Origin: Streptomyces sp. Root1304
Lineage (GTDB): Bacteria; Actinomycetota; Actinomycetes; Streptomycetales; Streptomycetaceae
Reading direction: 5' to 3'
DNA: 64,000 nt
Assembly (NCBI RefSeq): GCF_001426405.1
Contig: NZ_LMEP01000002.1
Coordinates: forward strand, 259,181-323,180
Part shown: piece after piece, positions 1 to 64,000 of the stretch
How the letters are laid out: each line of letters starts with the position of its first letter
Position numbering within the stretch: position 1 is the first letter of the stretch
Program-made: the position numbers and the translations under genes
Notes under the pieces: generated by a model
Databases searched by the model: none
The model's input: the letters and a program-made list of their open reading frames with translations, nothing else
Told to the model about the DNA's origin: nothing

Positions 1-2
1 GG

Positions 3-236
3 AAATTCGAGCAAGTCCTGGAAGCAGCCGGGATGACGACTGCCGATATTTCCGCGCAGGCCGTTTCGGCCCACCTGGCGAGGCATGCGAATTCACCCGG
101 GCGAGCTGAAGCGGCTTTCTACGGCGCCTCATTCAAAAGCTCAATCCCTCCACATGTCCAACAGGATAAACCGGAAGAATCTACACAGAATTGCCGAAGT
201 CACCCGCCGAAACGGCCGGCCTTACGAAGGTTGTAG
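3..236 (+). CDS. possible 3' end of a gene cut by the window edge
   Basis: A reading frame is open from the left edge to a stop at 234-236. The first residues (KFEQVLEAAGM) look protein-like, but the rest is irregular, rich in lysine, serine and proline, and the stretch is much less GC-rich than true genes nearby. I do not recognise it. It could be the C-terminus of a gene that starts outside the window or simply open by chance. Nothing downstream on this strand before the ALF protein requires it to be coding. Confidence 0.2.
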   Translation, partial: KFEQVLEAAGMTTADISAQAVSAHLARHANSPGRAEAAFYGASFKSSIPPHVQQDKPEESTQNCRSHPPKRPALRRL

Positions 237-633
237 GGACGACCGTGAAGGACCTGTGAAGAATCAGAGGTGCGATCTTTGCGAATGTGTGGGCTTTGAC
301 GCGCGAATAGAAATTCCATCGAGAGATGTTTGGGGTCGAAATTTCCAATTTGCCGGACGGGTCGCGCTATGAGATCCATCATGAATGACGGAGCCGATTC
401 CCCGGGAAAACGGAACAATTGCCACGGATCAAGCCGTAGAACTGCGCCTCGCATTGCCATCCAATTGACGTTCAACTGAATGGATGTTGGGATCATGCTG
501 CCTCGATGCCCGGACAGCACCTGCGCGCCATTTGCGGATCTGTCCGGGGAACGCGGCGGGAGGGCGGCACCGTGCCGTGCCATCGGGGCGAGTACGGGTC
601 GGACAGACACAGTGAGAGTGGAAGGGAGTCGTG
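237..633. other. AT-richer intergenic leader before the ALF-repeat gene
   Basis: About 400 bases without a convincing gene. The stretch is markedly less GC-rich than the flanking coding DNA, as long Streptomyces promoter regions often are. A possible promoter lies at 465-493 and a ribosome binding site (GAAGGGA) at 621-627. Confidence 0.5.
465..493 (+). promoter_or_regulatory. weak candidate promoter for the ALF-repeat gene
   Basis: TTGACG at 465-470 matches a -35 box, with a 17-base spacer to TGGGAT at 488-493, a poor -10 box. This would give an untranslated leader of roughly 130 bases. It is inferred from sequence only. Confidence 0.25.
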
Positions 634-3600
634 ATGTCACAGCACTCACGGCGGGGGTTGAGTAGGCGTCAGACGCTGGCCATTTTCACCGGGGTAGCGG
701 CCGGCAGCATGCTGTCCACCGGTATGTTCGGGACGACGCGCCCGGCGTACGCGGCGAGCGGTTCGGGTGGCACGCCGGCGGTGCCCGAGGGATCCGGGCT
801 TCCGGACACCGATCGCGGCAAGGTGGTCTGGGCGTACCGATCGGGCCGCCGGGCCGTCCGCACCGCGGCGTCCGCGGCGCTGGCGGGCTCCACCGCGGAC
901 ATCACGGCGTTCCTCGATCAGAAGGCACCTGTGGCCTGGGCCGAGGACAACAGGTTCGCGCTCGCGGAGTCCCTGGCCACAGCGGGCGTGGCGACGCGCA
1001 ACGTCATCAGTGCGGCGTTGTCCAGCGGGGACGCAGCGGTCGAGACCCTCCTCCAGGGCGGTTACCAGACTGCCGTGGACGAGGATCTCAGGGTGGCCGT
1101 GAGTACGGTCCAGGCCCACGGTGCCAAGGCTGTGAAGCGTGAAGCATCCGCCGCGCTGGCGGCCGATTCCCCCTTCGCGTTGCGCGCCTTCCTCAGTGAC
1201 GGGCGGTTCACCGCGCAGCAGGAGGACGACCGTGTGCAGGTGATGACCATCCTCACCTCAGGGTCACCACAGGTGCGTGAGTACGCGAATCGGGCCATGA
1301 ACGACGGGTCGACCAGGGCCATCCGGTGGTTCCTGGAGACGGGTCAGTACATCGCCCGGGCACGCGACGAGGAATCGGCCACGATCCAGCAGTTGGTCGA
1401 CCTCGTGGAGAAGGAAGGACGCCGCGCCAGTCTGAAGACCGACGAGGCTGTCGAGCTGTCCAACCAGGCAGTCAGTGCTTCCGAGAAGGCGAAAGCCTCG
1501 GCGTTGGAGGCCAAGGCCGAGGCCTTGGCCGCCGAGCAGGATGTCACTCGCTCGGCCAAGGCGGCAGGGAAGGCCGCGCAGGCGGCCATGGGCGCGGCCG
1601 CCGCCGCGTCGACTGCGGTGTCGGCCTCACGGACGGCACAGGCCGCCGCACAGCGTTCGGTGGCTGCCGCGAGCGCCGCTGCCGCGGCTGCGGCATCGGC
1701 GGGACGCGCTGCGGCGAATGCGTATCGTGCGGCGATCGCCGCCTCCAAGGACAGGGCGATGGCGGGCGCGGCCAGCGCGGCGGCGGACGTCGCGCTGAAG
1801 CTGGTGGGCTTCGTGCGCACGGTGGCCGCCAAGGCAGACCTCGCGGCCTTGGCTTCCGAGGCGGCGCTGCGGGCGGGCGACGCCGCCGCCAGCTCGGCGA
1901 ACAACGCGGCCGACGCCGCTCGCGCTGCGGCCGCCGCGGCCGTGGCCTCCGGAGCAGCCCAGTCCGAGGCCGCTGTCGCGCAGCGGGCCGCCGCCGAAGC
2001 GGACGCCGCCGCGGCCCGGGCGACCCAGGCGGCGGGCAGGGCGCGGAACCTGGCCGGGCAGGCGGCCGCCGCTGCCCGCGCGGCGCGTGACGCGGCCAAC
2101 AGCGCCGCCGATCACGCCGAGAAGGCCGCGGCCGCGGCCAAGGAAGCGGCCGCCCACGCCGGTGAGGCGGTCGACTACGCCAACCGGTCCACGCTGGCTG
2201 CCAACGCCGCTGTCGAGGCGGCGAAGGCCGCCGCCGACGCGGTCGCCAAGGCGCGGGACGTCGAACAGGCGGCCCGCCAGGCCGAGGCCGAGAGTCTGGC
2301 CGAGGAGACCAGCGAGGCGATCGAGCAGGCACGGCTCGCGGCGCAGACGGAGTTGAACGAGCTCGAACGGTTCAACCGGGAGCGGTCCCAGGAATCACGC
2401 CTCTCCGAAGAGCTCCGGGCACTCATCAGCGCTGCGGAATCAACACTGCAGAACGGAACCATCGAGCAGGCCGCGGTGGCCGGGCGCAAGGCGGCGGTCC
2501 GCCTCCTGGAGGGCGCGGGGACCTGGACCCGTCAGGCAGCGGAGTACGCGCTGGCCGGTTCGGACCAGGACGTCGTCAACTGGATCGGGACCGACCGCGT
2601 CCTCGCGCTGCAGCAGGACAACGTCGAGAACGTCGCGGCGCTCGCCGCCATGTCGACGCAGGCCGTGGCCACGGCGGCCGTGGCGGCTCTGAAGACCGAA
2701 GACCCCGCCAAGATCAAGGCATTCCTGGAGACCGGATCGGTCGAGGCAGCCGCTGATGACAACCGGGTCGAGGTGGCCAGGATCCTGGCCGACCCCAGCA
2801 GCGGCACGAGGGTGCGAAAGGAGGCAGCGGCCGCACTGGACACGGGGACCGCCGAGGCCGTGCACACCTTCCTGTGGGTCGGCCGCGAGGCGGCCGTACG
2901 CGAGGACGACCGGGTGGCCGCGTCCACACTCCTCACGACCGGAGGCCCTTACACCCAGGCGGCGGCGCAGATCGCGCTCGAGGGCGACACCTTCATGCTC
3001 CGCCAGTTCATCGCGACCACTCAGTACGACTTCGCGCGGATCGACCACGATCGCGCCACGCACATCAGCGCGGTCCGTGCGTCGATCGCACGTGCGGCCA
3101 AGATCGCGGCGAACGCGCAGGAGGACGCGGCCCGCGCCTCCGAGGCCGCCGCCATCGCACGCCAGGCCGCTGACAAGGCGATCGAGTGGGCCAACCTCGC
3201 CAAGGGTTATGCCGAGGATGCGGCGCAGTCCGCACAGGAAGCACGTGACAACGCCGACGCCGCCGAGAAGTCCGCGGCCGAAGCGGCGAAGTCCGCCCAG
3301 ACCGCGAGCGAAGCGGCCGCCGCGGCAGTCAAGGCGAGCAGCGTGGCACGCCATGCCGCGACGCGGGCCGTGCGGTCCGCTGAGACCGCCGCGCGCTACG
3401 CCACGGACGCCGCGGTCTCGGCAACGGTCGCTCGCAAGCAGGCATTCGAAGCCGGCAAGGACGCCGTCGCCGCCGCGCAGGCCGCGACCCAGGCCTACCG
3501 TCTTGTCGCCGAGGCCGCGTGGCGCCAGGCGATCCAGAACGCGATCGACAACGCGACCGTTCCCGTCGGCTCCGGCGACAACCGCCTTCCGGTCGGAGCC

Positions 3601-4194
3601 GAGAGCTGTCTGACGCCGTTCGGCAAGCCCATCGCGTCCGGAAACGGCAGGACACCGTTTGAGCTGGGGTGGAGCTGGCTCACGGGAGGCGGCGACCGGT
3701 CCCAGTGTTTCGGCCCGAACGACGAGTTCACCAAGATCTACCGCGAGCATCCCTGGACCAGTGAGGCCCTCGGCTTCTTCGCCGAGATGGCGCGGTCCGG
3801 GAACTACGAGCTGGGCCACACGTACATGTACGACTACAGCCTCGCCGGCTTCCAGGGCCTGAAGTGGCTCAGGGACGCCGGGGTCACGAGCCCGGTGGAA
3901 CAGTTCCTGACCGGGTACACCGGAAACTCCGCGTACGCGTTCCTGGGTTCACAGCAGGTCCGGATGACCCCCATCCGGAAGAACGCGGACGGCAGCGTGG
4001 TGTGGCGGTACACGGCGTACAGCGAGCAGAGCATCGAGTCCGCGACCCGCCCGCCTGTCATCGGGTACCAGGACTGGTACAAGGAGACCGCCGGCAAGGC
4101 CATCAACGGTTTGATCGACTGGGTCAGCGGCGACTCAGGGCCGGGGTCGACCATGACCGTGGTCGTCGAGTTCAACGTGACGCTGGGGCCGTAG
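634..4194 (+). CDS. giant Tat-exported alanine-rich ALF-repeat protein
   Basis: A 1186-residue secreted protein. The N-terminus has a twin-arginine signal (SRRQTLAIF) followed by a hydrophobic stretch and a likely AYA cleavage site near residue 40. Residues about 60-240 and 600-800 carry short ALF repeats (a pattern like AFL...D..RV near each unit), a family of unknown function frequent in Streptomyces exported proteins. Each block is followed by a long alanine-rich helical, probably coiled-coil, segment (about 255-590 and 810-970). The last 210 residues form a separate, aromatic-rich globular domain with two cysteines. The block, coil, block, coil layout suggests an internal duplication. ATG 634 is chosen over GTG 631 because GAAGGGA lies at the better distance. 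Its stop overlaps the next gene by one base, so the two are probably co-translated. The role is unknown; a cell-surface or interbacterial stalk protein is only a guess. Confidence 0.85.
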   Translation: MSQHSRRGLSRRQTLAIFTGVAAGSMLSTGMFGTTRPAYAASGSGGTPAVPEGSGLPDTDRGKVVWAYRSGRRAVRTAASAALAGSTADITAFLDQKAPVAWAEDNRFALAESLATAGVATRNVISAALSSGDAAVETLLQGGYQTAVDEDLRVAVSTVQAHGAKAVKREASAALAADSPFALRAFLSDGRFTAQQEDDRVQVMTILTSGSPQVREYANRAMNDGSTRAIRWFLETGQYIARARDEESATIQQLVDLVEKEGRRASLKTDEAVELSNQAVSASEKAKASALEAKAEALAAEQDVTRSAKAAGKAAQAAMGAAAAASTAVSASRTAQAAAQRSVAAASAAAAAAASAGRAAANAYRAAIAASKDRAMAGAASAAADVALKLVGFVRTVAAKADLAALASEAALRAGDAAASSANNAADAARAAAAAAVASGAAQSEAAVAQRAAAEADAAAARATQAAGRARNLAGQAAAAARAARDAANSAADHAEKAAAAAKEAAAHAGEAVDYANRSTLAANAAVEAAKAAADAVAKARDVEQAARQAEAESLAEETSEAIEQARLAAQTELNELERFNRERSQESRLSEELRALISAAESTLQNGTIEQAAVAGRKAAVRLLEGAGTWTRQAAEYALAGSDQDVVNWIGTDRVLALQQDNVENVAALAAMSTQAVATAAVAALKTEDPAKIKAFLETGSVEAAADDNRVEVARILADPSSGTRVRKEAAAALDTGTAEAVHTFLWVGREAAVREDDRVAASTLLTTGGPYTQAAAQIALEGDTFMLRQFIATTQYDFARIDHDRATHISAVRASIARAAKIAANAQEDAARASEAAAIARQAADKAIEWANLAKGYAEDAAQSAQEARDNADAAEKSAAEAAKSAQTASEAAAAAVKASSVARHAATRAVRSAETAARYATDAAVSATVARKQAFEAGKDAVAAAQAATQAYRLVAEAAWRQAIQNAIDNATVPVGSGDNRLPVGAESCLTPFGKPIASGNGRTPFELGWSWLTGGGDRSQCFGPNDEFTKIYREHPWTSEALGFFAEMARSGNYELGHTYMYDYSLAGFQGLKWLRDAGVTSPVEQFLTGYTGNSAYAFLGSQQVRMTPIRKNADGSVVWRYTAYSEQSIESATRPPVIGYQDWYKETAGKAINGLIDWVSGDSGPGSTMTVVVEFNVTLGP

Positions 4195-4583
4195 TGAGCA
4201 AGCTGACGGGTGGACGTTGGTTCGCCGCTGCCCTGGCGGCTTGTGCGGTACTCACCGCGGGCTGCACGGCTCGGGTCGACGCCAAGGATCTGCCCGGCCT
4301 GTACCGCAACGATGAGACCGGCGGCGAGATCCAGCTCGATTCCGACGGCACGTTCACCGCCACTGCTCTGTCGACGGACTCGCACTCCGACCCCGCCGAT
4401 TTCCACGGCCAGTGGGAGTTCTTCGAGAGCTCCGCCGACGACTTCGTCTACCTGAACATCGAAGAGCGTGGCATCGGTGAGGTCTCCGGTGTCCAGCTCT
4501 ACGCGCGCGGCGGAGGGAAGGTGGCGTTCAGCGCTCCGGACGGGTCGTGGTCCCTGGTGCTCACCAAGAGCCCGGAGAAATAG
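4194..4583 (+). CDS. small secreted lipoprotein
   Basis: A 129-residue protein starting at GTG, whose first base is the last base of the previous stop codon. This implies translational coupling to the ALF-repeat protein. The N-terminus has basic residues, a hydrophobic core and a lipobox LTAGC with the lipidated cysteine at about residue 24, so it should be a lipoprotein anchored on the outer face of the membrane. The mature part has LPGLYRNDETGGEIQLDSDG and ends in a strand-rich region, typical of small Streptomyces lipoproteins with a beta-sandwich fold. No enzyme motif is visible. The tight link suggests it is an anchor, chaperone or partner of the ALF protein. Confidence 0.8.
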   Translation: MSKLTGGRWFAAALAACAVLTAGCTARVDAKDLPGLYRNDETGGEIQLDSDGTFTATALSTDSHSDPADFHGQWEFFESSADDFVYLNIEERGIGEVSGVQLYARGGGKVAFSAPDGSWSLVLTKSPEK

Positions 4584-4990
4584 AAGCCGCTTCTCAACCG
4601 GTCATGGAACGTTTGGGTCGAACAGGGATCCTGACGTGGGGGGCGAAGACCGTTCGGTCTTCGCCCCCCACCCAGAGCCGGCGTCCGGAAGTGCGGTCGA
4701 CGTCCCGCCGCAGATCGGTCATGACACGGCACTCGCACCAGCCGCACCAGAACTCCCCAGGCCAGAGCCCCATCCCCGGCACACGACGGCCTCCGGCGAC
4801 AACAGGGGCGACCTCCCTGACCCCTATCCGCTAGGCTGTCAGCGGTCAGTCGGCCTCCACGGCACCTGCCAGGGAAAGTGTCTCCCGAGACACCTCCCAG
4901 GCATCAGCCCGAAAGCCCCTGACCAGGGCGTTTGTCATAACCGCCCCGGCACCCCCACTGGGGTTTCCGGCACGGTCTTCGACAAGCCCC
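4584..4990. other. intergenic region before the tRNA gene
   Basis: About 400 bases without a convincing gene. It holds the strong terminator at 4636-4671. The remaining 320 bases up to the tRNA must contain the tRNA promoter, but I see no clear -35/-10 pair with normal spacing. Confidence 0.6.
4636..4671 (+). terminator. strong hairpin terminator after the lipoprotein gene
   Basis: A perfect 15-bp stem (arms 4636-4650 and 4657-4671) closes a six-base loop. It lies 52 bases after the lipoprotein stop. There is no U tail, as is usual for Streptomyces terminators. Confidence 0.85.
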
Positions 4991-5066
4991 GCCTTCGTAG
5001 CTCAGGGGATAGAGCACCGCTCTCCTAAAGCGGGTGTCGCAGGTTCGAATCCTGCCGGGGGCACCA
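4991..5066 (+). tRNA. tRNA-Arg (anticodon CCT) with element-supplied 3' end
   Basis: A cloverleaf can be drawn. The acceptor stem pairs GCCTTCG with CGGGGGC, the anticodon stem pairs CCGCT with AGCGG, the loop CTCCTAA gives anticodon CCT, and the T arm contains GGTTCGAATCC. It reads AGG codons. An integrative element is inserted in its 3' half: everything from 5022 to 5064 is duplicated at the far end of the element. The encoded CCA at 5064-5066 is completed by element DNA, because the chromosomal copy of the 3' end at the right junction reads CACAAGG with no CCA. Confidence 0.97.
5022..5064 (+). repeat. attL core (43-bp direct repeat)
   Basis: This stretch of the tRNA gene, from the anticodon loop to the discriminator region, is identical over 43 bases to 20354-20396. 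The match breaks on both sides (T versus A before it, C versus A after it), which defines the crossover region used by the integrase. Confidence 0.95.
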
Positions 5067-5069
5067 GTT

Positions 5070-5113
5070 CAGAAGGGCCCCACCTCCGGATTTCCGTAGG
5101 TGGGGCCCTTCTG
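5070..5113. terminator. bidirectional terminator between tRNA-Arg and int
   Basis: Arms 5070-5085 and 5098-5113 form a perfect 16-bp stem, extended inside by CGGA/TCCG. It would end transcription of the tRNA from the left and of the int operon from the right. Confidence 0.85.
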
Positions 5114-5135
5114 ACATCCACGTCTGACATCAACG
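5111..5135 (+). repeat. left arm-type repeat pair
   Basis: Two near-identical 12-base units, CTGACATCCACG and CTGACATCAACG, lie in tandem one base apart. The 25-base block recurs at 20246-20270 with one mismatch, inside the other end of the element. The position beside both att cores fits arm-type binding sites for the integrase or Xis. Confidence 0.55.
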
Positions 5136-5142
5136 GCGACGG

Positions 5143-6294
5143 TCAGGGACGACCGGGCCGCCTCTTGAGCAGCCGGTCCATGTGACTGATCGCCTCTCGC
5201 TGCGTGTCCTGGACGACGTGCGTGTACACGTCCATGGTGATGCTGATCTGGCTGTGCCCGAGGATCTCCATCACGACGCGGGGCGCGACGCCGGCGGCGG
5301 TGAGCAGGGTCGCGCACCCGTGCCGGGCGTCGTGGAGCCGGATGACGCGGAGCCCGGCGGAGGCGGCGACGCGGGTGAAGGAGCGGTACACGTTCCGCGG
5401 CTCGACGGGGCTACCTGTACGCGTAGTGAAGACGCAGTCACTCCCCTTCCACTCCTCCCCCGCCTTGGCCCGCTGATCGTTCTGCCGCATCCGGTGCCAC
5501 CGGAGGGGTGCGATGCACATGGCAGGCAGCGGTACCGCACGCCGTCGGCGCCCCTTGGGATCGTCGTCGTACAGGACCCCTCGGCGGCGCTGCGTCTGCT
5601 GGCGGACGTACAGGACGCGCTTGTCGAGGTCGATGTCCGCCCAGCGGAGCCCGACCAGCTCGCCCCGACGCAGCCCCATGGCGATGGCGAGGACGAAGGC
5701 CGCGTACAGCGGGTCCCGGCGGGAGGCGGCGAGGAAGTCGAGCGTCTCGTCCAAGGACCAGGGGCTCAGCTCCCGCGGTTTCGGCCGGGGCGGCTCGACG
5801 AGGGTGGCCACGTTGCGCGTGATCAGCTCCTCGCGACAGGCGGCCGTGAGGGCGGTCCGCAGGACGCGATGGGTCTCCTTGGCCGTGGCGGAGGTGGTCT
5901 TCTTCTCCAGTTGGACGAGGAAGCGCCGGACATCCGCCACGCTCAGGGACTCCAGCCGCTTGGATCCGATCAGCGGGACGAGGTAGAGGCGGACGTGTGC
6001 CTCGTACTTGTCGTACGTGCTGAGCTTGCGGCGCGGTTGGACGACGTTGTCGAGCCAGTACGGGAGCCACTCGGAGAGCTTCGCCGAGCGGGTCGGCACG
6101 GGGATGCCGTTGTCGACCGCTTCGAGGAGCGCGCGGCGCTTGGTGTCGCACTCGGCCCAGGTCTTGCCGTACGCGAACTTCCGGGCGCGGGTGCCGTCCG
6201 GCTGGAGGACGTACACAGCAGCCTGGAAGCGGCCGTCCTTCCGCTGGGTGATGGTGCCGGCGCCGTTCGGGTTGCGCTTGCGCTGGGTGGCCAT
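5143..6294 (-). CDS. int: tyrosine-recombinase integrase
   Basis: A 383-residue site-specific recombinase that would integrate and excise the element at tRNA-Arg. The N-terminus (GAGTITQRKDGRFQAAVYV) is an AP2-like arm-binding domain, followed by a SAM-like core-binding domain (about 70-165) and a catalytic domain. Catalytic residues are visible: Arg in GLRRGELVGLRW, the His-x-x-Arg pair in RLHDARHGCAT, His in ILGHSQ, and the nucleophilic Tyr in MDVYTHV. The start is ATG 6292-6294, which overlaps the xis stop by one base, so int is the last gene of a rep-xis-int operon. It ends 79 bases from attL, as in pSAM2 and relatives. No truncation is seen. Confidence 0.97.
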   Translation of the reverse strand: MATQRKRNPNGAGTITQRKDGRFQAAVYVLQPDGTRARKFAYGKTWAECDTKRRALLEAVDNGIPVPTRSAKLSEWLPYWLDNVVQPRRKLSTYDKYEAHVRLYLVPLIGSKRLESLSVADVRRFLVQLEKKTTSATAKETHRVLRTALTAACREELITRNVATLVEPPRPKPRELSPWSLDETLDFLAASRRDPLYAAFVLAIAMGLRRGELVGLRWADIDLDKRVLYVRQQTQRRRGVLYDDDPKGRRRRAVPLPAMCIAPLRWHRMRQNDQRAKAGEEWKGSDCVFTTRTGSPVEPRNVYRSFTRVAASAGLRVIRLHDARHGCATLLTAAGVAPRVVMEILGHSQISITMDVYTHVVQDTQREAISHMDRLLKRRPGRP

Positions 6295-6491
6295 CAGGCG
6301 GCCTCCCCGATCTCGTACGAGATGAAGTCCCGCACGGCGTCGACCGGGATGCGGCGCGAGCGGCCGACCGTGATCGAGGTGAGCCGCCGCGAGCGAATGA
6401 GGTCGTAGACCGTGGAGCGTCCGAGCTTGAGCCGGGACATGACCTCGGGGACAGTCAGCAGTTCGTCGGTGGTGACAATGGCGGTGGTCAT
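6294..6491 (-). CDS. xis: excisionase (MerR-like helix-turn-helix)
   Basis: A 65-residue winged-helix DNA-binding protein of the excisionase/AlpA-like family: LTVPEVMSRLKLGRSTVYDLIRSRR is the helix-turn-helix, followed by a basic wing (GRSRRIP). It would bend the attachment-site DNA and direct the integrase towards excision. It overlaps rep by four bases (ATGA) upstream and int by one base downstream, so the three genes are translated as one unit, and excision is tied to replication. In pSAM2 this operon is switched on by Pra; the same is inferred here. Confidence 0.95.
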   Translation of the reverse strand: MTTAIVTTDELLTVPEVMSRLKLGRSTVYDLIRSRRLTSITVGRSRRIPVDAVRDFISYEIGEAA

Positions 6492-7867
6492 GCTGCGGCT
6501 CCTTCCGGGGCCAGTTGGTCGCGTAGGGCTTCACGGGCGGTCTGGCGGTTGAGCTGGATACCGCGCGAGATGGTCGCGGCGAGGGCGGCCTCACCGGGGG
6601 TGTGGCCGTGTCCGGCGTACTGCCAGGAGGCGAGTACGAGCACGGTGTCCGGATCGGTGTGGCCTTCCTGCGCGGCGCGGTAGTCGGCGCGGACCTGGCG
6701 GAGGGCGCCGAGGGTGGTCGAGTAGCGGCGTGACTTGGTGGAGAAGTGGCCGCGGAAGCCGAGCATGTGGGCCCAGGCGGTGAGCTTGCGGTCCGGGTAG
6801 AGCGGAGCGAGGTCGAGGCAGGCCTCGATGAGGCGGCGCGGGTGGTCGGCGACGTCCAGGAGGTCGAGCACCTCCCGGTTGCCGATGCGCCGATCGAGGC
6901 TGCCCGTGGTCTCAGCCGCCTTGGTGGCGTACTTCGCGACGTACGCGGCCACAGCCTGCTCGGTGATGTCGGAGCCGTCGCCGAACGCCTTCACCGGTCG
7001 GATGTCGAGCTGGCGACCCCACTGGAACCGCCGACGCGGTTGGTCCCCGGCGGCCGGGACGGCGATGGTCGTGTACGCGTGGACAGCAGCAGCGCGGACG
7101 GCGTCGTCGAGGAGCCGCACGGTTGCCCAGGAGGGTGGGGTAGTACCAGGACCGTCCGGCCCGTCGAGGCGGATCACCGCGTGGAAGTGGATCGCGCCGC
7201 GCTTCTGGAACTCGGCGACCTTCCCATACGAGACCCGTAACGCGTCCTTCAGCTCGCGCTGGGTGAGCCCCGCGCGGGCGGCCAGCTCGCGACGCAGGCG
7301 GTTGGTGAAGCGTTGCCAGAGCTGTCCGGCATGATTGTTGAAGAGCACGGCTCCGGCGTAGTCGTACGACTCGGGGTCGAGCGCCGTCCCCAGGACGGGG
7401 TCGTTCTCCGGGTGGAGGGTGCCGCAGCGGCAGGCGCCGCGGTCGGGCCGGTTGTGCACGGGGCCGAAGGACGGGGCGGTGAGGGTGGCGAACACCCGGG
7501 GGTGGTCGCGGACGGTCGCCGGGATGTCCTTGGCCTCGTCGCCGGCCAGGCCCGCGCGGATCAGGTGGTAGGTGTCCCCGGAGTACGTGTGGGCGCAGGA
7601 GGGGCAGCGGGAGGCGCGGCGGTTTCCGCAGGCGACGCGGAGGCGCCCGCCGGGTTCGGTGTCGGTGGAGTACCGGCGCAGGGTCTCGCCGGATGTGCGG
7701 TCCTTGGCGAGGGACCAGCCGGTCAGGTGGACGGGATCGGAGCAGCCGCCGGTGCGGTGCACCTGGTCCCGCCAGCGGTCGAAGTCGGGGGCGGCGGCGA
7801 CTCGGAGGACGTCGTGGAGGGTGGCCGGGTCCAGGCCCGCCGCGGTGGCGGCGGTGCGCTGTTCCAT
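6488..7867 (-). CDS. repSA: RepSA-like rolling-circle replication initiator
   Basis: A 459-residue protein matching the replication initiators of pSAM2-type elements. It has a zinc-binding block (CGNRRASRCPSCAH, near residues 80-95), a second cysteine pair (ACRCGTLH), and a GAIHFHAVIRLD segment of the HUH type (His-hydrophobic-His) that coordinates the metal in rolling-circle Rep proteins. A tyrosine expected to attack the origin lies in the C-terminal half, where YVAKYATKAAE is the family pattern. The start is ATG 7865-7867 with GGAAGGA upstream. It is first in the rep-xis-int operon, so excised circles can be copied before transfer. Confidence 0.92.
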   Translation of the reverse strand: MEQRTAATAAGLDPATLHDVLRVAAAPDFDRWRDQVHRTGGCSDPVHLTGWSLAKDRTSGETLRRYSTDTEPGGRLRVACGNRRASRCPSCAHTYSGDTYHLIRAGLAGDEAKDIPATVRDHPRVFATLTAPSFGPVHNRPDRGACRCGTLHPENDPVLGTALDPESYDYAGAVLFNNHAGQLWQRFTNRLRRELAARAGLTQRELKDALRVSYGKVAEFQKRGAIHFHAVIRLDGPDGPGTTPPSWATVRLLDDAVRAAAVHAYTTIAVPAAGDQPRRRFQWGRQLDIRPVKAFGDGSDITEQAVAAYVAKYATKAAETTGSLDRRIGNREVLDLLDVADHPRRLIEACLDLAPLYPDRKLTAWAHMLGFRGHFSTKSRRYSTTLGALRQVRADYRAAQEGHTDPDTVLVLASWQYAGHGHTPGEAALAATISRGIQLNRQTAREALRDQLAPEGAAA

Positions 7868-7957
7868 GATGGGTGTTCCTTCCGGTTGAGAGATCGGCGA
7901 GGGGTACGGCTCCCGGGCGGCGGATGCTTGGCGGTATCGAGGCCGCCCGGGGGCCGG

Positions 7958-8281
7958 TCAGCGGCGCCGGGTCGAGGACGCCATCAGCGAGCGGACGACG
8001 ACGGCGCAGACGGCGACCGATGCGGCAGTGACGGCGGTCGCGAGGAGTATCGAGACCAGGACCGTGCCGACGACCAGGACGACGGCGGTGCCGGCTCCGA
8101 TGACGGCGAGCGCGGTGCCGGGCGTGATCTGGACGGTGGGCCGGGCCGGAGCCGCCGGGGCGGGCATCGGAGCGACCGGGGCCGGGAACTGCGCGGTCTG
8201 GATCGCGGTCGGCTCGACGACGGCGGGCGGGGTGACGACGCCGGTCGGCAGCGGCATGGTCGGGATCTTGGGTCGGAGCAT
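7958..8281 (-). CDS. small spread-type membrane protein (SpdB-like)
   Basis: A 107-residue protein starting MLRPKIPTMPLP. The first 55 residues are proline- and alanine-rich and soluble. The rest (PGTALAVIGAGTAVVLVVGT onward) forms two transmembrane helices, ending in a basic tail (STRRR). It sits in the row of spread genes between rep and tra, where such elements encode Spd proteins that move plasmid from the entry point to neighbouring mycelial compartments. The function is assigned from position and topology, not from a specific motif. Confidence 0.75.
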   Translation of the reverse strand: MLRPKIPTMPLPTGVVTPPAVVEPTAIQTAQFPAPVAPMPAPAAPARPTVQITPGTALAVIGAGTAVVLVVGTVLVSILLATAVTAASVAVCAVVVRSLMASSTRRR

Positions 8282-8306
8282 GGATGGTTCTCCCTTCCGG
8301 GTCAGG

Positions 8307-8465
8307 TCACTTGGAGATCGCGGTGTCGATGACGGGGGCCAGCAGGCTGTCGGCGAGGAGGAAGCCGCCGAGGAGGAGCACGGCGACGAGCCACCAGGGC
8401 GGGCGGATGAGCTTGATGCCGAGGGCACCGACGACGATCAGGGCGAGCCAGAGCGGGACGTCCAC
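8307..8465 (-). CDS. 52-residue membrane peptide of the spread region
   Basis: GTG 8463-8465 opens a 52-codon frame with GGAAG eight bases upstream. The product is almost wholly hydrophobic: PLWLALIVVGALGIKLI then PWWLVAVLLLGGFLLADSLL form two membrane helices. It lies 13 bases from its neighbour on one side and 25 on the other, all on the same strand. Tiny membrane proteins like this are regular parts of AICE spread modules (SpdB2/SpdA type). It is easily missed because it is shorter than most gene-finding cut-offs. Confidence 0.75.
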   Translation of the reverse strand: MDVPLWLALIVVGALGIKLIRPPWWLVAVLLLGGFLLADSLLAPVIDTAISK

Positions 8466-8478
8466 GAGGAGCTTCCGT

Positions 8479-8673
8479 TCAGTCGGAGATGCGGCAGCGG
8501 TGGGTACGGGCCGCGAGCTGGGCGGCGGCGGAGCTGGAGTAGTCGGAGGACCAGCCGCAGCGGTCGGAGGTGCAGACGGCGGCGTACTTCGTGCGGCCGT
8601 GGCGGTCGCGGTGGGTGCCGATCTGCACGGGGCCGATCCGCATCACGGAGTGGAAGTGGTCGCGGGGTGCCAT
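8479..8673 (-). CDS. mobile element transfer protein, small and basic
   Basis: A 64-residue protein beginning MAPRDHFHSVMRIGPVQIGT. It has several histidines and four cysteines or cysteine-like positions (VCTSDRCGW and HRC near the end) that could hold a metal. It corresponds to the small mobile element transfer protein found beside the DUF2637 gene in many Streptomyces AICEs. Its exact task in transfer or spread is not known. The gap to the next spread gene is 13 bases, consistent with one transcript. Confidence 0.8.
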   Translation of the reverse strand: MAPRDHFHSVMRIGPVQIGTHRDRHGRTKYAAVCTSDRCGWSSDYSSSAAAQLAARTHRCRISD

Positions 8674-8690
8674 GACGTTCTCCGTTCTGA

Positions 8691-9338
8691 TCAGGCGAGT
8701 TGGGCGGCGATGGCGTCGGCCATGGGCGCGGGGACGCCGAGGCGGGCACGTAGGGCGTCGGTGTCGATGGGCCGGCCGGTACGGGTGAGGTGGTCGGCAG
8801 CGACCTTGCGGGCGTGGTCGACGAGAGCGGCCGGGACGGGCGCGGCGGGGGCGATGGCCGGTTCCGGCGGGACAGGCTCCGACTCGGCGACGTACTCGGG
8901 TGGGGTCGGCATGAGGCTGACCGGTTCCGGCTCGACCAGCGGTTCCGGCACGGGACCCGTCTCCGTCTCGACTGGAGGGGCGGAGGAGTGGGCGAGGAGC
9001 GTGCCACCGAGGAACGCGACCGCGGGCCATCCGGCGATACCGAAGCGAAGCCAGGCGGGCGGGTCGGCGAGGTCGAGGAACCCGGCGGTGGCGACGTTCG
9101 CGCCGAGCGAGGCGAACAGGGACACCAGGAACCAGCACCAGGCGAGCCGGGACGAGCCGTCCGAGCGGAGCCGGCGCCAAGCGGCGACCAGGAGCAGATC
9201 GACGGAGACGGGGTAGGCCCACGCCTTCCAACCGGTCTGTCCGGCAGCGGCGGCCAGGTCGTGCAGGTGGGCGAAGGACAGCGCACCGGCGATCAGGGCT
9301 TGGATCAGCACGGCGTCGACGCGGAGCTTGCTGGTCAT
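8691..9338 (-). CDS. DUF2637 membrane protein (SpdB-type spread protein)
   Basis: A 215-residue integral membrane protein with four predicted helices in residues about 8-125 (for example VLIQALIAGALSFAHLHDLA and WLRFGIAGWPAVAFLGGTLL). A soluble, proline/glutamate-rich linker and a small C-terminal DNA-binding-like segment follow (ALVDHARKVAADHLTRTGRPIDTDALRARLG), which may be a winged helix. This is the DUF2637 architecture of conjugative-element spread proteins. A perfect GGAGG precedes ATG 9336-9338. It lies between tra and the smaller spread genes, so it likely acts with the translocase at the septal membranes. Confidence 0.85.
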   Translation of the reverse strand: MTSKLRVDAVLIQALIAGALSFAHLHDLAAAAGQTGWKAWAYPVSVDLLLVAAWRRLRSDGSSRLAWCWFLVSLFASLGANVATAGFLDLADPPAWLRFGIAGWPAVAFLGGTLLAHSSAPPVETETGPVPEPLVEPEPVSLMPTPPEYVAESEPVPPEPAIAPAAPVPAALVDHARKVAADHLTRTGRPIDTDALRARLGVPAPMADAIAAQLA

Positions 9339-9388
9339 GCGGCCACCTCCTTATACGGGCGTTTTGGGCATGGCGGGGGTAGGGATGT

Positions 9389-9407
9389 GGCGCGATGTGG
9401 TCGCGCC
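9389..9407. terminator. small hairpin between tra and the spread genes
   Basis: GGCGCGA (9389-9395) and TCGCGCC (9401-9407) form a perfect 7-bp stem with a five-base loop in the 90-base gap after tra. It may attenuate transcription into the spread genes. Confidence 0.4.
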
Positions 9408-9428
9408 GACCGGATGGAGCGGGGAGGT

Positions 9429-10793
9429 TCAGACGGTCGCCGGGGACTCGGCAGCCGCCGGAGCCGGGATCTTGACCAGGTCTACGGACGGCTCGATGGC
9501 TGGCCGGAAGGCGGCGAGGCCGGGCAGGTCCGGGGTGAGGTGTGCGTACTTGTTGCAGACATTGACGGCCGTACGGAGCGAGGTGTGCGGCGTACGGACC
9601 CGGGACCAGCCGCCGGAGGCGTCGCCGGTGATGGCGAGGCCGGGAGAGGTGACGGGGATCTGGATGGTGGCGAGGACGGCGTCCGGTGCGATGTCGCCGA
9701 AGGTCATGTTGGCGCTGGTCTCGTCGTTGACGCGGTGGGCGGTACGGACGCTGAGCTGGGCACGGAGCATCGTGATGCCCTTGCCGAGTTCGGAGCCGAA
9801 GCGCTGTCCGCAGATCTCCAGATAGATGCCGGCGGCGCGGCCGAGCTGGGCGAGTCGAGCAATCGCGGTGATGATCCGGTCTCGTCGCTTCTCTTCCTCC
9901 TTCGTGGCGAAGAGGGCGAGTTCGGCGACCTCGTCGACGAGGACGACGACGGGAACGGGACGGAGCTGGTCGGGCAGGTCCCAGATGTCGGCGGCGATGT
10001 CGGCGTCCGGGGTGTCGGCGGTGATGCGCTGTTCGGCGCGGATGAGTCGGTAGACGCCTTCCATGTGCGCGATGAGGGCGTCGAGGAGGTCGGCGGCGGT
10101 GTCGGGGTTGTCAGCGAGGGCGGAGAAACGGCGAGCCAGAGGAAACAGCTCGACCCCCTGCTTGCAGTCGATCCCCACCAAGGCGACGTCCTGCGGCGTG
10201 AGTTCGGCGACCAGGTTCCGCTGGTAGACGGACTTCCCGGACTTGGTCGCACCGATAGTGAGGGCGTGTGGGGTGGTGCGGTAGTCGCGGTAGTGGACGG
10301 CTCCGTCCTCGCGCAGGGCGACCGGCACACGCATGGGCGAGCGCTTGGCGCCGGCGGGCATCTGAACCCGCTTGAGCACGTCGTATCCGGTCATCCGGAG
10401 TTCGACGACGCCGGAGCGGATCTCTCGCGAGGCCACGCCGTACATGCCGAACGAGTGCCGCAACCGGTCGCACGAGGCAGCCACGTCGAAGGCGTCCTGC
10501 CCCGGACGGAGCCCTAGCCGTAAGACGAGGCCGGTCCGGGTCGGCCGGAGCCGCAGGATGCGGGGCGCCCGCGGCTCCGGTACGGGCCGGTTGGCCATCC
10601 TGGCAAGGGCGAGACGCCAGCGGGGCGGCGGAACGGTCAGCCCGCAGGCATCCATGACCGAGGAGTACCGGACCAGGACCCGAAGGACGGCGAGCACGAC
10701 CCCGAAGGTCAGCCAGTACCAGGTGGGCCGCCGCCACCGCAGGAGCCCCGCAAGGACGGCGACCAGCGCGACGGACGCGATCAACCACCGCAT
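9429..10793 (-). CDS. traSA: FtsK/SpoIIIE-type conjugal DNA translocase (TraSA/TraB-like)
   Basis: A 454-residue ATP-driven DNA pump. Two N-terminal membrane helices (residues 1-45) anchor it. Walker A is GATKSGKS (about residue 205) and Walker B is VVVLVDEVAEL. The C-terminal part should include the winged helix that reads the clt transfer sites. Streptomyces TraB proteins of this family move double-stranded DNA between mycelia without a relaxase, so this single protein is the core of transfer. Its start is two bases from the stop of the pra-like gene, so they are one operon. It is shorter than chromosomal FtsK, as expected for AICE translocases. Confidence 0.93.
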   Translation of the reverse strand: MRWLIASVALVAVLAGLLRWRRPTWYWLTFGVVLAVLRVLVRYSSVMDACGLTVPPPRWRLALARMANRPVPEPRAPRILRLRPTRTGLVLRLGLRPGQDAFDVAASCDRLRHSFGMYGVASREIRSGVVELRMTGYDVLKRVQMPAGAKRSPMRVPVALREDGAVHYRDYRTTPHALTIGATKSGKSVYQRNLVAELTPQDVALVGIDCKQGVELFPLARRFSALADNPDTAADLLDALIAHMEGVYRLIRAEQRITADTPDADIAADIWDLPDQLRPVPVVVLVDEVAELALFATKEEEKRRDRIITAIARLAQLGRAAGIYLEICGQRFGSELGKGITMLRAQLSVRTAHRVNDETSANMTFGDIAPDAVLATIQIPVTSPGLAITGDASGGWSRVRTPHTSLRTAVNVCNKYAHLTPDLPGLAAFRPAIEPSVDLVKIPAPAAAESPATV

Positions 10794-10795
10794 GA

Positions 10796-11152
10796 TCAGG
10801 CGGCCTTCGTGGTCGAGGCGGAGGCGACGAGCGAGGTGACCGCAACGGCCCGGAAGGCGATGCCGTGCCGGCGCTGTCCGTTGAACTCGTTCTCCCAGGG
10901 CCGGGCGACGAGGCCGGTGACCGCGACGGGGGTGCCCATGACCAGGTCGGCGGAGACACCGGTCTCCGGGACGGTCACGGTCAGGATCTCCACCTCACCG
11001 TTCGCCGCGAACATGACGTCCACGGTCGACAGCGCGGCGCCGGTCTCGGCGTCCATGGCGCGCTCGCCGGTACGGCGGTCCTTCACCTTGGGCTGCGGGG
11101 GCAGGGCGACCATCACGGAGGCCGCGGAGGTGTCGACAGGGATCGTGCGCAC
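10796..11152 (-). CDS. pra: SCO3937-family regulator, Pra-like activator
   Basis: A 118-residue protein starting at GTG (residues MRTIPVDTSAASVMVALPPQ). RBS AGAGGAG stands eight bases before it; this start is preferred to longer in-frame ones. It belongs to the SCO3937 regulatory family encoded next to tra and korSA in Streptomyces AICEs. In pSAM2 the gene in this position, pra, activates the rep-xis-int operon. The fold looks like a small beta-barrel (GEVEILTVTVPETG; VTGLVARPWENEFNGQRRHG), resembling single-strand-binding OB folds rather than a helix-turn-helix. Its promoter region carries two KorSA-type operators. The role as activator is inferred from pSAM2. Confidence 0.75.
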   Translation of the reverse strand: MRTIPVDTSAASVMVALPPQPKVKDRRTGERAMDAETGAALSTVDVMFAANGEVEILTVTVPETGVSADLVMGTPVAVTGLVARPWENEFNGQRRHGIAFRAVAVTSLVASASTTKAA

Positions 11153-11183
11153 AGAGATCACTCCTCTAGAAGTGCTGGACTCC

Positions 11184-11205
11184 GTCACTCATGTATATGA
11201 GTGAC
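11184..11205. promoter_or_regulatory. palindromic KorSA-type operator 1 before pra
   Basis: GTCACTCAT and ATGAGTGAC are perfect 9-bp arms around a four-base centre. It contains the core TRTACATGAGT (minus strand) shared with two other sites in this element. Confidence 0.7.
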
Positions 11206-11221
11206 ATGAAGAAGAGTGCCC

Positions 11222-11239
11222 GACTCCTATACATGAGTC
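11222..11239. promoter_or_regulatory. KorSA-type operator 2 before pra
   Basis: An imperfect palindrome containing CTCCTATACATGAGT. The same 15 bases, with one R-type change, occur at the korSA/pif promoter. It lies between the pra and korSA genes. Confidence 0.65.
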
Positions 11240-11290
11240 AACCCGCCCGGGCGAAGAAGTCCGAGCGGGCTGAGGAGAGTTGACCGCCCG

Positions 11291-12070
11291 TCAGTCAGCG
11301 GCAGGGATCCGATACTCGAAAACGAACTGGTCAGCGGCCATGAGGGTGTCGCAGACCTCGACGACGCGACCGGTCTTGGTGACGGCGTTCCGCAGCAGGT
11401 GAACGACGGGCGCCCCGGGGCTCAGCGCGAGTTCGGAGGCTTCGGCCTTGGCAGCTGGCCGAGCCTGCAACGTCTCGACGAACTCGGTGAAGACGTGCCC
11501 GTCGTCCTCCAAGCGGGCGTAGATGCCGCCGGGCCCAGGGTTCTCGGAGAAGAGCTGAGGGATGTCCTTGACCACGTCCCACGGAAGGTAGGAGGAGGCG
11601 GTCTCAACGGGAACGCCGTTACGGAAGTACAGACGCCGCCGCGCGAGCACTTGCGTACCGGTGTCGACACCCAGGCGCTCGGCGATGCCCTCCGGCGCTT
11701 CCATCGGCCCGATGTAGAGGACGCTGACCTTGGCGGTCGCACCGGACTGGGCGGACTCGGCAAGGTAGGCAGCCTTCCCACCCCGGCGGTGCGAGGCCCG
11801 GAACCGATCCGAGGAGCGCAGCCGCACGGGCGGCCGGTCCTTCACGATCGACCCCTTACCGTGCCGCGTCTCCACGAGCCCGCTCGCACGAACCTCGACC
11901 ATCGCCTTACGGATGGTCCCGCCGGCGACGCCGTACCGCTCGACGAGCTCGGACTCACTCGGCACCAGGTCGCCAGGCTTGAGTACGCCGGCCCGGATCT
12001 GCTGCACGATCTCCTCGGCGATCTGGACGTACCGAGGTACGGCCCTACCACCTCCTGCTGTCGTTCCCAT
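11291..12070 (-). CDS. korSA: GntR-family repressor (KorSA-like)
   Basis: A 259-residue GntR/HutC regulator. The N-terminal winged helix is at residues about 10-75 (PRYVQIAEEIVQQIRAGVL, then SESELVERYGVAGGTIRKAM). The C-terminal UTRA ligand-binding domain follows (VLARRRLYFRNGVPVETASSYLPWDV). In pSAM2 KorSA represses pra and itself and so keeps the element silent. Here three copies of a shared operator core lie before pra and between korSA and the divergent Nudix gene, which fits the same circuit. ATG 12068-12070 is used; an in-frame GTG at 12080-12082 is an alternative start. Confidence 0.85.
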   Translation of the reverse strand: MGTTAGGGRAVPRYVQIAEEIVQQIRAGVLKPGDLVPSESELVERYGVAGGTIRKAMVEVRASGLVETRHGKGSIVKDRPPVRLRSSDRFRASHRRGGKAAYLAESAQSGATAKVSVLYIGPMEAPEGIAERLGVDTGTQVLARRRLYFRNGVPVETASSYLPWDVVKDIPQLFSENPGPGGIYARLEDDGHVFTEFVETLQARPAAKAEASELALSPGAPVVHLLRNAVTKTGRVVEVCDTLMAADQFVFEYRIPAAD

Positions 12071-12090
12071 AGTCCTTCTCACTCTCCTAT

Positions 12091-12109
12091 GCTCCTGTAC
12101 ATGAGTAAC
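12091..12109. promoter_or_regulatory. KorSA-type operator 3, overlapping the pif start codon
   Basis: CTCCTGTACATGAGTAA shares its core with the two sites before pra. It sits in the divergent korSA/pif promoter and includes ATG 12101. A -10-like TATGCT at 12088-12093 lies seven bases before this ATG, so the Nudix mRNA may be leaderless and directly blocked by the repressor. Confidence 0.65.
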
Positions 12110-12559
12110 AGCGCCCGAGAGACGACGTCAACGCCACTGCACTCCGTGTCGGTCGCGGGCGCGGTCGTGCGAGAAGACGGCCGACTCCTGGCGATCCGCC
12201 GCGCGGACAACGGCACGTGGGAACTCCCGGGCGGCGTGCTCGAACTCACGGAGGCCCCCGAAGAGGGCGTGGCCCGCGAGGTCTGGGAAGAAACAGGCAT
12301 CAGGGTAGAGGTCGAGGAACTGACCGGGGTCTACAAGAACACGACCCGGGGCATCGTGGCGTTGGTCTTCCGCTGCAAGCCGGCAGGCGGCGAGGAGCGA
12401 ACCTCGACGGAGTCGACCGCGGTCGAGTGGCTCACCCCGGAAGAGATCACCGCCCGAATGACCGAGGTCTACGCCATCCGCCTCTTGGACGCCCTGGACG
12501 AAGCGGGCCCCCACGTCCGAAGCCACGACGGCCAGCATCTCTCGAAGAAGTCCGCATGA
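12101..12559 (+). CDS. pif: Nudix hydrolase, Pif-like immunity factor
   Basis: A 152-residue Nudix protein. The full Nudix box is present: GGVLELTEAPEEG followed by VAREVWEETGI, with the REVWEE metal-binding core. In pSAM2 the Nudix protein Pif, encoded beside korSA, prevents redundant transfer between cells that both carry the element; position and domain suggest the same role here. The substrate nucleotide is unknown. ATG 12101 lacks an upstream Shine-Dalgarno and seems leaderless. An in-frame GTG at 12146 would also keep the whole domain. It overlaps the next gene by four bases (ATGA). Confidence 0.8.
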   Translation: MSNSARETTSTPLHSVSVAGAVVREDGRLLAIRRADNGTWELPGGVLELTEAPEEGVAREVWEETGIRVEVEELTGVYKNTTRGIVALVFRCKPAGGEERTSTESTAVEWLTPEEITARMTEVYAIRLLDALDEAGPHVRSHDGQHLSKKSA

Positions 12560-12912
12560 CGCAGCCGAAGCAACTGAACGAGTTCGAGAACGTCTACGAC
12601 TTCCTGCACCGGGTCCGCCTTCATCCCGAGGGGTGGGTTCGCCACGGCTCTCTTACGCACCTGGGGGCCATGCTCACTGGCTACCGCGTGGCGATGGCGG
12701 TGTACAACGCCAAGGAAGACTTCCCGTTCTGGACGCCGGGTGGCATCTCTCCGTTCGACGCTTGGCTCGGTCAGCGCAACGACTGCCTCCCGGCCCGGGG
12801 CTGGGCGATAGAGATCGAGCACGAAGCAGAGAGCACCAGCACCTCAGCAATTGCACTGTTCTTCACCCTGCTCGACCAGTTCCAAGCGGAGCGCCAACAG
12901 CCAGCGCGGTAA
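12556..12912 (+). CDS. conserved AICE protein of unknown function, partner of the Nudix gene
   Basis: A 118-residue acidic soluble protein starting MTQPKQLNEFENVYDFL. I do not recognise a domain. The sequence is well structured and aromatic-rich (MLTGYRVAMAVYNAKEDFPFW; DAWLGQRNDCLPARGWAIEIEH), and it ends in a helix. It begins inside the Nudix stop codon (ATGA overlap), so the two proteins are made together and may form one complex or share the immunity role. There is no signal peptide or membrane segment. Confidence 0.75.
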   Translation: MTQPKQLNEFENVYDFLHRVRLHPEGWVRHGSLTHLGAMLTGYRVAMAVYNAKEDFPFWTPGGISPFDAWLGQRNDCLPARGWAIEIEHEAESTSTSAIALFFTLLDQFQAERQQPAR

Positions 12913-13391
12913 GAGTTTCCCTACTTCATCAAGGCACCCGCCGCGCACGGCGCGGCGCGCGCGGCCCGTCGTCCGGGCCTGCGCTCCTGTCTCCGCCCCG
13001 CTCCAGCCCGGCCGCCGTCCGCACGCCTGACGGCTCGGGTTGATGGGCGACGAACCCATGGGCGGCCGAGGCGGCACGCGAGTGCGGCTCAAGGCGATGC
13101 CTCCGGCGGGGGCGCTCAGGCTCCGGGATGGAGGGGCCATGGGCGTCTGCCGGCAGCGTCGTGGCGGAGGTGGGGGCTCCCATCACGCCTGCCATCGACC
13201 CAGGCAGAGCCGAGCAGACACGGCACCGGTCCAGGTCGTTCGTACAGTGGCGCGCTCCACCTGGACGCCCGGCACCGCGCCTGCTCCACGGTGTGTGGGT
13301 CGACGGCAGACGGGATGGGAGTTGGGGGGCGAGCGGTGGGTTCACGTGAGCACCTCGGACGCGGCTCAAGAGATTGGCGCGCGATCTGTCG
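12913..13391. other. GC-rich non-coding region, candidate origin or transfer locus
   Basis: Nearly 480 bases without a convincing gene; frames here are short or irregular. It starts with a hairpin of perfect 7-bp arms (12940-12946 and 12950-12956) in an alternating GC tract, then a GGGTT/AACCC pair near 13037-13057. Such a structured gap between the transfer-control genes and the cargo is where a cis-acting clt site or a replication origin could lie. This is inferred from position only. Confidence 0.35.
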
Positions 13392-14378
13392 CTAAGACTT
13401 CAGGCGCCTACGGAATGCCCCCTTGAACTTCTCGATATGCAAGAGGCGCTCCCCTGAATCACGGAAGAGGATGCGAACCATTCGCTCCTGCGCTAGCGAG
13501 CGGTACCCGCCGGTCGAGGGGGAGAATTCCCTGTCGAGTTCGGATGCCGCCCTGACCAGGTCTCTACCTTTGGGCGTTAGAGGTGCAATGAACATTCCAA
13601 CCATGCCGTCGTCGGCGCTTCGCCTCAGGTTATCGAAGTCCAGGCGAACCAAGTCGTGAGCAAGGAGGAAGGAAACGTATCGGTCAAGGAATTCATAGTC
13701 CTCCGCACCCCAAGACAGCAATCTATCTTGATGCTCAAGGTAGATATCCTTCTCCCTCATGATCTCGCCAAATAGATCCATCCCGAAGTAGAGGCAATTC
13801 CCGACATCGGTTAGGCCATGGAAGAACAGATCGAAGAATGATTGGCTGGTCCCATGCATCCCGTTGGTTTGATCCAGCATCTCTCTGAGCAGGCCTGTTG
13901 GATCGAAGCCAAGAACGGGTAGTTCGCCGTCGAGGCTGAGAATTTCGAGAACTGCGCCAGCGTCTAGGCGCTGACTCTCGGAAACACGCAGCTCCGCATC
14001 AAGATCGGCTCGGAGTTGGTGCCGAGCATCTCCCCAGATGGCGAGATCCTCGTCCGGGTGATACAGGACGATGACGACAGGGATGGGGAATGACGCCCAG
14101 TAGTTTCGATGCTTTGCCTCGGGCTTGAATCTGACGATGCCGTCAGCTCGCTTGGAGAAGTATGACGAACCCGACTTGATCTGCACTGCAGCGAGCCTAC
14201 CGGTAGCTCGACCTTCGGCATCTACATACTCGATCTGCCCGTCAATTCCCACATCATGCATCTGCGTCTCACGCCAGAGACACCCGGATTCTTCGGTGAT
14301 TTCATCTACTTTCCTGACCCCTTTCCTTTCCGTGAATTTACTACCTGGCACCTTTGGGCTATCGCTATAGCGAGACAT
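13392..14378 (-). CDS. DUF4365 protein, putative PD-(D/E)xK nuclease fold
   Basis: A 328-residue protein. The N-terminal DUF4365 domain (about 20-165) begins ERKGVRKVDEITEESG and contains DVGIDGQIEYVD and LAAVQIKSG. This Asp...Glu...Gln-x-Lys spacing matches the PD-(D/E)xK nuclease core, where a Gln can replace the second acidic residue. The C-terminal half (about 170-328) is unrecognised, rich in Leu, Phe and Asp. The codons are visibly less GC-rich than in the element's core genes, marking it as acquired cargo. It follows the 410-residue protein gene by 90 bases on the same strand and may be co-transcribed. An anti-phage or anti-plasmid role is plausible but unproven. GTG 14390 is an alternative start. 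Confidence 0.8.
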   Translation of the reverse strand: MSRYSDSPKVPGSKFTERKGVRKVDEITEESGCLWRETQMHDVGIDGQIEYVDAEGRATGRLAAVQIKSGSSYFSKRADGIVRFKPEAKHRNYWASFPIPVVIVLYHPDEDLAIWGDARHQLRADLDAELRVSESQRLDAGAVLEILSLDGELPVLGFDPTGLLREMLDQTNGMHGTSQSFFDLFFHGLTDVGNCLYFGMDLFGEIMREKDIYLEHQDRLLSWGAEDYEFLDRYVSFLLAHDLVRLDFDNLRRSADDGMVGMFIAPLTPKGRDLVRAASELDREFSPSTGGYRSLAQERMVRILFRDSGERLLHIEKFKGAFRRRLKS

Positions 14379-14468
14379 GCCCCTCCCCACCTAAAATATC
14401 GACACGGGTGATCAGTCGAGATAGTGCAGCAGGGCGAACGGTCGGGACGCGCTTGGTCCGCTGATCCT

Positions 14469-15701
14469 TCATTCCCCCCGAGGCTCGTCGCCGAAAAGGT
14501 CTATCTGCCCTTCGACAGCAGAGGGTCGCACAGGTCGTCCGCGTCGCTGCATAAGCGACTCGATCGGCCCGAGCGTCTCCACGACGGTGGCGTTGTACAG
14601 CCAGTTCAAAGTCCCCTCGCGCTCCAAGTTCCCGCTAACTCGAATCGCAAGATCTTCTTCGTGAGCACGAACAGCCTCGTGGTAATCCTCTTCTTCCGCG
14701 AGCCGCACTCTAACCTTCTTGGGTTGCTCTCCAGTGAGGGATTCGACGCCAAATACTCCCGGGCTCCCGGCAACCTTCTTAGCTAGGAGGTGAACCCTTC
14801 CTGAAATCACCGCACGCTCAGAAGGACCTTGCTCGACTAGCACATTGGCGGCCCTCTCTAGGATCGGAGCGTCACTACCGCGCAAGTCGAATCGCACTGA
14901 GCCACTTTTCCCAGGCACGGGAAGGGCAGAATTTAGATCGACGGAGATATCAGCACCGTCGGAATTAGACGTCATAGCAAGCAGCGCCGTCGCCATTTCG
15001 TAGGATACGCCGCTATTCACTCCCTCCTCGAACCCAGACAAGGAGTGGTGATGCCTGAAGTGCTCAACGGCCTCGACAGTCGCCTCCACGGCTCTGATGA
15101 CCGCAAGGCTCACTTGGCGAGACTGAGCTACGTTGGCCCCGACCAGGTCGGGCAAGGCTCGTGATCCACCATGGATGGGGACCACTGAATCGGCCTGCGC
15201 GTAGGCGGTGACGATGTAGCTACCGGGCGCCGTCTGGCCCATCAGCACGGAATCTAGATACCGGTTAGCGAATTGCCCAAACTTGTTACTAAAGTGACGG
15301 ATTGGCGCCATGTAGGATTTCGCACCCGCCAGGAGCGTGCGCCTTGCTGAAGAAATTAGCTGCTCGCCTGCGCGCCACGAGATCATCCCGCTCGGAGCTG
15401 ATGATTCACGTCGAAACTTAAACTCGTCGGCGATGTCTACAATCAACCTGGGGGAAAGCGTCCTGGTCCATAGATCCCGATCCTCTGAGAGCTGACGCAA
15501 TGCAGCTTCCATCAGGAATGAGAATTCCGGCGCTTGCTCGTCAAGCGGCACCAGAAGGTTCGCACCTTCGTTCGGAGGGGAGAATCTCCCGTAGGACCCA
15601 TCCCTTCCGCCAACAAGGGTCCAGCCCACCTCGCTGAGGATGAGAGCCAGCTTATTCGGATCTACACCTTCAGGGATGAAGAGTTCGTCATCAATATTCA
15701 T
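14469..15701 (-). CDS. 410-residue cargo protein of unknown function
   Basis: I do not recognise this protein. It starts MNIDDELFIPEGVDPNKL; ATG 15699-15701 lies inside the end of the upstream nuclease-like gene (11-base overlap), so translation is coupled. The middle (about 95-240) is helical. Residues about 250-395 look strand-rich, with repeated short segments such as AVISGRVHLLAKK, KKVRVRLAEEEDY and IRVSGNLEREG, resembling a small barrel. It ends in a polar tail (GQIDLFGDEPRGE). It has no membrane segment or signal. Low GC and position between two DUF4365-like genes suggest a sensor or specificity subunit of a cargo system. Confidence 0.75.
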   Translation of the reverse strand: MNIDDELFIPEGVDPNKLALILSEVGWTLVGGRDGSYGRFSPPNEGANLLVPLDEQAPEFSFLMEAALRQLSEDRDLWTRTLSPRLIVDIADEFKFRRESSAPSGMISWRAGEQLISSARRTLLAGAKSYMAPIRHFSNKFGQFANRYLDSVLMGQTAPGSYIVTAYAQADSVVPIHGGSRALPDLVGANVAQSRQVSLAVIRAVEATVEAVEHFRHHHSLSGFEEGVNSGVSYEMATALLAMTSNSDGADISVDLNSALPVPGKSGSVRFDLRGSDAPILERAANVLVEQGPSERAVISGRVHLLAKKVAGSPGVFGVESLTGEQPKKVRVRLAEEEDYHEAVRAHEEDLAIRVSGNLEREGTLNWLYNATVVETLGPIESLMQRRGRPVRPSAVEGQIDLFGDEPRGE

Positions 15702-16233
15702 TGAGCGATTCACCCCTGTCCAGCTTATCGAGAATGTTGGCAAGAGCGTTGGCGTCGAACACGTTCGCAGTCGGGATGCGTACGGTCTGACTCTCCACGC
15801 CTTCCTTCGCGGCCTGCCCTTCGAGGGAGACCCAGTAGCAGCAGTGACTCACCTCAAGTCGATCATGACTCGCCTTGGTCCAGTCTGCTTGCCTAACCGA
15901 CGTCGCCATGACGATCAAGATCGCCTTGGGGTCCTTGCGCTGCAGCGCCAGTCGATCAAAGTACTCACGCTTCTTCAGCTGGTAGCCGAACGTGTCCTTC
16001 TTGGGGTCAGGCCGGAGCGTCGTTGTGTTCTTCAGCTGAGCGAACACGCTGACCTCCTGCTTGCCGACACCTTCGGGAGGACGTACCAGCAACGCATCCA
16101 TACCATAGACGTCGCGTCTGACAGACTCCATGGCGCAGCCAGCGGTAGCAGCCACAGCCGCAACATAGCCCTCCTGGAGCTGCTCCATGAAAGCAGTGAA
16201 GGTGTCGTCGTTCACCGCCTCGATACGACCCAC
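15691..16233 (-). CDS. DUF4365-like putative nuclease, first gene of the cargo operon
   Basis: A 180-residue protein. GTG 16231-16233 is chosen because GGGGAGGG lies about ten bases upstream; a longer TTG start at 16287 is possible. The core DVYGMDALLVRP followed by VSVFAQLKNT again shows Asp then Gln-x-Lys, the PD-(D/E)xK-like pattern seen in DUF4365. The segment KAILIVMATSV and the tryptophan-rich CCYWVSLEG are typical strands of that fold. It lacks the long C-terminal half of the 328-residue paralogue. Its end overlaps the next gene by 11 bases. Together they form a coupled two-gene unit, perhaps with the third gene downstream. Confidence 0.78.
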   Translation of the reverse strand: MGRIEAVNDDTFTAFMEQLQEGYVAAVAATAGCAMESVRRDVYGMDALLVRPPEGVGKQEVSVFAQLKNTTTLRPDPKKDTFGYQLKKREYFDRLALQRKDPKAILIVMATSVRQADWTKASHDRLEVSHCCYWVSLEGQAAKEGVESQTVRIPTANVFDANALANILDKLDRGESLNEY

Positions 16234-16641
16234 GCGTTCATGCCCTCCCCGTCGGCGTACCTCGCTACACATCGCCCCAAGCTGCAACCGAGGCTAGATC
16301 AACAGCATGCGGAAGGTAAGCGATAGTGAAGAATGCGTGTGCGCGGAGGCTAGGGCTCCGGCGCAAGGTCCCTGACTGTGGTCAGCTCCGGCCAGGTGGT
16401 CGCTGACGCGGGCTGCCTCGCTAGACGGCCAAGAGGGACCGGCGCCGAGCAGGTGCAGCTTTACGTAGACAACGAGTGCCTCGGCCGGAATCAAAGCTGG
16501 TCTGACCTGCGGAGATACGCAAGACTTGGGGGCCTCCGTAGTCGCGTGTCCGAATCGTCGCTACTCAACAGGGCCCCGGGGTATCCCCCAGGGCCCTCTG
16601 ATTCCGAAGGAGCAGCACTAGCCGAAAGCTGCTGCCGGCAG
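16234..16641. other. intergenic region between cargo and regulatory genes
   Basis: About 400 bases of mixed composition without a convincing gene. It should hold the promoter of the cargo operon near 16240-16340, where an AT-richer tract lies, and the terminator at 16570-16597 for the genes on its right. Confidence 0.5.
16570..16597 (-). terminator. hairpin terminator after the right-hand small-gene operon
   Basis: AGGGCCC and GGGCCCT form the outer stem and GGGG/CCCC an inner stem around TAT, within 16570-16597. It lies just past the leftward operon that ends near 16642. Confidence 0.65.
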
Positions 16642-16962
16642 TCAAGGGCTGGCGTCGCCTCCCCGGGCAGGGAGTTGTGGAGTCACTAGGCGCTGGCCGC
16701 GGCTTGTCGCCACACGGAGGGCGTCCCGCAGTGCTCCGACCAGGTCTGCGGACAGTTCTCGGAGTTCTTCGGGATCCACTGCCTCGTCGTCCAGGACGTT
16801 CACCGCGTGTTTCACGAGGTTGTCGGCCAGGCCGAGCTGAATCGCTTCGGTGGTATCGGCCAGGCGGGACAGGTGGCTGCTGTCGTCGTCGGTGCTCAGG
16901 TAGCAGGGCTTGCCATCGGGGCCCGACCACGGGAGGAGGCGGAGCTCGCTGTGGGCTGTCAT
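16642..16962 (-). CDS. small AICE protein of unknown function
   Basis: A 106-residue soluble protein beginning MTAHSELRLLPWSGPDGKPC. The first 35 residues look strand-like. Residues 36-90 form helices rich in Asp, Glu and Leu (LADNLVKHAVNVLDDEAVDPEELRELSADL). I do not recognise it beyond noting that similar short genes follow GntR regulators in AICEs. Its ATG overlaps the stop of the GntR gene by four bases (ATGA), so it is the last gene of a tightly packed leftward operon. Confidence 0.7.
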   Translation of the reverse strand: MTAHSELRLLPWSGPDGKPCYLSTDDDSSHLSRLADTTEAIQLGLADNLVKHAVNVLDDEAVDPEELRELSADLVGALRDALRVATSRGQRLVTPQLPARGGDASP

Positions 16963-17630
16963 CCTTCCGTTCCCCTCTCTTCAGTCGTGTGATGAGTGGT
17001 GAAGAGTGCGTCAGCGCGGTCGCTGGGGAGGACCAGGAGGGCCGCTTCCATCACTCGGCCGGTGGTGTCGGTCGACACGCGGGTGATGGAGAGGACGGCC
17101 AGGGTTGCGCTGATGCGGAGCATCGACGCTTCCTCGGGGGTTGGGAGGCGGGCGCTGATCTGGTCTTGGCTCTGCTCCGCAGCGGATAGGTGCCAAGAGG
17201 GCATGGCCGACGCCGGGTCACGCGGGACGTAGATGCGGGTCAAGCTGTGCGGGGACTCTCCCGAGTGGGTGAGGTAGAGGAACTCCGTCAGCGGCGTGCG
17301 CGCGGGGACCTTCAGCAGGGGGATCAGGTCTCCGTGGGCTCTGAGGGTGGTGGTGCGGATCGTGACGTGGAGGTCTGTGTCCGGGATGAGGCGGCCTCCT
17401 GTGTACGTGAGTCTGCGGAGCGGGCCGCGGACGTAGTTGCCCTTGCCGTGGATCTTCTCGATCAGGCCCTCGGCCTGGAGGAGCGCGAGGGCGTTGCGCA
17501 GGGTTGGGGTGCTGACCTTGTACTGGGCGGCGAGTCTCGGTTCCGAGGGGAGGCGGGCGCCGGCCTTCAGGTGGCCGGTGGTGATCTGCGCCCGGAGGTC
17601 GGCGGCGATGGTGTCGCGGAGGGACGGCAT
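16959..17630 (-). CDS. second GntR-family regulator of the element
   Basis: A 223-residue GntR/HutC regulator. The DNA-binding domain spans about 1-70 (LRDTIAADLRAQITTGHLKAG; RLAAQYKVSTPTLRNALALLQAEGLI). It is followed by a UTRA-like domain (TPLTEFLYLTHSGESPHSLTRIYVPR). It lies inside an operon of small overlapping genes, so it may control that operon or sense a host signal. The start is uncertain: ATG 17628-17630 is used, but GTG 17640-17642 overlaps the previous stop by four bases and would add four residues. It shares the family, but not close identity, with the KorSA-like protein. Confidence 0.82.
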   Translation of the reverse strand: MPSLRDTIAADLRAQITTGHLKAGARLPSEPRLAAQYKVSTPTLRNALALLQAEGLIEKIHGKGNYVRGPLRRLTYTGGRLIPDTDLHVTIRTTTLRAHGDLIPLLKVPARTPLTEFLYLTHSGESPHSLTRIYVPRDPASAMPSWHLSAAEQSQDQISARLPTPEEASMLRISATLAVLSITRVSTDTTGRVMEAALLVLPSDRADALFTTHHTTEERGTEG

Positions 17631-17638
17631 GGGGTCGG

Positions 17639-17863
17639 TCACCACCTTCTGAGCACTCGTACGGCGATCAGGCGCGTATGGGTGTGCATCGTCAGGAGTT
17701 CGCCCGATTCGAAAAGGAGGCGCTTGGCGCCGCCGGGGAGTTGGCGGAGGTCCGCTACTCGGCACGGTTGGCCGCCGATCTGGATGACGTCGCCGCGCTG
17801 GACCGTGGCCGTGGTGATCTCGACCGGGGAAGCGAGTGCACCGCCGGGGGGCATGCCGTTCAT
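17639..17863 (-). CDS. small beta-rich protein of unknown function
   Basis: A 74-residue protein starting MNGMPPGGALASP. The body reads as short strands (VQRGDVIQIGGQPCRVADLRQL; RLLFESGELLTMHTHTRLIAVRVLRRW), which would suit a small SH3- or KOW-like barrel. It is flanked by overlapping genes on both sides (four bases with the upstream Cys/His-rich gene; start of the GntR next to its stop). It is common in shape to small regulatory-region proteins of AICEs. No function can be named. Confidence 0.7.
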   Translation of the reverse strand: MNGMPPGGALASPVEITTATVQRGDVIQIGGQPCRVADLRQLPGGAKRLLFESGELLTMHTHTRLIAVRVLRRW

Positions 17864-18039
17864 GAGGCGGCCTCCGGTGACATGGCCGGGGAGTGGCAGG
17901 GGCAGACACACGCCTCGTAGATGACCGGGATGTCGATCGGCGCCGTCGTCGGGGAGGAGTGTGCGCACTCGTGGTGCGTGCCGATCCGGCATGCGCTGGA
18001 CCGGTAGGGCGTGGACGCCGCCGTGGGGACGCGGGTCAT
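17860..18039 (-). CDS. tiny Cys/His-rich protein, possible zinc ribbon
   Basis: A 59-residue protein starting MTRVPTAASTPYRSS. It has the sequence CRIGTHHECAHSS, then about 18 residues later ACVCPCHSP. Four to five cysteines and four histidines in paired spacing suggest one or two zinc sites. The start (18037-18039) overlaps the upstream gene by four bases and its stop overlaps the downstream gene by four. It could be a small DNA- or protein-binding adaptor. The tiny size makes the call depend mainly on the overlapping operon structure. Confidence 0.68.
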   Translation of the reverse strand: MTRVPTAASTPYRSSACRIGTHHECAHSSPTTAPIDIPVIYEACVCPCHSPAMSPEAAS

Positions 18040-18335
18040 CCTTGGGCCTCCGCCGGCACGAAGCAGGTGTGGGCGAGGAGGTGATGCGGGATCAACGCCG
18101 AGCTCTGCCGTGTCCGCTGCTCGCCGGCCAGGACGTAGGGGCGGACAAGGGCCGTCTCCTCGCCTGCGAGGAAGTCCGTGCGGTCTCCGAGCCGTCGGAG
18201 GAACAGCGTCAGTTCGTTGGACGGTTTGGGGAGGATGAGCGTCGGACGCGTCGGCGTTAAGGCCCCGCGGTGCCGGGCCGTTTGGGCGTACCGCTCCCTG
18301 GTGCGTCTGATGGCGCGGCGGATACGGTTGAGCAT
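18036..18335 (-). CDS. small basic protein of unknown function
   Basis: A 99-residue protein beginning with an arginine-rich helix (MLNRIRRAIRRTRERYAQTARHRG), which may bind nucleic acid. It is followed by NELTLFLRRLGDRTDFLAGEETALVRPYVLAGEQR. AGGAG stands ten bases before its ATG. It overlaps the Cys/His-rich gene by four bases. The sequence does not resemble a family I can name. Confidence 0.68.
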   Translation of the reverse strand: MLNRIRRAIRRTRERYAQTARHRGALTPTRPTLILPKPSNELTLFLRRLGDRTDFLAGEETALVRPYVLAGEQRTRQSSALIPHHLLAHTCFVPAEAQG

Positions 18336-18347
18336 GCTGATCAGCTC

Positions 18348-18626
18348 CTATCGCTGATGGCCAGGTCCCCGGACATCGCCCGTCGCGGGGGCCACTTTGT
18401 TCACGGCGGCCCAGAGGGTGCGGCCGCCCAGGCTGGTGGCCAGGAGACCGAATCGGTCCGCCGTCGCCACCACTTCCAGGACCTCCCGCCATATCTCGGC
18501 GGGGAGGGATTCCGGTACCTCCGCTTCGATCGATGTGTGCCGCGGGTGCTCTTCCACGCGTGTGGTGAGTCCGACGGCTGACAACCGGGCGGCCAGGGCC
18601 TCCGCGCTTACTTCTGGAGCAGGCAC
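18348..18626 (-). CDS. first gene of the leftward small-gene operon, unknown function
   Basis: A 92-residue soluble protein. GTG 18624-18626 is chosen since GGAGG lies seven bases before it; an upstream GTG at 18653 has no such site. Sequence: PAPEVSAEALAARLSAVGLTTRVEEHPRHTS... with helix-strand alternation and a TADRFGLLATSLGGRTLWAAV segment. It lies 79 bases from a divergent GntR gene with paired operators between them. It therefore heads an operon of six genes down to 16642 that this GntR probably controls. Confidence 0.7.
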   Translation of the reverse strand: MPAPEVSAEALAARLSAVGLTTRVEEHPRHTSIEAEVPESLPAEIWREVLEVVATADRFGLLATSLGGRTLWAAVNKVAPATGDVRGPGHQR

Positions 18627-18664
18627 AGGGCAGCCTCCGTCACCGGCGATCACTTTAAGTGAAG

Positions 18665-18695
18665 CTAGTTAACTAGATTAGAGCTAGTGGACTAG
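18665..18695. promoter_or_regulatory. paired CTAGTNNACTAG operators between divergent genes
   Basis: CTAGTTAACTAG (18665-18676) and CTAGTGGACTAG (18684-18695) are two perfect-armed palindromes 19 bases apart, about two helical turns. They lie between the small-gene operon and the third GntR gene. A -10-like TAGATT (18693-18698) overlaps the second and sits seven bases before the GntR ATG. Confidence 0.75.
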
Positions 18696-18704
18696 ATTTT
18701 CCAT

Positions 18705-19460
18705 ATGCCTGAGCAGCCGCCTTATCTCCGCATCGCCGACGAACTGCGGCGGCGGATCGCGGAGCACGAGTGGACCCCTGGAGACCGGCTGCCCTCTCGG
18801 GCCCAGATCGGTCAGGAGTGCGGGGTGGGCGAGAATGTCGTCCGCCGAGCCCAGGAGTTGCTGATCTCCCAGGGCGTGTTGGAGGGGCGGGCCGGGTCCG
18901 GGACCTATGTGGCCGAGCCCCGGGCGCGGGTCAGGATGGTTCGGTCCGCAGCGCGCGAGCAGCCGGACGGGTCCCCGTTCCGGGCCGACATGAAGGCCGT
19001 GGGACGGAATGGCGGCTGGGAGAGCCGGACCGATGCGAAGGAGCCGGCGCCGGCCGAGATCGCTGCGCGGCTCGGGATCGGTGAGGGCGAGCTGTGCGTC
19101 CGGACCGTGTATGAGTTCCTCGCCGACGGTCGGCCTGTGCAGTTGTCGACGAGTTGGGAGCCGTACGACCTGACCGGCGGGACACTCGTCGTCCTTCCCG
19201 AGGGTGGGCCGCACGCCGGGGCCGGCGTCGTGAACCGGATGGCTCAGATCGGCATCACAGTCAGCCATGCCGTGGAGCAGCCGGAGCCGCGGCAGGCTAC
19301 TGCCGAGGAAGCGTCACTACTCGGGATCCAGAAGGCCGCGCTCGTCACCCACATCCGACGGACGTACTACAGCGACCAGGGCCACCCCGTTGAGACTGCA
19401 GACATCGTGATCCCTGCCTCGCTGTGCGAGGTCGTCTACGAGGTAGCCATCCAGCGATAA
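18705..19460 (+). CDS. third GntR-family regulator of the element
   Basis: A 251-residue GntR/HutC protein. Winged helix at residues 5-70 (YLRIADELRRRIAEHEWTPG; IGQECGVGENVVRRAQELL), then a UTRA domain (VRTVYEFLADGRPVQLSTSWEPYDL). ATG 18705 has no Shine-Dalgarno and follows a -10-like box by seven bases, so the transcript is probably leaderless. Two palindromic operators overlap this promoter, which implies self-repression and control of the divergent six-gene operon. The element thus has three GntR regulators and at least two separate operator types. Confidence 0.85.
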   Translation: MPEQPPYLRIADELRRRIAEHEWTPGDRLPSRAQIGQECGVGENVVRRAQELLISQGVLEGRAGSGTYVAEPRARVRMVRSAAREQPDGSPFRADMKAVGRNGGWESRTDAKEPAPAEIAARLGIGEGELCVRTVYEFLADGRPVQLSTSWEPYDLTGGTLVVLPEGGPHAGAGVVNRMAQIGITVSHAVEQPEPRQATAEEASLLGIQKAALVTHIRRTYYSDQGHPVETADIVIPASLCEVVYEVAIQR

Positions 19461-19888
19461 CAGCGGCACCTCCCGCTAGGCCCCTGCCTCAAGCCTGGCG
19501 GCGACGAGTTCCGCGGCGCATCTGTCGCCCCATCTCTGCACGGGCTCCGACCGCTCCTGGGCCCCATAGCTCTCAGGGGCCACGATCGTCTGCCCCGTGC
19601 GCACGGCCCGCCAGCTACCTGACGCAGTCTCCCCTCAGACTCACTCACAACATCGCCGATTATCTCGGCGAAAACTTGAGAGTATTAGTTGCGCCGATTA
19701 TCTCGGCGAAAACTTGAGAGTATTAGACGTCTCGATTATCTCGGCGAAAACTTGAGAGTATTAGACGTGTCGAGGATTGACACATCAAGACCGCCCCTGA
19801 CCTGCACGTTTGCAATTCCCTGGTCGAGTGCTCAAGAATTACCACACTTGCTCTTTGACCCCTCTTCCAATGAGAGGGGAGGCCACCC
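19461..19888. other. non-coding region with three 38-bp direct repeats
   Basis: More than 400 bases without a convincing gene. The centre (19654-19764) holds three tandem repeats. The right end (19860-19888) is the leader of the small membrane ORF, with GGGGAGG and half of a stem-loop. The first 180 bases show nothing specific. Confidence 0.55.
19654..19764 (+). repeat. three 38-bp-period direct repeats with internal hairpins
   Basis: Copies start at 19654, 19692 and 19730 and share 35 bases each. The first two are identical and the third differs at its start. Each full copy opens with CGCCGATTATCTCGGCG, a hairpin with 6-bp stem, and continues with AAAACTTGAGAGTATTAG, an AT-rich tract unusual in this genome. 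They lie about 600 bases from attR in a gene-free stretch. Options are an iteron-like origin, clt sites read by the translocase, or distal integrase/Xis sites. Confidence 0.85.
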
Positions 19889-19917
19889 ATGCGCCTAGAC
19901 AACGACGGGTGGCCTCC
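19878..19917 (+). promoter_or_regulatory. stem-loop over the ribosome binding site and start codon
   Basis: An 11-bp stem (19878-19888 with 19907-19917) has an 18-base loop. The Shine-Dalgarno GGGGAGG runs into the 5' arm and ATG 19889 is the first loop codon. Folding would hide the ribosome binding site, suggesting translational control. Confidence 0.6.
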
Positions 19918-20221
19918 TGGTCCTCAGTCCTCGCAGACAGGAACCACCTTCAGTATGAGATACCGACTCCGTCGTCTCCAAACGGCAGCGGCCGGCGGCA
20001 GCCCCACGCACGTTCAGGTGGCAGCGCTCCTTGCTGGTGCTGCTCTGATCGCTAGCGGTCAGGCGACCGTTGCAGAAGCAGGCGCTTACGTAGCACCGTT
20101 CCTGCTGATCAGCGAGCGGCTAGCGGCCCGCTACGGTGCGGGACAGACTCAATGTGAGCACGGCCCTCAAGTGCTGCCAGGGGCCCGCGAGCTCAACGCG
20201 CAGGGAGAGTCTGCGCCCTAG
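19889..20221 (+). CDS. small putative membrane protein next to attR
   Basis: A 110-residue frame with a good GGGGAGG eight bases before ATG. The first 40 residues are polar and basic. THVQVAALLAGAALIASGQATV and AGAYVAPFLLISERLAARYG may be two membrane helices. The tail is polar. I do not recognise it. It is the last gene before the attR end and reads towards it. The stem-loop over its start argues for a real, regulated gene, but the short length leaves doubt. Confidence 0.5.
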   Translation: MRLDNDGWPPGPQSSQTGTTFSMRYRLRRLQTAAAGGSPTHVQVAALLAGAALIASGQATVAEAGAYVAPFLLISERLAARYGAGQTQCEHGPQVLPGARELNAQGESAP

Positions 20222-20245
20222 GAGCGATGGGCTGCGTACCGAAGC

Positions 20246-20270
20246 CTGACATCCACGGCTGACATCAACG
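20246..20270 (+). repeat. right arm-type repeat pair
   Basis: The same 25-base double unit as at 5111-5135 with one mismatch, 84 bases inside attR. Having it at both ends in direct orientation suits integrase arm sites. Confidence 0.55.
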
Positions 20271-20353
20271 CGGGCGCACGCAGACAGTTTCAGGCGGCTA
20301 GCAGGAGCTAGGCTGGCAGCCTGAACAGACCCCTGAGGCTCGACCCGATCGAA

Positions 20354-20396
20354 CTCCTAAAGCGGGTGTCGCAGGTTCGAATCCTGCCGGGGGCAC
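20354..20396 (+). repeat. attR core (43-bp direct repeat)
   Basis: An exact copy of 5022-5064, a tRNA-Arg 3' fragment without the 5' half. The chromosomal sequence resumes with AAGG, so the original tRNA gene did not encode CCA. Confidence 0.95.
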
Positions 20397-20400
20397 AAGG

Positions 20401-20438
20401 TCAAAGGGCACCTACGGATCTCCGTAGGTGCCCTTTGA
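20401..20438. terminator. original tRNA-Arg terminator, now beyond attR
   Basis: A perfect 18-bp stem with a two-base loop (arms 20401-20418 and 20421-20438). It lies four bases after the attR core and must have ended the tRNA transcript before integration. It may also serve the leftward gene that ends at 20593. Confidence 0.85.
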
Positions 20439-20592
20439 CGTCCACGGTCGGCGTCGACGGCGACGGTCATGCCGGGCGGGAGCTCGCACTCCGAGGGCGG
20501 CATCTGTTCTCCACGCAGCGGCTCGGCTTCCGGACGCCGTGCGGCAGGTGCTCGACGCCCACCGCCGCCCCCGCCTCAGGCGGGGGCGCCGT

Positions 20593-22749
20593 TCAGCGCA
20601 GTTCCTCCGGGCACGCCGTGCCCCGGGAGAGTTTGTACGGGGCCGCCAGGCGGTACACGCCCGCCTTCGGTGCGATCAGTTCCGTCCACTCGTCGCCGTC
20701 CGCGTCCGCCTCCGTCTTGAACAGGCAGCCCTGCTCGTTCGCGAAGACCTTCGGGAGTTCCGTCTCCGACTCCTCGCGCGCCAGCTTCGAGGCCTCCGTC
20801 TCCTGCGGGGCCTCGATCTTGCCGCCGTTCTCGTCCACGAGCGCCAGCCACGGCGAGTACGGGACCCGGATGAGGACCCGGCCGGGCTTGTCGACCCGGA
20901 TCACGACCTCGTTCTCCTCCGCGCTCTGCACCTCCGCCGGCGGGTCCGCGAGGGGCGTCGGGTTCTCGACCTCGTACAGCCGCCAGTTCTCGTCCGACCA
21001 GACCTGCTCCAGGTACGGCAGGCCCTCGTCGACCAGTTCCGCCTCCTGCTCGGCGCCCGAGTCCGGGGCGCCCGTCGGCAGGACCACGTAGTGGACGGCC
21101 CAGCGGTCGAGCCACTCCTCGTAGTTCACCGCGTTCAGGGTGTCGTCGTAGAAGAGCGGGTTCCGTTCCATGTCGGCCTGACGGTTCCAGCCTCGCGCCA
21201 GGTTGATGTACGGGCTCAGCGCCGAGGACTCGCGGTGGCTGGACGCCGGGACGACCTCGACCCTCGCCCTGCCCGCGCCCCGCACCTGGAGCTGGTTGAT
21301 CAGCGGCGCCACCTCCCGCGCCCAGGAGGCGTCCGGGGCGGTGCGGATCACGTCGTCGACGCCCTTGAAGCCGATCCAGAAGTTCAGCCCCGCGAAGGCC
21401 AGCAGCAGCGCGTACCACCGCCGCGACCGCGGCTTCGTGTACGGCAGCGCCGCCAGCAGCACCACGCCCGCGAAGAGCATCGGGAGCCGCGAGATGTTCG
21501 AGCCGATCTGTGAGTCGATCAGCCAGGTCAGCAGCGTGCCGACCGTGTACACGGCCGCGCCCGTACGGACCGTCCGCCAGTCCCTCGGGACCAGCAGGAA
21601 CACCAGTACCCCGAAGAGCAGCGGCAGCGCCGTCGACCCGAAGGACATCGGCTGCGTGCCCGAGAAGGGGAACAGCCAGGACGAGAGCGCCACGACCGCG
21701 ACCGGGGCCAGCCCGAGCGCGTACGCCCCCGGGCGCCGCCGGTTCAGGAACAGCGCCGCCGCCGCGATCCCCAGGAACAGGCCCGCGACCGGGCTGCACG
21801 CCGTCGCCAGACCCGCCAGCGGCGCCGCGACCACCGCCTTCGCCCAGCGCTTGCGGCGCCAGCGGTGCGGCCAGCAGAAGACCGCCGCGACCGCGCCCAG
21901 CGCGAACATCATGCCGAGGCCGAACGTCACCCGCCCCGACAGCGCGTTGCAGAGGAAGGCGAAGACCGCCGCGACCGAGCAGGCCAGCGGATTGCGGACC
22001 GCCCGTACCCGTACCAGGATCAGCGCGGTCAGCGCCGCCGACAGCGTCCCCGCGACCATCATCGTGCTGCGGACGCCGAGGACCGACATCAGATACGGCG
22101 ACACGACGCTGTACGAGACCGGGTGCATCCCGCCGTACCAGGCCAGGTTGTACGCCGAGTCCGGGTGCCGGCCGACGAACTCGGCCCACGCGTCCTGCGC
22201 CGCCAGATCCCCGCCGCTGTTGGCGAAGAAGAAGAACCACAGGATGTGGGTGACGGCCGCCAGACCGGTGGCCGCCATGACCGTGTAGCGACGCTTCCGG
22301 CGCGGAGCCGTAGGGGTCGCGGGGGTCGTCGAGACCGTGGGAGCCCGGGGAGCCGTAGCGGCTGTGGCCGGGGCCGCGGTCACCGGGTTCTCCGCCTCCG
22401 GGGCGGGTCGCTGGGCCGGGAGCACTATTCGCGGGAGCGAATCGGGAGACGCGTCGACGTCCGCGTCGGTGTCGGATACGGAGTCATCGGTGTCCGGGGT
22501 GGAGGCCGGGGCTGAGCCCGGGGCGGAGGCCGGAATGCGGGCCTGGGTGCTGGGCCGGGCACTGGCCCGGGTGGGGGCGACAGGAGTCGCGGCAGCGGCA
22601 GGGGCCGGGGCTGAGCCCGAGGTGGAGCCCGAGGTGGACCCCGACGTGGACCCCGATGTCGACCCCGGGGCGGACCCCGAGGTGGACCCCGCGGTGGGGT
22701 CCGGAGCGAAGTCCGCGCGGTCGGCGCGTGTCGGCTCGGCGGTGGTCAC
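20593..22749 (-). CDS. polytopic membrane protein, GT-C-like
   Basis: A 718-residue protein starting at GTG. The first 165 residues are a low-complexity cytoplasmic tail of Ser/Gly/Thr/Ala/Pro repeats (TSGSTSGST type). Then come 11 or more membrane helices (about 165-465), beginning VMAATGLAAVTHILWFFFFANSGGDLAAQDAW. The first extracytoplasmic loop after helix 1 has acidic residues (GGDLAAQDAW), which recalls lipid-linked GT-C glycosyltransferases. A large extracytoplasmic C-terminal domain (about 480-718) follows. No catalytic function can be fixed. It is in tandem with a cell-wall carboxypeptidase gene, so a cell-envelope role is likely. Confidence 0.8.
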   Translation of the reverse strand: MTTAEPTRADRADFAPDPTAGSTSGSAPGSTSGSTSGSTSGSTSGSAPAPAAAATPVAPTRASARPSTQARIPASAPGSAPASTPDTDDSVSDTDADVDASPDSLPRIVLPAQRPAPEAENPVTAAPATAATAPRAPTVSTTPATPTAPRRKRRYTVMAATGLAAVTHILWFFFFANSGGDLAAQDAWAEFVGRHPDSAYNLAWYGGMHPVSYSVVSPYLMSVLGVRSTMMVAGTLSAALTALILVRVRAVRNPLACSVAAVFAFLCNALSGRVTFGLGMMFALGAVAAVFCWPHRWRRKRWAKAVVAAPLAGLATACSPVAGLFLGIAAAALFLNRRRPGAYALGLAPVAVVALSSWLFPFSGTQPMSFGSTALPLLFGVLVFLLVPRDWRTVRTGAAVYTVGTLLTWLIDSQIGSNISRLPMLFAGVVLLAALPYTKPRSRRWYALLLAFAGLNFWIGFKGVDDVIRTAPDASWAREVAPLINQLQVRGAGRARVEVVPASSHRESSALSPYINLARGWNRQADMERNPLFYDDTLNAVNYEEWLDRWAVHYVVLPTGAPDSGAEQEAELVDEGLPYLEQVWSDENWRLYEVENPTPLADPPAEVQSAEENEVVIRVDKPGRVLIRVPYSPWLALVDENGGKIEAPQETEASKLAREESETELPKVFANEQGCLFKTEADADGDEWTELIAPKAGVYRLAAPYKLSRGTACPEELR

Positions 22750-22874
22750 TGCGGCCCTTTCCCGTGCTGCCCGTCTCGCTTCTCGCGCGTGTCACGCGTC
22801 TTCCCGTCCCCCGGAAGACGCTAACAGCTGGGCGCCCCGGACAACCCGGGGCGCCCGGCCGAGCGGGTGGTCCC

Positions 22875-25316
22875 TCAGCCCACGCGGGTCAGCTTCTTGT
22901 CGAAGCCGGGCTCCACCAGGTCCGTCTGGAGGGCGACCGGGGAGCTGACCTTGCCCGTGCCCGTACCGATGGACACCTGGCCGACGATGTCGCCCGCCTT
23001 GCCCGCGTGCGGGACCGCCTTGCCGCCGTCGGTGAGCTCCAGGTCCACCTTCAGGCCCGGCCAGCCGATCGCCTTGAGCTCCTTCGTCGCCACGACCGGG
23101 GTCCGGCCGCCGAGGCCGTCGTCGATGTAGCCGAGGACCTGGCCCTTGCGGACCACGGCCGCCGAGGTGACGTCCTTCTGGGCCTGCTGGATCAGCTTGA
23201 GGCTGTTGTCGATGGCGAGCTGCAGCTTGTCGTTCAGCACCTTGGCGTTCTTCGCCCCCATGACGATGCCGAGGATGCGGCGGTTCTTGCCGTCGATGAC
23301 GGTGTTCGCCGCCCACAGCAGATTGCCGCCGGCCGGGGTCGACGAGCCGGTCTTGATGCCGTTGACGCCGGGTTCGAGCAGGATGTTGTTGTTGTTCTCG
23401 ATGCGGCCGGGGATGCCGTCCACGGTCAGGTTCGGCATGTTCACGATCTCGCGGAACACGTCGTACTGCATGACCGCCTTCGCCAGCTTCAGCTGGTCCT
23501 GCGGCGTCGACACCGTGCTGTCCAGCAGACCCGACGGGTCCGTGTACGTCGACCCGGTCATCCCGAGCCCCTTCGCGGCGGCGTTCATCTTCGCCACGAA
23601 CGCGGCCTCCGAACCGGCGTCCCAGCGCGCGAGCAGCCGGGCCACGTTGTTCGCGGAGGGGATCATCAGGAGCTCCAGGAGCTCCTTCTGGGAGTACGTC
23701 TGGCCCTCCTGGACCGCCGCCGTCGACTCGTGCGTCGCGTTGGCCTGGTCCGCGGCCTTCTTGTCGATCGTGATCTCGGGGCCCTGCTGCTTCCCCTTGA
23801 TCGGGTGGTCGCGCAGGATCACGTACGCCGTCATCGTCTTCGTGACGCTCGCGATCGGGGCCGGCTTCTGGGCGCCGTACGTGCCCACCATGCCGACGCC
23901 CTCGACCTCGACGGCGCCCTGTCCCTCACCCGGCCACGGCATCTTCAGCTCGCCGCCCTCGAAGGTGAAGGTCGGCGCGGCGGTGAGCGTCAGAGCGGGC
24001 GCGGGCAGCGGGCGCACCATCTGCACGATCGCAAACACGATCAGCACGAGGATGACCAGCGGGGTCCAGATCCGCACCCGGCGCAGCGTCGTCCGCATCG
24101 GGGTCGGCGGCGGGGGCGGCGTGTTCGTCAGCTCGGCGAGCAGGTCGAGCGGGGGCAGCGGCGGCAGGGGCTGCTGCCGCGTCCGCTCCGCCTCGGCGAG
24201 CGCGGGCGGGGTCGCCCGCGGCGAACGCGACTGCGCGGGCGTCGGCTTCGGCGCCGGCGTCGCCTTCGGAGCGGGGGTGGCGGCCGGGGCCTTCCCCGCC
24301 TCCGGAGCGGCCTTCTCGGCCTTCTGCTCGGCCGGGATGTCCGCGCGCAGCGGCAGGAAGGTGCTCGTGCGCTCGCTGTCGGGGTTCCCGGTCAGCGAGG
24401 GCGGAAGCTTCAGGGCGGTCGTCGGCTGGTCCACGGGCAGCTTGACGGCCTTGAACATGGTCGTCGGCTGGTCGACCGGGGGCTCGTCGTCGTCCGCGGC
24501 ACCGGGAGCGTCGGAGGGCGCCTCGGAGGCGGGTACGGGGGCTGCGGGGGCCGCGGCGGCTGCCGCGGGGGCCTTCGGCTCCACCGCCGGCTTCTCGGCG
24601 GCCGGCTTGCCCTCCGGCTTCTCGTCCGCCGGCTTGCCCTCCGTCGGCTTCCGCGCCGCGAACCAGGACTCCCCCGGCGCCTTCGCCTCGACGGCCGCCT
24701 TCGCCTCGACGGGCTCCTCGTCGGCGTCCGCCTCGTCGCCCTCGTCGTCCTGGGGCTCGTCCTCGGGCTCCGCCCCAGACGCGTCGTCGTCCTCAGGCTC
24801 GGTCGCGGCCTCGGACTCGTCCTCCGCCTCCGGCTCGTCCTCGGCCGTCGCCTCGTCCTCGGGCTCGTCCGGCTCCCCGGAGTCCGACTCCGGCTCCGAC
24901 TCCGGCTCCGACTCCTCCGCCGTCGCGACCCACGCCGCCACGGCCGCCTTCAGACGGTCGCTCTCCGGCTTGTCCACCGCCTCCGAGGAGGCAGCCGACT
25001 CCGACTCCGAAGCGGAGGCCTCATCCGACCCCGCATCCGACTCCGGCTCGGACTCGGACTCCGGAGCCGACGTGGGCTCCGGCTCCGACGCCGGCGCGTC
25101 GTCCTCCGGCATCCGTGGCGCGAGCGTCTTGAAGACGGCCGTCGGCTGGTCCACCTGAATCGCGGACGCCCCGGACGCCGTCGCAACCGGAGCAGACGAC
25201 GAGGCGTCTGACTCACGGAGCACGGAAAGCCGCGGATCCCGGCCGCCGCCGCCCGAGGCCGTCGTCTCCTGAGACGACCCCTGCTGCTCCGCCTTGTCGG
25301 GGGACTCGCCCGCCAC
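22875..25316 (-). CDS. membrane-anchored D-alanyl-D-alanine carboxypeptidase with long acidic tail
   Basis: An 813-residue class A/S11 penicillin-binding protein. The start is GTG 25314-25316 with GGAGGAGG before it; an upstream in-frame ATG is less well placed. Residues 1-415 are a cytoplasmic low-complexity Glu/Ser/Pro/Ala region that includes three copies of a VDQPT motif followed by a Phe- or Leu-Lys segment. One membrane helix is near 420-440. The outer catalytic domain has SVTK (Ser nucleophile, about 490), SAN (about 555) and KTGS (about 655). It trims stem-peptide D-Ala and so limits cross-linking. The long inner tail is unusual for the family and may link the enzyme to a cytoplasmic or kinase-regulated partner. 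Confidence 0.93.
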   Translation of the reverse strand: MAGESPDKAEQQGSSQETTASGGGGRDPRLSVLRESDASSSAPVATASGASAIQVDQPTAVFKTLAPRMPEDDAPASEPEPTSAPESESEPESDAGSDEASASESESAASSEAVDKPESDRLKAAVAAWVATAEESEPESEPESDSGEPDEPEDEATAEDEPEAEDESEAATEPEDDDASGAEPEDEPQDDEGDEADADEEPVEAKAAVEAKAPGESWFAARKPTEGKPADEKPEGKPAAEKPAVEPKAPAAAAAAPAAPVPASEAPSDAPGAADDDEPPVDQPTTMFKAVKLPVDQPTTALKLPPSLTGNPDSERTSTFLPLRADIPAEQKAEKAAPEAGKAPAATPAPKATPAPKPTPAQSRSPRATPPALAEAERTRQQPLPPLPPLDLLAELTNTPPPPPTPMRTTLRRVRIWTPLVILVLIVFAIVQMVRPLPAPALTLTAAPTFTFEGGELKMPWPGEGQGAVEVEGVGMVGTYGAQKPAPIASVTKTMTAYVILRDHPIKGKQQGPEITIDKKAADQANATHESTAAVQEGQTYSQKELLELLMIPSANNVARLLARWDAGSEAAFVAKMNAAAKGLGMTGSTYTDPSGLLDSTVSTPQDQLKLAKAVMQYDVFREIVNMPNLTVDGIPGRIENNNNILLEPGVNGIKTGSSTPAGGNLLWAANTVIDGKNRRILGIVMGAKNAKVLNDKLQLAIDNSLKLIQQAQKDVTSAAVVRKGQVLGYIDDGLGGRTPVVATKELKAIGWPGLKVDLELTDGGKAVPHAGKAGDIVGQVSIGTGTGKVSSPVALQTDLVEPGFDKKLTRVG

Positions 25317-25511
25317 CGTGCCTCCTCCATGCGTCATGCGTACGTTCGAACCGTGTACCGGTCCGTGTACCAGTGTCCTGTGTGAACCCCTTGGCTCCCG
25401 TGCTAGACGAGAACGACATACCTACTGGTTCCCGGATGAAGCACCCAGGCACTCTCGACAGATGAATGTGAGAGGGGTCACCCTGTCATTCATCCACGCG
25501 GGGAGGCATGG

Positions 25512-26213
25512 ATGGGCAGGAGCCGCAGAACCATTCCGGAGGAGCTTCTGCTGCTCGCTCTGGACCCGACCACGGGTACCACAGCGCAGCCGCAGTCGCT
25601 CGACCTCGGCCTGGCCGGTGCACAGCTAGTGGAGCTGGCGTTGGCAGGCCGGATAGCCCCTGACGGGGATCGTATCGCCGTGGTGATGCCACGGCCGACC
25701 GGAGATCCGACCTTGGACTCCGCACTGGAACTGCTGCGCAGGCGTGGCAGTCCGGTTCGGGCCGTCCACTGGATCGGCGGACCCCGACTGGGGCTCCGCC
25801 AGACGTATCTCTCGCATCTGGAGCGATGCGGCATGGTGCATGCCGTGGAGGGCCAGATGTGCGGGGTGTTGCCGACGACTCGCTACCAGGCGACGGACAC
25901 GGCGATCAGTCGGGAGATCCGTTCCCGGCTGGACAGTGCGATCCGCACCGGCGTACCGCCGGACCCGCGGACCGCGGCGCTTGCCGCGCTGGCCCACGCG
26001 GTCGGACTCGGGAAGCACCTCTACCCCGGAAACGAAGGACGGTCGTCGCGGTCGAGGCTGCGCGATCTGATCCGGCACGACCCGATGGGCGGACTCGTGG
26101 CGCATGCCGTGATGGACGTCCAGAACGGCGCGGCGGCACAGCCGCGCCGGAGCGCCGCGGGTGTCCCGGCGCAGCCACACGGCGGCAGCATGGCCCGCGT
26201 GGCGGCGCACTAG
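25512..26213 (+). CDS. GPP34 (GOLPH3-like) family protein
   Basis: A 233-residue soluble protein with the GPP34 fold: TIPEELLLLALDPTTG at the N-terminus, then GLAGAQLVELALAGRI, and repeated helices around SHLERCGMVHAVEG. In eukaryotes GOLPH3/Vps74 binds phosphatidylinositol-4-phosphate; the many Streptomyces copies are of unknown role and often lie near regulators. GGGGAGG precedes ATG 25512 by six bases. It is a single gene with a terminator directly after it and an XRE gene next. The final 30 residues are low-complexity. Confidence 0.88.
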   Translation: MGRSRRTIPEELLLLALDPTTGTTAQPQSLDLGLAGAQLVELALAGRIAPDGDRIAVVMPRPTGDPTLDSALELLRRRGSPVRAVHWIGGPRLGLRQTYLSHLERCGMVHAVEGQMCGVLPTTRYQATDTAISREIRSRLDSAIRTGVPPDPRTAALAALAHAVGLGKHLYPGNEGRSSRSRLRDLIRHDPMGGLVAHAVMDVQNGAAAQPRRSAAGVPAQPHGGSMARVAAH

Positions 26214-26284
26214 GCACCGGCGAGGGCCTGGGCGCAGGCACTTCGCGCTCCACCTCGCACGAACCCCACCGGGAGCCGCACAGG

Positions 26285-26317
26285 TGTGCGGGGCGGTCAG
26301 GACGGCCGCCCCGCACA
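26285..26317 (+). terminator. terminator after the GPP34 gene
   Basis: TGTGCGGGGCGG and its complement form a perfect 12-bp stem (26285-26296 and 26306-26317) with a nine-base loop, 70 bases after the GPP34 stop. Confidence 0.8.
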
Positions 26318-26437
26318 TGTGCGTTCCCGGACGCATATGTTGTGGTCGTTTTCCAGCGCACACCCGACCATTGGTGGCAGTCTGCCAAGCGGTAGATACT
26401 CACAGCTACGCAGCAGACAGCCGGAGGTGCAGTTTCC

Positions 26438-27298
26438 GTGGCGTCCAACGTCAACCCCACAGTCAGGCGACGCCGATTGGGCCAGGAGCTGCGAAGGCTC
26501 CGGGAAGCGAAGAACATGACGGCGGAGCAGGTCGCCGAGCGTCTCCTCGTCTCCCAGTCCAAGATCAGCCGGCTGGAGAACGGCCGCCGTTCGATCAGCC
26601 AGCGCGATGTCCGTGACCTCTGCGGCGTGTACGAGGTCGAGGACGAGCGCATGGTCGACTCGCTCATGCAGATGGCCAAGGACTCGCGCCAGCAGGGCTG
26701 GTGGCACGCCTTCGGCGACATCCCGTACAGCGTCTACATCGGCCTGGAGACCGACGCGGAGAGCCTGCGGATGTACGAGCCCCAGATCATCCCCGGACTG
26801 CTGCAGACGCACGCGTACGCCGAGGCCGTGATCTCCGGCGCGCTGCCGGAGTCGACGCCCGCCGAGATCGAGAAGCGGGTCACGGTCCGCACCCGCCGCC
26901 AGGAGCGCATCCGGGACGAGGAACGGCCGCTGCGCCTCTGGGCGGTGATCGACGAGGGTGCGCTGCACCGGCTCGTCGGCAACCGGCAGCTGATGGTGCA
27001 GCAGCTGGAGCACCTGATCGAGCAGTCGCACCTGCCGCACGTCACCGTGCAGGTGCTGCCGTTCGACATGGGCGCGCATCCCGGGATCAGCGGGCAGTAC
27101 TCGATCCTGGAGTTCCCGGACACCTCGGACTCGAGCGTCGTCTACATCGAGGGCGTGACGAGCGATCTGTACCTGGAGAAGGCGCAGGACGTGGGCAAGT
27201 ACAGCGTCATGTACGAGCACCTCAGGGCGCAGGCGCTGAACGCCGAGCAGACCAGGGACTTCATCGCGGAGATGGCGAAGAAGCACGCCAAGGGCTGA
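26438..27298 (+). CDS. XRE-family regulator with DUF5753 domain
   Basis: A 286-residue regulator of the WhiJ/AbaA-like class. The helix-turn-helix occupies about 14-70 (LGQELRRLREAKNMTAEQVAERL; SQSKISRLENGRRSISQRDVRDL). The DUF5753 domain (about 95-275) contains YEPQIIPGLLQTHAYAEAV and HVTVQVLPFDMGAHPGI. These genes come in pairs with small DUF397 proteins and often tune development and antibiotic production in Streptomyces; such a DUF397 gene lies 163 bases downstream. Start GTG 26438 with GGAGG ten bases upstream. Confidence 0.92.
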   Translation: MASNVNPTVRRRRLGQELRRLREAKNMTAEQVAERLLVSQSKISRLENGRRSISQRDVRDLCGVYEVEDERMVDSLMQMAKDSRQQGWWHAFGDIPYSVYIGLETDAESLRMYEPQIIPGLLQTHAYAEAVISGALPESTPAEIEKRVTVRTRRQERIRDEERPLRLWAVIDEGALHRLVGNRQLMVQQLEHLIEQSHLPHVTVQVLPFDMGAHPGISGQYSILEFPDTSDSSVVYIEGVTSDLYLEKAQDVGKYSVMYEHLRAQALNAEQTRDFIAEMAKKHAKG

Positions 27299-27363
27299 GC
27301 ACCGTACACCTCGGACTCGCTCCCACGGAAGCTCAGTTGGAATATGCCACTCGGACGTGTGAA

Positions 27364-27390
27364 CGCCGGTCCCGCCGGAGGGGACCGGCG
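27364..27390 (+). terminator. terminator between the XRE and DUF397 genes
   Basis: CGCCGGTCCC (27364-27373) and GGGACCGGCG (27381-27390) form a perfect 10-bp stem with a seven-base loop. It would partly uncouple the two genes, leaving the DUF397 gene its own promoter. Confidence 0.7.
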
Positions 27391-27461
27391 AGTAGCGTCG
27401 ATCACGCCGGCAAGAACGTTGGCGCGACACCACTGGCAGAGCAGAACCGGAGCTGAGCAGC

Positions 27462-27662
27462 ATGGCGATTATTCAGGGTGGCACGGACACCTGGACGAAG
27501 TCCTCCTACTCCGGAGGGAACGGGGCCTGCGTCGAAGTGAAGTCCCCCCTCGTGACCGCTGTCGCGGTGCGGGACTCGAAGGCCCCCGAGGGTCCGTCCC
27601 TCTCTTTCGGACCGGGAACGTGGACCGCGTTCGTCGGCGAGGTGAGCAACGGGGCCCTCTGA
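27462..27662 (+). CDS. DUF397 protein, partner of the XRE regulator
   Basis: A 66-residue DUF397 protein. The family pattern is clear: TWTKSSYSGGNGACVEV, then VAVRDSKAPEGPSLSFGPGTWTAFVGEV. These small proteins pair with XRE/DUF5753 regulators and are thought to bind and modulate them, perhaps as toxin-antitoxin-like or signal-adaptor modules. It is directly followed by a 9-bp tandem repeat tract. It has a separate promoter region after a hairpin rather than an overlapping start. Confidence 0.92.
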   Translation: MAIIQGGTDTWTKSSYSGGNGACVEVKSPLVTAVAVRDSKAPEGPSLSFGPGTWTAFVGEVSNGAL

Positions 27663-27710
27663 GCCCCGCCGCTCAAGCCGTCACCGGCACCACTCGCACT
27701 CCCCGCACGA

Positions 27711-27801
27711 CCAGCACCACCTGCACCACCAGCACCACCAGCACCACCTGCACCACCTGCACCACCTGCACCACCTGCACCACCAGCAGTACCTGCACGA
27801 C
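27711..27801 (+). repeat. 9-bp tandem repeat tract (CACCACCTG / CACCACCAG)
   Basis: About ten units of a 9-base repeat with mixed CTG or CAG ends lie right after the DUF397 gene, between converging genes. Depending on frame it would encode Thr-Thr-Cys, His-His-Leu or Pro-rich repeats, but no start codon with a ribosome binding site is in place. Confidence 0.85.
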
Positions 27802-27890
27802 CTGCAGTACGAATGAGCCCCTTCGACCGGTCCGCCGTCCTGGCCGAGGGGGCTCGGCCTTTGCCCGGAACGGACCGGGGAGGGGGCAGC

Positions 27891-28739
27891 TCAGCGCAGC
27901 TCGTCCACGTACCGGTCCGTCCCCGGCACCGTCGGGATGAACGGCGCCACCAGCTCCACCCGGCCGCCGGCCCCTCCCCCGCCCGAGGAGCCCAGCGACT
28001 CCAGGTCCGCGAAGTGCTCCGACCAGCACTCCCGGGGGTCCCGCTCCAGGAACCACAGCAGGGTCAGCCGGGTGTCGACGCCCTCGACCTGCTTCACGTA
28101 CGTCATGCGGTCACCGGGCAGCGGGGTCGGCCGGAAGACGGTGACCATCGCCGCCGGTGAACCGGCGAGCCGCCGGGGCAGCTCCCGGTTCCGCAGCCGG
28201 TCGAGCAGCGCGTCCCGTTCCTCCGGGCCCTCGGCGTCGATCACCTGGAGGATCAGCCCGGCGTAGGGGTGGTCGAGGGCGTGGAAGTCGCGCGGGCCCG
28301 CCGCCCCGTCCCGGTAGACGGTCGCCGCGTGGTCCTGGAACGCGGTGAAGACATGGGTCCGTTCCTGGTGGACGCGGGCGTCGCGGTTGAGCCGCTTGTT
28401 GATGCCGACGGTCCACTTCATGTGGTCGTCGTAGCGGCCCTCGGTGATCCAGTACGTGGAGAGGTAGCAGCCCGTGGTGACCGGCCGGGCGACGGCGGAC
28501 TTCTCGGGGCCGCGCAGGTCCTGGAGCTCGCGGGTGGCGACCCAGCGGCGGCCGGCGTACATCCAGGGCATCGCCATCGCGCCGGCGTAGTAGTGGTCGT
28601 CCTCGTACCAGCGGTTGTAGGCGTACTCGTGGCCCGGGTGCGGCTCGACCATGGTGATCAGCGCGTGGCCGGGCCGGACCCCGTACGGGCCGACGGACGC
28701 CAGCTCCGCGTACGTCTCGCTGCGGGTCTCCTCGCTCAC
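27891..28739 (-). CDS. EthD-like or dimeric-barrel protein, unknown
   Basis: A 282-residue soluble protein starting at GTG. HALITMVEPHPGHEYAYNRWYEDDHYYAGAMAMPWMYAGRRW and later DHPYAGLILQVIDAEG and MVTVFRPTPLPGD suggest two ferredoxin-like half-barrels, as in EthD or related dimeric alpha-beta barrel proteins. The role in catalysis is unknown. It diverges from an SDR gene with one palindrome of the catabolic regulon, CTGACGGGCCGTCAG at 28789-28803, in the 93-base gap. So it probably belongs to the same pathway as the genes at 52-64 kb. Confidence 0.7.
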   Translation of the reverse strand: MSEETRSETYAELASVGPYGVRPGHALITMVEPHPGHEYAYNRWYEDDHYYAGAMAMPWMYAGRRWVATRELQDLRGPEKSAVARPVTTGCYLSTYWITEGRYDDHMKWTVGINKRLNRDARVHQERTHVFTAFQDHAATVYRDGAAGPRDFHALDHPYAGLILQVIDAEGPEERDALLDRLRNRELPRRLAGSPAAMVTVFRPTPLPGDRMTYVKQVEGVDTRLTLLWFLERDPRECWSEHFADLESLGSSGGGGAGGRVELVAPFIPTVPGTDRYVDELR

Positions 28740-28788
28740 TCTCGTACCCCTCTCCCAGGTGTTCCCAAGTCGGTGACAGGGACCTACT

Positions 28789-28803
28789 CTGACGGGCCGT
28801 CAG
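28789..28803. promoter_or_regulatory. regulon palindrome, site A
   Basis: CTGACGGGCCGTCAG, a perfect 7-bp inverted repeat with a single central base. It is 29 bases before the SDR start and 49 before the divergent EthD-like gene. Confidence 0.8.
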
Positions 28804-28832
28804 ATGATTGGCCAGGGTCGGGAAGGGGTCGG

Positions 28833-29618
28833 ATGATGCTGCTCCAGGGGAAGACGGTCGTCGTGTCGGGGGTCGGGGCGGGGCTCGGGCACCGCATCGC
28901 GGAGACGGTCGTACGTGACGGGGGCAACGCCGTGCTCGGCGCGCGCACAGGGGCCAACCTCGCCAAGTCCGCGGCGGAGATCGACCCGGAGGGGAGCCGC
29001 ACCGCCCACCGGGTCACCGACATCACCGACGAGGCGCAGTGCGAAGCCCTCGCCGCGCTCGCCGTCGAGCGCTTCGGCGGGATCGACGCGGTCGTCCACG
29101 TGGCCGCCTGGGACTCCTACTTCGGGGGCCTGGAGGACGCCGACTTCGCGACCTGGCAGGGGGTCCTGGACGTCAATCTGCTCGGCACGCTGCGGATGAC
29201 CCGGGCCTGCCTGCCGGCACTGAAGGAGCGCGGGGGTTCGGTGGTCCTGATCGGGACGCAGTCGGCGGTGGCCGCGCCCACGCAGGTGCGGCAGGCGGCG
29301 TACGCGGCCTCGAAGGGGGCGCTGACCTCGGCGATGTACTCGCTGGCGCACGAGCTGGGGCCGCACCGCATCCGGGTCAACACCGTGCTGCCGGGCTGGA
29401 TGTGGGGGCCGCCGGTGCAGGCCTTCGTCCAGTTCACCGCGCACACCGAGAAGGTGCCGGAGGCCGAGGTGCTCGGGCGGCTCACCGAGCGGATGGCGCT
29501 GCCGGAGCTGGCGACGGACGGGGACGTGGCGGAGGCGGCGGTGTTCCTCGCCTCCGACCGGGCGCGGGCGATCACGGGGCAGTCGCTGCTGGTCAACGCC
29601 GGGGAGCTGATGCGCTGA
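28833..29618 (+). CDS. short-chain dehydrogenase/reductase
   Basis: A 261-residue SDR that should interconvert a secondary alcohol and ketone with NAD(P). The N-terminal nucleotide motif is VVVSGVGAGLGHRIAE (TGxxxGxG type), with VHVAAWDS in place of the usual NNAG. The catalytic tetrad shows Ser in VVLIGTQSAV, then Tyr-x-x-x-Lys in AAYAASKGAL. The end RAITGQSLLVNAGELMR is typical. ATG 28833 follows GGAAGGGG. The promoter carries regulon site A. The tryptophan in the NNAG-equivalent segment is odd and may relate to a bulky substrate. Confidence 0.92.
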   Translation: MMLLQGKTVVVSGVGAGLGHRIAETVVRDGGNAVLGARTGANLAKSAAEIDPEGSRTAHRVTDITDEAQCEALAALAVERFGGIDAVVHVAAWDSYFGGLEDADFATWQGVLDVNLLGTLRMTRACLPALKERGGSVVLIGTQSAVAAPTQVRQAAYAASKGALTSAMYSLAHELGPHRIRVNTVLPGWMWGPPVQAFVQFTAHTEKVPEAEVLGRLTERMALPELATDGDVAEAAVFLASDRARAITGQSLLVNAGELMR

Positions 29619-29779
29619 GCCGCCCCCGCCCCACCGGGGCAAGTTCACGGACATGAACGAGGGTCAGCAAGCCGAACGATTTTACTGCCCCTTGACCCTC
29701 CCCTGCATTGTCCGCGCCTTCCAACTCCCCACACCATGAACCGCGTTCACAAGGCGGACCGGACCTCAGGGAGGGCGCA

Positions 29780-31333
29780 ATGAACAGTCTCGACTGGGCC
29801 GTGCTCATCGGCTATTTCGGCGTCATGGTCGCGATCGGAGTCTGGTCCCACAAGCGCGTCGACACCGTCTCCGACTTCTTCACCGCGGGCGGCCGGATGC
29901 CCTGGTGGCTCTCCGGCATCTCCCACCACATGTCGGGCTACAGCGCCGTGATGTTCACCGGGTACGCGGGCATCGCCTACACCTACGGCGTCACCTCCTA
30001 CGTCACCTGGTCCTTCCCGATCGCCATCGGCATCGCGATCGGCGCCCACCTCTTCGCGCCCCGCCTCAACCGGCTGCGCTCCCGCCTCCGGGTCGCCTCC
30101 CCGCTCGAGTACCTCAAGGACCGCTACGACCTCCCCACCCAGCAGGCCCTCGCCTGGTCCGGCGTCCTCCTGAAGATCGTCGACGTCGGCGCCAAGTGGG
30201 CCGCCATCGCGACCCTGCTCTCGGTCTTCACCGGCATCTCCCTCAACCAGGGCATCCTCATCACCGGCGTCGTCACCGGGATCTACTGCACGGTCGGCGG
30301 CCTCTGGGCCGACGCCCTCACCGAACTGGGGCAGTTCGTCATCCAGCTCCTCGCCGGCGTCGCGATGCTCGTCGCCGTCCTCGGCAGGCTCGGCGGCTTC
30401 AGCGCGTTGTGGACCGTGTGGGACCGGCCCGAACTCCAGGGCCACACCGCACCGACGGCCGGCCCGTACACGATGACGTTCCTGCTCGCGTACCTCTTCA
30501 TCAAGACCTTCGAGTACAGCGGCGGCATGTGGAACCAGGCCCAGCGGTACATGGCCACCCCGTCCGCCCGCGAGGCCACCCGCTCCGGGCGGCTCTCCGC
30601 CGTGCTCTGGTTCGTCTGGCCGCTCGTCCTCTTCTTCCCCATGTGGTGCGCGCCGCTGCTCGTCGACCCGAAGAAGCCCGACGGCTCCGACGCGTACGCC
30701 CTGATGACCGAGCAGCTGCTGCCGCACGGCCTCCTCGGGCTCGTCGTCGTCGGCTTCTTCTCGCACACCATGGCCATGTGCTCCTCCGACGCCAACGCCA
30801 TCGCGGCCGTCTTCACCCGGGACATCGCGCCCGTCCTCAGCAAGGCGGCCCGGAGCTGGACGCAGCGGGCCGGGCTGCTCGCCGCGCGCTGGTCGACGAT
30901 CGCCTTCCTCGGCCTGTCGATGGCGGTCGCCACCCAGGTCAACTCCCCCGCCTTCAAGGACATCATCACCGTCGTCATCAAGTGGGTCGCCGGGCTCATG
31001 GGCCCGATCGCGATCCCCTTCATGCTCGGGCTGCTCCGCGCCTTCCGGAAGTCCGGCCCGACCGCGGCGCTCGTCTCCTGGGCCGCCGGGCTCTTCGCCT
31101 TCTGGCTCACCAACTACGGCCTCGACGGCGTCGAGCTCCAGATCCAGATCGTCGCGCCGCTCGCGACCTCGCTCGTCCTCTACGTCCTCATCGGGTACGT
31201 GAAGCCGGAGGACACCCCGGAGCGGGACGCGCTGCTGGCCACGATCGGCTCGGACGGGGGCGGGGACGGGGCGGACGGCGCCGCCGCTCTTCCCGCCCAG
31301 GCGGGCGAGCGGACCGATCAGCCGCTCGCCTGA
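29780..31333 (+). CDS. sodium:solute symporter (SSS family)
   Basis: A 517-residue transporter with about 13 membrane helices, starting MNSLDWAVLIGYFGVMVAIG. The family pattern DFFTAGGRMPWWLSGISHHMSGYSAVMFTGYAG near the N-terminus is characteristic of the SSS (SGLT-like) group, and ARGGAR-like tail motifs give way here to an acidic C-terminus. The substrate is unknown; close relatives carry sugars, amino acids or organic acids. GGGAGGG precedes ATG 29780. It follows the SDR by 160 bases but has no regulon palindrome of its own. Confidence 0.9.
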   Translation: MNSLDWAVLIGYFGVMVAIGVWSHKRVDTVSDFFTAGGRMPWWLSGISHHMSGYSAVMFTGYAGIAYTYGVTSYVTWSFPIAIGIAIGAHLFAPRLNRLRSRLRVASPLEYLKDRYDLPTQQALAWSGVLLKIVDVGAKWAAIATLLSVFTGISLNQGILITGVVTGIYCTVGGLWADALTELGQFVIQLLAGVAMLVAVLGRLGGFSALWTVWDRPELQGHTAPTAGPYTMTFLLAYLFIKTFEYSGGMWNQAQRYMATPSAREATRSGRLSAVLWFVWPLVLFFPMWCAPLLVDPKKPDGSDAYALMTEQLLPHGLLGLVVVGFFSHTMAMCSSDANAIAAVFTRDIAPVLSKAARSWTQRAGLLAARWSTIAFLGLSMAVATQVNSPAFKDIITVVIKWVAGLMGPIAIPFMLGLLRAFRKSGPTAALVSWAAGLFAFWLTNYGLDGVELQIQIVAPLATSLVLYVLIGYVKPEDTPERDALLATIGSDGGGDGADGAAALPAQAGERTDQPLA

Positions 31334-31409
31334 ACCGGGCCCCCCGGCCCCTCGTCCCGGGCGCCGAGCGGACCGGTCGACCCCTCGTCCCGGGCGCCGA
31401 GCGGACCGG

Positions 31410-32528
31410 TCAGCCCCTCGGGTAGCGCGCCAGCCAGCCCGGGGAGGACTCCGCAGGGCCGTGCAGCGCGGCGCCCTGGGTCATCTCCATCGAGAAGTCG
31501 TCCGCGAGCTCCAGGACCGTGGCACGGCCCTCCAGTTCGGCCAGCCAGGCCGGCGGGAGGGCCGTCTCGCCGTGCAGGGCCCCGAGCAGCGCGCCCGTGA
31601 GGGCCCCGGTGACGGACGAGGGCCCGTCGTGGTTCACCGCGAGCCGCAGCCCGTGCCGTACGTCCTCGCCGACGAGCGCGCAGTAGACCGCCGCCGCCAG
31701 CTGCCCCTCGGCCCGGTCCTCCGCCGCGCCGAGGGCCGTCACCCGCTCCGGGTCCGGAGCCCCCTCCCGTACGGCCGCGAGGGCCCGGCCCAGCGCCTCG
31801 GTGACCGGCTCGTGGCCGGGGCGCGCCGCCAGCTGCTCCCGGGCCAGGTCGACGGCCGCGCCCACGGAGGCGCCGCGCGCCAGGCCGTGGACGGTGACGG
31901 CGAAGGCGCCCGCGGCGAGGGCGGCGGCGGGGGCGCCGTGGGTCTGCGCGGCGCACTCGACGGCGAGCTGGCAGACGAGCTGCGGCTCCCAGCCGACGAG
32001 GAGGCCGAAGGGGGCCGAGCGGACGAGCGCGCCGGAGTCGGCGGCGGTGGGGTTCTTGGGCTTGTCGAGGGTGCCGAGAACGTCGTCGCCGAAGCCGGTG
32101 AGGCAGGCGCGGGGCGGGTTGCGGCGGGCGTAGAGCCATTCCTCCCTGGCGAGCCAGCCGTTGTCCTTGCGGCGCTCGTCGGGGCCCCAGTCGCGCTGGG
32201 TGGCGGCCCAGCGCAGATGCGCCCGGTGGACGTCGGTGGGCGGGTGCCAGGCGCCGGTGTCCCGGCGGACCTGGGCGCGGATCAGGCCGTCGACGGTGAA
32301 CAGGCCCATCTGGGTCGCGGCGGTGACGGCGCCGCGCCGGCCGAAGGCGGGTGCGGGCTCGGTGAGTCCGTCAGGTCCGTGGGCCTCGTGGACCTCGTGG
32401 AGGGTGAGTCCGTCGGCGGGCGCGCCCAGCGCGTCGCCGAGGGCGCCGCCGAGCAGACAGCCCCGTACGCGGGCGCGGAAGTCCTGCTGTTCGGCGCGGC
32501 CCCACACGGCCGCGGCTGTCGTGGCCAC
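31410..32528 (-). CDS. ADP-ribosylglycohydrolase family protein
   Basis: A 372-residue enzyme of the DraG/ARH fold that removes ADP-ribose from proteins or related targets. The start of the fold RVRGCLLGGALGDALGAPADGL and the C-terminal NHDGPSSVTGALTGALLGALHG are the metal-binding regions of the family. The acidic metal ligands near the N-terminus partly differ from DraG (TAATQMGLFTVDG rather than a TDDT-type run), as is common in Streptomyces members. GTG 32526-32528 is the start, with GGGGGAGGG seven bases upstream. It stands alone, convergent with the symporter gene. Confidence 0.87.
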   Translation of the reverse strand: MATTAAAVWGRAEQQDFRARVRGCLLGGALGDALGAPADGLTLHEVHEAHGPDGLTEPAPAFGRRGAVTAATQMGLFTVDGLIRAQVRRDTGAWHPPTDVHRAHLRWAATQRDWGPDERRKDNGWLAREEWLYARRNPPRACLTGFGDDVLGTLDKPKNPTAADSGALVRSAPFGLLVGWEPQLVCQLAVECAAQTHGAPAAALAAGAFAVTVHGLARGASVGAAVDLAREQLAARPGHEPVTEALGRALAAVREGAPDPERVTALGAAEDRAEGQLAAAVYCALVGEDVRHGLRLAVNHDGPSSVTGALTGALLGALHGETALPPAWLAELEGRATVLELADDFSMEMTQGAALHGPAESSPGWLARYPRG

Positions 32529-32681
32529 TTCGTGCCCTCCCCCGTAGACCGGTCTGCGCAGCACTGTAATGGACCGGGTACGTCGGTTCGGGGGCCGGAA
32601 CGTTATGTGATCCGACGCCCTTCAGGCCGCTTTTGACCGCAGTTCACCCAAGGTTCGATCACGACTTGAACGATCCGCGTC

Positions 32682-33755
32682 ATGAACCCCGTGACACGAG
32701 TCAAGTCCCTCTCCGCCGCGGTCGTCGCCGCCGCCCTGCTCACCGGGCTCACCGCCCCGGCCGCCTCCGCCCGCGGCCACCAGCACCACGGCGGGCAGCG
32801 CATCCCCTTCACCGCCGCGACCGTCACCGAGAACGCGGGCGGCACCTTCACCGTCACGTGGTCCGCCCCCGGCACCCGCGGCGTCACGGTCCGCACCGGC
32901 GGCCGTACCGTCGCCCGCGGCGGCGCCACCGGCTCCGTCACCGTCACCGGCCTCGCCGCCGCCGACCGGCGCTGGTTCGACCTCGTCCCCGACCGGGGCG
33001 CCCCGCTCCACCTCGCCGACCGGCTGATCCGCCTCCAGGGCACCGTTAACTTCCGTGACGCGGGCGGCTACCGCACCTCCGACGGCCACTGGGTGAGGAT
33101 GGGCGAGGTCTACCGCTCCGACGCGCTCGACAGGCTCACCGACGCGGACCTCGCCGAGCTGAGGCGCCTCGGTGTCCGTACGGTCTTCGACCTGCGCATG
33201 GAGTCCGAGCGGAGCACCGCGCCCGACCGCGTCCCGGCCGGCGCCTCCCGGGTCGTCGCCGACGTCCTCGCGGGCTCGGGCACCTTCACCGGCCTGCCGA
33301 GGACCCCCGGCGAGGCCGAGGCGATGATGGTCGAGGGCAACCGCTTCATGGTGAGCGGCGACACCGCCCGTACCGCGTACACCGCCGTCCTCGACGGCAT
33401 CGCCGACGACGACCGGCGCGGCGTCCTCTTCCACTGCACGGCCGGCAAGGACCGCACCGGCTGGTCGAGCGCCGCCCTGCTGACCGCCCTCGGCGTGCCC
33501 GAGGAGACGGTCATGGCCGACTACCTGGCCAGCAACACCTACCGGGCCGCCGCCAACGACGCCGTCCTCTCCCACCTCCCGGCCGCGCAGGCCGCCGTCT
33601 ACAAGCCGCTCCTCGACGTCCGGCCCGCGTACCTCAACGCGAGCTTCGACGAGGTCGAGGAGGAGTTCGGCTCCTTCCGCTCGTACCTGCGCGAGGGCCT
33701 CGGCATCGACAACCGCGAGCTGAAGGACCTGAAGAAGGAACTGCTGGTCGGCTGA
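32682..33755 (+). CDS. secreted tyrosine phosphatase
   Basis: A 357-residue exported phosphatase. The N-terminus has a Sec signal (VVAAALLTGLTAPAASARG). A short strand-rich domain (about 40-110) comes next, then a tyrosine-specific phosphatase domain of the PF13350 type. The catalytic P-loop HCTAGKDRTGW (Cys-x5-Arg) is at about 250-260, preceded by NFRDAGGYR, the family's second hallmark. Such proteins can remove phosphate from phosphotyrosine or phosphoinositides outside the cell. It is a single gene with no visible operon partner. Confidence 0.92.
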   Translation: MNPVTRVKSLSAAVVAAALLTGLTAPAASARGHQHHGGQRIPFTAATVTENAGGTFTVTWSAPGTRGVTVRTGGRTVARGGATGSVTVTGLAAADRRWFDLVPDRGAPLHLADRLIRLQGTVNFRDAGGYRTSDGHWVRMGEVYRSDALDRLTDADLAELRRLGVRTVFDLRMESERSTAPDRVPAGASRVVADVLAGSGTFTGLPRTPGEAEAMMVEGNRFMVSGDTARTAYTAVLDGIADDDRRGVLFHCTAGKDRTGWSSAALLTALGVPEETVMADYLASNTYRAAANDAVLSHLPAAQAAVYKPLLDVRPAYLNASFDEVEEEFGSFRSYLREGLGIDNRELKDLKKELLVG

Positions 33756-33835
33756 GCCGGAAGCCCGGACGCGCGGAGCCGGGAAGCCCGGGAACGCGGA
33801 GAGTCCGGACGCCCGGACGCCCGGGAACGCGGAGA
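33756..33835 (+). repeat. short degenerate tandem repeats before a terminator
   Basis: Units close to GGAAGCCCGGACGCGCGGAGCC and ACGCCCGGGAACGCGGAGAG recur across this 80-base tract after the phosphatase gene. It leads directly into the hairpin at 33836-33865. Confidence 0.6.
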
Positions 33836-33865
33836 GCCGGGGCGCCCGCACGCGGGTGCCCCGGC
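33836..33865. terminator. bidirectional terminator between convergent genes
   Basis: A 14-bp stem with one G-T pair and a very short loop spans 33836-33865. It separates the phosphatase and the leftward subtilase gene. Confidence 0.75.
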
Positions 33866-33887
33866 CGTTCACTTCACCCGCGGTCCG

Positions 33888-36800
33888 TCAGCGGCGGACC
33901 TGGTAGGCGCGCGTCACCGTCTGGTCGACGGAGTTGCCGTCGGCGTCGGTGGCGGTGACCCGCAGCGAGACGAAGCCCGCGGTCGCCGGGTTGGCGACGC
34001 TGCCGTTCAGACGGTCGTCCAGGCGGACCTGCCGCCAGGTGGCGCCGTCGTCGTACGAGGCCCACAGCTTCACCCCGGTGACCGCCGGGCCGGCCAGGCC
34101 CTTGGGGTGCCGCACACCGAGGCCGACGGTCGTCCGGGAGCCGGTCCGGGCGCTGTTGGCCAGGTCGGTGCCGAGGCGGTAGTCCACCGACAGGACGGGC
34201 AGCAGGGTCCGTCCCTCACCCTGCGCGGAGTGGAAGCGCCAGTCGGTGCGCACCTTCGTGGAGGTGCTCCAGGAGGGATCGTCGCGCTGCACGTCGGCGA
34301 CCACGCGGTACTCGGCGCGCTCCGGGACCACCGGGAAGGCGACGCTCGCGGAGGGCGCGGTACCGAGCAGCACACCGTCCCGGTAGACCGTGGTCAGCTC
34401 CTTGTCGGCGCCGTCGCGCATCACGGCCCACTGCCCGGTGGAGCTGTCGAGCAGCCCCGCCGCACCGATCCCGCCGACACCGCCGTCACGGACGGCCGCG
34501 AAGTCCAGGCCGTCCGGCAGCGCGGTGCGGACCACGGCCTTGTTCCAGTCGCGGCGCACCTGCTGGCCGGGGGCCAGCGTGGTGGGGGCCGTGATCTGCC
34601 AGCTGCCGCCCGCCGACCACACGGGGCCGATCTTCATGGCCTCGTAGGTCCGCACGCCCGCGGTGACGTACTCGGTCAGGGTGCGCTGGAGCGTCATCCG
34701 CCCGAAGGCGAAGTTGGCGACCGGCTGCATCGGCGAATGCATCAGCCTGCTGTATCCGGCCTCGGCCCCGGCGGTCGCGCCGTGGAACCTGGACTCGACC
34801 GTGGCCAGTTCACCGGCGCGGACGCGGTAGCGCTGGTCGGCCGGGACGGCGCCGGCGCGGTACTCGACCAGCTCGTAGGCGTACGGGCTGACCGCGGTGC
34901 CGGAGAAGGTGATCCGGGCGCCGGACAGGGCGAGGAGCCGTGCGCCCTCGGCGCCGGAGACCGTCATCGCGGGGATGCGGGTCTCCTTGGAGCTCCAGTT
35001 GCCCGCCAGCCAGCCGCCGGGGGTGTCGTTGAAGACGAGGACGGCCAGCGCTCCGGCGTCGGCCGCCGCGTCGACCTGTGCGTACGTGGTGGTGTCGGGG
35101 TCCCGCTTCACCAGCGCGAGCTTGCCCCGGACGTCCTCGCCCGGCCGGGCGACCCGGAGGGTGCGGCTGCCGTCGAAGCGTGCGGAGCCGGTCCAGCCCT
35201 GGAAGTAGGAGACGTCCAGGGCGCGGCCGCCGGGGCCGGCGAGCCGGGCCGAGAGCGCGGGGGCGCCGAGCGACCAGCCGACGCGGGACTCGAAGAGGGC
35301 GGGGTCGGCGGTGGCCGACGGCACGGAGTAGACGGCCGTCTCGCCGCCCAGCCACATCTCGCGGTCGTGGACGAGGGCCAGCGAGGAGGGGCGGGAGGCG
35401 ATGCCGACGCGGAGGCGGTTCGTCTCCGACGGGCGGGGCGTGCTCATGCTGACCCGGCTCGCCCGGGAACCGTCGAAGGTGAAGGTCCGGTCGGAGTCGA
35501 TGAGCGTGCCCGGCTGCACCGCGTAGGTGTACTCGCCGAGCAGGCTCCAGTCGGGGCTGTAGTGGAAGATCTCCGCGACGAAGGAGTGCTCGCCGCGCGG
35601 GAGCCGCACCACGACGGTGCCGTCCTCGCCGACCGGGTACGTCTCCGGGACGACCGCCTTGTCCAGGGTGGTGTCGGTGACCGCGGCGATGCCGCGGGTC
35701 GGCCTGCCGTCGCGGTCGAGGACCTTCAGCGTGACGTCGAAGCGCTCCACGTCACGGCCGAAGCCGATCGCGGTCACCGCCGTCGTCCCGTCGGTGGCAC
35801 GGGCGGTGACGTGCGCGCCGTGCGAGCCGGTGGTGACGCCGGCGCTGTCGAGGGTGACGGCGACCTCGGCGGTGCCGTGCGCGGGGACGGTCACCGAGTC
35901 GGCGCCCAGGGCGAGGGTGCCGGCCGGCAGTGCCTCGCCGGCCTCGTCCAGGGAGAGCGCCAGCGTGACGGGGGCGTCGCCGTCGTTGACGTACGCGATG
36001 CTCTTCTCGACGGTGGCCCGGTCGTCCCAGCCGCGCAGGCCGAAGTCGACGGTGCCGCTCGCGGACACCGGCTGGCGGACCGCGCGGGCCACGTCGACCC
36101 GGCCGGCGCCCTGGGCGTACACGGAGGTGTCGGCGGTGGTCCTCGCGGTGCTGATGAGCCCGCTCTTCAGCCGGGCGGGCGACCAGTCGGGGTGGCGCTG
36201 GGCGAGGATCGCCGCCGCGCCCGCCACGTGCGGCGTCGCCATGGAGGTGCCGCTCGCGGTGGTGTAGAGGTCGCCGACCGGGGTGCCCATGGTCGTGCCC
36301 GCCGCGCGGGCCGCGACGATCCGGACGCCCGGGGCGGTGATCTCCGGCTTGAGGCCGCCGTCGCCGCGCGGGCCCCGGCTGGAGAAGCTCGCGACGGCGT
36401 CGGCCGCGTCCACGGCGCCGACCGTCAGGGCCGCGGCGGCGGCGCCGGGGGTGCCGACGGTCCGCGCGCCGGGGCCGCTGTTGCCGGCGGCGATGGTGAA
36501 CAGGACGCCCGTCTTCGCGGTGAGTTCGTTGACCGCGAGCGCCATCGGGTCGGTGCCGTCGGCGCCTTCGCCGCCGCCGAGGCTCATGGAGACGACCTTC
36601 GCGCCGGAGTGCGCGGCCCACTCCATGCCCTCGATGATGCCGGACTCCGAGCCGGAGCCGCCGTCGTCGAGGACCTTGCCCACGAGCAGCTTCGCGCCGG
36701 GGGCCACGCCCCGGTACTTCCCGCCGGAGCCGGCGCCGCTGCCGAGGATCGTGGAGGCGACGTGGGTGCCGTGGCCGTGACCGTCGCGCGCGGTCTCGCC

Positions 36801-37574
36801 GGGGACGAAGCTGCGGCTCTCGACGATGCGGTCGGCGAGGTCGGGGTGGGTGGCGTCGACGCCGGTGTCGAGCACGGCGACCTTGACGCCGGTGCCGTCG
36901 TATCCGGCGGCCCAGGCCTCGGGGGCGCCGATCTGCGGGACGCTCTTCTCCAGGAGCGCCTTCACCTTGCCGTCGAGCCAGAGGCGCTGGATGCCGCCCG
37001 AGAGGCGGGCTCCGGGGGTTCCGGCGCGGGCGCTGTCGTCGTCGACGGCCTCCCAGAACGTGTCGCCCCTGGACTTGTCGGCGGTGACGGCGGCGCCGCG
37101 GACGCCAGGGAGCTCGCGGGTGAGCCGGGCCCCGCCGGGGGTGGCGGCGGTGGTGGAGTCGTAGCGCACGATCAGCGGGGTCGACGCGCGGTGGGCGTCG
37201 TCGAAGCCCTGGGCGACGAGCTGGGTGACGTTGAACAGGCGCTTGTCGACCCGGCCGTTGTGGATCAGCGGCTCGACCTCCCGGGGGATCACGTACACGT
37301 CGGTGCCGACGGTGTACGTGCGGAGTCCGGCGGCGCTGCCCCGGAACGGGGTGACGTCGACGGCGAGGGTCCTGCCCGCCCGGGTGGCCACCGTCACCTT
37401 GTCGCCGGTCACCAGGGTGACCGTCGCGGTGCGGACGGCGTCGCGGGGCGCGGCGGTCACCGCGTCCTCCCCGGCGGCCGCCGGGAGCGGGGCCGCGCCG
37501 TACGCGAGACCGCCGGCGGTCATGGTGGCCGTGAGGGCGAGGCCGAGCAGTGCGGTTCTCCGTCTGCTGCGCAT
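33888..37574 (-). CDS. large secreted subtilisin-like serine protease
   Basis: A 1228-residue exported S8 protease. A Sec signal (RRRTALLGLALTATMTAGGLAYG) is followed by a propeptide and the catalytic domain at about 225-480. The triad residues are Asp in VAVLDTGVDATHPDL, His in GHGTHVAS and Ser in SGTSMATPHVAG; the oxyanion Asn is in AAGNSGPG. Beyond 500 come several beta-sandwich modules and a protease-associated-like segment (ADAGALAVLVFNDTPGG). It should degrade extracellular protein. The divergent LuxR-type gene on its right may regulate it. The start MRSRRR at 37574 is the natural signal-peptide start. Confidence 0.95.
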   Translation of the reverse strand: MRSRRRTALLGLALTATMTAGGLAYGAAPLPAAAGEDAVTAAPRDAVRTATVTLVTGDKVTVATRAGRTLAVDVTPFRGSAAGLRTYTVGTDVYVIPREVEPLIHNGRVDKRLFNVTQLVAQGFDDAHRASTPLIVRYDSTTAATPGGARLTRELPGVRGAAVTADKSRGDTFWEAVDDDSARAGTPGARLSGGIQRLWLDGKVKALLEKSVPQIGAPEAWAAGYDGTGVKVAVLDTGVDATHPDLADRIVESRSFVPGETARDGHGHGTHVASTILGSGAGSGGKYRGVAPGAKLLVGKVLDDGGSGSESGIIEGMEWAAHSGAKVVSMSLGGGEGADGTDPMALAVNELTAKTGVLFTIAAGNSGPGARTVGTPGAAAAALTVGAVDAADAVASFSSRGPRGDGGLKPEITAPGVRIVAARAAGTTMGTPVGDLYTTASGTSMATPHVAGAAAILAQRHPDWSPARLKSGLISTARTTADTSVYAQGAGRVDVARAVRQPVSASGTVDFGLRGWDDRATVEKSIAYVNDGDAPVTLALSLDEAGEALPAGTLALGADSVTVPAHGTAEVAVTLDSAGVTTGSHGAHVTARATDGTTAVTAIGFGRDVERFDVTLKVLDRDGRPTRGIAAVTDTTLDKAVVPETYPVGEDGTVVVRLPRGEHSFVAEIFHYSPDWSLLGEYTYAVQPGTLIDSDRTFTFDGSRASRVSMSTPRPSETNRLRVGIASRPSSLALVHDREMWLGGETAVYSVPSATADPALFESRVGWSLGAPALSARLAGPGGRALDVSYFQGWTGSARFDGSRTLRVARPGEDVRGKLALVKRDPDTTTYAQVDAAADAGALAVLVFNDTPGGWLAGNWSSKETRIPAMTVSGAEGARLLALSGARITFSGTAVSPYAYELVEYRAGAVPADQRYRVRAGELATVESRFHGATAGAEAGYSRLMHSPMQPVANFAFGRMTLQRTLTEYVTAGVRTYEAMKIGPVWSAGGSWQITAPTTLAPGQQVRRDWNKAVVRTALPDGLDFAAVRDGGVGGIGAAGLLDSSTGQWAVMRDGADKELTTVYRDGVLLGTAPSASVAFPVVPERAEYRVVADVQRDDPSWSTSTKVRTDWRFHSAQGEGRTLLPVLSVDYRLGTDLANSARTGSRTTVGLGVRHPKGLAGPAVTGVKLWASYDDGATWRQVRLDDRLNGSVANPATAGFVSLRVTATDADGNSVDQTVTRAYQVRR

Positions 37575-37843
37575 GCTGAGGGCACTCCTTCCGCCGGCGG
37601 AGGGGGATCCGTGTCCGGCGGAACCAAGAGTCAACAGAAACGATCACCTTCGCTACGGGCTGCGACTGACGAAGAAGCGACATGTCCACTCGCCGCCACC
37701 TTGCGCCGCGCACGCGCCCGGTCCGGGGCCCGCGTGGTAATGCGGACCCTCGTTTCCGACGGTCCTGATGTGGTTTGATCACGCCGGGTACGGGGGTGGT
37801 CACGGCAACCGGGGTGGGGGAAGGCGTCGTGGGAGAAGGCCAC

Positions 37844-38896
37844 ATGTTGGAGGCGGCGGGGGTCGGCGCCGTGGAGGAGCGGGTGTACCGCTTCCTCGTC
37901 GGGGTGCGGGAGGCCGACGCCGCCGGAATCTCCGCCCAGTTGGGCCTCGACGTGGCACGGGTCCACTGGCTGCTCGCCTCGCTCCACGACAAGGGCCTGG
38001 TGGGGCGGGTCGCCGAACCGCCGGAGGGCGGACCCGAACGGTACGTCGCGATGGCACCCGACGCGGCGCTGCGCCCGCTGCTGCTGCGCGGGCACGAGGC
38101 GCTCGAATGGGCGCGGCGGGGTGTGGAGCAGCTCGCCGAGGAGTACCGGGCGGGCGGGCGGCGGCACGACGCCGGGCAGCTCGTCGAGGTGATCACCGGG
38201 GCGAGCGTGATCCGGCAGCGGCTGCGGCAGATGGCGTACGGGGCGGGCGAGATGCGCTGGCTCTGCAAGGCCCGCCCGGTGGCGCTGGCGGCGGCGGAGA
38301 ACGACGAGGAGTGGGAGCTGCTCGCCCGGGGCGTGCGGTACAGGACGATCTACGAGCGCGAACTCCTCGAAGGCCCCGGGATGGTGGACAACGTCGCCCG
38401 GAGCATCCGGGCGGGCGAGCAGGCGCGGGCCGTCGGGACGCTGCCGGTGCGGCTGGTGATCGCGGACAGCTCGATGGCGATCTGCCCCCTGGTGTACGAG
38501 AGCGGGGAGGACGGCGATCCCGTCGGCGGGGCGGGTCCGGCGGACCGGGTGGGCGAGCCGACGGCCGCCGTGGTCCACAGCAGCAGTCTGCTCGACGCGC
38601 TGATCGCCCTGTTCGAGAGCCAGTGGGCGGCGGCGACCCCGCTGCACGTGACCGACTCGGGCGAGCTGGCCGATGTCGACGGCGGCGGCCCGCGCCCGGC
38701 GGTGCACCTGGCCGACGACGAGCGGTATCTGCTCTCCCTGATCGTCGCCGGGGTCGCGGACAAGGCCATCGCCTCCCAGCTGTGGGTCAGTCAGCGCACG
38801 GTGCAGCGCCGGATCCAGGCCCTGATGCAGCGCGCGGGGGCGCTGACCAGGACCCAGCTGGTGTGGCAGGCGGCGCAGCGGGGGTGGCTGGCGTAG
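37844..38896 (+). CDS. LuxR-type regulator with TrmB-like N-terminus
   Basis: A 350-residue regulator. The N-terminal winged helix (about 1-70: VEERVYRFLVGVREADAAGISAQL) is of the TrmB type. A middle domain of unknown ligand follows (about 90-260). The C-terminal LuxR helix-turn-helix occupies about 285-345 (ERYLLSLIVAGVADKAIASQLWVSQRTVQRRIQALMQRAG). ATG 37844 is preferred since GGAGAAGG precedes it; the frame also opens earlier at 37775 and 37829. It is divergent from the S8 protease, a neighbourhood often seen in Streptomyces, which suggests control of secreted enzymes. Confidence 0.85.
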   Translation: MLEAAGVGAVEERVYRFLVGVREADAAGISAQLGLDVARVHWLLASLHDKGLVGRVAEPPEGGPERYVAMAPDAALRPLLLRGHEALEWARRGVEQLAEEYRAGGRRHDAGQLVEVITGASVIRQRLRQMAYGAGEMRWLCKARPVALAAAENDEEWELLARGVRYRTIYERELLEGPGMVDNVARSIRAGEQARAVGTLPVRLVIADSSMAICPLVYESGEDGDPVGGAGPADRVGEPTAAVVHSSSLLDALIALFESQWAAATPLHVTDSGELADVDGGGPRPAVHLADDERYLLSLIVAGVADKAIASQLWVSQRTVQRRIQALMQRAGALTRTQLVWQAAQRGWLA

Positions 38897-38923
38897 GGCT
38901 CGTCCGGCCGGGTGCCGGGCCCC

Positions 38924-38991
38924 GGCCGGACGCGGTCGCCCGTACGCGTGAGCCCCCGGCCGGACGCGGTCGCCCGTACGCGTGAGCCCCC
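38924..38991 (+). repeat. two-copy 34-bp direct repeat
   Basis: Two exact copies of a 34-base unit start at 38924 and 38958, between the convergent LuxR and fbiC genes. Each holds GGCCGGACGCGG and CGTACGCG. It could be a duplicated terminator segment. Confidence 0.8.
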
Positions 38992-38999
38992 GTCTCCCC

Positions 39000-41609
39000 T
39001 CAGGCGCCGCCCTCCTGGGGAAGGACCGGCAGCAGCTCCGGGAGGTGGCCGTCCGAGGCGCGGGCGGCGCGCTGCCGCTCCTCGGGGACCTCGCCGTACA
39101 GCGTCGTCCGGGGCTTCGCCGGGCGGCCCGCCGCCTCCGCGATGGCCTCCAGGTCGCGGATCGAGCGGTACGAGCCGTAACTCGACCCCGCCATGCGGGA
39201 GATGGTCTCCTCCATCAGCGTGCCGCCGAGGTCGTTGGCGCCCGAGCGGAGCATCTCGGCGGCGCCCTCCGTGCCCAGCTTCACCCAGCTGGTCTGGATG
39301 TTCGGGATGTACGGGTGGAGCAGCAGCCGGGCCATCGCGATGACCGCGCGGTTGTCGCGGGTCGTCGGGCCGGGGCGGGCGATGCCGGCGAGGTAGACCG
39401 GGGCGTTGGTGTGGATGAAGGGGAGCGTCACGAACTCGGTGAAGCCCTGCCGCCCCGACTCCAGCGCGGCCTGCTGGATGCCGGCGAGGGTGCGGAAGTG
39501 GCCGAGCCAGTGCCGGGGCTGGTCGACGTGCCCGTACATCATGGTCGAGCTGGACCGGATGCCGAGTTCGTGGGCGGTGGTGACGACCTCGATCCAGGTG
39601 GCCGTGGGGAGCTTGCCCTTGGTGAGGACCCAGCGGACCTCGTCGTCGAGGATCTCGGCGGCGGTGCCGGGGATCGAGTCGAGCCCGGCCTCCTTGGCGG
39701 CCGTCAGCCACTCGCGGATGGAGAGCCCGGTGCGGGAGGCGCCGTTGACGACCTCCATCGGGGAGAAGGCGTGCACGTGCATGCCGGGGACGCGCTTCTT
39801 CACCGCGCGGGCGATGTCGAAGTAGGCGGTGCCGGGCAGGTCGGGGTGGATGCCGCCCTGCATGCAGACCTCGACGGCGCCGACGTCCCAGGCCTGTTCG
39901 GCGCGGTCGGCGACCTGGTCGAGGGAGAGGGTGTACGCGTCGGCGTCGGTGCGGCGCTGGGCGAAGGCGCAGAAGCGGCAGCCGGTGTAGCAGACGTTGG
40001 TGAAGTTGATGTTCCGCGTGACGATGTAGGTGACGTCCTCGCCGGACACCGACTTGCGGACGTCGTCGGCGATCCGGGTGAGCGCGTCGAGCGCCGGCCC
40101 GTCGGCGTGCAGCAGGGCGAGCGCCTGGGCGTCGGTGAGCTCGGTCGGGTCGTCGGCGGCCGTCCTCAGTGCCTCGCGGACGTCGGCGTCGACCCGCTCG
40201 GGCACCATGCCGGGCGCGGCGGCCTCGCGCAGCGACTCCCAGTCGCCGTACACCTCGTCGAAGTCGTCGCGCCGGTCGTGGGTGCGGCCGGTGGTGTCGA
40301 TGGTGGCGTGCAGATCGGTGCGGCCGGCGGCGGTGAACGCCTCGTCGGGCTCCTGCCAGGGCAGTCCGCGCACCGGCGCGTCGGGGTTCGCGAGGCCGGT
40401 CTCGGGGTCGGCGAGGGCGCGGACGTGCGGGAGGAGCCGGGGGTCGAGCCAGGGTTCGCCCCGGGTGACGAACTCGGGGTAGACGCAGAGCCGTTCGCGC
40501 AGTTCGAAGCCGGCGGCGCGGGACCGCTCGGCCAGCTCCTCGATCCGGGGCCAGGGGCGCTCGGGGTTGACGTGGTCGATGGTGAGCGGGGAGACGCCGC
40601 CCCAGTCGTCGATGCCGGCCGCGATCAGCCGCTCGTACTCGGCGTCGACGAGGTTCGGCGGGGCCTGGAGGCAGGCGGCGGGGCCCATGATGTGGCGGGC
40701 CACGGCGACGGTGGCGACGAGGTCGTCGAGTTCGGCGTCCGGCATCCCGCGCATGGCCGTGTCCGGCTTGGCGCGGAAGTTCTGGATGATGAGTTCCTGG
40801 ATCGAGTGGTACGCCCTCGACACCCGGCGGAGCGCGAAGAGGGACTCGGCCCGCTCCTCCAGGGTCTCCCCGATGCCGAGCAGCAGCCCCGAGGTGAAGG
40901 GGACGGAGGAGCGTCCCGCGTCCTCCAGGACCCTGAGGCGGACGGCGGGTTCCTTGTCGGGGGACCCGTGGTGGGGGCCGCCGGGCTCCGACCAGAGGCG
41001 GGTCGCGGTGGTCTCCAGCATCATGCCCATGGAGGGCGCGACGGGCTTGAGCCGCTGGAAGTCGGTCCAGGACAGCACGCCGGGGTTGAGGTGGGGCAGG
41101 AGGCCGGTCTCCTCCAGGATGCGGATCGCCATGGCCCGTACGTACGCGAGGGTGTCGTCGTAGCCGTGCGCGTCGAGCCACTCGCGGGCCTCGGGCCAGC
41201 GGTCCTCGGGCTTGTCGCCGAGGGTGATGAGCGCTTCCTTGCAGCCCAGTTCGGCGCCGCGCCGGGCGATGTCGAGCACCTCGTCCGGCGACATGAACAT
41301 CCCGTGCCCGTCCCGGCGCAGCTTGCCGGGGACGGTGACGAAGGTGCAGTAGTGGCACTTGTCGCGGCAGAGCCGGGTGAGGGGTATGAACACGCTCTTC
41401 GAGTACGTGATGACCCCGGGCCGCCCGGCCGCCGCGAGCCCGGCGTCGCGCACCCGCCCGGCGGAGGCGACCAGATCGGCCAGGTCCTCCCCGCGCGCCC
41501 GCAGCAGCACGGCGGCCTCGCCGACGTCGAGCGCGACCCCGTCCCTGGCCCGCTTGAGGGCACGGCGCATGGCGTTCGCGGTGGGGCGGGCTTCCTGGTG
41601 ATCCGTCAT
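39000..41609 (-). CDS. fbiC: bifunctional FO synthase (CofG-CofH fusion)
   Basis: An 869-residue radical-SAM fusion that makes FO, the deazaflavin core of coenzyme F420, from tyrosine and a pyrimidine intermediate. Two [4Fe-4S] motifs are visible: CRDKCHYC (residues 81-88) in the CofG-type half and CYTGCRFC (about 540-547) in the CofH-type half. The fusion is the normal actinobacterial form. FO is later given a phospholactate and glutamate tail by enzymes encoded elsewhere. It lies in the same window as three luciferase-like oxidoreductases, likely F420 users. Its upstream neighbour is a toxin-antitoxin pair on the same strand. Confidence 0.97.
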
Positions 41610-41667
41610 GAAACGAGCATACGAGCGGGTAACCCGGGGAGGGTTCGGGTCCCCGCAGGAAGGCCGG

Positions 41668-42021
41668 TCAGTCGGTGTCCTTGGGATGCCGGGGTGCGGC
41701 GTGCACGAGGTGCACGGTCCTGCGCGGCTCGTCGACGAGATACCGGACCCGACCGCCGGACGTCACCTCGTACTCCCACTGCGGATGGACACGCCCACCG
41801 AGGACCCCGGTGGCAAGACGGCCGCGCAGCCTGTGCTGCCGGTCCGGGTCGTCCTGCCGGAGCGGATCGCGGCGCAGGGCTTCGAAGCAACGCCGGGTGT
41901 TTCCGGGAGCTTCGGCGGCAAGTTCACCCCAGCCCTTGGCCGCCTCGTTCGTCGCGAAGCGCAGACGCCACTCCTCACCGACCGGTGGTGGGGCGACGTC
42001 GTCGCCGCGCTTCGGCGTCAC
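41668..42021 (-). CDS. RelE/ParE-like toxin
   Basis: A 117-residue protein, start ATG overlapping the antitoxin stop by four bases. [28 protein letters not shown] at the start and [36 protein letters not shown] at the end give the RelE/ParE fold: helical pair, then a strand sheet with basic residues ([14 protein letters not shown]). This would be the toxic mRNA interferase or gyrase inhibitor, kept silent by the upstream antitoxin. A first-gene antitoxin and second-gene toxin is the usual order for Phd-type modules. Confidence 0.82.
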
Positions 42022-42479
42022 GGGGCGGTCACCTCTCCGTGGTCCTCATCGGGGAGGGGCCGGGTGAGCCGGGCGGTGAGTGACGGGTCGGCGAGGATCC
42101 GTGCCGTCGCCCGCCACTCCACGATCGTGCGGTGGAGGGTGGCGTGGACATCCAGCTGCGCGGCGTCGTGCGTCGCGTCCACCAGGTCCTTGAGGAACTC
42201 GCGCAGTTCGCCGGAGGACAGGTGCCGCACCCAGGGGAAGACCGACGGGAGGGCGCGCCCTATGACCCGCGCACCGTCGTCGGCGGCGAGGAGCGCGGCG
42301 AGAAGACGGGCCGTGACGTCGGCCGTCTCCTCGCGGTCCTGGTCGTAACCGGCGGTGGTGAGGTAGAGGTCCTGCCCGTCCCTGCGCGTGACGAGCAGGC
42401 GGTGCGAGCTGTCGAGCCGTTCGGCGACCCGCTTCGAGTTCTTGGAGAGCTCGGAGAAGGAGACAGTCTGGGTCAGCAT
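42018..42479 (-). CDS. Phd-like antitoxin, extended
   Basis: A 153-residue protein starting MLTQTVSFSELSKNSKRVAERLDSSHRLLVTRRDGQDLYLTT, the Phd/YefM antitoxin pattern, whose N-terminal domain binds DNA. The C-terminal 90 residues (VTARLLAALLAADDGARVIGRAL onward) are longer than in simple Phd proteins and must contact the toxin. A perfect-armed palindrome, ACTTCGGAA-4-TTCCGAAGT, lies 12 bases upstream at 42491-42512 and is the probable operator. The pair are co-translated (ATGA overlap). Confidence 0.85.
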   Translation of the reverse strand: MLTQTVSFSELSKNSKRVAERLDSSHRLLVTRRDGQDLYLTTAGYDQDREETADVTARLLAALLAADDGARVIGRALPSVFPWVRHLSSGELREFLKDLVDATHDAAQLDVHATLHRTIVEWRATARILADPSLTARLTRPLPDEDHGEVTAP

Positions 42480-42490
42480 GCATCGACGGT

Positions 42491-42512
42491 ACTTCGGAAC
42501 GTATTCCGAAGT
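42491..42512. promoter_or_regulatory. TA-module operator palindrome
   Basis: ACTTCGGAA and TTCCGAAGT are perfect 9-bp arms with a four-base centre, just upstream of the antitoxin. It is distinct from any other palindrome in the window and suits autoregulation. Confidence 0.75.
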
Positions 42513-42519
42513 CAATCGT

Positions 42520-43350
42520 TCAGAGGTACCGGGCGTACGCGTCCAGCACCCCCAGCACCTCCTTCTCACCCCCCGGCGGCAGCTGCAGGACGATCTCCTC
42601 GCAGCCCAGTTCCGCGTAGTGCGCCACCTTGCCCGGGCTCGGCAGGACCGCGTACGGGACCAGCTGGAGGGCCTTCGGGTCGCGGCCCGCCGCCTCCCAG
42701 GCCGTGCGCAGGACCGGGAGCGACTCCGTCAGGCCCCGGCCGCCGATCGGCATCCAGCCGTCCGTCTGCGCGGCGATCTGCGCGAACAGCTTCGGGCCCG
42801 CCGCGCCCCCCAGGAGGATCCGGGGCGCGCCGCCGGCCGGCTTCGGCCAGGCCTCGGAGGCGCGTACGGAGTCGCCGAGCGCCCCCTCGTACGCCGTCGG
42901 CTCCGGCGCCCACAGCGCCTTCATCAGATCGAGCCGTTCGCGGCCGAGCTCCCGGCGGGCCGGCCAGGCGACGCCGTGGTCGGCGGCCTCCTCGCGGTTC
43001 CAGCCGAAGCCGACGCCGAGGGTGAAGCGGCCGCCCGAGAGGTGGTCGAGGGTGGCGATCTGCTTGGCGAGGGCGATCGGGTCGTGCTGGGCGAGCAGCG
43101 TGACCCCGGTGCCGAGCAGCAGGCGTTCGGTGACGGCGGCGGCCTGGCCGAGGGCCACGAAGGGGTCGAGGGTGCGGCCGTACTCCCGGGGCAGCTCGCC
43201 GCCAGCGGGGTAGGGCGTCTCCCGGGAGACGGGGATGTGGGTGTGCTCGGGCAGGTAGAGCCCGCCGAAGCCGCGCTGCTCCAGCTCGCGCGCGAGCCGC
43301 ACGGGGGTGATGGTCTCGTCGGTCAGGAAGATCGTGGTCGAGATCCGCAT
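42520..43350 (-). CDS. luciferase-like oxidoreductase (probable F420-dependent)
   Basis: A 276-residue TIM-barrel monooxygenase-fold protein of the LLM class, TIGR03619-like. GFGGLYLPEHTHIPVSRETPYP, then RLLLGTGVTLLAQHDPIALAKQIATLDHLSGGRFTLGVGFGW is the canonical cofactor-binding stretch for F420 rather than FMN in this subgroup. ATG 43348-43350 starts MRISTTIFL. It lies between the antitoxin gene and the divergent acetyltransferase; with fbiC 900 bases away it could use locally made F420. The substrate is unknown. Confidence 0.9.
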   Translation of the reverse strand: MRISTTIFLTDETITPVRLARELEQRGFGGLYLPEHTHIPVSRETPYPAGGELPREYGRTLDPFVALGQAAAVTERLLLGTGVTLLAQHDPIALAKQIATLDHLSGGRFTLGVGFGWNREEAADHGVAWPARRELGRERLDLMKALWAPEPTAYEGALGDSVRASEAWPKPAGGAPRILLGGAAGPKLFAQIAAQTDGWMPIGGRGLTESLPVLRTAWEAAGRDPKALQLVPYAVLPSPGKVAHYAELGCEEIVLQLPPGGEKEVLGVLDAYARYL

Positions 43351-43472
43351 GACGGCACGGTAGGGCGTACGGCCCGGATTTCCGAGGGGTCCGGCACGGG
43401 CGCGTACCGCCCCGCCCCCGCCCGGCCCGAAATCCCCGGGCGTCCGCCCGGCCCTCCGCCTACCGTGGCCGG

Positions 43473-44222
43473 GTGCTGAAGCAGATCGAGACGTACTACG
43501 ACGCCGTCCCCCGTTCCTCCGCCCGCGCCGAGGCGTTCGGGCCGCTGACCCTCTTCGTGCAGGAGGGGCAGGGCTGGCCCTATTACGCCCGCCCGGCGCT
43601 CGGGCACGAGGGCGGGGTGCCCGTCGACGCCGTGGAGGAAGTGCGCTCCCGGCAGCGCGCGTTGGGGGTTCCCGAGGCCTTCGAGTGGGTGGCGGAGACG
43701 ACACCGGGGCTGCGGGCCGCCGTGGAGGCGACCGGGCTCACCGTGCACGAGCACCCGCTGATGGTCCTGGCGGGCGAGCCGCTCGCCGTACCGGGACCCG
43801 AGGGCTTCGCCGTACGGATGGTGGGCGCGGACGACCCCGCGCTGGAGACCGCCGTCGCCGCCCCGTACGCCGCCTTCGGGGCGGAGCCGCAGCCCGGCAC
43901 CGCCGCGCGGATCGCCGAGCGGATCACGGGCGGCCTGACCCGGCTCGCGGCGGCCCTCGACGGCTCCGGGAACGCCCTCGCGGCCGGACAGCACCAGCCC
44001 GTCGGAACGGTCTCCGAGGTCGTCGGCGTCGGCACCGTCCCGGCGGCGCGCCGCCGGGGCCTCGGGCTCGCGGTCACCGCCGCCCTCGTCGCGGACGCCC
44101 GCGCCCACGGCACGGAGCTGGTGTTCCTGACGGCCTCGGACGCGGACGTGGCCCGGCTCTACGGCCGGCTCGGCTTCCGTACGGTCGCGACCGCCCTGAT
44201 CGCGGAGGCCCCGGACGCTTGA
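43473..44222 (+). CDS. GNAT-family acetyltransferase
   Basis: A 249-residue protein with a GNAT acetyl-CoA site in its C-terminal half: VVGVGTVPAARRRGLGLAVTAALVADARAHG is the Q/RxxGxG/A-type pyrophosphate loop (RRRGLG). Next comes LVFLTASDADVARLYGRLGFRTVATA. The first 120 residues are a probable substrate-recognition domain. The acceptor is not known. It starts at GTG 43473 and ends 49 bases before the start of the HEAT protein gene, in the same direction. Confidence 0.9.
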   Translation: MLKQIETYYDAVPRSSARAEAFGPLTLFVQEGQGWPYYARPALGHEGGVPVDAVEEVRSRQRALGVPEAFEWVAETTPGLRAAVEATGLTVHEHPLMVLAGEPLAVPGPEGFAVRMVGADDPALETAVAAPYAAFGAEPQPGTAARIAERITGGLTRLAAALDGSGNALAAGQHQPVGTVSEVVGVGTVPAARRRGLGLAVTAALVADARAHGTELVFLTASDADVARLYGRLGFRTVATALIAEAPDA

Positions 44223-44245
44223 CCTTGACACGGTGACAAGCTCTT
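44222..44245 (+). promoter_or_regulatory. MerR-type operator before the HEAT gene
   Basis: CTTGACACGGTGACAAG is an imperfect inverted repeat with TTGACA inside at 44225-44230. MerR-family dyads of this shape lie between promoter boxes. A MerR regulator is encoded two genes on, so it likely binds here. Confidence 0.5.
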
Positions 44246-44271
44246 CACTGGGCGCCGAGGAGGTGCTCCCG

Positions 44272-44934
44272 ATGAGCATGCGAGCAGAGGACACGGCCGG
44301 GGCGCGGGCGCTCCGGGGCCTGGCGGACGGCAGTGCCCCGGTGCGGCTGCGGGCCGCGCTGGAGGTCGGTACGCGGCCGGACCCGGCGTACGTCGGGGAA
44401 CTCGTCGAGCGGTGCGCGGTCGAGCCGGACTTCTCCGTGCGCGAGACGCTGACCTGGGCGCTCACCCGTCACCCGGCGGCGGTGACGGTGCCGGCGCTCG
44501 TCGACGAGGTCCGCTCCGGGCGGACGCAGGCGCGGAGCCAGGCCCTGCACACCCTGTCCAAGATCGGGGACCGCCGGGCCTGGCCGGTGATCACCCCGGC
44601 GCTGCTGTCCGACGCCGACGACGAGGTGGCGCGGTGCGCCTGGCGGGCGGCGGTGGTCCTCGTACCCGAGGGTGAGGAGTACGCGCTCGCGCGGGTCCTC
44701 GCGTCCCAGCTCGGTCGGGGCCCGCGCGCCACGCGGCTCAGCCTCAGCCGGGCGCTGGTCGCGCTCGGCGAGGTGATGCTGCCGGTGCTGGACGCCGCCG
44801 CGGACGGTCCCGACCCCCGCGCGCGGGCGCACGCGCTCGCCACGGACCGGCTGTGGCACGACCCGGACGCCGGGTTCGAGAGCGCGGTCGAGGAGGCGAA
44901 GCGGATCGTGGCCCTCGGCGGGGACGGCCGGTAG
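44272..44934 (+). CDS. HEAT-repeat protein
   Basis: A 220-residue all-helical protein made of HEAT/PBS-lyase-type repeats (for example AVTVPALVDEVRSGRTQARSQALHTLSKIGD and AWPVITPALLSDADDEVARCAWRAAVV). These make a curved protein-binding surface. GAGGAGG lies eight bases before ATG 44272; a longer frame from 44233 lacks this. It is followed by a MerR regulator that itself ends in HEAT-like repeats, so this protein is probably its partner or target, a pairing typical of Streptomyces. Confidence 0.85.
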   Translation: MSMRAEDTAGARALRGLADGSAPVRLRAALEVGTRPDPAYVGELVERCAVEPDFSVRETLTWALTRHPAAVTVPALVDEVRSGRTQARSQALHTLSKIGDRRAWPVITPALLSDADDEVARCAWRAAVVLVPEGEEYALARVLASQLGRGPRATRLSLSRALVALGEVMLPVLDAAADGPDPRARAHALATDRLWHDPDAGFESAVEEAKRIVALGGDGR

Positions 44935-45045
44935 GGGCCGGTGGACGGCCGGGAAGGGCCGAGGACGGTCGGGAAGGGCCGGTGGACGGCCGGTGAGGGC
45001 CGAGGACGGTCGGGAAGGGCCGGTGGACGGCCCGCAAAGGCCAGG
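44935..45045 (+). repeat. 20-bp tandem repeats between HEAT and MerR genes
   Basis: Five or six head-to-tail units of about 20 bases alternate between GGGCCGGTGGACGGCCGGGA and GGGCCGAGGACGGTCGGGAA. They fill almost the whole gap before the MerR start. This could vary the spacing or the ribosome binding of the MerR gene. Confidence 0.85.
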
Positions 45046-45059
45046 AAGGGCGGTGGGCG

Positions 45060-46082
45060 TTGCTGATCGGCGAGGTCGCGCGGCGGTCCGGGGTGAGCGC
45101 CCGCATGCTCCGGCACTACGAGCGGCTCGGCCTGGTGCGGCCCACCGGCCGTACAGGGTCCGGCTACCGGGAGTACTCCGAGGAGAACATCCGGCGCGTC
45201 TTCCACATCGAGAGCCTGCGCTCGCTGGGGCTCTCCCTGCACGAGGTGGGCCGCGCGCTCGACGACCCCGGGTTCGCGCCCGCGCGGCTCGTCGACGACC
45301 TCGTCCGCCGCACCCACGAGCGCATCGCGGCGGAGACGGAGCTGCTCACCCGGCTGCGCCGGATCGACGCCTCGGAGCCCGCCGGCTGGGAGGACGTGCT
45401 CCGGACGGTCGCGCTCCTGCGGGGGCTGGGGTCGGCGAGCCCGGGGACGCGGCAGCGGGCGGCCCTGTCCTCGGCCGAGGACGTGCCCGTGCCGGCGGAG
45501 GCGCTGGTCGAGGCGGTGCTCGGCGAGCCGGACCCGATCGTCGCGGGGGCCCTGCGCTGGGCGCTGGCCCGGTCGGGCGGGGACGTGGCGGCGCTGCTCG
45601 CGGAGGGGCTCGGCTCGCCCGTGGCGGAGGTGCGCGCGCGTGCCGTCCTGTCCCTCACGGAGATCCCCGGGGAGGAGGCGACCGCACTGCTGCGGGAGGC
45701 CCTCGCCCACCCCGACGCGGCGGTCCGGGCGTGCGCGGCTCCGGCGCTCGGGGCGCGGGGGGTGGCCGAGGCGGTCCCCGCGCTGCTCGACATGGTCGTC
45801 GCGGAGCGGAACGACGCCGACGCGGCGGACGCGCTGGGCGTGCTGGCGGGCGATCCCGCGCTCGCGGAGGAGATCGCCGCCGGGCTGGTCGGCCGCCTCG
45901 CCCGCGCCGCGGCGGAGCCGTCCGCCCGCCGCCGGCTGACGCAGGCGCTCGCGGAGGTCCCGGGGCCCACGGCGTCCCGCGCCCTCGCGGAGCTGGCCCG
46001 GGACGAGGACCGCGCGGTCGCGCTCACCGCGGCGTACGTCCTCACCCTGCGGAGCCCGCCGGAGGCCGGACCGGCCTTCTGA
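45060..46082 (+). CDS. MerR-family regulator with C-terminal HEAT repeats
   Basis: A 340-residue protein starting at TTG. The MerR DNA-binding domain is at 1-70: LIGEVARRSGVSARMLRHYERLGLVRPTGRTGSGYREYSEENIRRV, followed by the coiled dimer helix. Residues about 130-330 are HEAT-like repeats (EAVLGEPDPIVAGALRWALARSGGDVAALLAEG; AVRACAAPALGARGVAEAVPALLDM). The fusion of a MerR head to a HEAT sensor is an unusual architecture, mirrored by the HEAT protein just upstream. No metal-binding cysteines are seen, so it is not a metal sensor. The signal is unknown. Confidence 0.9.
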   Translation: MLIGEVARRSGVSARMLRHYERLGLVRPTGRTGSGYREYSEENIRRVFHIESLRSLGLSLHEVGRALDDPGFAPARLVDDLVRRTHERIAAETELLTRLRRIDASEPAGWEDVLRTVALLRGLGSASPGTRQRAALSSAEDVPVPAEALVEAVLGEPDPIVAGALRWALARSGGDVAALLAEGLGSPVAEVRARAVLSLTEIPGEEATALLREALAHPDAAVRACAAPALGARGVAEAVPALLDMVVAERNDADAADALGVLAGDPALAEEIAAGLVGRLARAAAEPSARRRLTQALAEVPGPTASRALAELARDEDRAVALTAAYVLTLRSPPEAGPAF

Positions 46083-46181
46083 GAAAACTTCCCGGAACCT
46101 GTCACACGTTCCGCGCGCGCTCCGTCAGTGCAGTGAGAGCGACGGACGAACGAGAACGAACGACACCGAGGAGCGATCACC

Positions 46182-46649
46182 ATGGCGCACGAGACCAAGG
46201 CCCGGATGACCAACCCCGCCTACGTCCTTCCCGAGGCCGGCCCCGCGATCCAGAACCTGATCAAGGCCACCCGGCAGGGCGGGGTTCCGGAGTCGACCCT
46301 GGAGCTGGTGCACCTGCGGGCCAGCCAGATCAACAACTGCGGCTTCTGCGTCGACTACGGCGCGAAGAGCGCCCGCAAGAGCGGTGTGAGCGACGAGAAG
46401 CTGTTCGCCGTCGCCGCCTGGCGCGAGGCCCCGTACTTCTCCGACGAGGAGCGCGCGGCCCTCGCCCTCGCCGAGGCGGCGACCCGGCTCGCCGACGCCT
46501 CGGACGCGGTGCCGGACGACGTCTGGGACGCGGCGGCCGACCACTACGACGAGAAGCAGCTCGCCGCGATCGTCCTGATGGTCGCCGTCACCAACCTGTT
46601 CAACCGGCTCAACGTCACCGTGCGCCAGCCGGCCGGCGTGGGTCTCTGA
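46182..46649 (+). CDS. carboxymuconolactone decarboxylase / AhpD-like protein
   Basis: A 155-residue AhpD-like protein: LVHLRASQINNCGFCVDYGAKSAR holds the Cys-x-x-Cys pair of alkylhydroperoxidase D-type redox proteins. The third position expected to be His is Tyr here (CVDYG), as in many CMD-family members. It should act on peroxide or thiol substrates, or as a small oxidoreductase. GAGGAGCG stands before ATG 46182. A decayed copy of its middle part follows 23 bases downstream. Confidence 0.92.
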   Translation: MAHETKARMTNPAYVLPEAGPAIQNLIKATRQGGVPESTLELVHLRASQINNCGFCVDYGAKSARKSGVSDEKLFAVAAWREAPYFSDEERAALALAEAATRLADASDAVPDDVWDAAADHYDEKQLAAIVLMVAVTNLFNRLNVTVRQPAGVGL

Positions 46650-46672
46650 CCGCGCCCGTCACAGCCGGTCCC

Positions 46673-46819
46673 GTGACGCGGGACGGGGAGACCGACGAGC
46701 GGCTGCACGCGGTGGCGGCCTGGCGGGAGAACCCGTACTTCACCGGGGCGGAGCGCGCGGCGCCGGCCCTCGCCGAGCACGCGACCCGGCCGCCGACCGC
46801 CGCGACCTGGCGGTCGTAA
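46673..46819 (+). pseudogene. decayed duplicate of the AhpD-like gene
   Basis: An open frame after the gene translates to ERLHAVAAWRENPYFTGAERAAPALAEHATR, closely matching EKLFAVAAWREAPYFSDEERAALALAEAATR in the gene itself (residues about 70-100). The rest of the domain, including the Cys pair, is missing and the tail is unrelated. This is a remnant of a tandem duplication or of recombination with a paralogue. Confidence 0.75.
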
Positions 46820-46850
46820 CCGGATCCGCTCCGTCCGCGTTGGTGCGGGC

Positions 46851-47066
46851 ATGAAGAAGATGCTCACCGCAGTCGCCCTGACCTGTTTCGCCGCGACCGG
46901 CGGCCTCTCCGCCGCCGGTACGGCCGCCGCCGACACCGGTGGCGTGAACCTGCCCTCGGTGGTGCCGCTCAGCGGCGTCCTGACCCCCAAGGCCAAGCCC
47001 GCGGCCGGCACCCCCCACCTGCCGCCCGCCAACACGGCGGTGGAGCGCCTGCTCCCCGGCCACTGA
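46851..47066 (+). CDS. small secreted protein
   Basis: A 71-residue exported protein: MKKMLTAVALTCFAATGGLSAAGTAAADTGG is a good Sec signal peptide with probable cleavage after AAA. The mature part of about 43 residues is Pro/Ala/Gly-rich (VNLPSVVPLSGVLTPKAKPAAGTPHLPP) and ends NTAVERLLPGH. It resembles small chaplin-like or unnamed secreted peptides in shape, but has no chaplin domain. No Shine-Dalgarno is obvious. Function unknown. Confidence 0.65.
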   Translation: MKKMLTAVALTCFAATGGLSAAGTAAADTGGVNLPSVVPLSGVLTPKAKPAAGTPHLPPANTAVERLLPGH

Positions 47067-47089
47067 GCCGTACGCGGGGAATGACGAAA

Positions 47090-47115
47090 GCGGCGGACCC
47101 CCCACGGGCCGCCGC
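47090..47115. terminator. hairpin between convergent genes
   Basis: GCGGCGG (47090-47096) and CCGCCGC (47109-47115) form a 7-bp stem after the small secreted protein gene. It also faces the end of the APC permease gene. Confidence 0.65.
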
Positions 47116-47174
47116 CTTCGCGTCTCTGTGACTCAGGAACTCACGGACTCAGGAGCTCACGCCTCCGGATCGCC

Positions 47175-48740
47175 TCAGTCGGCGACGACCAGCGACGGCG
47201 TCTCCTTCGTCAGGACCTCGCCGCGGAAGAACGCGGGGCTCCTGCGCTGCATGACCAGCATGATCACCACGCCGAGCAGCAGCAGGCCGACGCCGATCAC
47301 GAAGACCGAGCCGACGCCGAGGACCGCGGAGCCGGAGCCGTACGCCGGGTCCCACATGTCGTACAGCGTCTTGCCGAAGACGGCGGTGAGCATGAGCCCG
47401 CCGAGCGCCGGGAGGAAGCCCTTGAAGGCGAAGTCGCGGGCGGTGCGGAACAGCTCGCCGCGGAAGTACCAGACGCAGGCGAAGGCCGTGAGCGCGTAGT
47501 AGAAGCAGATCATCAGGCCGAGCGCGTAGATCGTGTCGACGAGGACGTGCTCGCTGACCAGGGTCATCACCGTGTAGAAGACGCCGGTGGCGACGCCGGC
47601 GACGACGGTGGCCCTGCCGGGGGTCTTGAAGACCGGGTGGACCTTGGTGAAGGACTTCGGCAGGGCCTCGTACGTGGACATCGCGAGCACCGTACGGGCG
47701 ACCGGGATGAACGTGGTCTGGAGGCTGGCGGCGGCCGAGGCGAGGACCGCGACGAAGAGCAGGATGCCGAGCGTCGGGCCCATGACCGGTCCTGCGAGGG
47801 CGGCGAAGACGTTGTCGGAGGTCTCCGGGTTGGCGAGGCCGAGGCCCTTCTCGCCGGAGCCGACGACCATCTGGGCGGCGACGCCGGTGGCCAGGTAGGA
47901 GCCGACCAGGACGACCATCGCGATGAGCGCGGCGCGGCCGGGGGTCTTGGCGCTGCCAGTGGTCTCCTCGTTGGTCGCCATGCAGGCGTCCCAGCCCCAG
48001 TACATGAAGATCGAGAGGGAGAGACCGGCGGTGAAGGCGGCGAAGGACTGGACCGCGAAGGGGTTCATCCAGGACCAGGAGAAGTCGACCGAGGTCTCGA
48101 AGGAGCCGGCCTTCGACAGGGCCATGCCGACGAAGACGGCGAGGACGACGAGTTGGAGGCCGACGAGGGTGTACTGCACGCCCTTGGTGGCCGTCATGCC
48201 CCGGTAGCTGATCGCGGTGGCCGCGGCGATGAGCGCCAGGCAGGTGACGATGTGGACGGCCTTGTTGTCGTCCAGGGCGGCGATGGACTCGCTGCCGCTG
48301 ATCTCCCCCGCGAGGAGCCAGAAGTAGGAGGTCGCGACGCCGGCCAGGTTGGACAGCACGATGATCGTCGCGATGACGAGGCCCCAGCCGCACATCCAGC
48401 CGATCTTCGGCCCGAAGGCCTTCACGGTCCAGGTGAACGAGGTGCCGCAGTCGGGCATGACCTTGTTGAGCTCCCGGTACGCGAAGGCGACGAGGAGCAT
48501 CGGGAGGAAGCCCGCGAGGAAGACGGCGGGCATCTGCAGTCCGACCTCGCCGGCGGTGGAGCCGAGCGTGGAGGTCAGGCAGTAGACGGGGGCGACGGTC
48601 GAGATGCCGATGACGGCGCTGCCGAGGAGGCCGACGGAGTTCCCGCCGAGGCCTTTGGTGCGCACGCCGTTGGCGTCGCCCGGGGCGTCGACGCCCCTTA
48701 CCGTGTCTCCGGCCTGGGGCCGGACTTCCACCTGAGTCAT
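47175..48740 (-). CDS. APC-family amino acid permease
   Basis: A 521-residue transporter with 12 membrane helices. The first is SVGLLGSAVIGISTVAPVYCL, then MPAVFLAGFLPMLLVAFAYRELNKVMPDCGTSFTW, the APC-superfamily consensus around TM1-3 (the AYxELNxxxPxxG motif). It should import an amino acid or polyamine; the substrate is unknown. MTQVEVRPQAG at 48740 is the start. An inverted repeat with 9-bp arms lies 131 bases upstream, of TetR-operator shape. It is the last of the leftward genes that follow the aldehyde dehydrogenase, which suggests uptake of a nitrogenous substrate. Confidence 0.92.
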   Translation of the reverse strand: MTQVEVRPQAGDTVRGVDAPGDANGVRTKGLGGNSVGLLGSAVIGISTVAPVYCLTSTLGSTAGEVGLQMPAVFLAGFLPMLLVAFAYRELNKVMPDCGTSFTWTVKAFGPKIGWMCGWGLVIATIIVLSNLAGVATSYFWLLAGEISGSESIAALDDNKAVHIVTCLALIAAATAISYRGMTATKGVQYTLVGLQLVVLAVFVGMALSKAGSFETSVDFSWSWMNPFAVQSFAAFTAGLSLSIFMYWGWDACMATNEETTGSAKTPGRAALIAMVVLVGSYLATGVAAQMVVGSGEKGLGLANPETSDNVFAALAGPVMGPTLGILLFVAVLASAAASLQTTFIPVARTVLAMSTYEALPKSFTKVHPVFKTPGRATVVAGVATGVFYTVMTLVSEHVLVDTIYALGLMICFYYALTAFACVWYFRGELFRTARDFAFKGFLPALGGLMLTAVFGKTLYDMWDPAYGSGSAVLGVGSVFVIGVGLLLLGVVIMLVMQRRSPAFFRGEVLTKETPSLVVAD

Positions 48741-49000
48741 GAACAGGACGTTAAATGCTGCGGTTTCCACATCCGGAAGATCAGAGTCCGCTCACTTGAT
48801 CGATCATCGCCTTGCATTGCGAGGCGAAAACCGGCCATCGGCCAATGATTGAAAGATCGACCACCTCGGCCGACCGACCAACTGGTAGGTCGGTCGCCGG
48901 GTGTCCGATATGCGGGAACCGCAGTCGCGCCCCAAATGTCCGTTTCCAAATTTTCCCGAGGAATTTTCCGGAGGCGCCCCCGGACGCCTCCGCGCCGGGC
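48741..49000. other. promoter region of the permease with a palindrome
   Basis: A 260-base gap upstream of the permease, less GC-rich near the start. It holds the inverted repeat at 48871-48896 and no convincing gene. Confidence 0.55.
48871..48896. promoter_or_regulatory. inverted repeat upstream of the permease
   Basis: CGACCGACC and GGTCGGTCG are perfect 9-bp arms around an eight-base centre. It is of the size and shape bound by TetR-family repressors. It differs from the regulon palindrome used by neighbouring catabolic genes. Confidence 0.7.
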
Positions 49001-50467
49001 TCAGCCCGGCCACACCACCGCCTGGAGCTCGCTGTAGGCGTGCAGCGCGTACGAGCCCACGTCCCGTCCGACACCGCTCTTCTTGAATCCGCCGAACGGC
49101 GCCTCCATGTTCCGGCCGATCGTGTTCACGCCCACCCCGCCGGCCCGCAGCCGGGCCGCGACCCGGAAGGCGCGGGCCACGTCGCCCGACCACACGTAGT
49201 CGATCAGGCCGTAGTCGCTGTCGTTGGCGAGCGCGATCCCCTCCTCCTCCTCGTCGAAGGGGACGACCACCACGACCGGGCCGAAGATCTCCTCCCGGAC
49301 CACCCGCATCTCGTTGGTGCAGTCGGCGAGCAGCGTCGGGGCCACGTAGAAGCCCCGGTCGAAGTCCGGGCGCTCGCCGCCCACCACGACCCGCGCCCCC
49401 TCCTTGCGGCCGAGCTCGACGTACGACTCCACCCGGTCGCGGTGGGCCGCCGAGATCACCGGGCCCACCACGGTGCCCTTCGCCGCCGGGTCGCCCACCT
49501 TCATGAAGGCCAGATAGCCGGTGAGCTTCTCGATCAGCCGCTCGTAGATCCCGCGCTGCGCGAGCACCCGGGTCGGGGCGGTGCAGATCTGTCCGCTGTA
49601 GAAGGCGAAGGTCGTACCGATCCCCATGACCGCCGAGTCCAGGTCGGCGTCGTCGAAGACCAGCGCTGCCCCCTTGCCGCCCAGCTCCATCAGCTGCCGC
49701 TTCAGCGAGCGCCCGCAGACCTCGCCGATCGCCTGGCCGACGGCCGTGGAGCCGGTGAAGGACACCATGTCGACGTCCGGGGAGTCCACGGCCGCCTGCC
49801 CGGACTCCACCGAGGACCCGGTGACCACGTTGACCACGCCCGCCGGGACCCCGGCCTCCGCGAGCGCCCGGGTCATCGCGTACACCGAGAGCGGGTCCTG
49901 CGGGGCCGGCTTCACCAGCACCGTGTTGCCCATCGCGAGCGCCGGGGCGATCTTGCCCGCCGGGTTCGCCCAGGGGTTGTTGTACGAGGTGATGCAGGTG
50001 ACCACGCCGACCGGGCGGCGTACCGCCACCGCGCCGAACACCCCGGCCTTCCCCATCGGGCCGGCCTCGTTGATCTGCGGGGGGAGCGCCTGCTCCACCG
50101 GCTCCATGGCCCCCCGCGCGTACCGCCGGAAGCGGGAGGAGCCGACCGCGACCTGCATCCCGCGCGCGGTCCCGGTCGTCGCGCCCGTCTCGGCGCGGGC
50201 GAGCAGGGTGTTCGCCTCGGCGTCCCTGGCCATCAGGTCGGCGGCCCGGTCGAGGATCGCCGCCCGCTCCTCCGGTTTCGTGCGGGACCAGGTGGCGAAG
50301 GCCTCGCGGGCGGCGGCGGCCGCCTCGTACACCTGGGCCCGGGAGGCCTCGGGCGCGAGGCCGACGACCTCCTCGGTGGCCGGGTCGATCACCTCGTAGT
50401 GGCCGCCCTCGGGCTCGACCCACTCGCCGCCGATGAAGAGCTTCTCGGTTCTCACGTCGCCGGTCAT
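49001..50467 (-). CDS. aldehyde dehydrogenase
   Basis: A 488-residue NAD(P)-dependent aldehyde dehydrogenase: LFIGGEWVEPEGG at the start, VVTCITSYNNPWANPAGKIAPAL, the Glu in RQLMELGGKGAALVFDDADLD, and the catalytic Cys in FYSGQICTAPTRV. The length and end (GGFKKSGVGRD) are typical of the family. It oxidises a substrate aldehyde to the acid, likely an intermediate after the amidohydrolase or oxidoreductase step. The start overlaps the amidohydrolase gene by four bases (ATGA), so the two act in one pathway. The first base of its stop codon is 49001. Confidence 0.95.
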   Translation of the reverse strand: MTGDVRTEKLFIGGEWVEPEGGHYEVIDPATEEVVGLAPEASRAQVYEAAAAAREAFATWSRTKPEERAAILDRAADLMARDAEANTLLARAETGATTGTARGMQVAVGSSRFRRYARGAMEPVEQALPPQINEAGPMGKAGVFGAVAVRRPVGVVTCITSYNNPWANPAGKIAPALAMGNTVLVKPAPQDPLSVYAMTRALAEAGVPAGVVNVVTGSSVESGQAAVDSPDVDMVSFTGSTAVGQAIGEVCGRSLKRQLMELGGKGAALVFDDADLDSAVMGIGTTFAFYSGQICTAPTRVLAQRGIYERLIEKLTGYLAFMKVGDPAAKGTVVGPVISAAHRDRVESYVELGRKEGARVVVGGERPDFDRGFYVAPTLLADCTNEMRVVREEIFGPVVVVVPFDEEEEGIALANDSDYGLIDYVWSGDVARAFRVAARLRAGGVGVNTIGRNMEAPFGGFKKSGVGRDVGSYALHAYSELQAVVWPG

Positions 50468-52203
50468 CGCGTCGCCACCGTCCTCGTGTCGCGGCCGGAG
50501 CGCAGGACCTTGCCCGGGACCGCTCCGGTCACCTCGTCGTCCCGTACCGTCTCCACGCCGTTGACCCGCACCGACACGATCCCGACCGCCCGCGAGTCGA
50601 GCCGCGGGCTGTCCCCCGGCAGGTCGTGCACGAGGGTCGCCGGGCCCGCGTCGATCCGCTCCGGGTCGAAGAGGACCAGGTCGGCGTGGAAGCCCTCGGT
50701 GATCCGGCCGCGCTCGCGGAGCCCGAAGAGCCGGGCCGGGTCGTCGGTCAGCATCCGGACGGCCCGCTCCAGGGGCACCAGCTTCCGGCCGCGCAGGCAG
50801 TCGCCGAGGAAGCGGGTCGTGTACGGCGCGCCGCACATCCGGTCGAGGTGCGCGCCGGCGTCGGAGCCGCCGAGCATCACGTCCTCGTGGTCCCAGGTCT
50901 CGCGGCGCAGCGCCCAGGAGGCGGGGTCGTTGTCGCTGGGCATCGGCCACAGGATCGTCCTGAGCTCGTCGTTGGCGCAGATCTCGACGAGGCACTGGAA
51001 GGCGTCCTGGCCGCGTTCGGCCGCGATGTCCTTCACGACCCGGCCGGTCAGGCCCTCGTTCTCCCGGCTGTACGTGTCCCCGATGACGTAGCGGCCGAAG
51101 TGGGCGAGGCGCCGGAAGACGCCGGCCTCCTTCGAGTCGGCGCGCCGCAGCATCTCGGCCCGCACCTCGGAGTCGCGGAGCTTCGCGATCCGCTCGGGGA
51201 CGGGGAGGGCGAGGACCTCGCCCCAGCCCGGGATGAGGTTGAGCGCGCAGAAGGTGCCGAGGGACATGTTCATGGGGGTGAGGATCGGCATGGTGAGCGC
51301 GACGATCCGGCCGCCGGACTTGCGGGCCCGCTCGGAGGCGGTGAGCTGGCGCGGGACGCGTTCGGGGACGGTGGCGTCGATGGTGAGGACGTTCCAGTTG
51401 AGCGGCCTGCCCGCCGCCGCCGTCATCTCGACGAAGAGGTCGATCTCGTCGTCGGAGAACTGGTCGAGGCAGCCCGCGAGGATCGCCTCCAGCTGGGTGC
51501 CCTCGTGCTCGCCGACCGCCCGGGAGAGGGCGATCAGCTCCTCGGGGCGTGCGTGCCGGGAGGCGACGGGGGCGCCGTCGCCGTCGGAGTGGGTGGCGGA
51601 CTGGGTGGTGGAGAGCCCCCAGGCGCCGGCCTCCATGGCCGCCTTGAGCAGGGCGACCATGGCGTCCAGCTGCTCGGGCGTCGGCTGCCCGCCGACGGCG
51701 TCGGCGCCCATCACGTAGCGGCGCAGGGCGCAGTGGCCGACCATGAAGCCGGCGTTGACGGCGATCCGCCCGTCGAGGGCGTCCAGGTACTCGGCGAAGG
51801 ACGACCAGCTCCAGTCGACGCCCTCCTCCAGGGCCTTCAGGGCCATGCCCTCCACCTTGGACATCATCCGGCGGGTGTAGTCGGCGTCCTCGGGCCGGTC
51901 CGGGTGGAGCGGGGCGAGGGTGAAGCCGCAGTTGCCGCCGGCGACGGTGGTGACGCCGTGGTTCATGGAGGGGGTGGCGTACGGGTCCCAGAACAGCTGG
52001 GCGTCGTAGTGGGTGTGCGGGTCGACGAAGCCCGGGGTGAGGACCAGGCCGGTGGCGTCCTGGGTGGTCCGGGCGCGCTCCTTCGTCGTGCCGGGTTCGG
52101 CGACGAGGGCGATGCGCCCGTCGCGGATGCCGACGTCGGCGGTGAAGGCGGGGGCGCCGGTGCCGTCCACGACGGTGGCGCCCGTGATGAGGTGGTCGAG
52201 CAT
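50464..52203 (-). CDS. N-acyl-D-amino-acid deacylase-like amidohydrolase
   Basis: A 579-residue metal-dependent hydrolase of the D-aminoacylase type. The N-terminal domain MLDHLITGATVVDGTGAPAFTADVGIRDGRIALV is the urease-like composite start. The metal motif FVDPHTHYDAQLFWDP (His-x-His) and the C-terminal ENEGL...VMLGGSDAGAHLDRMCGAPYTTRFL (Asp) match family positions. It should cleave an amide. AAAGGGA stands before ATG 52203. With the ALDH it forms a coupled pair in the leftward operon under the luciferase-like gene, though a hairpin-rich gap of 231 bases separates that gene. Confidence 0.9.
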   Translation of the reverse strand: MLDHLITGATVVDGTGAPAFTADVGIRDGRIALVAEPGTTKERARTTQDATGLVLTPGFVDPHTHYDAQLFWDPYATPSMNHGVTTVAGGNCGFTLAPLHPDRPEDADYTRRMMSKVEGMALKALEEGVDWSWSSFAEYLDALDGRIAVNAGFMVGHCALRRYVMGADAVGGQPTPEQLDAMVALLKAAMEAGAWGLSTTQSATHSDGDGAPVASRHARPEELIALSRAVGEHEGTQLEAILAGCLDQFSDDEIDLFVEMTAAAGRPLNWNVLTIDATVPERVPRQLTASERARKSGGRIVALTMPILTPMNMSLGTFCALNLIPGWGEVLALPVPERIAKLRDSEVRAEMLRRADSKEAGVFRRLAHFGRYVIGDTYSRENEGLTGRVVKDIAAERGQDAFQCLVEICANDELRTILWPMPSDNDPASWALRRETWDHEDVMLGGSDAGAHLDRMCGAPYTTRFLGDCLRGRKLVPLERAVRMLTDDPARLFGLRERGRITEGFHADLVLFDPERIDAGPATLVHDLPGDSPRLDSRAVGIVSVRVNGVETVRDDEVTGAVPGKVLRSGRDTRTVATR

Positions 52204-52434
52204 GACGGTCCCTTTCACTTCTGCGCTGGACGCGGGGCGCCCTGCGCCCTGACGTGCCCGGACCCGGGGGTGCGGTTCCGCGCGGGGTGCGGGCACGCCC
52301 GCGCCCCGGTGTGCCCGGACGCGGGCGTGCCCCGGCCGCGGGCCGCCGCGGTCGGGGCATCTGCGGGCGGCGGTCCGGGAAGACGCCGCCCACGTGGGGG
52401 TACCCCCCTGGTCGAGGACCTCGGGGGAGGTCCG
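52204..52434. other. hairpin-rich intergenic region
   Basis: A 230-base GC-rich gap with several imperfect hairpins, including GGGGGTACCCCC at about 52398-52409. No gene. It may stop or attenuate transcription between the luciferase-like and amidohydrolase genes. Confidence 0.5.
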
Positions 52435-53559
52435 CTACTCCCCTGCGGCCTGCCGGAAGCGGGTGGTGCGGTGGACGGGGTCCGTGTCGATCTCGGGGAT
52501 CACGTGCTCGCCGATCAGCTTGATCGAGTTCATCGTGTCCTCGTACGAGATCCCGATCGGGATGCCGAAGGAGAGCTGGTCGGCACCGGCCGCCTCCCAG
52601 CGCTTGCACTGGGTGAGGACCTCCGAGGGGTCGCCGCAGATCATCAGCTCCTCCTGGATGAGGAGTTCGATGATCTCGGCCGAGTACTCCGGGAGCAGCT
52701 CGGGCCACTCGGGGATGCCCTCGGGCCGGGGGAAGGTGTCGTGGTAGCGGAAGAGCAGCGACTGGAGGTAGTTGAGGCCGCCGGAGACGGCGATCTCGAC
52801 GGCCTTGTCGTGGGTCTCCGCGCAGATCGCCGTGGAGGTGACCATGACGTTGTCGTTGACGAAGTCGCCGACCGCCTTGGCCTCCTTGATCGCGGTCTTG
52901 TAGGACTCGACGACCCACTCCATGTCGGAGACCTTCTGCACGCTGAAGCCGAGGACGCCGAGGCCCTTCTTGGCGGCCATCGCGTACGAGGAGGGGGAGC
53001 CGGCGGCGTACCACATGGCCGGGTGGGACTTCCCGTACGGCTTGGGGAGGATCTTGCGAGGCGGCAGCGACCAGTGCTTGCCCTGGAAGCCGACGTACTC
53101 CTCCTGGAGCCACATCTTGGGGAACTCGGCGATCGTCTCCTCCCAGATCTCCTTCGTGTGGTTCATGTCGGTGATGCCCGGCATGAACCCGAGGATCTCG
53201 TGGGAGCCCGCGCCGCGGCCGGAGCCGAACTCGAAGCGTCCGCCGGAGAGGTGGTCGAGCATGGCGACCTTCTCGGCCACCTTCACCGGGTGGTTGACGG
53301 GGGCCAGGGGGTTGAAGATGCCGGAGCCGAGGTGGATGCGCTCGGTGGCGTGGGCGAGGTAGCCCAGGTAGACGTCGTTGGCGGAGATGTGCGAGTACTC
53401 GTCCAGGAAGTGGTGCTCGGATGCCCAGGCGTACTTGAACCCGGACTTGTCCGCCTGGATGACGTACTCGGTCTCCTCCATGAGCGCCTTGTGCTCGGCC
53501 TCGGGATCGGTCTCGGCGCGCTTGCCGACGTATCCCTGTACGAAGATCCCGAATTCCAA
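52435..53559 (-). CDS. luciferase-like flavin/F420 oxidoreductase
   Basis: A 374-residue LLM-class protein starting at TTG (MEFGIFVQGYVGKRAETDP). ASEHHFLDEYSHISANDVYLGYLA is the bacterial luciferase-like signature; VAMLDHLSGGRFEFGSGRGAGSHEI is the conserved flavin-phosphate stretch. Members oxidise long-chain or cyclic compounds with a reduced flavin and oxygen, or with F420. The length is near that of LuxA-like alkanal or alkane monooxygenases. Two regulon palindromes, sites B and C, lie 38 and 101 bases upstream. It leads the operon with the amidohydrolase and ALDH. Confidence 0.9.
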   Translation of the reverse strand: MEFGIFVQGYVGKRAETDPEAEHKALMEETEYVIQADKSGFKYAWASEHHFLDEYSHISANDVYLGYLAHATERIHLGSGIFNPLAPVNHPVKVAEKVAMLDHLSGGRFEFGSGRGAGSHEILGFMPGITDMNHTKEIWEETIAEFPKMWLQEEYVGFQGKHWSLPPRKILPKPYGKSHPAMWYAAGSPSSYAMAAKKGLGVLGFSVQKVSDMEWVVESYKTAIKEAKAVGDFVNDNVMVTSTAICAETHDKAVEIAVSGGLNYLQSLLFRYHDTFPRPEGIPEWPELLPEYSAEIIELLIQEELMICGDPSEVLTQCKRWEAAGADQLSFGIPIGISYEDTMNSIKLIGEHVIPEIDTDPVHRTTRFRQAAGE

Positions 53560-53596
53560 GGGGGTTCACCGTCCTCGTGAGTGTCTGACGGAGTTT

Positions 53597-53611
53597 CTGA
53601 CGAGCCGTCAG
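53597..53611. promoter_or_regulatory. regulon palindrome, site B
   Basis: CTGACGAGCCGTCAG, one mismatch from a perfect palindrome, 38 bases before the luciferase-like start. A half-site CTGACGG lies just before it at 53584. Confidence 0.75.
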
Positions 53612-53659
53612 ATTCGTGATGTGCCCGACTGTCGCACCGTGCGGCAGGTGCGTCAATAC

Positions 53660-53674
53660 CTGATGAGTCGTCAG
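53660..53674. promoter_or_regulatory. regulon palindrome, site C
   Basis: CTGATGAGTCGTCAG, a weaker copy of the motif, 101 bases before the luciferase-like start. Confidence 0.6.
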
Positions 53675-53693
53675 CTGGTGGTCCGGGCGGCTC

Positions 53694-54455
53694 TCAGAAG
53701 AGGCTGACCCCGGCCAGCCAGCCGCCGTCGATCACGAACGGCTGGCCCGTGATGTACGCCGATTCCTCCCCGGTCAGGAAGAGCGCGAGCGCCGCCACCT
53801 CGTCCGGGCGCCCGATCCGCCCCAGCGGCACGAGCTTCCGGTACAGCTCGGCCGTGGCCGCCGGGTCCACGCCCTCCGGGTTGCTCATGGCGGTGTCGAT
53901 CGCCCCCGGGCAGACCGCGTTCACCCGGATCCCCTTCGCGGCCAGCTCCAGCGCCGCGACCCGGGTCAGCCCGAGGACGGCGTGCTTCGAGGCCGCGTAG
54001 GCGCCGACCCCGGCCATCCCGGTGAGCCCCGTGTACGAGGCGGTGTTGACGATCGTGCCGCCGCCGGCCGCCTCGATCTCGGGCGCGACCGTCCGGATGC
54101 CGAGGAAGCAGCCCGTCTGGTTGACGGAGACGATCGCCTGGAACTCCTCCAGCGGGGTGGAGAGCAGTTCGTTGAAGCGGAGGATGCCCGCGTTGTTGAC
54201 CAGCCCGTCGATCTTCCCGAACCGCTCCTTGGCGAAGGCCGCAGCGGCGGTCCAGTCGGCCTCCTTCGTCACGTCCAGGTGGACGTACCCGGCCCGGTCC
54301 TCCCCCAGCTCCTTGGCCAGCGCCTCACCGGCGTCGTCGAGCACGTCCGCGAGGACGACCCGGGCCCCTTCGGCGGCGAACAGCCGCGCCTCCTGCTCGC
54401 CCTGCCCGCGCGCCGCCCCGGTGACGAGGACGACCCGCCCGTCCAGCTTGCCCAT
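53694..54455 (-). CDS. SDR, like 3-alpha/20-beta-hydroxysteroid dehydrogenase
   Basis: A 253-residue classical SDR: VVLVTGAARGQGEQEARLFAAEGARVVLADV binds the cofactor (TGxxxGxG). NNAGIL, Ser in TASYTGLTG, and Tyr-x-x-x-Lys in GAYAASKHAVLG complete the active site. The sequence is close in style to the 3-alpha,20-beta-hydroxysteroid dehydrogenase of S. hydrogenans, as far as I remember it, which suggests a bulky polycyclic alcohol. It lies 11 bases after the second luciferase-like gene on the same strand, so they share a transcript and regulon sites D and E. Confidence 0.92.
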   Translation of the reverse strand: MGKLDGRVVLVTGAARGQGEQEARLFAAEGARVVLADVLDDAGEALAKELGEDRAGYVHLDVTKEADWTAAAAFAKERFGKIDGLVNNAGILRFNELLSTPLEEFQAIVSVNQTGCFLGIRTVAPEIEAAGGGTIVNTASYTGLTGMAGVGAYAASKHAVLGLTRVAALELAAKGIRVNAVCPGAIDTAMSNPEGVDPAATAELYRKLVPLGRIGRPDEVAALALFLTGEESAYITGQPFVIDGGWLAGVSLF

Positions 54456-54466
54456 GTCCGTACTCC

Positions 54467-55384
54467 CTAGAGAAGCGGGGCGACCTCCGTGCCGAAGGCC
54501 GCCATCTGGTCGATGAGTTCGGTACGGCTCCGGGAGCGGAACCGGACCTGGATCTGGTGCACGCCCATCTCCCCGTACGCGCGCAGGGACGCGGCGATCT
54601 CCTCCGGCGCGCCGGTCAGGGCGCGCCGGCCGACCCGCCAGGCGGGCGTGCCGACGTACAGCGGCTCGGCGATGGCGCCGATGGTGATCGGATCCGCGAT
54701 CCCGGCCTCGGCGCGGAGCCGCAGCAGCTTCCGGATCTGCTCGGCGAGCTGTTCGCGCGGGTCGCCCTGGGGGAGCCAGCCGTCGCCCTTGAGCGCGGCG
54801 CGGCGCACGGCGGCCGGGGAGGAGCCGCCCACCCAGAGCGGGACCCGCACCTGTGCCGGCCGGGGCCGCTGGCCCAGGTCCTTGAAGGCGAACCGCTCCC
54901 CCAGGTGCTCCGGGAACTCCTCGGGGCCGAGCGCGGCCCGCAGCGCGTCGACGGTCTCGTCGAGCACGGCGCCCCGCCGCGCGAAGTCCACGCCGAGCGC
55001 CTCGAACTCCTCCTGGACGTGCCCGGCGCCGACCCCGAGGACCAGCCGGCCGCCGGAGAGGTGGTCGAGCGTCGCGTACGCCTTGGCCGTGACCAGCGGA
55101 TGGCGCAGCCCGACGACGGCGACGTGCGAGAGGAGCCGGACCCGCCGGGTGGCGGCGGCGAGGAAGGAGAGCGTGGCGACCGGGTCGTACCAGACGGTGC
55201 TCATGGCCTCGGCGAGCCGGCGCGGGATGGCGACGTGGTCGCAGCTCGCGAGGTAGTCGAAGCCGTACTCCTCGGCGGCCCGCGCGACGGCCAGCAGGTC
55301 GGCGGGCCCGGCGTCCGCCTCCCAGGGCTCGGCGTAGATCGCGCTCTGGGACTGGACGGGCAGCTGCATCCCGTAGACCACCAT
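54467..55384 (-). CDS. luciferase-like oxidoreductase (F420-type)
   Basis: A 305-residue LLM protein. YGFDYLASCDHVAIPRRLAEAMSTVWYDPVATLSFLAAATRRVRLLSHVAVVGLRHPLVTAKAYATLDHLSGGRLVLGVGAGH is the full F420-binding signature of the TIGR03619-like group. The C-terminal half (GVHQIQVRFRSRSRTELIDQM) carries the family tail. It is first in a pair with the SDR. Regulon sites D and E lie 24 and 66 bases upstream of its ATG. Confidence 0.92.
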   Translation of the reverse strand: MVVYGMQLPVQSQSAIYAEPWEADAGPADLLAVARAAEEYGFDYLASCDHVAIPRRLAEAMSTVWYDPVATLSFLAAATRRVRLLSHVAVVGLRHPLVTAKAYATLDHLSGGRLVLGVGAGHVQEEFEALGVDFARRGAVLDETVDALRAALGPEEFPEHLGERFAFKDLGQRPRPAQVRVPLWVGGSSPAAVRRAALKGDGWLPQGDPREQLAEQIRKLLRLRAEAGIADPITIGAIAEPLYVGTPAWRVGRRALTGAPEEIAASLRAYGEMGVHQIQVRFRSRSRTELIDQMAAFGTEVAPLL

Positions 55385-55407
55385 GGGACCCTCCTCGACA
55401 CCGATGC

Positions 55408-55422
55408 CTGACGGACCGTCAC
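55408..55422. promoter_or_regulatory. regulon palindrome, site D
   Basis: CTGACGGACCGTCAC, one base off at the end, 24 bases before the luciferase-like gene. Confidence 0.75.
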
Positions 55423-55449
55423 TTCACTGGGCGGGGCCCATGCTCGTAC

Positions 55450-55464
55450 CTGACGGTCCATCAG
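55450..55464. promoter_or_regulatory. regulon palindrome, site E
   Basis: CTGACGGTCCATCAG, one mismatch, 42 bases from site D and 66 from the same start. Confidence 0.7.
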
Positions 55465-55502
55465 ACAAGGGGTGGGAGCCTACCGGCCCGGCACCCTTCG
55501 GA

Positions 55503-56747
55503 TCAGGGCACCCAGAGGCCCTCCGGGCTCAGGCCCAGGAGGTCGATCGCGTTGCCCCGTACGATGCGCTCCACGACGTCCGGGGCCAGGTGGCCCATCT
55601 GTGCCTCGCCGACCTCCCGCGACTTCGGCCAGGTCGAGTCCGAGTGCGGGTAGTCCGTCTCGTACAGGACGTTCGCCGCCCCGATCGCGTCGAGGTTCCG
55701 CAGCCCGAAGGCGTCGTCGAAGAAGCAGCCGAAGACGTGCCCGGCGAACAGCTCCGACGGCGGGCGCAGCACCTTGTCCGCGACCCCGCCCCAGCCCCGG
55801 TTCTCCTCCCAGACCACGTCGGCGCGCTCCAGGATGTACGGGATCCAGCCGATCTGCCCCTCCGCGTACATGATCTTCAGGTCGGGGAAGCGCTCGAACT
55901 TGCCGCTCATCAGCCAGTCGACCATCGAGAAGCAGCAGTTGGCGAAGGTGATCGTGGAGCCGACGGCCGGCGGGGCGTCGGCCGAGGTGGACGGCATCCG
56001 GCTGGACGAGCCGATGTGCATGGCGATGACCGTGCCGGTCTCGTCGCAGGCCCGGAAGAAGGGGTCCCAGTGGTCCGTGTGGACCGAGGGGAGCCCGAGG
56101 TGCGGCGGGATCTCCGAGAAGGCCACCGCCCGGACCCCGCGCGCGGCGTTGCGGCGGACCTCGGCGGCGGCGAGTTCCGGGTCCCAGAGCGGGATGAGGG
56201 TGAGCGGGATCAGCCGCCCGTGGGCCTCGGGCCCGCACCACTCCTCCACCATCCAGTCGTTGTACGCCCGGACGCAGAGCAGCCCCAGCTCGCGGTCGCT
56301 CGCCTCGGTGAAGGTCTGCCCGCAGAAGCGCGGGAAGGTGGGGAAGCAGAGCGCGGACTGGACGTGGTTGACGTCCATGTCGGCCAGCCGGTCGGGCACG
56401 GAGTGCGAACCGGGCCGCATCTGCTCGTACGTGATGACTTCGAGGCGTATCTCGTCCCGGTCGTAGCCGACGGCGGTGTCGAGCCGGGTCAGGGGCCGGT
56501 GCAGGTCCTCGTAGACCCACCAGTCGCCGACCGGGCCCTCGTCGCCCTTGGCCCCCATCACCGGGGCGAACTTCCCGCCGAGGAAGGTCATCTCCTTCAG
56601 CGGGGCGCGGACGATCCGGGGGCCGGTGTCGTGGTAGCGGGACGGAAGCCGGTCCCGCCAGACGTGCGGGGGCTCCACGGTGTGGTCGTCCACCGAGATG
56701 ATCCTGGGGAAGGTCCCGGTGCTCTCCGTGCTCTCCATGCTCTCCAT
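55503..56747 (-). CDS. amidohydrolase of the ACMSD/COG2159 type
   Basis: A 414-residue TIM-barrel metal-dependent hydrolase or decarboxylase. The start region IISVDDHTVEPPHVWRDRLP has the Asp-x-His-type metal motif; AMHIGSSSRMPST carries a second histidine; YETDYPHSDSTWP holds the conserved aspartate. The family includes 2-amino-3-carboxymuconate semialdehyde decarboxylase and uracil-like or lignin-ring enzymes, so ring cleavage or decarboxylation is possible. ATG 56745-56747 is used; an in-frame GTG lies at 56756. Regulon site F lies 22 bases upstream. It is a single leftward gene. Confidence 0.9.
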   Translation of the reverse strand: MESMESTESTGTFPRIISVDDHTVEPPHVWRDRLPSRYHDTGPRIVRAPLKEMTFLGGKFAPVMGAKGDEGPVGDWWVYEDLHRPLTRLDTAVGYDRDEIRLEVITYEQMRPGSHSVPDRLADMDVNHVQSALCFPTFPRFCGQTFTEASDRELGLLCVRAYNDWMVEEWCGPEAHGRLIPLTLIPLWDPELAAAEVRRNAARGVRAVAFSEIPPHLGLPSVHTDHWDPFFRACDETGTVIAMHIGSSSRMPSTSADAPPAVGSTITFANCCFSMVDWLMSGKFERFPDLKIMYAEGQIGWIPYILERADVVWEENRGWGGVADKVLRPPSELFAGHVFGCFFDDAFGLRNLDAIGAANVLYETDYPHSDSTWPKSREVGEAQMGHLAPDVVERIVRGNAIDLLGLSPEGLWVP

Positions 56748-56768
56748 GGCTTTCACGGTAGCGCCCAT

Positions 56769-56783
56769 CTGACGGTCCGTCAG
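56769..56783. promoter_or_regulatory. regulon palindrome, site F
   Basis: CTGACGGTCCGTCAG, perfect 7-bp arms, 22 bases before the amidohydrolase start. Confidence 0.8.
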
Positions 56784-56915
56784 CTGTCGTGCCGTACAAC
56801 GGTCGTACAACGGCCTCGTACCGGCCCTGCCCCGGGGCCGACCCGATGCTGACGGACTCCCTCCGGACAAGGCAGACTGTCCTGGGCGAAACCAGCGGTA
56901 CGGGCAGGGGGAGCT

Positions 56916-59900
56916 ATGGAGCGTGAAGACGGGCCGCGCGTTCCGGTGCAGCGGGCTCCGAGGAAGGGCACGGGGCCGGATGCGGGACCGGCCTCGGATT
57001 CGGGTTCCGACGTGGACGTGAGCACGGGTTCCGCCGCCGAGCTGCGGTTCGGCGTGCTCGGCCCCGTCCGCGCCTGGCGCGACGGCGCGGCCGTCCCCAC
57101 CGGCTCCCCGCAGCAGCGCGCGCTGCTCGCCGCCCTGCTGCTCCGCGGCGGGCGGACCGCCACCGCGCACGAGCTGATCGACGCGCTCTGGGGCGAGGAG
57201 CCCCCCTCGCAGGCGCTCGCGGCGGTCCGTACGTACGCCTCCCGGCTCCGCAAGGCCCTCGACCCGAAGGTCCTGGTCAGCGAGTCCGGCGGCTACGCCC
57301 TGCGGACCTCCGCCGACGCGCTGGACCTCACCGCCGCCCAGGAACTCGCCGCGGAGGCCGAGAAGCTGCGCGCCGCCGGGGACCGTGCGGGCGCCCGCGC
57401 GCGGCTCGCGGAGGCGCTCGACCTGTGGGACGGCGAGGTGCTGGCCTCCGTACCCGGGCCGTACGCCGAGACGCAGCGGACCCGCCTGGAGGAATGGCGG
57501 CTCACCCTCCTCGAAACCCGCCTGGACATCGACCTGGAGGTCGGCGCGCACGCGGAGGCCGTGTCCGAGCTGACCGCGCTCACCGCCGCGCACCCGCTGC
57601 GGGAGCGGCTGCGCGAACTCCTCATGCTGGCGCTGTACCGCAGCGGACGGCAGGCGGAGGCGCTCGCCGTGTACGCCGACACGCGCCGGCTCCTCGCCGA
57701 CGAGCTGGGCGTCGACCCCACCCCCGAGCTCTCCCGCCTCCAGCAGCGCATCCTCCAGGCCGACGCCGAGCTGGCCCGCCCGGTCGAGGAGGCCGCCCCG
57801 GCGGCGGCGCCCGTCGCACGCCCCGCCCAGCTCCCCGCGACCGTCCCGGACTTCACCGGACGGGACTCGTTCGTACGGGAACTCGGCGGCCGGCTGGCCA
57901 CCGCCGAGGGCCACGTCATGGCGGTCTCGGCGCTCGCGGGCATCGGCGGCGTCGGCAAGACGACGCTCGCGGTGCACGTGGCGCACGAGGCCAGGCCGCA
58001 CTTCCCGGACGGGCAGCTCTACGTGGACCTCCAGGGCGCGGGCTCCCGCGCCGCCGCGCCGGAGACCGTCCTCGGCTCCTTCCTGCGCGCCCTCGGCACC
58101 CCCGATTCGGCCATCCCGGACTCGCTCGACGACAGGGCGGCGCTGTACCGCTCGACGCTCGACGGCCGCCGGGTCCTGGTCCTCCTGGACAACGCCCGTG
58201 ACGCCGCCCAGATCCGCCCGCTGCTGCCCGGCACGGCCGGCTGCGCGGCGCTCGTCACCAGCCGCATCCGGATGGTCGACCTGGCGGGCGCGCACCTGGT
58301 GGACCTGGACGTGATGTCCCCGGAGGAGGCGCTGCGGCTGTTCACCCGGATCGTGGGCGAGGAGCGGGTGCGGTCGGAGCGCGAGGCGGCCCTCGACGTG
58401 GTCGCGGCCTGCGGATTCCTGCCGCTCGCGATCCGTATCGCGGCCTCCCGTCTGGCGGCCCGGCGCACCTGGACGGTCTCGGTCCTGGCGGCGAAGCTGG
58501 CGGACGAGCGCCGCCGGCTCGACGAGCTCCAGGCGGGCGACCTGGCGGTCAAGGCGACCTTCGAACTCGGCTACGGGCAGCTGGAGCCGGCCCAGGCGCG
58601 CGCGTTCCGTCTGCTCGGCCTGGCCGACGGCCCGGACATCTCCCTGGCGGCGGCGGCAGCGGTCCTGGACCTGCCCCAGTGGGACACGGAAGACCTGCTG
58701 GAGGCCCTGGTCGACACCTCGCTCCTGGAGTCGGCGGCCCCGGGCCGCTACCGCTACCACGACCTGGTCCGCCTCTACGCGCGTGCGTGCGCCGACCGCG
58801 ACGAGCAGCCCCCGTCGGAGAAGGAGGCGGCGATCTCCCGGCTCCTGGACTTCTACCTCTCGACGGCGGCGCGCGTGTACGCGATCGAGCGGCCCGGCGA
58901 CCGGCTGGTCGACCACCTGGAGCCCACGGCGTACGAGGGCCTCGCCTTCACCGACCGCCACGAGGCCCAGGACTGGCTGTACGCGGAGGCGAACTGCCTC
59001 CTGGCCACGGTCCGCCAGTCCGCGGCGTCCCCCGGCACCCTCCGCCGGGCGGTGGACCTGCTGTGGGCGTCGCTGGACCTGGCGGAGTCGGGCGCGAACT
59101 CGAAGGAGTACGAGGCGGTGGCGACGGTGCTGCGGGGGGCGGCGGGCGAGGCGGGTGACGTGCGGGCCGAGGCCCGCGCGGCCAACACGCTGGCCTATGT
59201 GCACCACTACCAGGGCCGCTTCGACCAGGCCGGCCGCGAGGCGGAGGAAGTGGCCCGTGCGGCCCGGTCCGTGGACGACCCCCTGCCCGTCTGCTGGGCG
59301 CTGAACGTGATGGGCGCCATCGCGCTCTACCAGGGGCGGCACGAGGACGGGGACACGCACTTCACCCTGGCCATCACCGAGTTCCGGGCCTCCGGGGACC
59401 GCGCCGGCGAGGCCTCGGCCCTGTGCAACCTCTCCCGGCTGCGGCTCGCCGCGGGCCGCAAGGACGACGCCGTCCGCATGGCCCAGCAGGGGTCCGACAT
59501 GTACGACGACATGGGGCACGCCCTCAAGGGCGCCAACGGGCGGTACGCGCTCGGCCTCGCGCTCACCGAGAGCGGGCACCTCACGGCCGCCGCGGAGCGG
59601 CTCCGCGAGGCGCTGGACGTCTTCGTGGACAGCCGCCAGCGGCTGTGGGAGGGCATGACCCTCTTCCGTATCGCCGAGGTCGACATCAGGGCCCAGCAGT
59701 ACGGTGCGGCGGCCGCCGGGGCCGAGAAGGCCCTGTCCGTGCTCCGCGGCATCGGGGGCGACTGGCGGCGGGGCAACGTCCTCACCGTCCTCGGCCGGGC
59801 CCTGCACGCCATCGGGCAGTCGGGCCGAGCGCAGATCTGCTGGCAGGAGGCCCTCGACATCTACGAGGAGCTGTCCTCGCCGGAGGCCGCCGAGGTCAGG

Positions 59901-59930
59901 GCCCTGCTGGCGCCGCTCGCGGCGGCCTGA
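56916..59930 (+). CDS. afsR: AfsR-type global regulator (SARP-NB-ARC-TPR)
   Basis: A 1004-residue regulator, close in length to S. coelicolor AfsR. Residues about 43-130 are the OmpR/SARP winged helix (LRFGVLGPVRAWRDGAAVPTG), 140-285 the BTAD domain. An ATPase (about 305-560) has Walker A GIGGVGKTT (near 343-351) and LVLLDNARDAAQIRPLLPG. TPR-like repeats fill the C-terminus. AfsR is phosphorylated by Ser/Thr kinases such as AfsK and activates antibiotic-related genes through afsS. A gene of AfsS type follows directly with an AfsR/PhoP-like promoter, which makes this a true afsR rather than a pathway SARP. Confidence 0.93.
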   Translation: MEREDGPRVPVQRAPRKGTGPDAGPASDSGSDVDVSTGSAAELRFGVLGPVRAWRDGAAVPTGSPQQRALLAALLLRGGRTATAHELIDALWGEEPPSQALAAVRTYASRLRKALDPKVLVSESGGYALRTSADALDLTAAQELAAEAEKLRAAGDRAGARARLAEALDLWDGEVLASVPGPYAETQRTRLEEWRLTLLETRLDIDLEVGAHAEAVSELTALTAAHPLRERLRELLMLALYRSGRQAEALAVYADTRRLLADELGVDPTPELSRLQQRILQADAELARPVEEAAPAAAPVARPAQLPATVPDFTGRDSFVRELGGRLATAEGHVMAVSALAGIGGVGKTTLAVHVAHEARPHFPDGQLYVDLQGAGSRAAAPETVLGSFLRALGTPDSAIPDSLDDRAALYRSTLDGRRVLVLLDNARDAAQIRPLLPGTAGCAALVTSRIRMVDLAGAHLVDLDVMSPEEALRLFTRIVGEERVRSEREAALDVVAACGFLPLAIRIAASRLAARRTWTVSVLAAKLADERRRLDELQAGDLAVKATFELGYGQLEPAQARAFRLLGLADGPDISLAAAAAVLDLPQWDTEDLLEALVDTSLLESAAPGRYRYHDLVRLYARACADRDEQPPSEKEAAISRLLDFYLSTAARVYAIERPGDRLVDHLEPTAYEGLAFTDRHEAQDWLYAEANCLLATVRQSAASPGTLRRAVDLLWASLDLAESGANSKEYEAVATVLRGAAGEAGDVRAEARAANTLAYVHHYQGRFDQAGREAEEVARAARSVDDPLPVCWALNVMGAIALYQGRHEDGDTHFTLAITEFRASGDRAGEASALCNLSRLRLAAGRKDDAVRMAQQGSDMYDDMGHALKGANGRYALGLALTESGHLTAAAERLREALDVFVDSRQRLWEGMTLFRIAEVDIRAQQYGAAAAGAEKALSVLRGIGGDWRRGNVLTVLGRALHAIGQSGRAQICWQEALDIYEELSSPEAAEVRALLAPLAAA

Positions 59931-59949
59931 CCCGGACCCGGCCGTACGC

Positions 59950-59982
59950 GTTCATCATTCGTTTATCGCCCCCCGGCAGACT
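59950..59982 (+). promoter_or_regulatory. afsS promoter with AfsR/PhoP-type direct repeats
   Basis: GTTCATC (59950-59956) and GTTTATC (59961-59967) are direct repeats with an 11-base period, the shape of AfsR and PhoP boxes. A -10-like CAGACT lies at 59977-59982, nine bases beyond. In S. coelicolor AfsR and PhoP compete at this place; the same is inferred here. Confidence 0.75.
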
Positions 59983-60150
59983 TCATCTCATCGATCCGTC
60001 GTGTCGGGGGGCAGACGGGTCGCCGGTGAGGTCACCACCCGGACGCACTAGGGTGATCGGCCCGAAGGAGCCCGTCCGACCGTCCACGGGGGAACAGCCG
60101 GACGGGCTCCGCCCACCAGCACACGAAGCCACCACCAGGAGGGGATCACC

Positions 60151-60342
60151 ATGGGCGACACCACTGCCAAGGACCCGGTCATCACGCCGGAGAACCTGCA
60201 CGTCACCGGTACGGAGACCGAGCAGATCGGCACCAAGAACCTGCACGTCACGTCCGAGCCGGCCGACGCCATCGCGGACAAGGTCCTCGGCGAGGGAGCC
60301 CCCGCCGAGAACCTCCACGTCACGACCGAGCCGGCCAACTAG
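60151..60342 (+). CDS. afsS: AfsS-like small regulatory protein
   Basis: A 63-residue protein, the length of AfsS, placed directly after afsR as in S. coelicolor. It consists of three repeats around the motif NLHVT (PENLHVTGTE, TKNLHVTSEP, AENLHVTTEP) with short acidic linkers. No membrane or DNA-binding segment is seen. AfsS switches on secondary metabolism by a mechanism still unknown. A good AGGAGG precedes the ATG. Confidence 0.9.
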   Translation: MGDTTAKDPVITPENLHVTGTETEQIGTKNLHVTSEPADAIADKVLGEGAPAENLHVTTEPAN

Positions 60343-60580
60343 GCCATTCCCGACGGGGAACGGTCACGGCGGCGACTTCGGGGGAGCCGCCGGGACCGAC
60401 CGCGGAGGACCGGTCGACGGGGGAGCACACGGGCCCGGGGGACGCCGGGAGGGATCCAGGGGGAATCCATCCGGCAGGGCCCGTGCGCAACGCGATCGGA
60501 CCACCGCACACAGAAGGGGCCGGGCACACGCCCGGCCCCTTCGGCGTGCGCGCCGACCCGCTCTCACGCCCGCCCCGCCC
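60343..60580. other. afsS 3' region with terminator
   Basis: A 240-base gap with no convincing gene, except for the strong hairpin at 60513-60542. Confidence 0.6.
60513..60542. terminator. terminator between afsS and the acyl-CoA ligase gene
   Basis: A perfect 13-bp stem (60513-60525 with 60530-60542) and a four-base loop. It serves both convergent genes. Confidence 0.85.
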
Positions 60581-62155
60581 TCACTTGCCCGCCCGCAGCT
60601 CCCCCTTCACCACCTTCCCGCTCGCGTTCCTCGGGAGTTCCGTCACGAACTCGACCTCCCTGGGGACCTTGAAGTTCGCCATCTCCCGGCGCGACCAGGC
60701 GATGAGGTCGTCCGCCGTGACCCGGGAGCCCGGGCGGCGGACCGCGAAGGCCTTGCCGACCTCGCCCAGGCGGGGGTCGGGGATGCCGATGACGGCGACG
60801 TCCGCGATGTCGGGGTGGAGGCCCAGGAGTTGTTCGATCTCCGCCGGGTAGGCGTTGAAGCCGCCGACGATGAACATGTCCTTCAGGCGGTCGGTGATGC
60901 GGAGGTTGCCGGCCTCGTCGAGGACGCCGATGTCCCCGGTGTGCAGCCAGCCGTCCGCGTCGACCGCCGTCGCCGTCGCCGCCTCGTCCTCGAAGTACCC
61001 GCGCATCACGTGGTGGCCGCGGACCAGGACCTCGCCCGATGCGGAGAGGCGGAGCTCGGTGCCGGGGATCGGGCGGCCGGAGGTCGTGGCGATCGTCTCG
61101 TCGGGGTCGTCGCGGCGGCACATGGTGACGATGCCGCTCGCCTCGGAGAGGCCGTACGCCGTGAGGACCGTGCCGACGCCCAGCTCGGAGCGGAGGCGTT
61201 CGACGAGCCGGAGCGGGACCACGGCCGCGCCGGTCACGACCAGGCGGAGAGTGGAGAGGTCGTGGGCGGCGCGGGCCGGGTGGTCCAGGAGGGACTGGTG
61301 GAGGGTGGGCGGTCCGGGCAGGACCGTGACGCGTTCGGCGGTGATGTTGGCGAGGACGGTGTCCACGGTGAAGACGGACTGCGGGACGATCACCGCGCCC
61401 CGCATCAGACAGGCGAGGATGCCGGCCTTGTAGCCGAAGGTGTGGAAGAAGGGGTTGACCACGAGGTAGCGGTCGCCCTCCCGGAGCCCGGCGAGATCGG
61501 ACCAGATCGCGTAGCAGCGCAGGGTCTGGGCATGGCTGATGACGGCGCCCTTGGGGCGGCCGGTGGTGCCGGAGGTGTAGATGATGTCGGAGGGGGCCTC
61601 GGGGTCGATGCCGTCGGCGCGGGCGCGGACGCGGGCGGCCGGGACGGCGTCGCCCTCGGCGAGGAAGGCCTTGAGGGTCGTCCAGCCCGCTTCGTCGGGG
61701 GCGGTGTCGCCGAGGACGACCACCCGTTCCAGGTCCGGGAGTTCGATCCCCGAGCGGCGCAGGGAGGCCACGTACGAGGTGCCGAGGAAGGTGCCGGTGA
61801 CGAAGAGCAGCCGGGCCCGGGAGCGCTGGAGGATGTGGGCGGCCTCGGTGCCCTTGAAGCGGGTGTTGAGGGGGACGAGGACGGCGCCGGCGGTGACCGC
61901 GCCGAGGGCGGAGACGATCCAGTCGAGGGTGTTGGGGGCCCAGATCGCGACCCGGTCCCCCGCCCGTATGCCGGTGGCGAGGCAGGCGGCGGCGGCCCGC
62001 TCGACGCGTTCGCCGAGTTCGGCGTAGGTGACGCGGACGCGGCCGTCGACGACGGCCTCCCGCGGTCCGTGGCGCTCGGCCGCGGCCCGGACGAGCCCGG
62101 GGATCGTGCCCCACTCCAGGTCGCCGCGCAGGTCCCTCGCCGGGTCCATGTCCAT
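60581..62155 (-). CDS. FadD3-like acyl-CoA ligase
   Basis: A 524-residue AMP-forming ligase. The P-loop SDIIYTSGTTGRPKGAVISH, the GYFEDEAATATAV...GWLHTGDIG motif, and the C-terminal lysine in PRNASGKVVKGEL are intact. Start ATG 62155 follows GGGAGG by six bases. The sequence style is that of FadD3, which activates the CD-ring fragment of steroids (HIP) in actinobacteria, though a close relative for another cyclic or branched acid is equally possible. Regulon site G lies 17 bases upstream. It begins the activation step for the pathway. Confidence 0.92.
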   Translation of the reverse strand: MDMDPARDLRGDLEWGTIPGLVRAAAERHGPREAVVDGRVRVTYAELGERVERAAAACLATGIRAGDRVAIWAPNTLDWIVSALGAVTAGAVLVPLNTRFKGTEAAHILQRSRARLLFVTGTFLGTSYVASLRRSGIELPDLERVVVLGDTAPDEAGWTTLKAFLAEGDAVPAARVRARADGIDPEAPSDIIYTSGTTGRPKGAVISHAQTLRCYAIWSDLAGLREGDRYLVVNPFFHTFGYKAGILACLMRGAVIVPQSVFTVDTVLANITAERVTVLPGPPTLHQSLLDHPARAAHDLSTLRLVVTGAAVVPLRLVERLRSELGVGTVLTAYGLSEASGIVTMCRRDDPDETIATTSGRPIPGTELRLSASGEVLVRGHHVMRGYFEDEAATATAVDADGWLHTGDIGVLDEAGNLRITDRLKDMFIVGGFNAYPAEIEQLLGLHPDIADVAVIGIPDPRLGEVGKAFAVRRPGSRVTADDLIAWSRREMANFKVPREVEFVTELPRNASGKVVKGELRAGK

Positions 62156-62171
62156 ACCCCACCTCCCGTAG

Positions 62172-62186
62172 CTGACTATCCGTCAG
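62172..62186. promoter_or_regulatory. regulon palindrome, site G
   Basis: CTGACTATCCGTCAG, two changes from the perfect form, 17 bases before the ligase gene. Confidence 0.7.
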
Positions 62187-62198
62187 ATTAGTTGTAAC

Positions 62199-62213
62199 CT
62201 GACGCGCTGTCAG
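62199..62213. promoter_or_regulatory. regulon palindrome, site H
   Basis: CTGACGCGCTGTCAG, an inexact copy 26 bases before the thiolase gene. Sites G and H control the divergent pair. Confidence 0.7.
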
Positions 62214-62238
62214 CAGTGCTGCCCCATGAGGAGGTTCG

Positions 62239-63381
62239 GTGCTCAAGGACGCCACGGCCATCGTCGGAATCGGACAGACCGCCTTCGCGAAACAGCTTCC
62301 CGAGACCGAGAAGGCGCTCGCCTGCCGGGCGATCCTCGCCGCTCTCGACGACGCCGGGATCGACCCTTCCGAGGTCGACGGTTTCGCCTCGTACACGATG
62401 GAGGAGACCGACGAGGTCGAGGTCGCCAAGGCCATCGGCGCCGGCGACGTCACCTTCTTCTCCAAGGTCGGCTACGGCGGCGGCGGCTCCTGCGCCACCG
62501 TCGGCCACCTCGCCGCCGCCGTCGCCACCGGGCAGGCGAACGTCGGCGTCGCCTGGCGGTCCAGGAAACGGGGCTCCGGCCCCCGGCCCTGGAAGAACAC
62601 CGCCGTCCAGCTGCCCACCCCCGGCCAGTGGACCCGCCCCTTCGGGCTGCTCCGCCCCGCCGACGAGATCGGCATGCTCGCCCGCCGCTACATGCACGAG
62701 TACGGCGCCACCCGCGACCACCTCTTCAACGTCGCCCTGGCCTGCCGCAACCGCGCCAACCAGAACCCCGCCGCGATCATGTACGACCGCCCGCTGACCC
62801 GCGAGATGTACATGACCGCCCGCTGGATCAGCGAACCCCTCTGCCTCTTCGACAACTGCCTGGAGACCGACGGCGCCCTGGCGTGCGTGATCGTCTCCGC
62901 CGAGCGGGCCCGCGACTGCCGCCAGAAGCCCGTCTACGTGCACTCCGCCGCCCAGGGCCTGCCCTCCCAGCACCACGGCATGGTCAACTACTGGAACGAC
63001 GACCCGCTCTCGGGCCCCGCCTGGACCGCCGCCCGGCACCTGTGGAAGCAGGCCGACTTCGGCCCCCAGGACGTCGACGTCGCCCAGATCTACGACGCCT
63101 TCACGCCGCTCGTCCCGCTCTCGCTGGAGGGCTACGGCTTCTGCGGCCGGGGAGAGGGCGCGGCCTTCACCGAGGGCGGCGCCCTGGAGATCGGCGGCCG
63201 GCTGCCCCTCAACACCGGCGGCGGCGGACTGAGCGAGGCGTACGTCCACGGCTTCAACCTCATCAACGAGGGCGTGAAGCAACTGCGCGGCACCTCCACC
63301 GCCCAGGTCCCCGACGCCGCGACCTGCCTGGTCACGGCGGGCGAGGGCGTCCCCACATCGGCCATCCTGCTGAGGAGCTGA
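62239..63381 (+). CDS. lipid-transfer / thiolase-like protein (Ltp)
   Basis: A 380-residue thiolase-fold protein: AIVGIGQTAFAKQLPETEKALACRAILAALDDAGIDPSEVDGF is the N-terminal start of the SCP-x/Ltp group. GYGGGGSCATVGHLAAAVATGQ contains the cysteine in the place of the thiolase nucleophile. Near the end, AYVHGFNLINEGVKQLRG is the family's second His region. Members with a DUF35 partner act as retro-aldolases in sterol side-chain removal. GAGGAGG precedes GTG 62239. It leads a rightward operon: thiolase, DUF35, crotonase. Confidence 0.92.
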   Translation: MLKDATAIVGIGQTAFAKQLPETEKALACRAILAALDDAGIDPSEVDGFASYTMEETDEVEVAKAIGAGDVTFFSKVGYGGGGSCATVGHLAAAVATGQANVGVAWRSRKRGSGPRPWKNTAVQLPTPGQWTRPFGLLRPADEIGMLARRYMHEYGATRDHLFNVALACRNRANQNPAAIMYDRPLTREMYMTARWISEPLCLFDNCLETDGALACVIVSAERARDCRQKPVYVHSAAQGLPSQHHGMVNYWNDDPLSGPAWTAARHLWKQADFGPQDVDVAQIYDAFTPLVPLSLEGYGFCGRGEGAAFTEGGALEIGGRLPLNTGGGGLSEAYVHGFNLINEGVKQLRGTSTAQVPDAATCLVTAGEGVPTSAILLRS

Positions 63382-63387
63382 ATCCAG

Positions 63388-63813
63388 ATGCTCACACCGG
63401 TCATCGACGAGGACGGCGCCCCCTTCTGGGACTACACCGCCCGGGGCGAACTCCGCGTCCAGAGCTGCGCCGACTGCGGCGAACTGCGTTTCCCGCCCCG
63501 CCCCTGCTGCCCGCACTGCCGCTCCTTCGCGAGCGAGTGGCGCCTGATGTCGGGGCGCGGCCGGATCTGGTCGTTCGTCCTGCCCCACCCGCCCCTCCTG
63601 CCCGAGTACGCGGCCCAGGCCCCGTACAACGCGGTGCTCGTCGAACTCGCCGACGCCCCCCACATCCGGCTCGTCGGCAACGTCGTCGCCACCCCGCACG
63701 CCCCCCTGAACTCGGTCGACCCGGCCCGGCTCCGGATCGGCGCCGCCGTGAAGGTCGCCTTCACCGAGACCGGCGGTCTCACCGTCCCCCGCTGGATCCT
63801 GGAGCGCGGATGA
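63388..63813 (+). CDS. DUF35 OB-fold protein with zinc ribbon (thiolase partner)
   Basis: A 141-residue protein with the typical DUF35 plan: a zinc ribbon at the front (CADCGELRFPPRPCCPHC) and an OB-fold behind (GRGRIWSFVLPHPPLLPEY ... YNAVLVELADAPHIRLVGNVV). Such proteins bind the acyl-CoA tail for lipid-transfer thiolases, as ChsH2-DUF35 does with Ltp2 in sterol degradation. It starts six bases after the thiolase stop and overlaps the next gene by four bases. Confidence 0.93.
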   Translation: MLTPVIDEDGAPFWDYTARGELRVQSCADCGELRFPPRPCCPHCRSFASEWRLMSGRGRIWSFVLPHPPLLPEYAAQAPYNAVLVELADAPHIRLVGNVVATPHAPLNSVDPARLRIGAAVKVAFTETGGLTVPRWILERG

Positions 63814-64000
63814 GCATCCGGGTCGACCGCGACAAGGAGACCGGGGTGGCCGTCGTCACCCTCGACCGGCCCGAGAAGCACAACTCCGTCACCCTGGAGA
63901 TGGCCCGCGAACTCACCGCCGTCTGGCGGGGCTTCCGCTACGAGGACGAGATCCGCGCGATCGTCGTCACCGGGGCCGGCGGGCGGGCCTTCTGCACGGG
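63810..64000 (+). CDS. enoyl-CoA hydratase/isomerase family, cut by window end
   Basis: The first 63 codons of a crotonase-fold protein: SIRVDRDKETGVAVVTLDRPEKHNSVTLEMARELTAVW, then AIVVTGAGGRAFCTG at the edge, just at the family's first oxyanion-hole motif. The start overlaps the DUF35 stop (ATGA). It would hydrate or isomerise an enoyl-CoA in the same pathway. The rest is outside the window. Confidence 0.93.
   Translation, partial: MSIRVDRDKETGVAVVTLDRPEKHNSVTLEMARELTAVWRGFRYEDEIRAIVVTGAGGRAFCT

What the first reader, a model, noticed from the sequence alone, without database searches (positions are those of the whole stretch)
13392..16233. Cargo operon with two PD-(D/E)xK-like genes and an unknown 410-residue protein
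Three low-GC genes on one strand sit between the conserved modules of an AICE. Two carry Asp ... Gln-x-Lys signatures of DUF4365, a putative nuclease fold. The middle one is unrecognised, and its start overlaps the first gene by 11 bases, forcing coupled production. Nuclease plus large partner as swappable cargo of a mobile element is the usual look of an anti-phage or inter-element defence system. I do not know a described system of this composition, so it is the best candidate for something new here.
Basis: partly seen in the sequence, partly recalled or inferred. Interest (0 to 1): 0.85.

Follow-up and report, generated by a model that had tools for sequence, protein, structure and literature searches.

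The report
Mobile nuclease pair with clamp tail
A mobile element of a soil bacterium carries a two-gene cassette, a predicted DNA-cutting enzyme and a partner protein whose tail carries the short motif that replication proteins use to dock on the cell's DNA sliding clamp, so this catalogued but untested defence candidate may cut invading DNA while it is being copied.

Summary
The sequence observation holds; the trio does not. Genes A (15691-16287, DUF4365) and B (14469-15701, 410 aa, 11-base overlap) are the two components of PDC-M02, a candidate two-gene phage-defence system in PADLOC-DB (E 5e-99 and 7e-127). A and B are adjacent, in that order, in nearly all relatives, from Streptomyces to plasmids of Proteobacteria, Spirochaetota and Bacillota and a Mycobacterium abscessus prophage. 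Gene C (second DUF4365) is separate cargo, absent from the other A+B loci checked. I found no paper on PDC-M02. New here: B models as an unassigned alpha/beta core plus an SSB/PriB-like OB fold, and mobile actinobacterial copies end in a canonical beta-sliding-clamp motif (window EGQIDLFGDE; host DnaE1 EGQFDLFGG). It occurs in 15 of 17 mobile copies (shuffled mean 0.26) and in 0 of 695 background genes. A sibling element carries a divergent A+B (32-34% identity) in the same slot. A related M02 pair sits upstream of thrS in most Streptomyces. Best reading: a replication-coupled nuclease immune module tethered through the sliding clamp. Clamp binding and anti-phage activity are predicted, not shown.

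The parts
15691..16287 (-). Gene A: PDC-M02A, DUF4365 PD-(D/E)xK-type nuclease (198 aa from the most upstream start; ATG 16272 or GTG 16233 also possible)
   Evidence: PADLOC PDC-M02A E 4.7e-99; Pfam DUF4365 E 3.4e-14; E35, D59, D64 and Q84-L-K86 invariant in 12 diverse homologues
16030..16038 (-). Q-L-K active-site motif of gene A
   Evidence: Invariant in alignment A1; the equivalent Q62/K64 pair of TmuRE was mutated to give the inactive enzyme in the DUF4365-APAZ study (PMC10810196)
14469..15701 (-). Gene B: PDC-M02B, 410 aa partner protein; its ATG overlaps gene A by 11 bases
   Evidence: PADLOC PDC-M02B E 7e-127; AlphaFold2 model mean pLDDT 88
15537..15701 (-). B N-terminal alpha-beta-beta-beta segment, weakly HicA-like in structure only
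   Evidence: Secondary structure; Foldseek rows 6g26_E/F (HicAB), prob 1.00 but E 0.05; no Pfam support
14832..15536 (-). B central alpha/beta domain without a confident structural match
   Evidence: Folded alone, pLDDT 88.6; best Foldseek E 0.11; best VIA Z 4.9
14550..14831 (-). B C-terminal OB fold (residues about 291-384), SSB/PriB/RPA-like
   Evidence: VIA Z 8-9.5 to SilF, S. coelicolor SSB (4dam Z 8.7, rmsd 2.9, 86 aligned), PriB and RPA; Foldseek top rows are mostly SSB/RPA OB folds
14493..14507 (-). QIDLF, putative beta-sliding-clamp-binding pentapeptide (residues 399-403 of B) in the low-confidence C-terminal tail
   Evidence: 15 of 17 mobile relatives against a shuffled mean of 0.26; motif 65% identical in a 28% identical linker; host DnaE1 EGQFDLFGG, background 0 of 695 genes
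13392..14390 (-). Gene C: DUF4365 nuclease domain (residues about 14-150) plus a C-terminal region of unknown function; separate cargo, not part of the A+B system
   Evidence: Pfam DUF4365 E 9.9e-28; SPARDA DUF4365 protein 9qbq E 8e-9; no co-occurrence with A+B
13328..16618 (.). Cargo slot: interval replaced in a sibling element of Streptomyces sp. CB02009
   Evidence: DNA identity 77% over 7986-13327 and 86% over 16619-19444, none between; the sibling has a divergent A+B there and no C
5022..20396 (.). AICE bounded by 43-bp att repeats at tRNA-Arg(CCT)

Best explanation
Genes A and B form a two-component nuclease immune module, PADLOC candidate PDC-M02, carried in the swappable cargo slot of an AICE. 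A is a PD-(D/E)xK-type DNA nuclease (inferred from family and conserved residues). B is its targeting and licensing partner: the OB fold probably holds single-stranded or branched replication DNA, and the QIDLF tail probably docks on the host beta sliding clamp (DnaN). The complex would thus sit on DNA being copied and release A's nuclease when it meets an abnormal replication intermediate, such as a replicating phage or a competing rolling-circle element, degrading the invader or killing the cell. Overlapping genes keep A and B production in step. Shown here: family identity, strict pairing, cargo exchange, the OB fold in the model and the clamp motif. Inferred: A-B complex, clamp binding, DNA trigger, anti-phage or anti-plasmid outcome. 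Gene C is an independent nuclease cargo gene.
For: PADLOC hits to both components. A lies directly upstream of B in 98 of 101 loci (some duplicates) and in plasmids of Tistrella, Gluconobacter, Phaeobacter, Paenarthrobacter, Entomospira, Pusillibacter and Streptomyces and an M. abscessus prophage. Nuclease residues are invariant, the motif also in 67 of 68 chromosomal copies. OB fold. Clamp motif: 15 of 17 mobile B proteins, no occurrence in their bodies, shuffled mean 0.26, maximum 3 in 5000; Q and F 15/15 each in a variable linker; the host's DnaE1 carries EGQFDLFGG and its NucS ends in LRLF; 0 of 695 background genes. Published bacterial consensus QL(S/D)LF at the C-terminus (PMC9690074). 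The same slot in a sibling AICE holds a divergent A+B, and slots beside the same flanking element in other genomes hold ABC-3C, TIR-NTPase, Rosmer RmrA, HNH and Schlafen-type genes.
Against: The motif is absent from proteobacterial, spirochaete, Bacillota, mycobacterial-prophage and other plasmid-borne members and degenerate (NLDFF) in the chromosomal Streptomyces copy, so clamp docking would be a lineage addition, not the family's core mechanism. An M02B match in 343 of 393 Streptomyces genomes, fixed beside thrS, is unusual for a defence system. Ten neighbours of mobile A+B loci had no PADLOC hit. The OB fold is a common fold and Foldseek E-values are weak. The central domain is unassigned. 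The 17 tails are related, so the shuffle test overstates independence. No wet evidence of any step.
Confidence: 0.45

Rival explanations
1. A+B is a generic nuclease defence pair (PDC-M02) triggered by a phage product or DNA end; the tail motif is a localisation aid or incidental and not needed for immunity.
For: Most of the family outside actinobacterial mobile copies lacks the tail motif; pairing and the active site are the only family-wide features.
Against: Motif conservation in an otherwise drifting linker argues for selection on it in these copies.
Confidence: 0.3
2. A+B is a housekeeping or DNA-maintenance nuclease like the clamp-stimulated EndoMS/NucS mismatch nuclease; mobile elements carry copies for their own replication or repair.
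For: A copy with an intact A active site is present upstream of thrS in most Streptomyces; clamp-docked nucleases work in actinobacterial repair (PMC8228993; PMC9690074).
Against: Family spread on plasmids, a prophage and AICEs with low G+C, and slot exchange between sibling elements, look like defence or competition cargo; the chromosomal copy lacks a clear clamp motif.
Confidence: 0.15
3. B is a replication-arresting protein that occupies the clamp pocket like SocB or RipA, and A is an accessory; the module is toxin-antitoxin-like addiction cargo stabilising the AICE.
For: SocB and RipA are toxins that act on the clamp's hydrophobic pocket (PMC9690074; PMC12795458); overlapping genes; a weak HicA-like N-terminal fold.
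Against: A has an intact nuclease motif rather than an antitoxin look; B is 410 aa with an OB fold; no antitoxin candidate; the position of the HicA catalytic His (from general knowledge of HicA) reads Tyr in this clade.
Confidence: 0.07
4. The three genes A, B and C form one new defence system.
For: Same strand, similar low G+C, 78 bp between B and C.
Against: C is absent from the other A+B loci, including the sibling element; C-like nuclease domains in nine other Streptomyces genomes are not in the genomes with the closest mobile A+B.
Confidence: 0.03

Closest known systems
PDC-M02 (PADLOC-DB v2 phage-defence candidate, components M02A and M02B)
   Same: Both proteins hit the component models at E 4.7e-99 and 7e-127; adjacent genes
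   Different: A candidate only; no publication found. The mobile actinobacterial subgroup adds a clamp-binding tail not seen in other members
SPARDA / DREN-APAZ short-Argonaute systems (PMC10810196, PMC12205087)
   Same: DUF4365 nuclease with a Q-x-K site; gene C's nuclease domain matches SPARDA chains 9qbq, 9qbp and 9jsb
   Different: No Argonaute and no APAZ detected in A, B or C; different partner protein
EndoMS/NucS mismatch endonuclease of actinobacteria (PMC8228993)
   Same: Nuclease tied to the sliding clamp; the host NucS ends in LRLF
   Different: In M02 the nuclease and the motif are on separate proteins; no sequence relation seen; mobile cargo rather than core repair
SocAB and RipA clamp-targeting toxins (PMC9690074, PMC12795458)
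   Same: An accessory protein predicted to bind the clamp's hydrophobic pocket
   Different: Partner is a nuclease with an intact active site, not an antitoxin; no toxicity evidence
pSAM2-type AICEs of Streptomyces
   Same: Integrase, RepSA, FtsK-like transfer protein, GntR regulators, tRNA att site
   Different: Nothing unusual in the backbone; the cargo slot is the point of interest

Membership tests
PDC-M02 (PADLOC) | M02A component: DUF4365 protein | tested here: met
   E 4.7e-99 over residues 15-196
PDC-M02 (PADLOC) | M02B component | tested here: met
   E 7e-127 over residues 20-418; more than 25 M02B models hit
PDC-M02 (PADLOC) | A and B adjacent on one strand | tested here: met
   Window, 98 of 101 loci, and 6 of 7 further plasmid loci
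PDC-M02 (PADLOC) | Anti-phage activity | not testable with these tools
   No publication of PDC-M02 found
DUF4365 / PD-(D/E)xK nuclease | Conserved D...Q-x-K active site | tested here: met
   Invariant in 12 diverse A proteins; the matching residues of TmuRE were mutated to an inactive enzyme in PMC10810196
DUF4365 / PD-(D/E)xK nuclease | Predicted three-dimensional active site | not tested
Beta-clamp-binding protein | QL(S/D)LF-type pentapeptide at a flexible C-terminus | tested here: met
   QIDLF in the low-pLDDT tail
Beta-clamp-binding protein | Physical binding to DnaN | not testable with these tools
   Needs a binding assay; no complex prediction available
SSB-type OB fold | OB fold in the C-terminal domain of B | tested here: met
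   VIA Z 8-9.5, 75-86 residues, rmsd 2.3-2.9 for the best rows; Foldseek E 0.007 or worse. ssDNA binding untested
SPARDA / short pAgo | Short Argonaute (MID-PIWI) partner and APAZ domain | tested here: not met
   No such hit in A, B or C; C matches only the nuclease part of the pAgo-associated models
HicA toxin | HicA fold with catalytic His | tested here: inconclusive
   Weak Foldseek rows 6g26; no Pfam HicA hit; Tyr where His is expected
AICE | Integrase, RepSA, FtsK-like transfer gene, att repeats at a tRNA gene | tested here: met

The most novel reading that the evidence does not exclude
Mobile actinobacterial M02 systems are replisome-docked immune nucleases: B recognises replication intermediates through its OB fold and is tethered to the host sliding clamp by a QIDLF tail, so the system tells invaders apart by how, not what, they replicate. 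Streptomyces has in addition kept a relative beside thrS as a core gene.
Probability: 0.3. Interest if true: 0.8.

Novelty: new variant of a known kind. Interest (0 to 1): 0.55.

Why it matters
PDC-M02 is a widespread, uncharacterised candidate. The clamp motif and OB fold give it a concrete, cheaply testable mechanism, replication-coupled targeting through the sliding clamp, which I did not find described for an anti-phage system in the papers searched. The exchange of divergent A+B pairs in one AICE slot, with other defence-type genes beside the same flanking element elsewhere, points to an AICE defence hotspot. A core Streptomyces copy next to thrS raises the question of whether a defence module has been domesticated.

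Tried and rejected
Trio as one unit: rejected. SPARDA membership of A+B: no Argonaute or APAZ. The search for related loci with P0002 alone in genome contigs found nothing; the alignment-based scan worked. The viral-contig scan with A2 found nothing. Searching PDB sequences with the A or B profiles gave nothing useful. Central domain of B folded alone: best Foldseek E 0.11, best VIA Z 4.9, weak ferredoxin-like or Cas6-type rows, not taken as evidence. Pfam scan of 36 B homologues: nothing consistent. PADLOC scan of ten neighbours of mobile A+B loci: nothing. Literature search for PDC-M02 and for clamp-docked anti-phage systems: nothing.

Full report
Observation. The three ORFs, their strand, low G+C, the 410-residue middle protein and the 11-base overlap are as described. 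They sit in an AICE of 15.4 kb whose ends are a 43-bp exact repeat of the 3' part of tRNA-Arg(CCT), 5022-5064 and 20354-20396, with integrase, RepSA, DUF2637, FtsK/SpoIIIE and GntR genes. The genome has 7.58 Mb in 28 contigs; its relatives that bear names are mostly Streptomyces, so it is very probably a Streptomyces.

Identity. Genes A and B are the two components of PADLOC's phage-defence candidate PDC-M02: A hits PDC-M02A at E 4.7e-99 and B hits PDC-M02B at E 7e-127. Pfam has DUF4365 for A and nothing for B. No paper in the searched library mentions PDC-M02. Of the ten papers that mention DUF4365, those on defence deal with the nuclease of short-Argonaute (SPARDA) systems, where a Q62A/K64A mutant of the DUF4365 protein was used as the inactive enzyme (PMC10810196). 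The equivalent Q-L-K of A, with E35, D59 and D64, is invariant in an alignment of 12 diverse homologues.

Pairing. A lies directly upstream of B in 98 of 101 loci, some of them duplicates; the exceptions are a truncated B seen twice and a B fragment. The pair is also found on plasmids of Alphaproteobacteria, a betaproteobacterium, a spirochaete, a Bacillota member, Paenarthrobacter and Streptomyces and as genes 1-2 of a Mycobacterium abscessus prophage. In the Bdellovibrionota member (L156) the gene upstream of B was not recognised by the A profile. The spirochaete copy sits next to a DUF262 gene pair and one Streptomyces plasmid copy lies downstream of cas3.

Gene C does not belong. C-like proteins (only the nuclease domain, residues about 14-149) occur in 9 other of 393 Streptomyces genomes. 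None of these is among the genomes with the closest mobile A+B copies, and no other A+B locus has a comparable C; one weak match in L064, E 6e-4, is the only trace. C's nuclease domain matches solved SPARDA DUF4365 proteins (9qbq, E 8e-9) but no Argonaute or APAZ is present. C is a separate cargo gene.

Cargo slot. A sibling AICE in Streptomyces sp. CB02009 (L051/L070/L168) aligns at 77% over window 7986-13327 and 86% over 16619-19444, but the interval between is replaced by a divergent A+B (32% and 34% protein identity to the window's) without C. The slot is flanked by a 240-bp non-coding element (13091-13327) found in 100 of 150 Streptomyces genomes, the best copies at about 80-92% identity, whose minus strand folds far better than shuffles (z -4.1; plus strand -1.3). 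Among twelve other copies of that element, six have slot-side genes resembling defence or nuclease families: ABC-3C, TIR-NTPase, Rosmer RmrA, HNH (two) and Schlafen/AlbA. These genes were picked by eye and no control region was scanned, so this is suggestive only.

Structure of B. AlphaFold2 gives mean pLDDT 88. Residues 291-384 form an OB fold whose nearest solved structures are mostly SSB, PriB, RPA and SilF (VIA Z 8-9.5); OB folds are common and Foldseek E-values are weak (0.007 at best). Residues 56-292 folded alone (pLDDT 88.6) give no confident match. The first 55-70 residues have a HicA-like arrangement by Foldseek only, with Tyr where HicA has its His, and no Pfam support.

Clamp motif. 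B ends in EGQIDLFGDEPRGE. The published bacterial clamp-binding consensus is QL(S/D)LF at the C-terminus (PMC9690074). Of 17 distinct mobile relatives, 15 have Qxx[LMFIV]F in the last 35 residues and 11 the stricter form; shuffled tails give means of 0.26 and 0.02; no match lies in the protein bodies. In the 15, Q and F are invariant, position 3 is D, S or P, position 4 is L in 12; the motif is 65% identical on average while the linker before it is 28%. The host's own DnaE1 carries EGQFDLFGG and its NucS ends in LRLF, while 0 of 695 background genes have the motif in the last 35 residues. The related sequences are not independent, and members outside this group lack the motif. The chromosomal Streptomyces copies have NLDFF at the equivalent place, which I do not count.

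Chromosomal copy. 343 of 393 Streptomyces genomes have a B match. In the 68 loci inspected of the thrS-linked type, a thrS ORF lies downstream in every case once ORF start differences are allowed for (52 by a strict coordinate rule), and the DxGID...QLK motif of A is intact in 67. In a 396-genome phylum sample, clear matches to the M02B model used were confined to this genus. This wide fixation is not typical of defence systems and is the main support for the repair-type rival.

Mechanism. The best reading is a nuclease (A) licensed by a partner (B) that docks on the sliding clamp and reads replication DNA through its OB fold. Pairing, active-site conservation, OB fold and motif are shown at sequence or model level. 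Complex formation, clamp binding, trigger and anti-phage or anti-plasmid effect are inferred. Because the motif is confined to a subgroup, clamp docking is best seen as a lineage-specific targeting device on a family whose basic trigger is unknown.

Noticed in passing
L044 6798-8729 and homologous loci L071-L138: A chromosomal PDC-M02 pair lies directly upstream of thrS in most Streptomyces genomes, with an intact nuclease motif; possibly a domesticated core copy.
   Followed up: partly
window 13091-13327: A 240-bp non-coding element next to the cargo slot, conserved in 100 of 150 Streptomyces genomes and on plasmids (for example NC_006910), with a strand-specific strong hairpin on the minus strand; looks like a single-strand origin or transfer site of rolling-circle elements.
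   Followed up: partly
L051 / L168 (Streptomyces sp. CB02009): Sibling AICE with the same backbone but a divergent A+B pair in the same slot, a natural cargo swap.
   Followed up: yes
L200, L201, L202, L203, L208, L209: Slots beside the same 240-bp element carry Schlafen/AlbA, ABC-3C (PDC-M68), HNH, TIR-NTPase and Rosmer RmrA genes: a possible AICE defence hotspot.
   Followed up: partly
window 19657-19773: Three tandem copies of a 38-bp repeat (CGATTATCTCGGCGAAAACTTGAGAGTATTAG...) inside the AICE near attR, possibly regulator or replication sites.
   Followed up: no
L048 6191-7324 and L052 6230-7273: YaaC-like genes (Pfam PF14175) directly beside B in two Streptomyces loci.
   Followed up: no
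L143 398-2160: The M02 pair is genes 1-2 of Mycobacterium abscessus prophage prophi102-2; prophiGD54-1 has the same match.
   Followed up: partly
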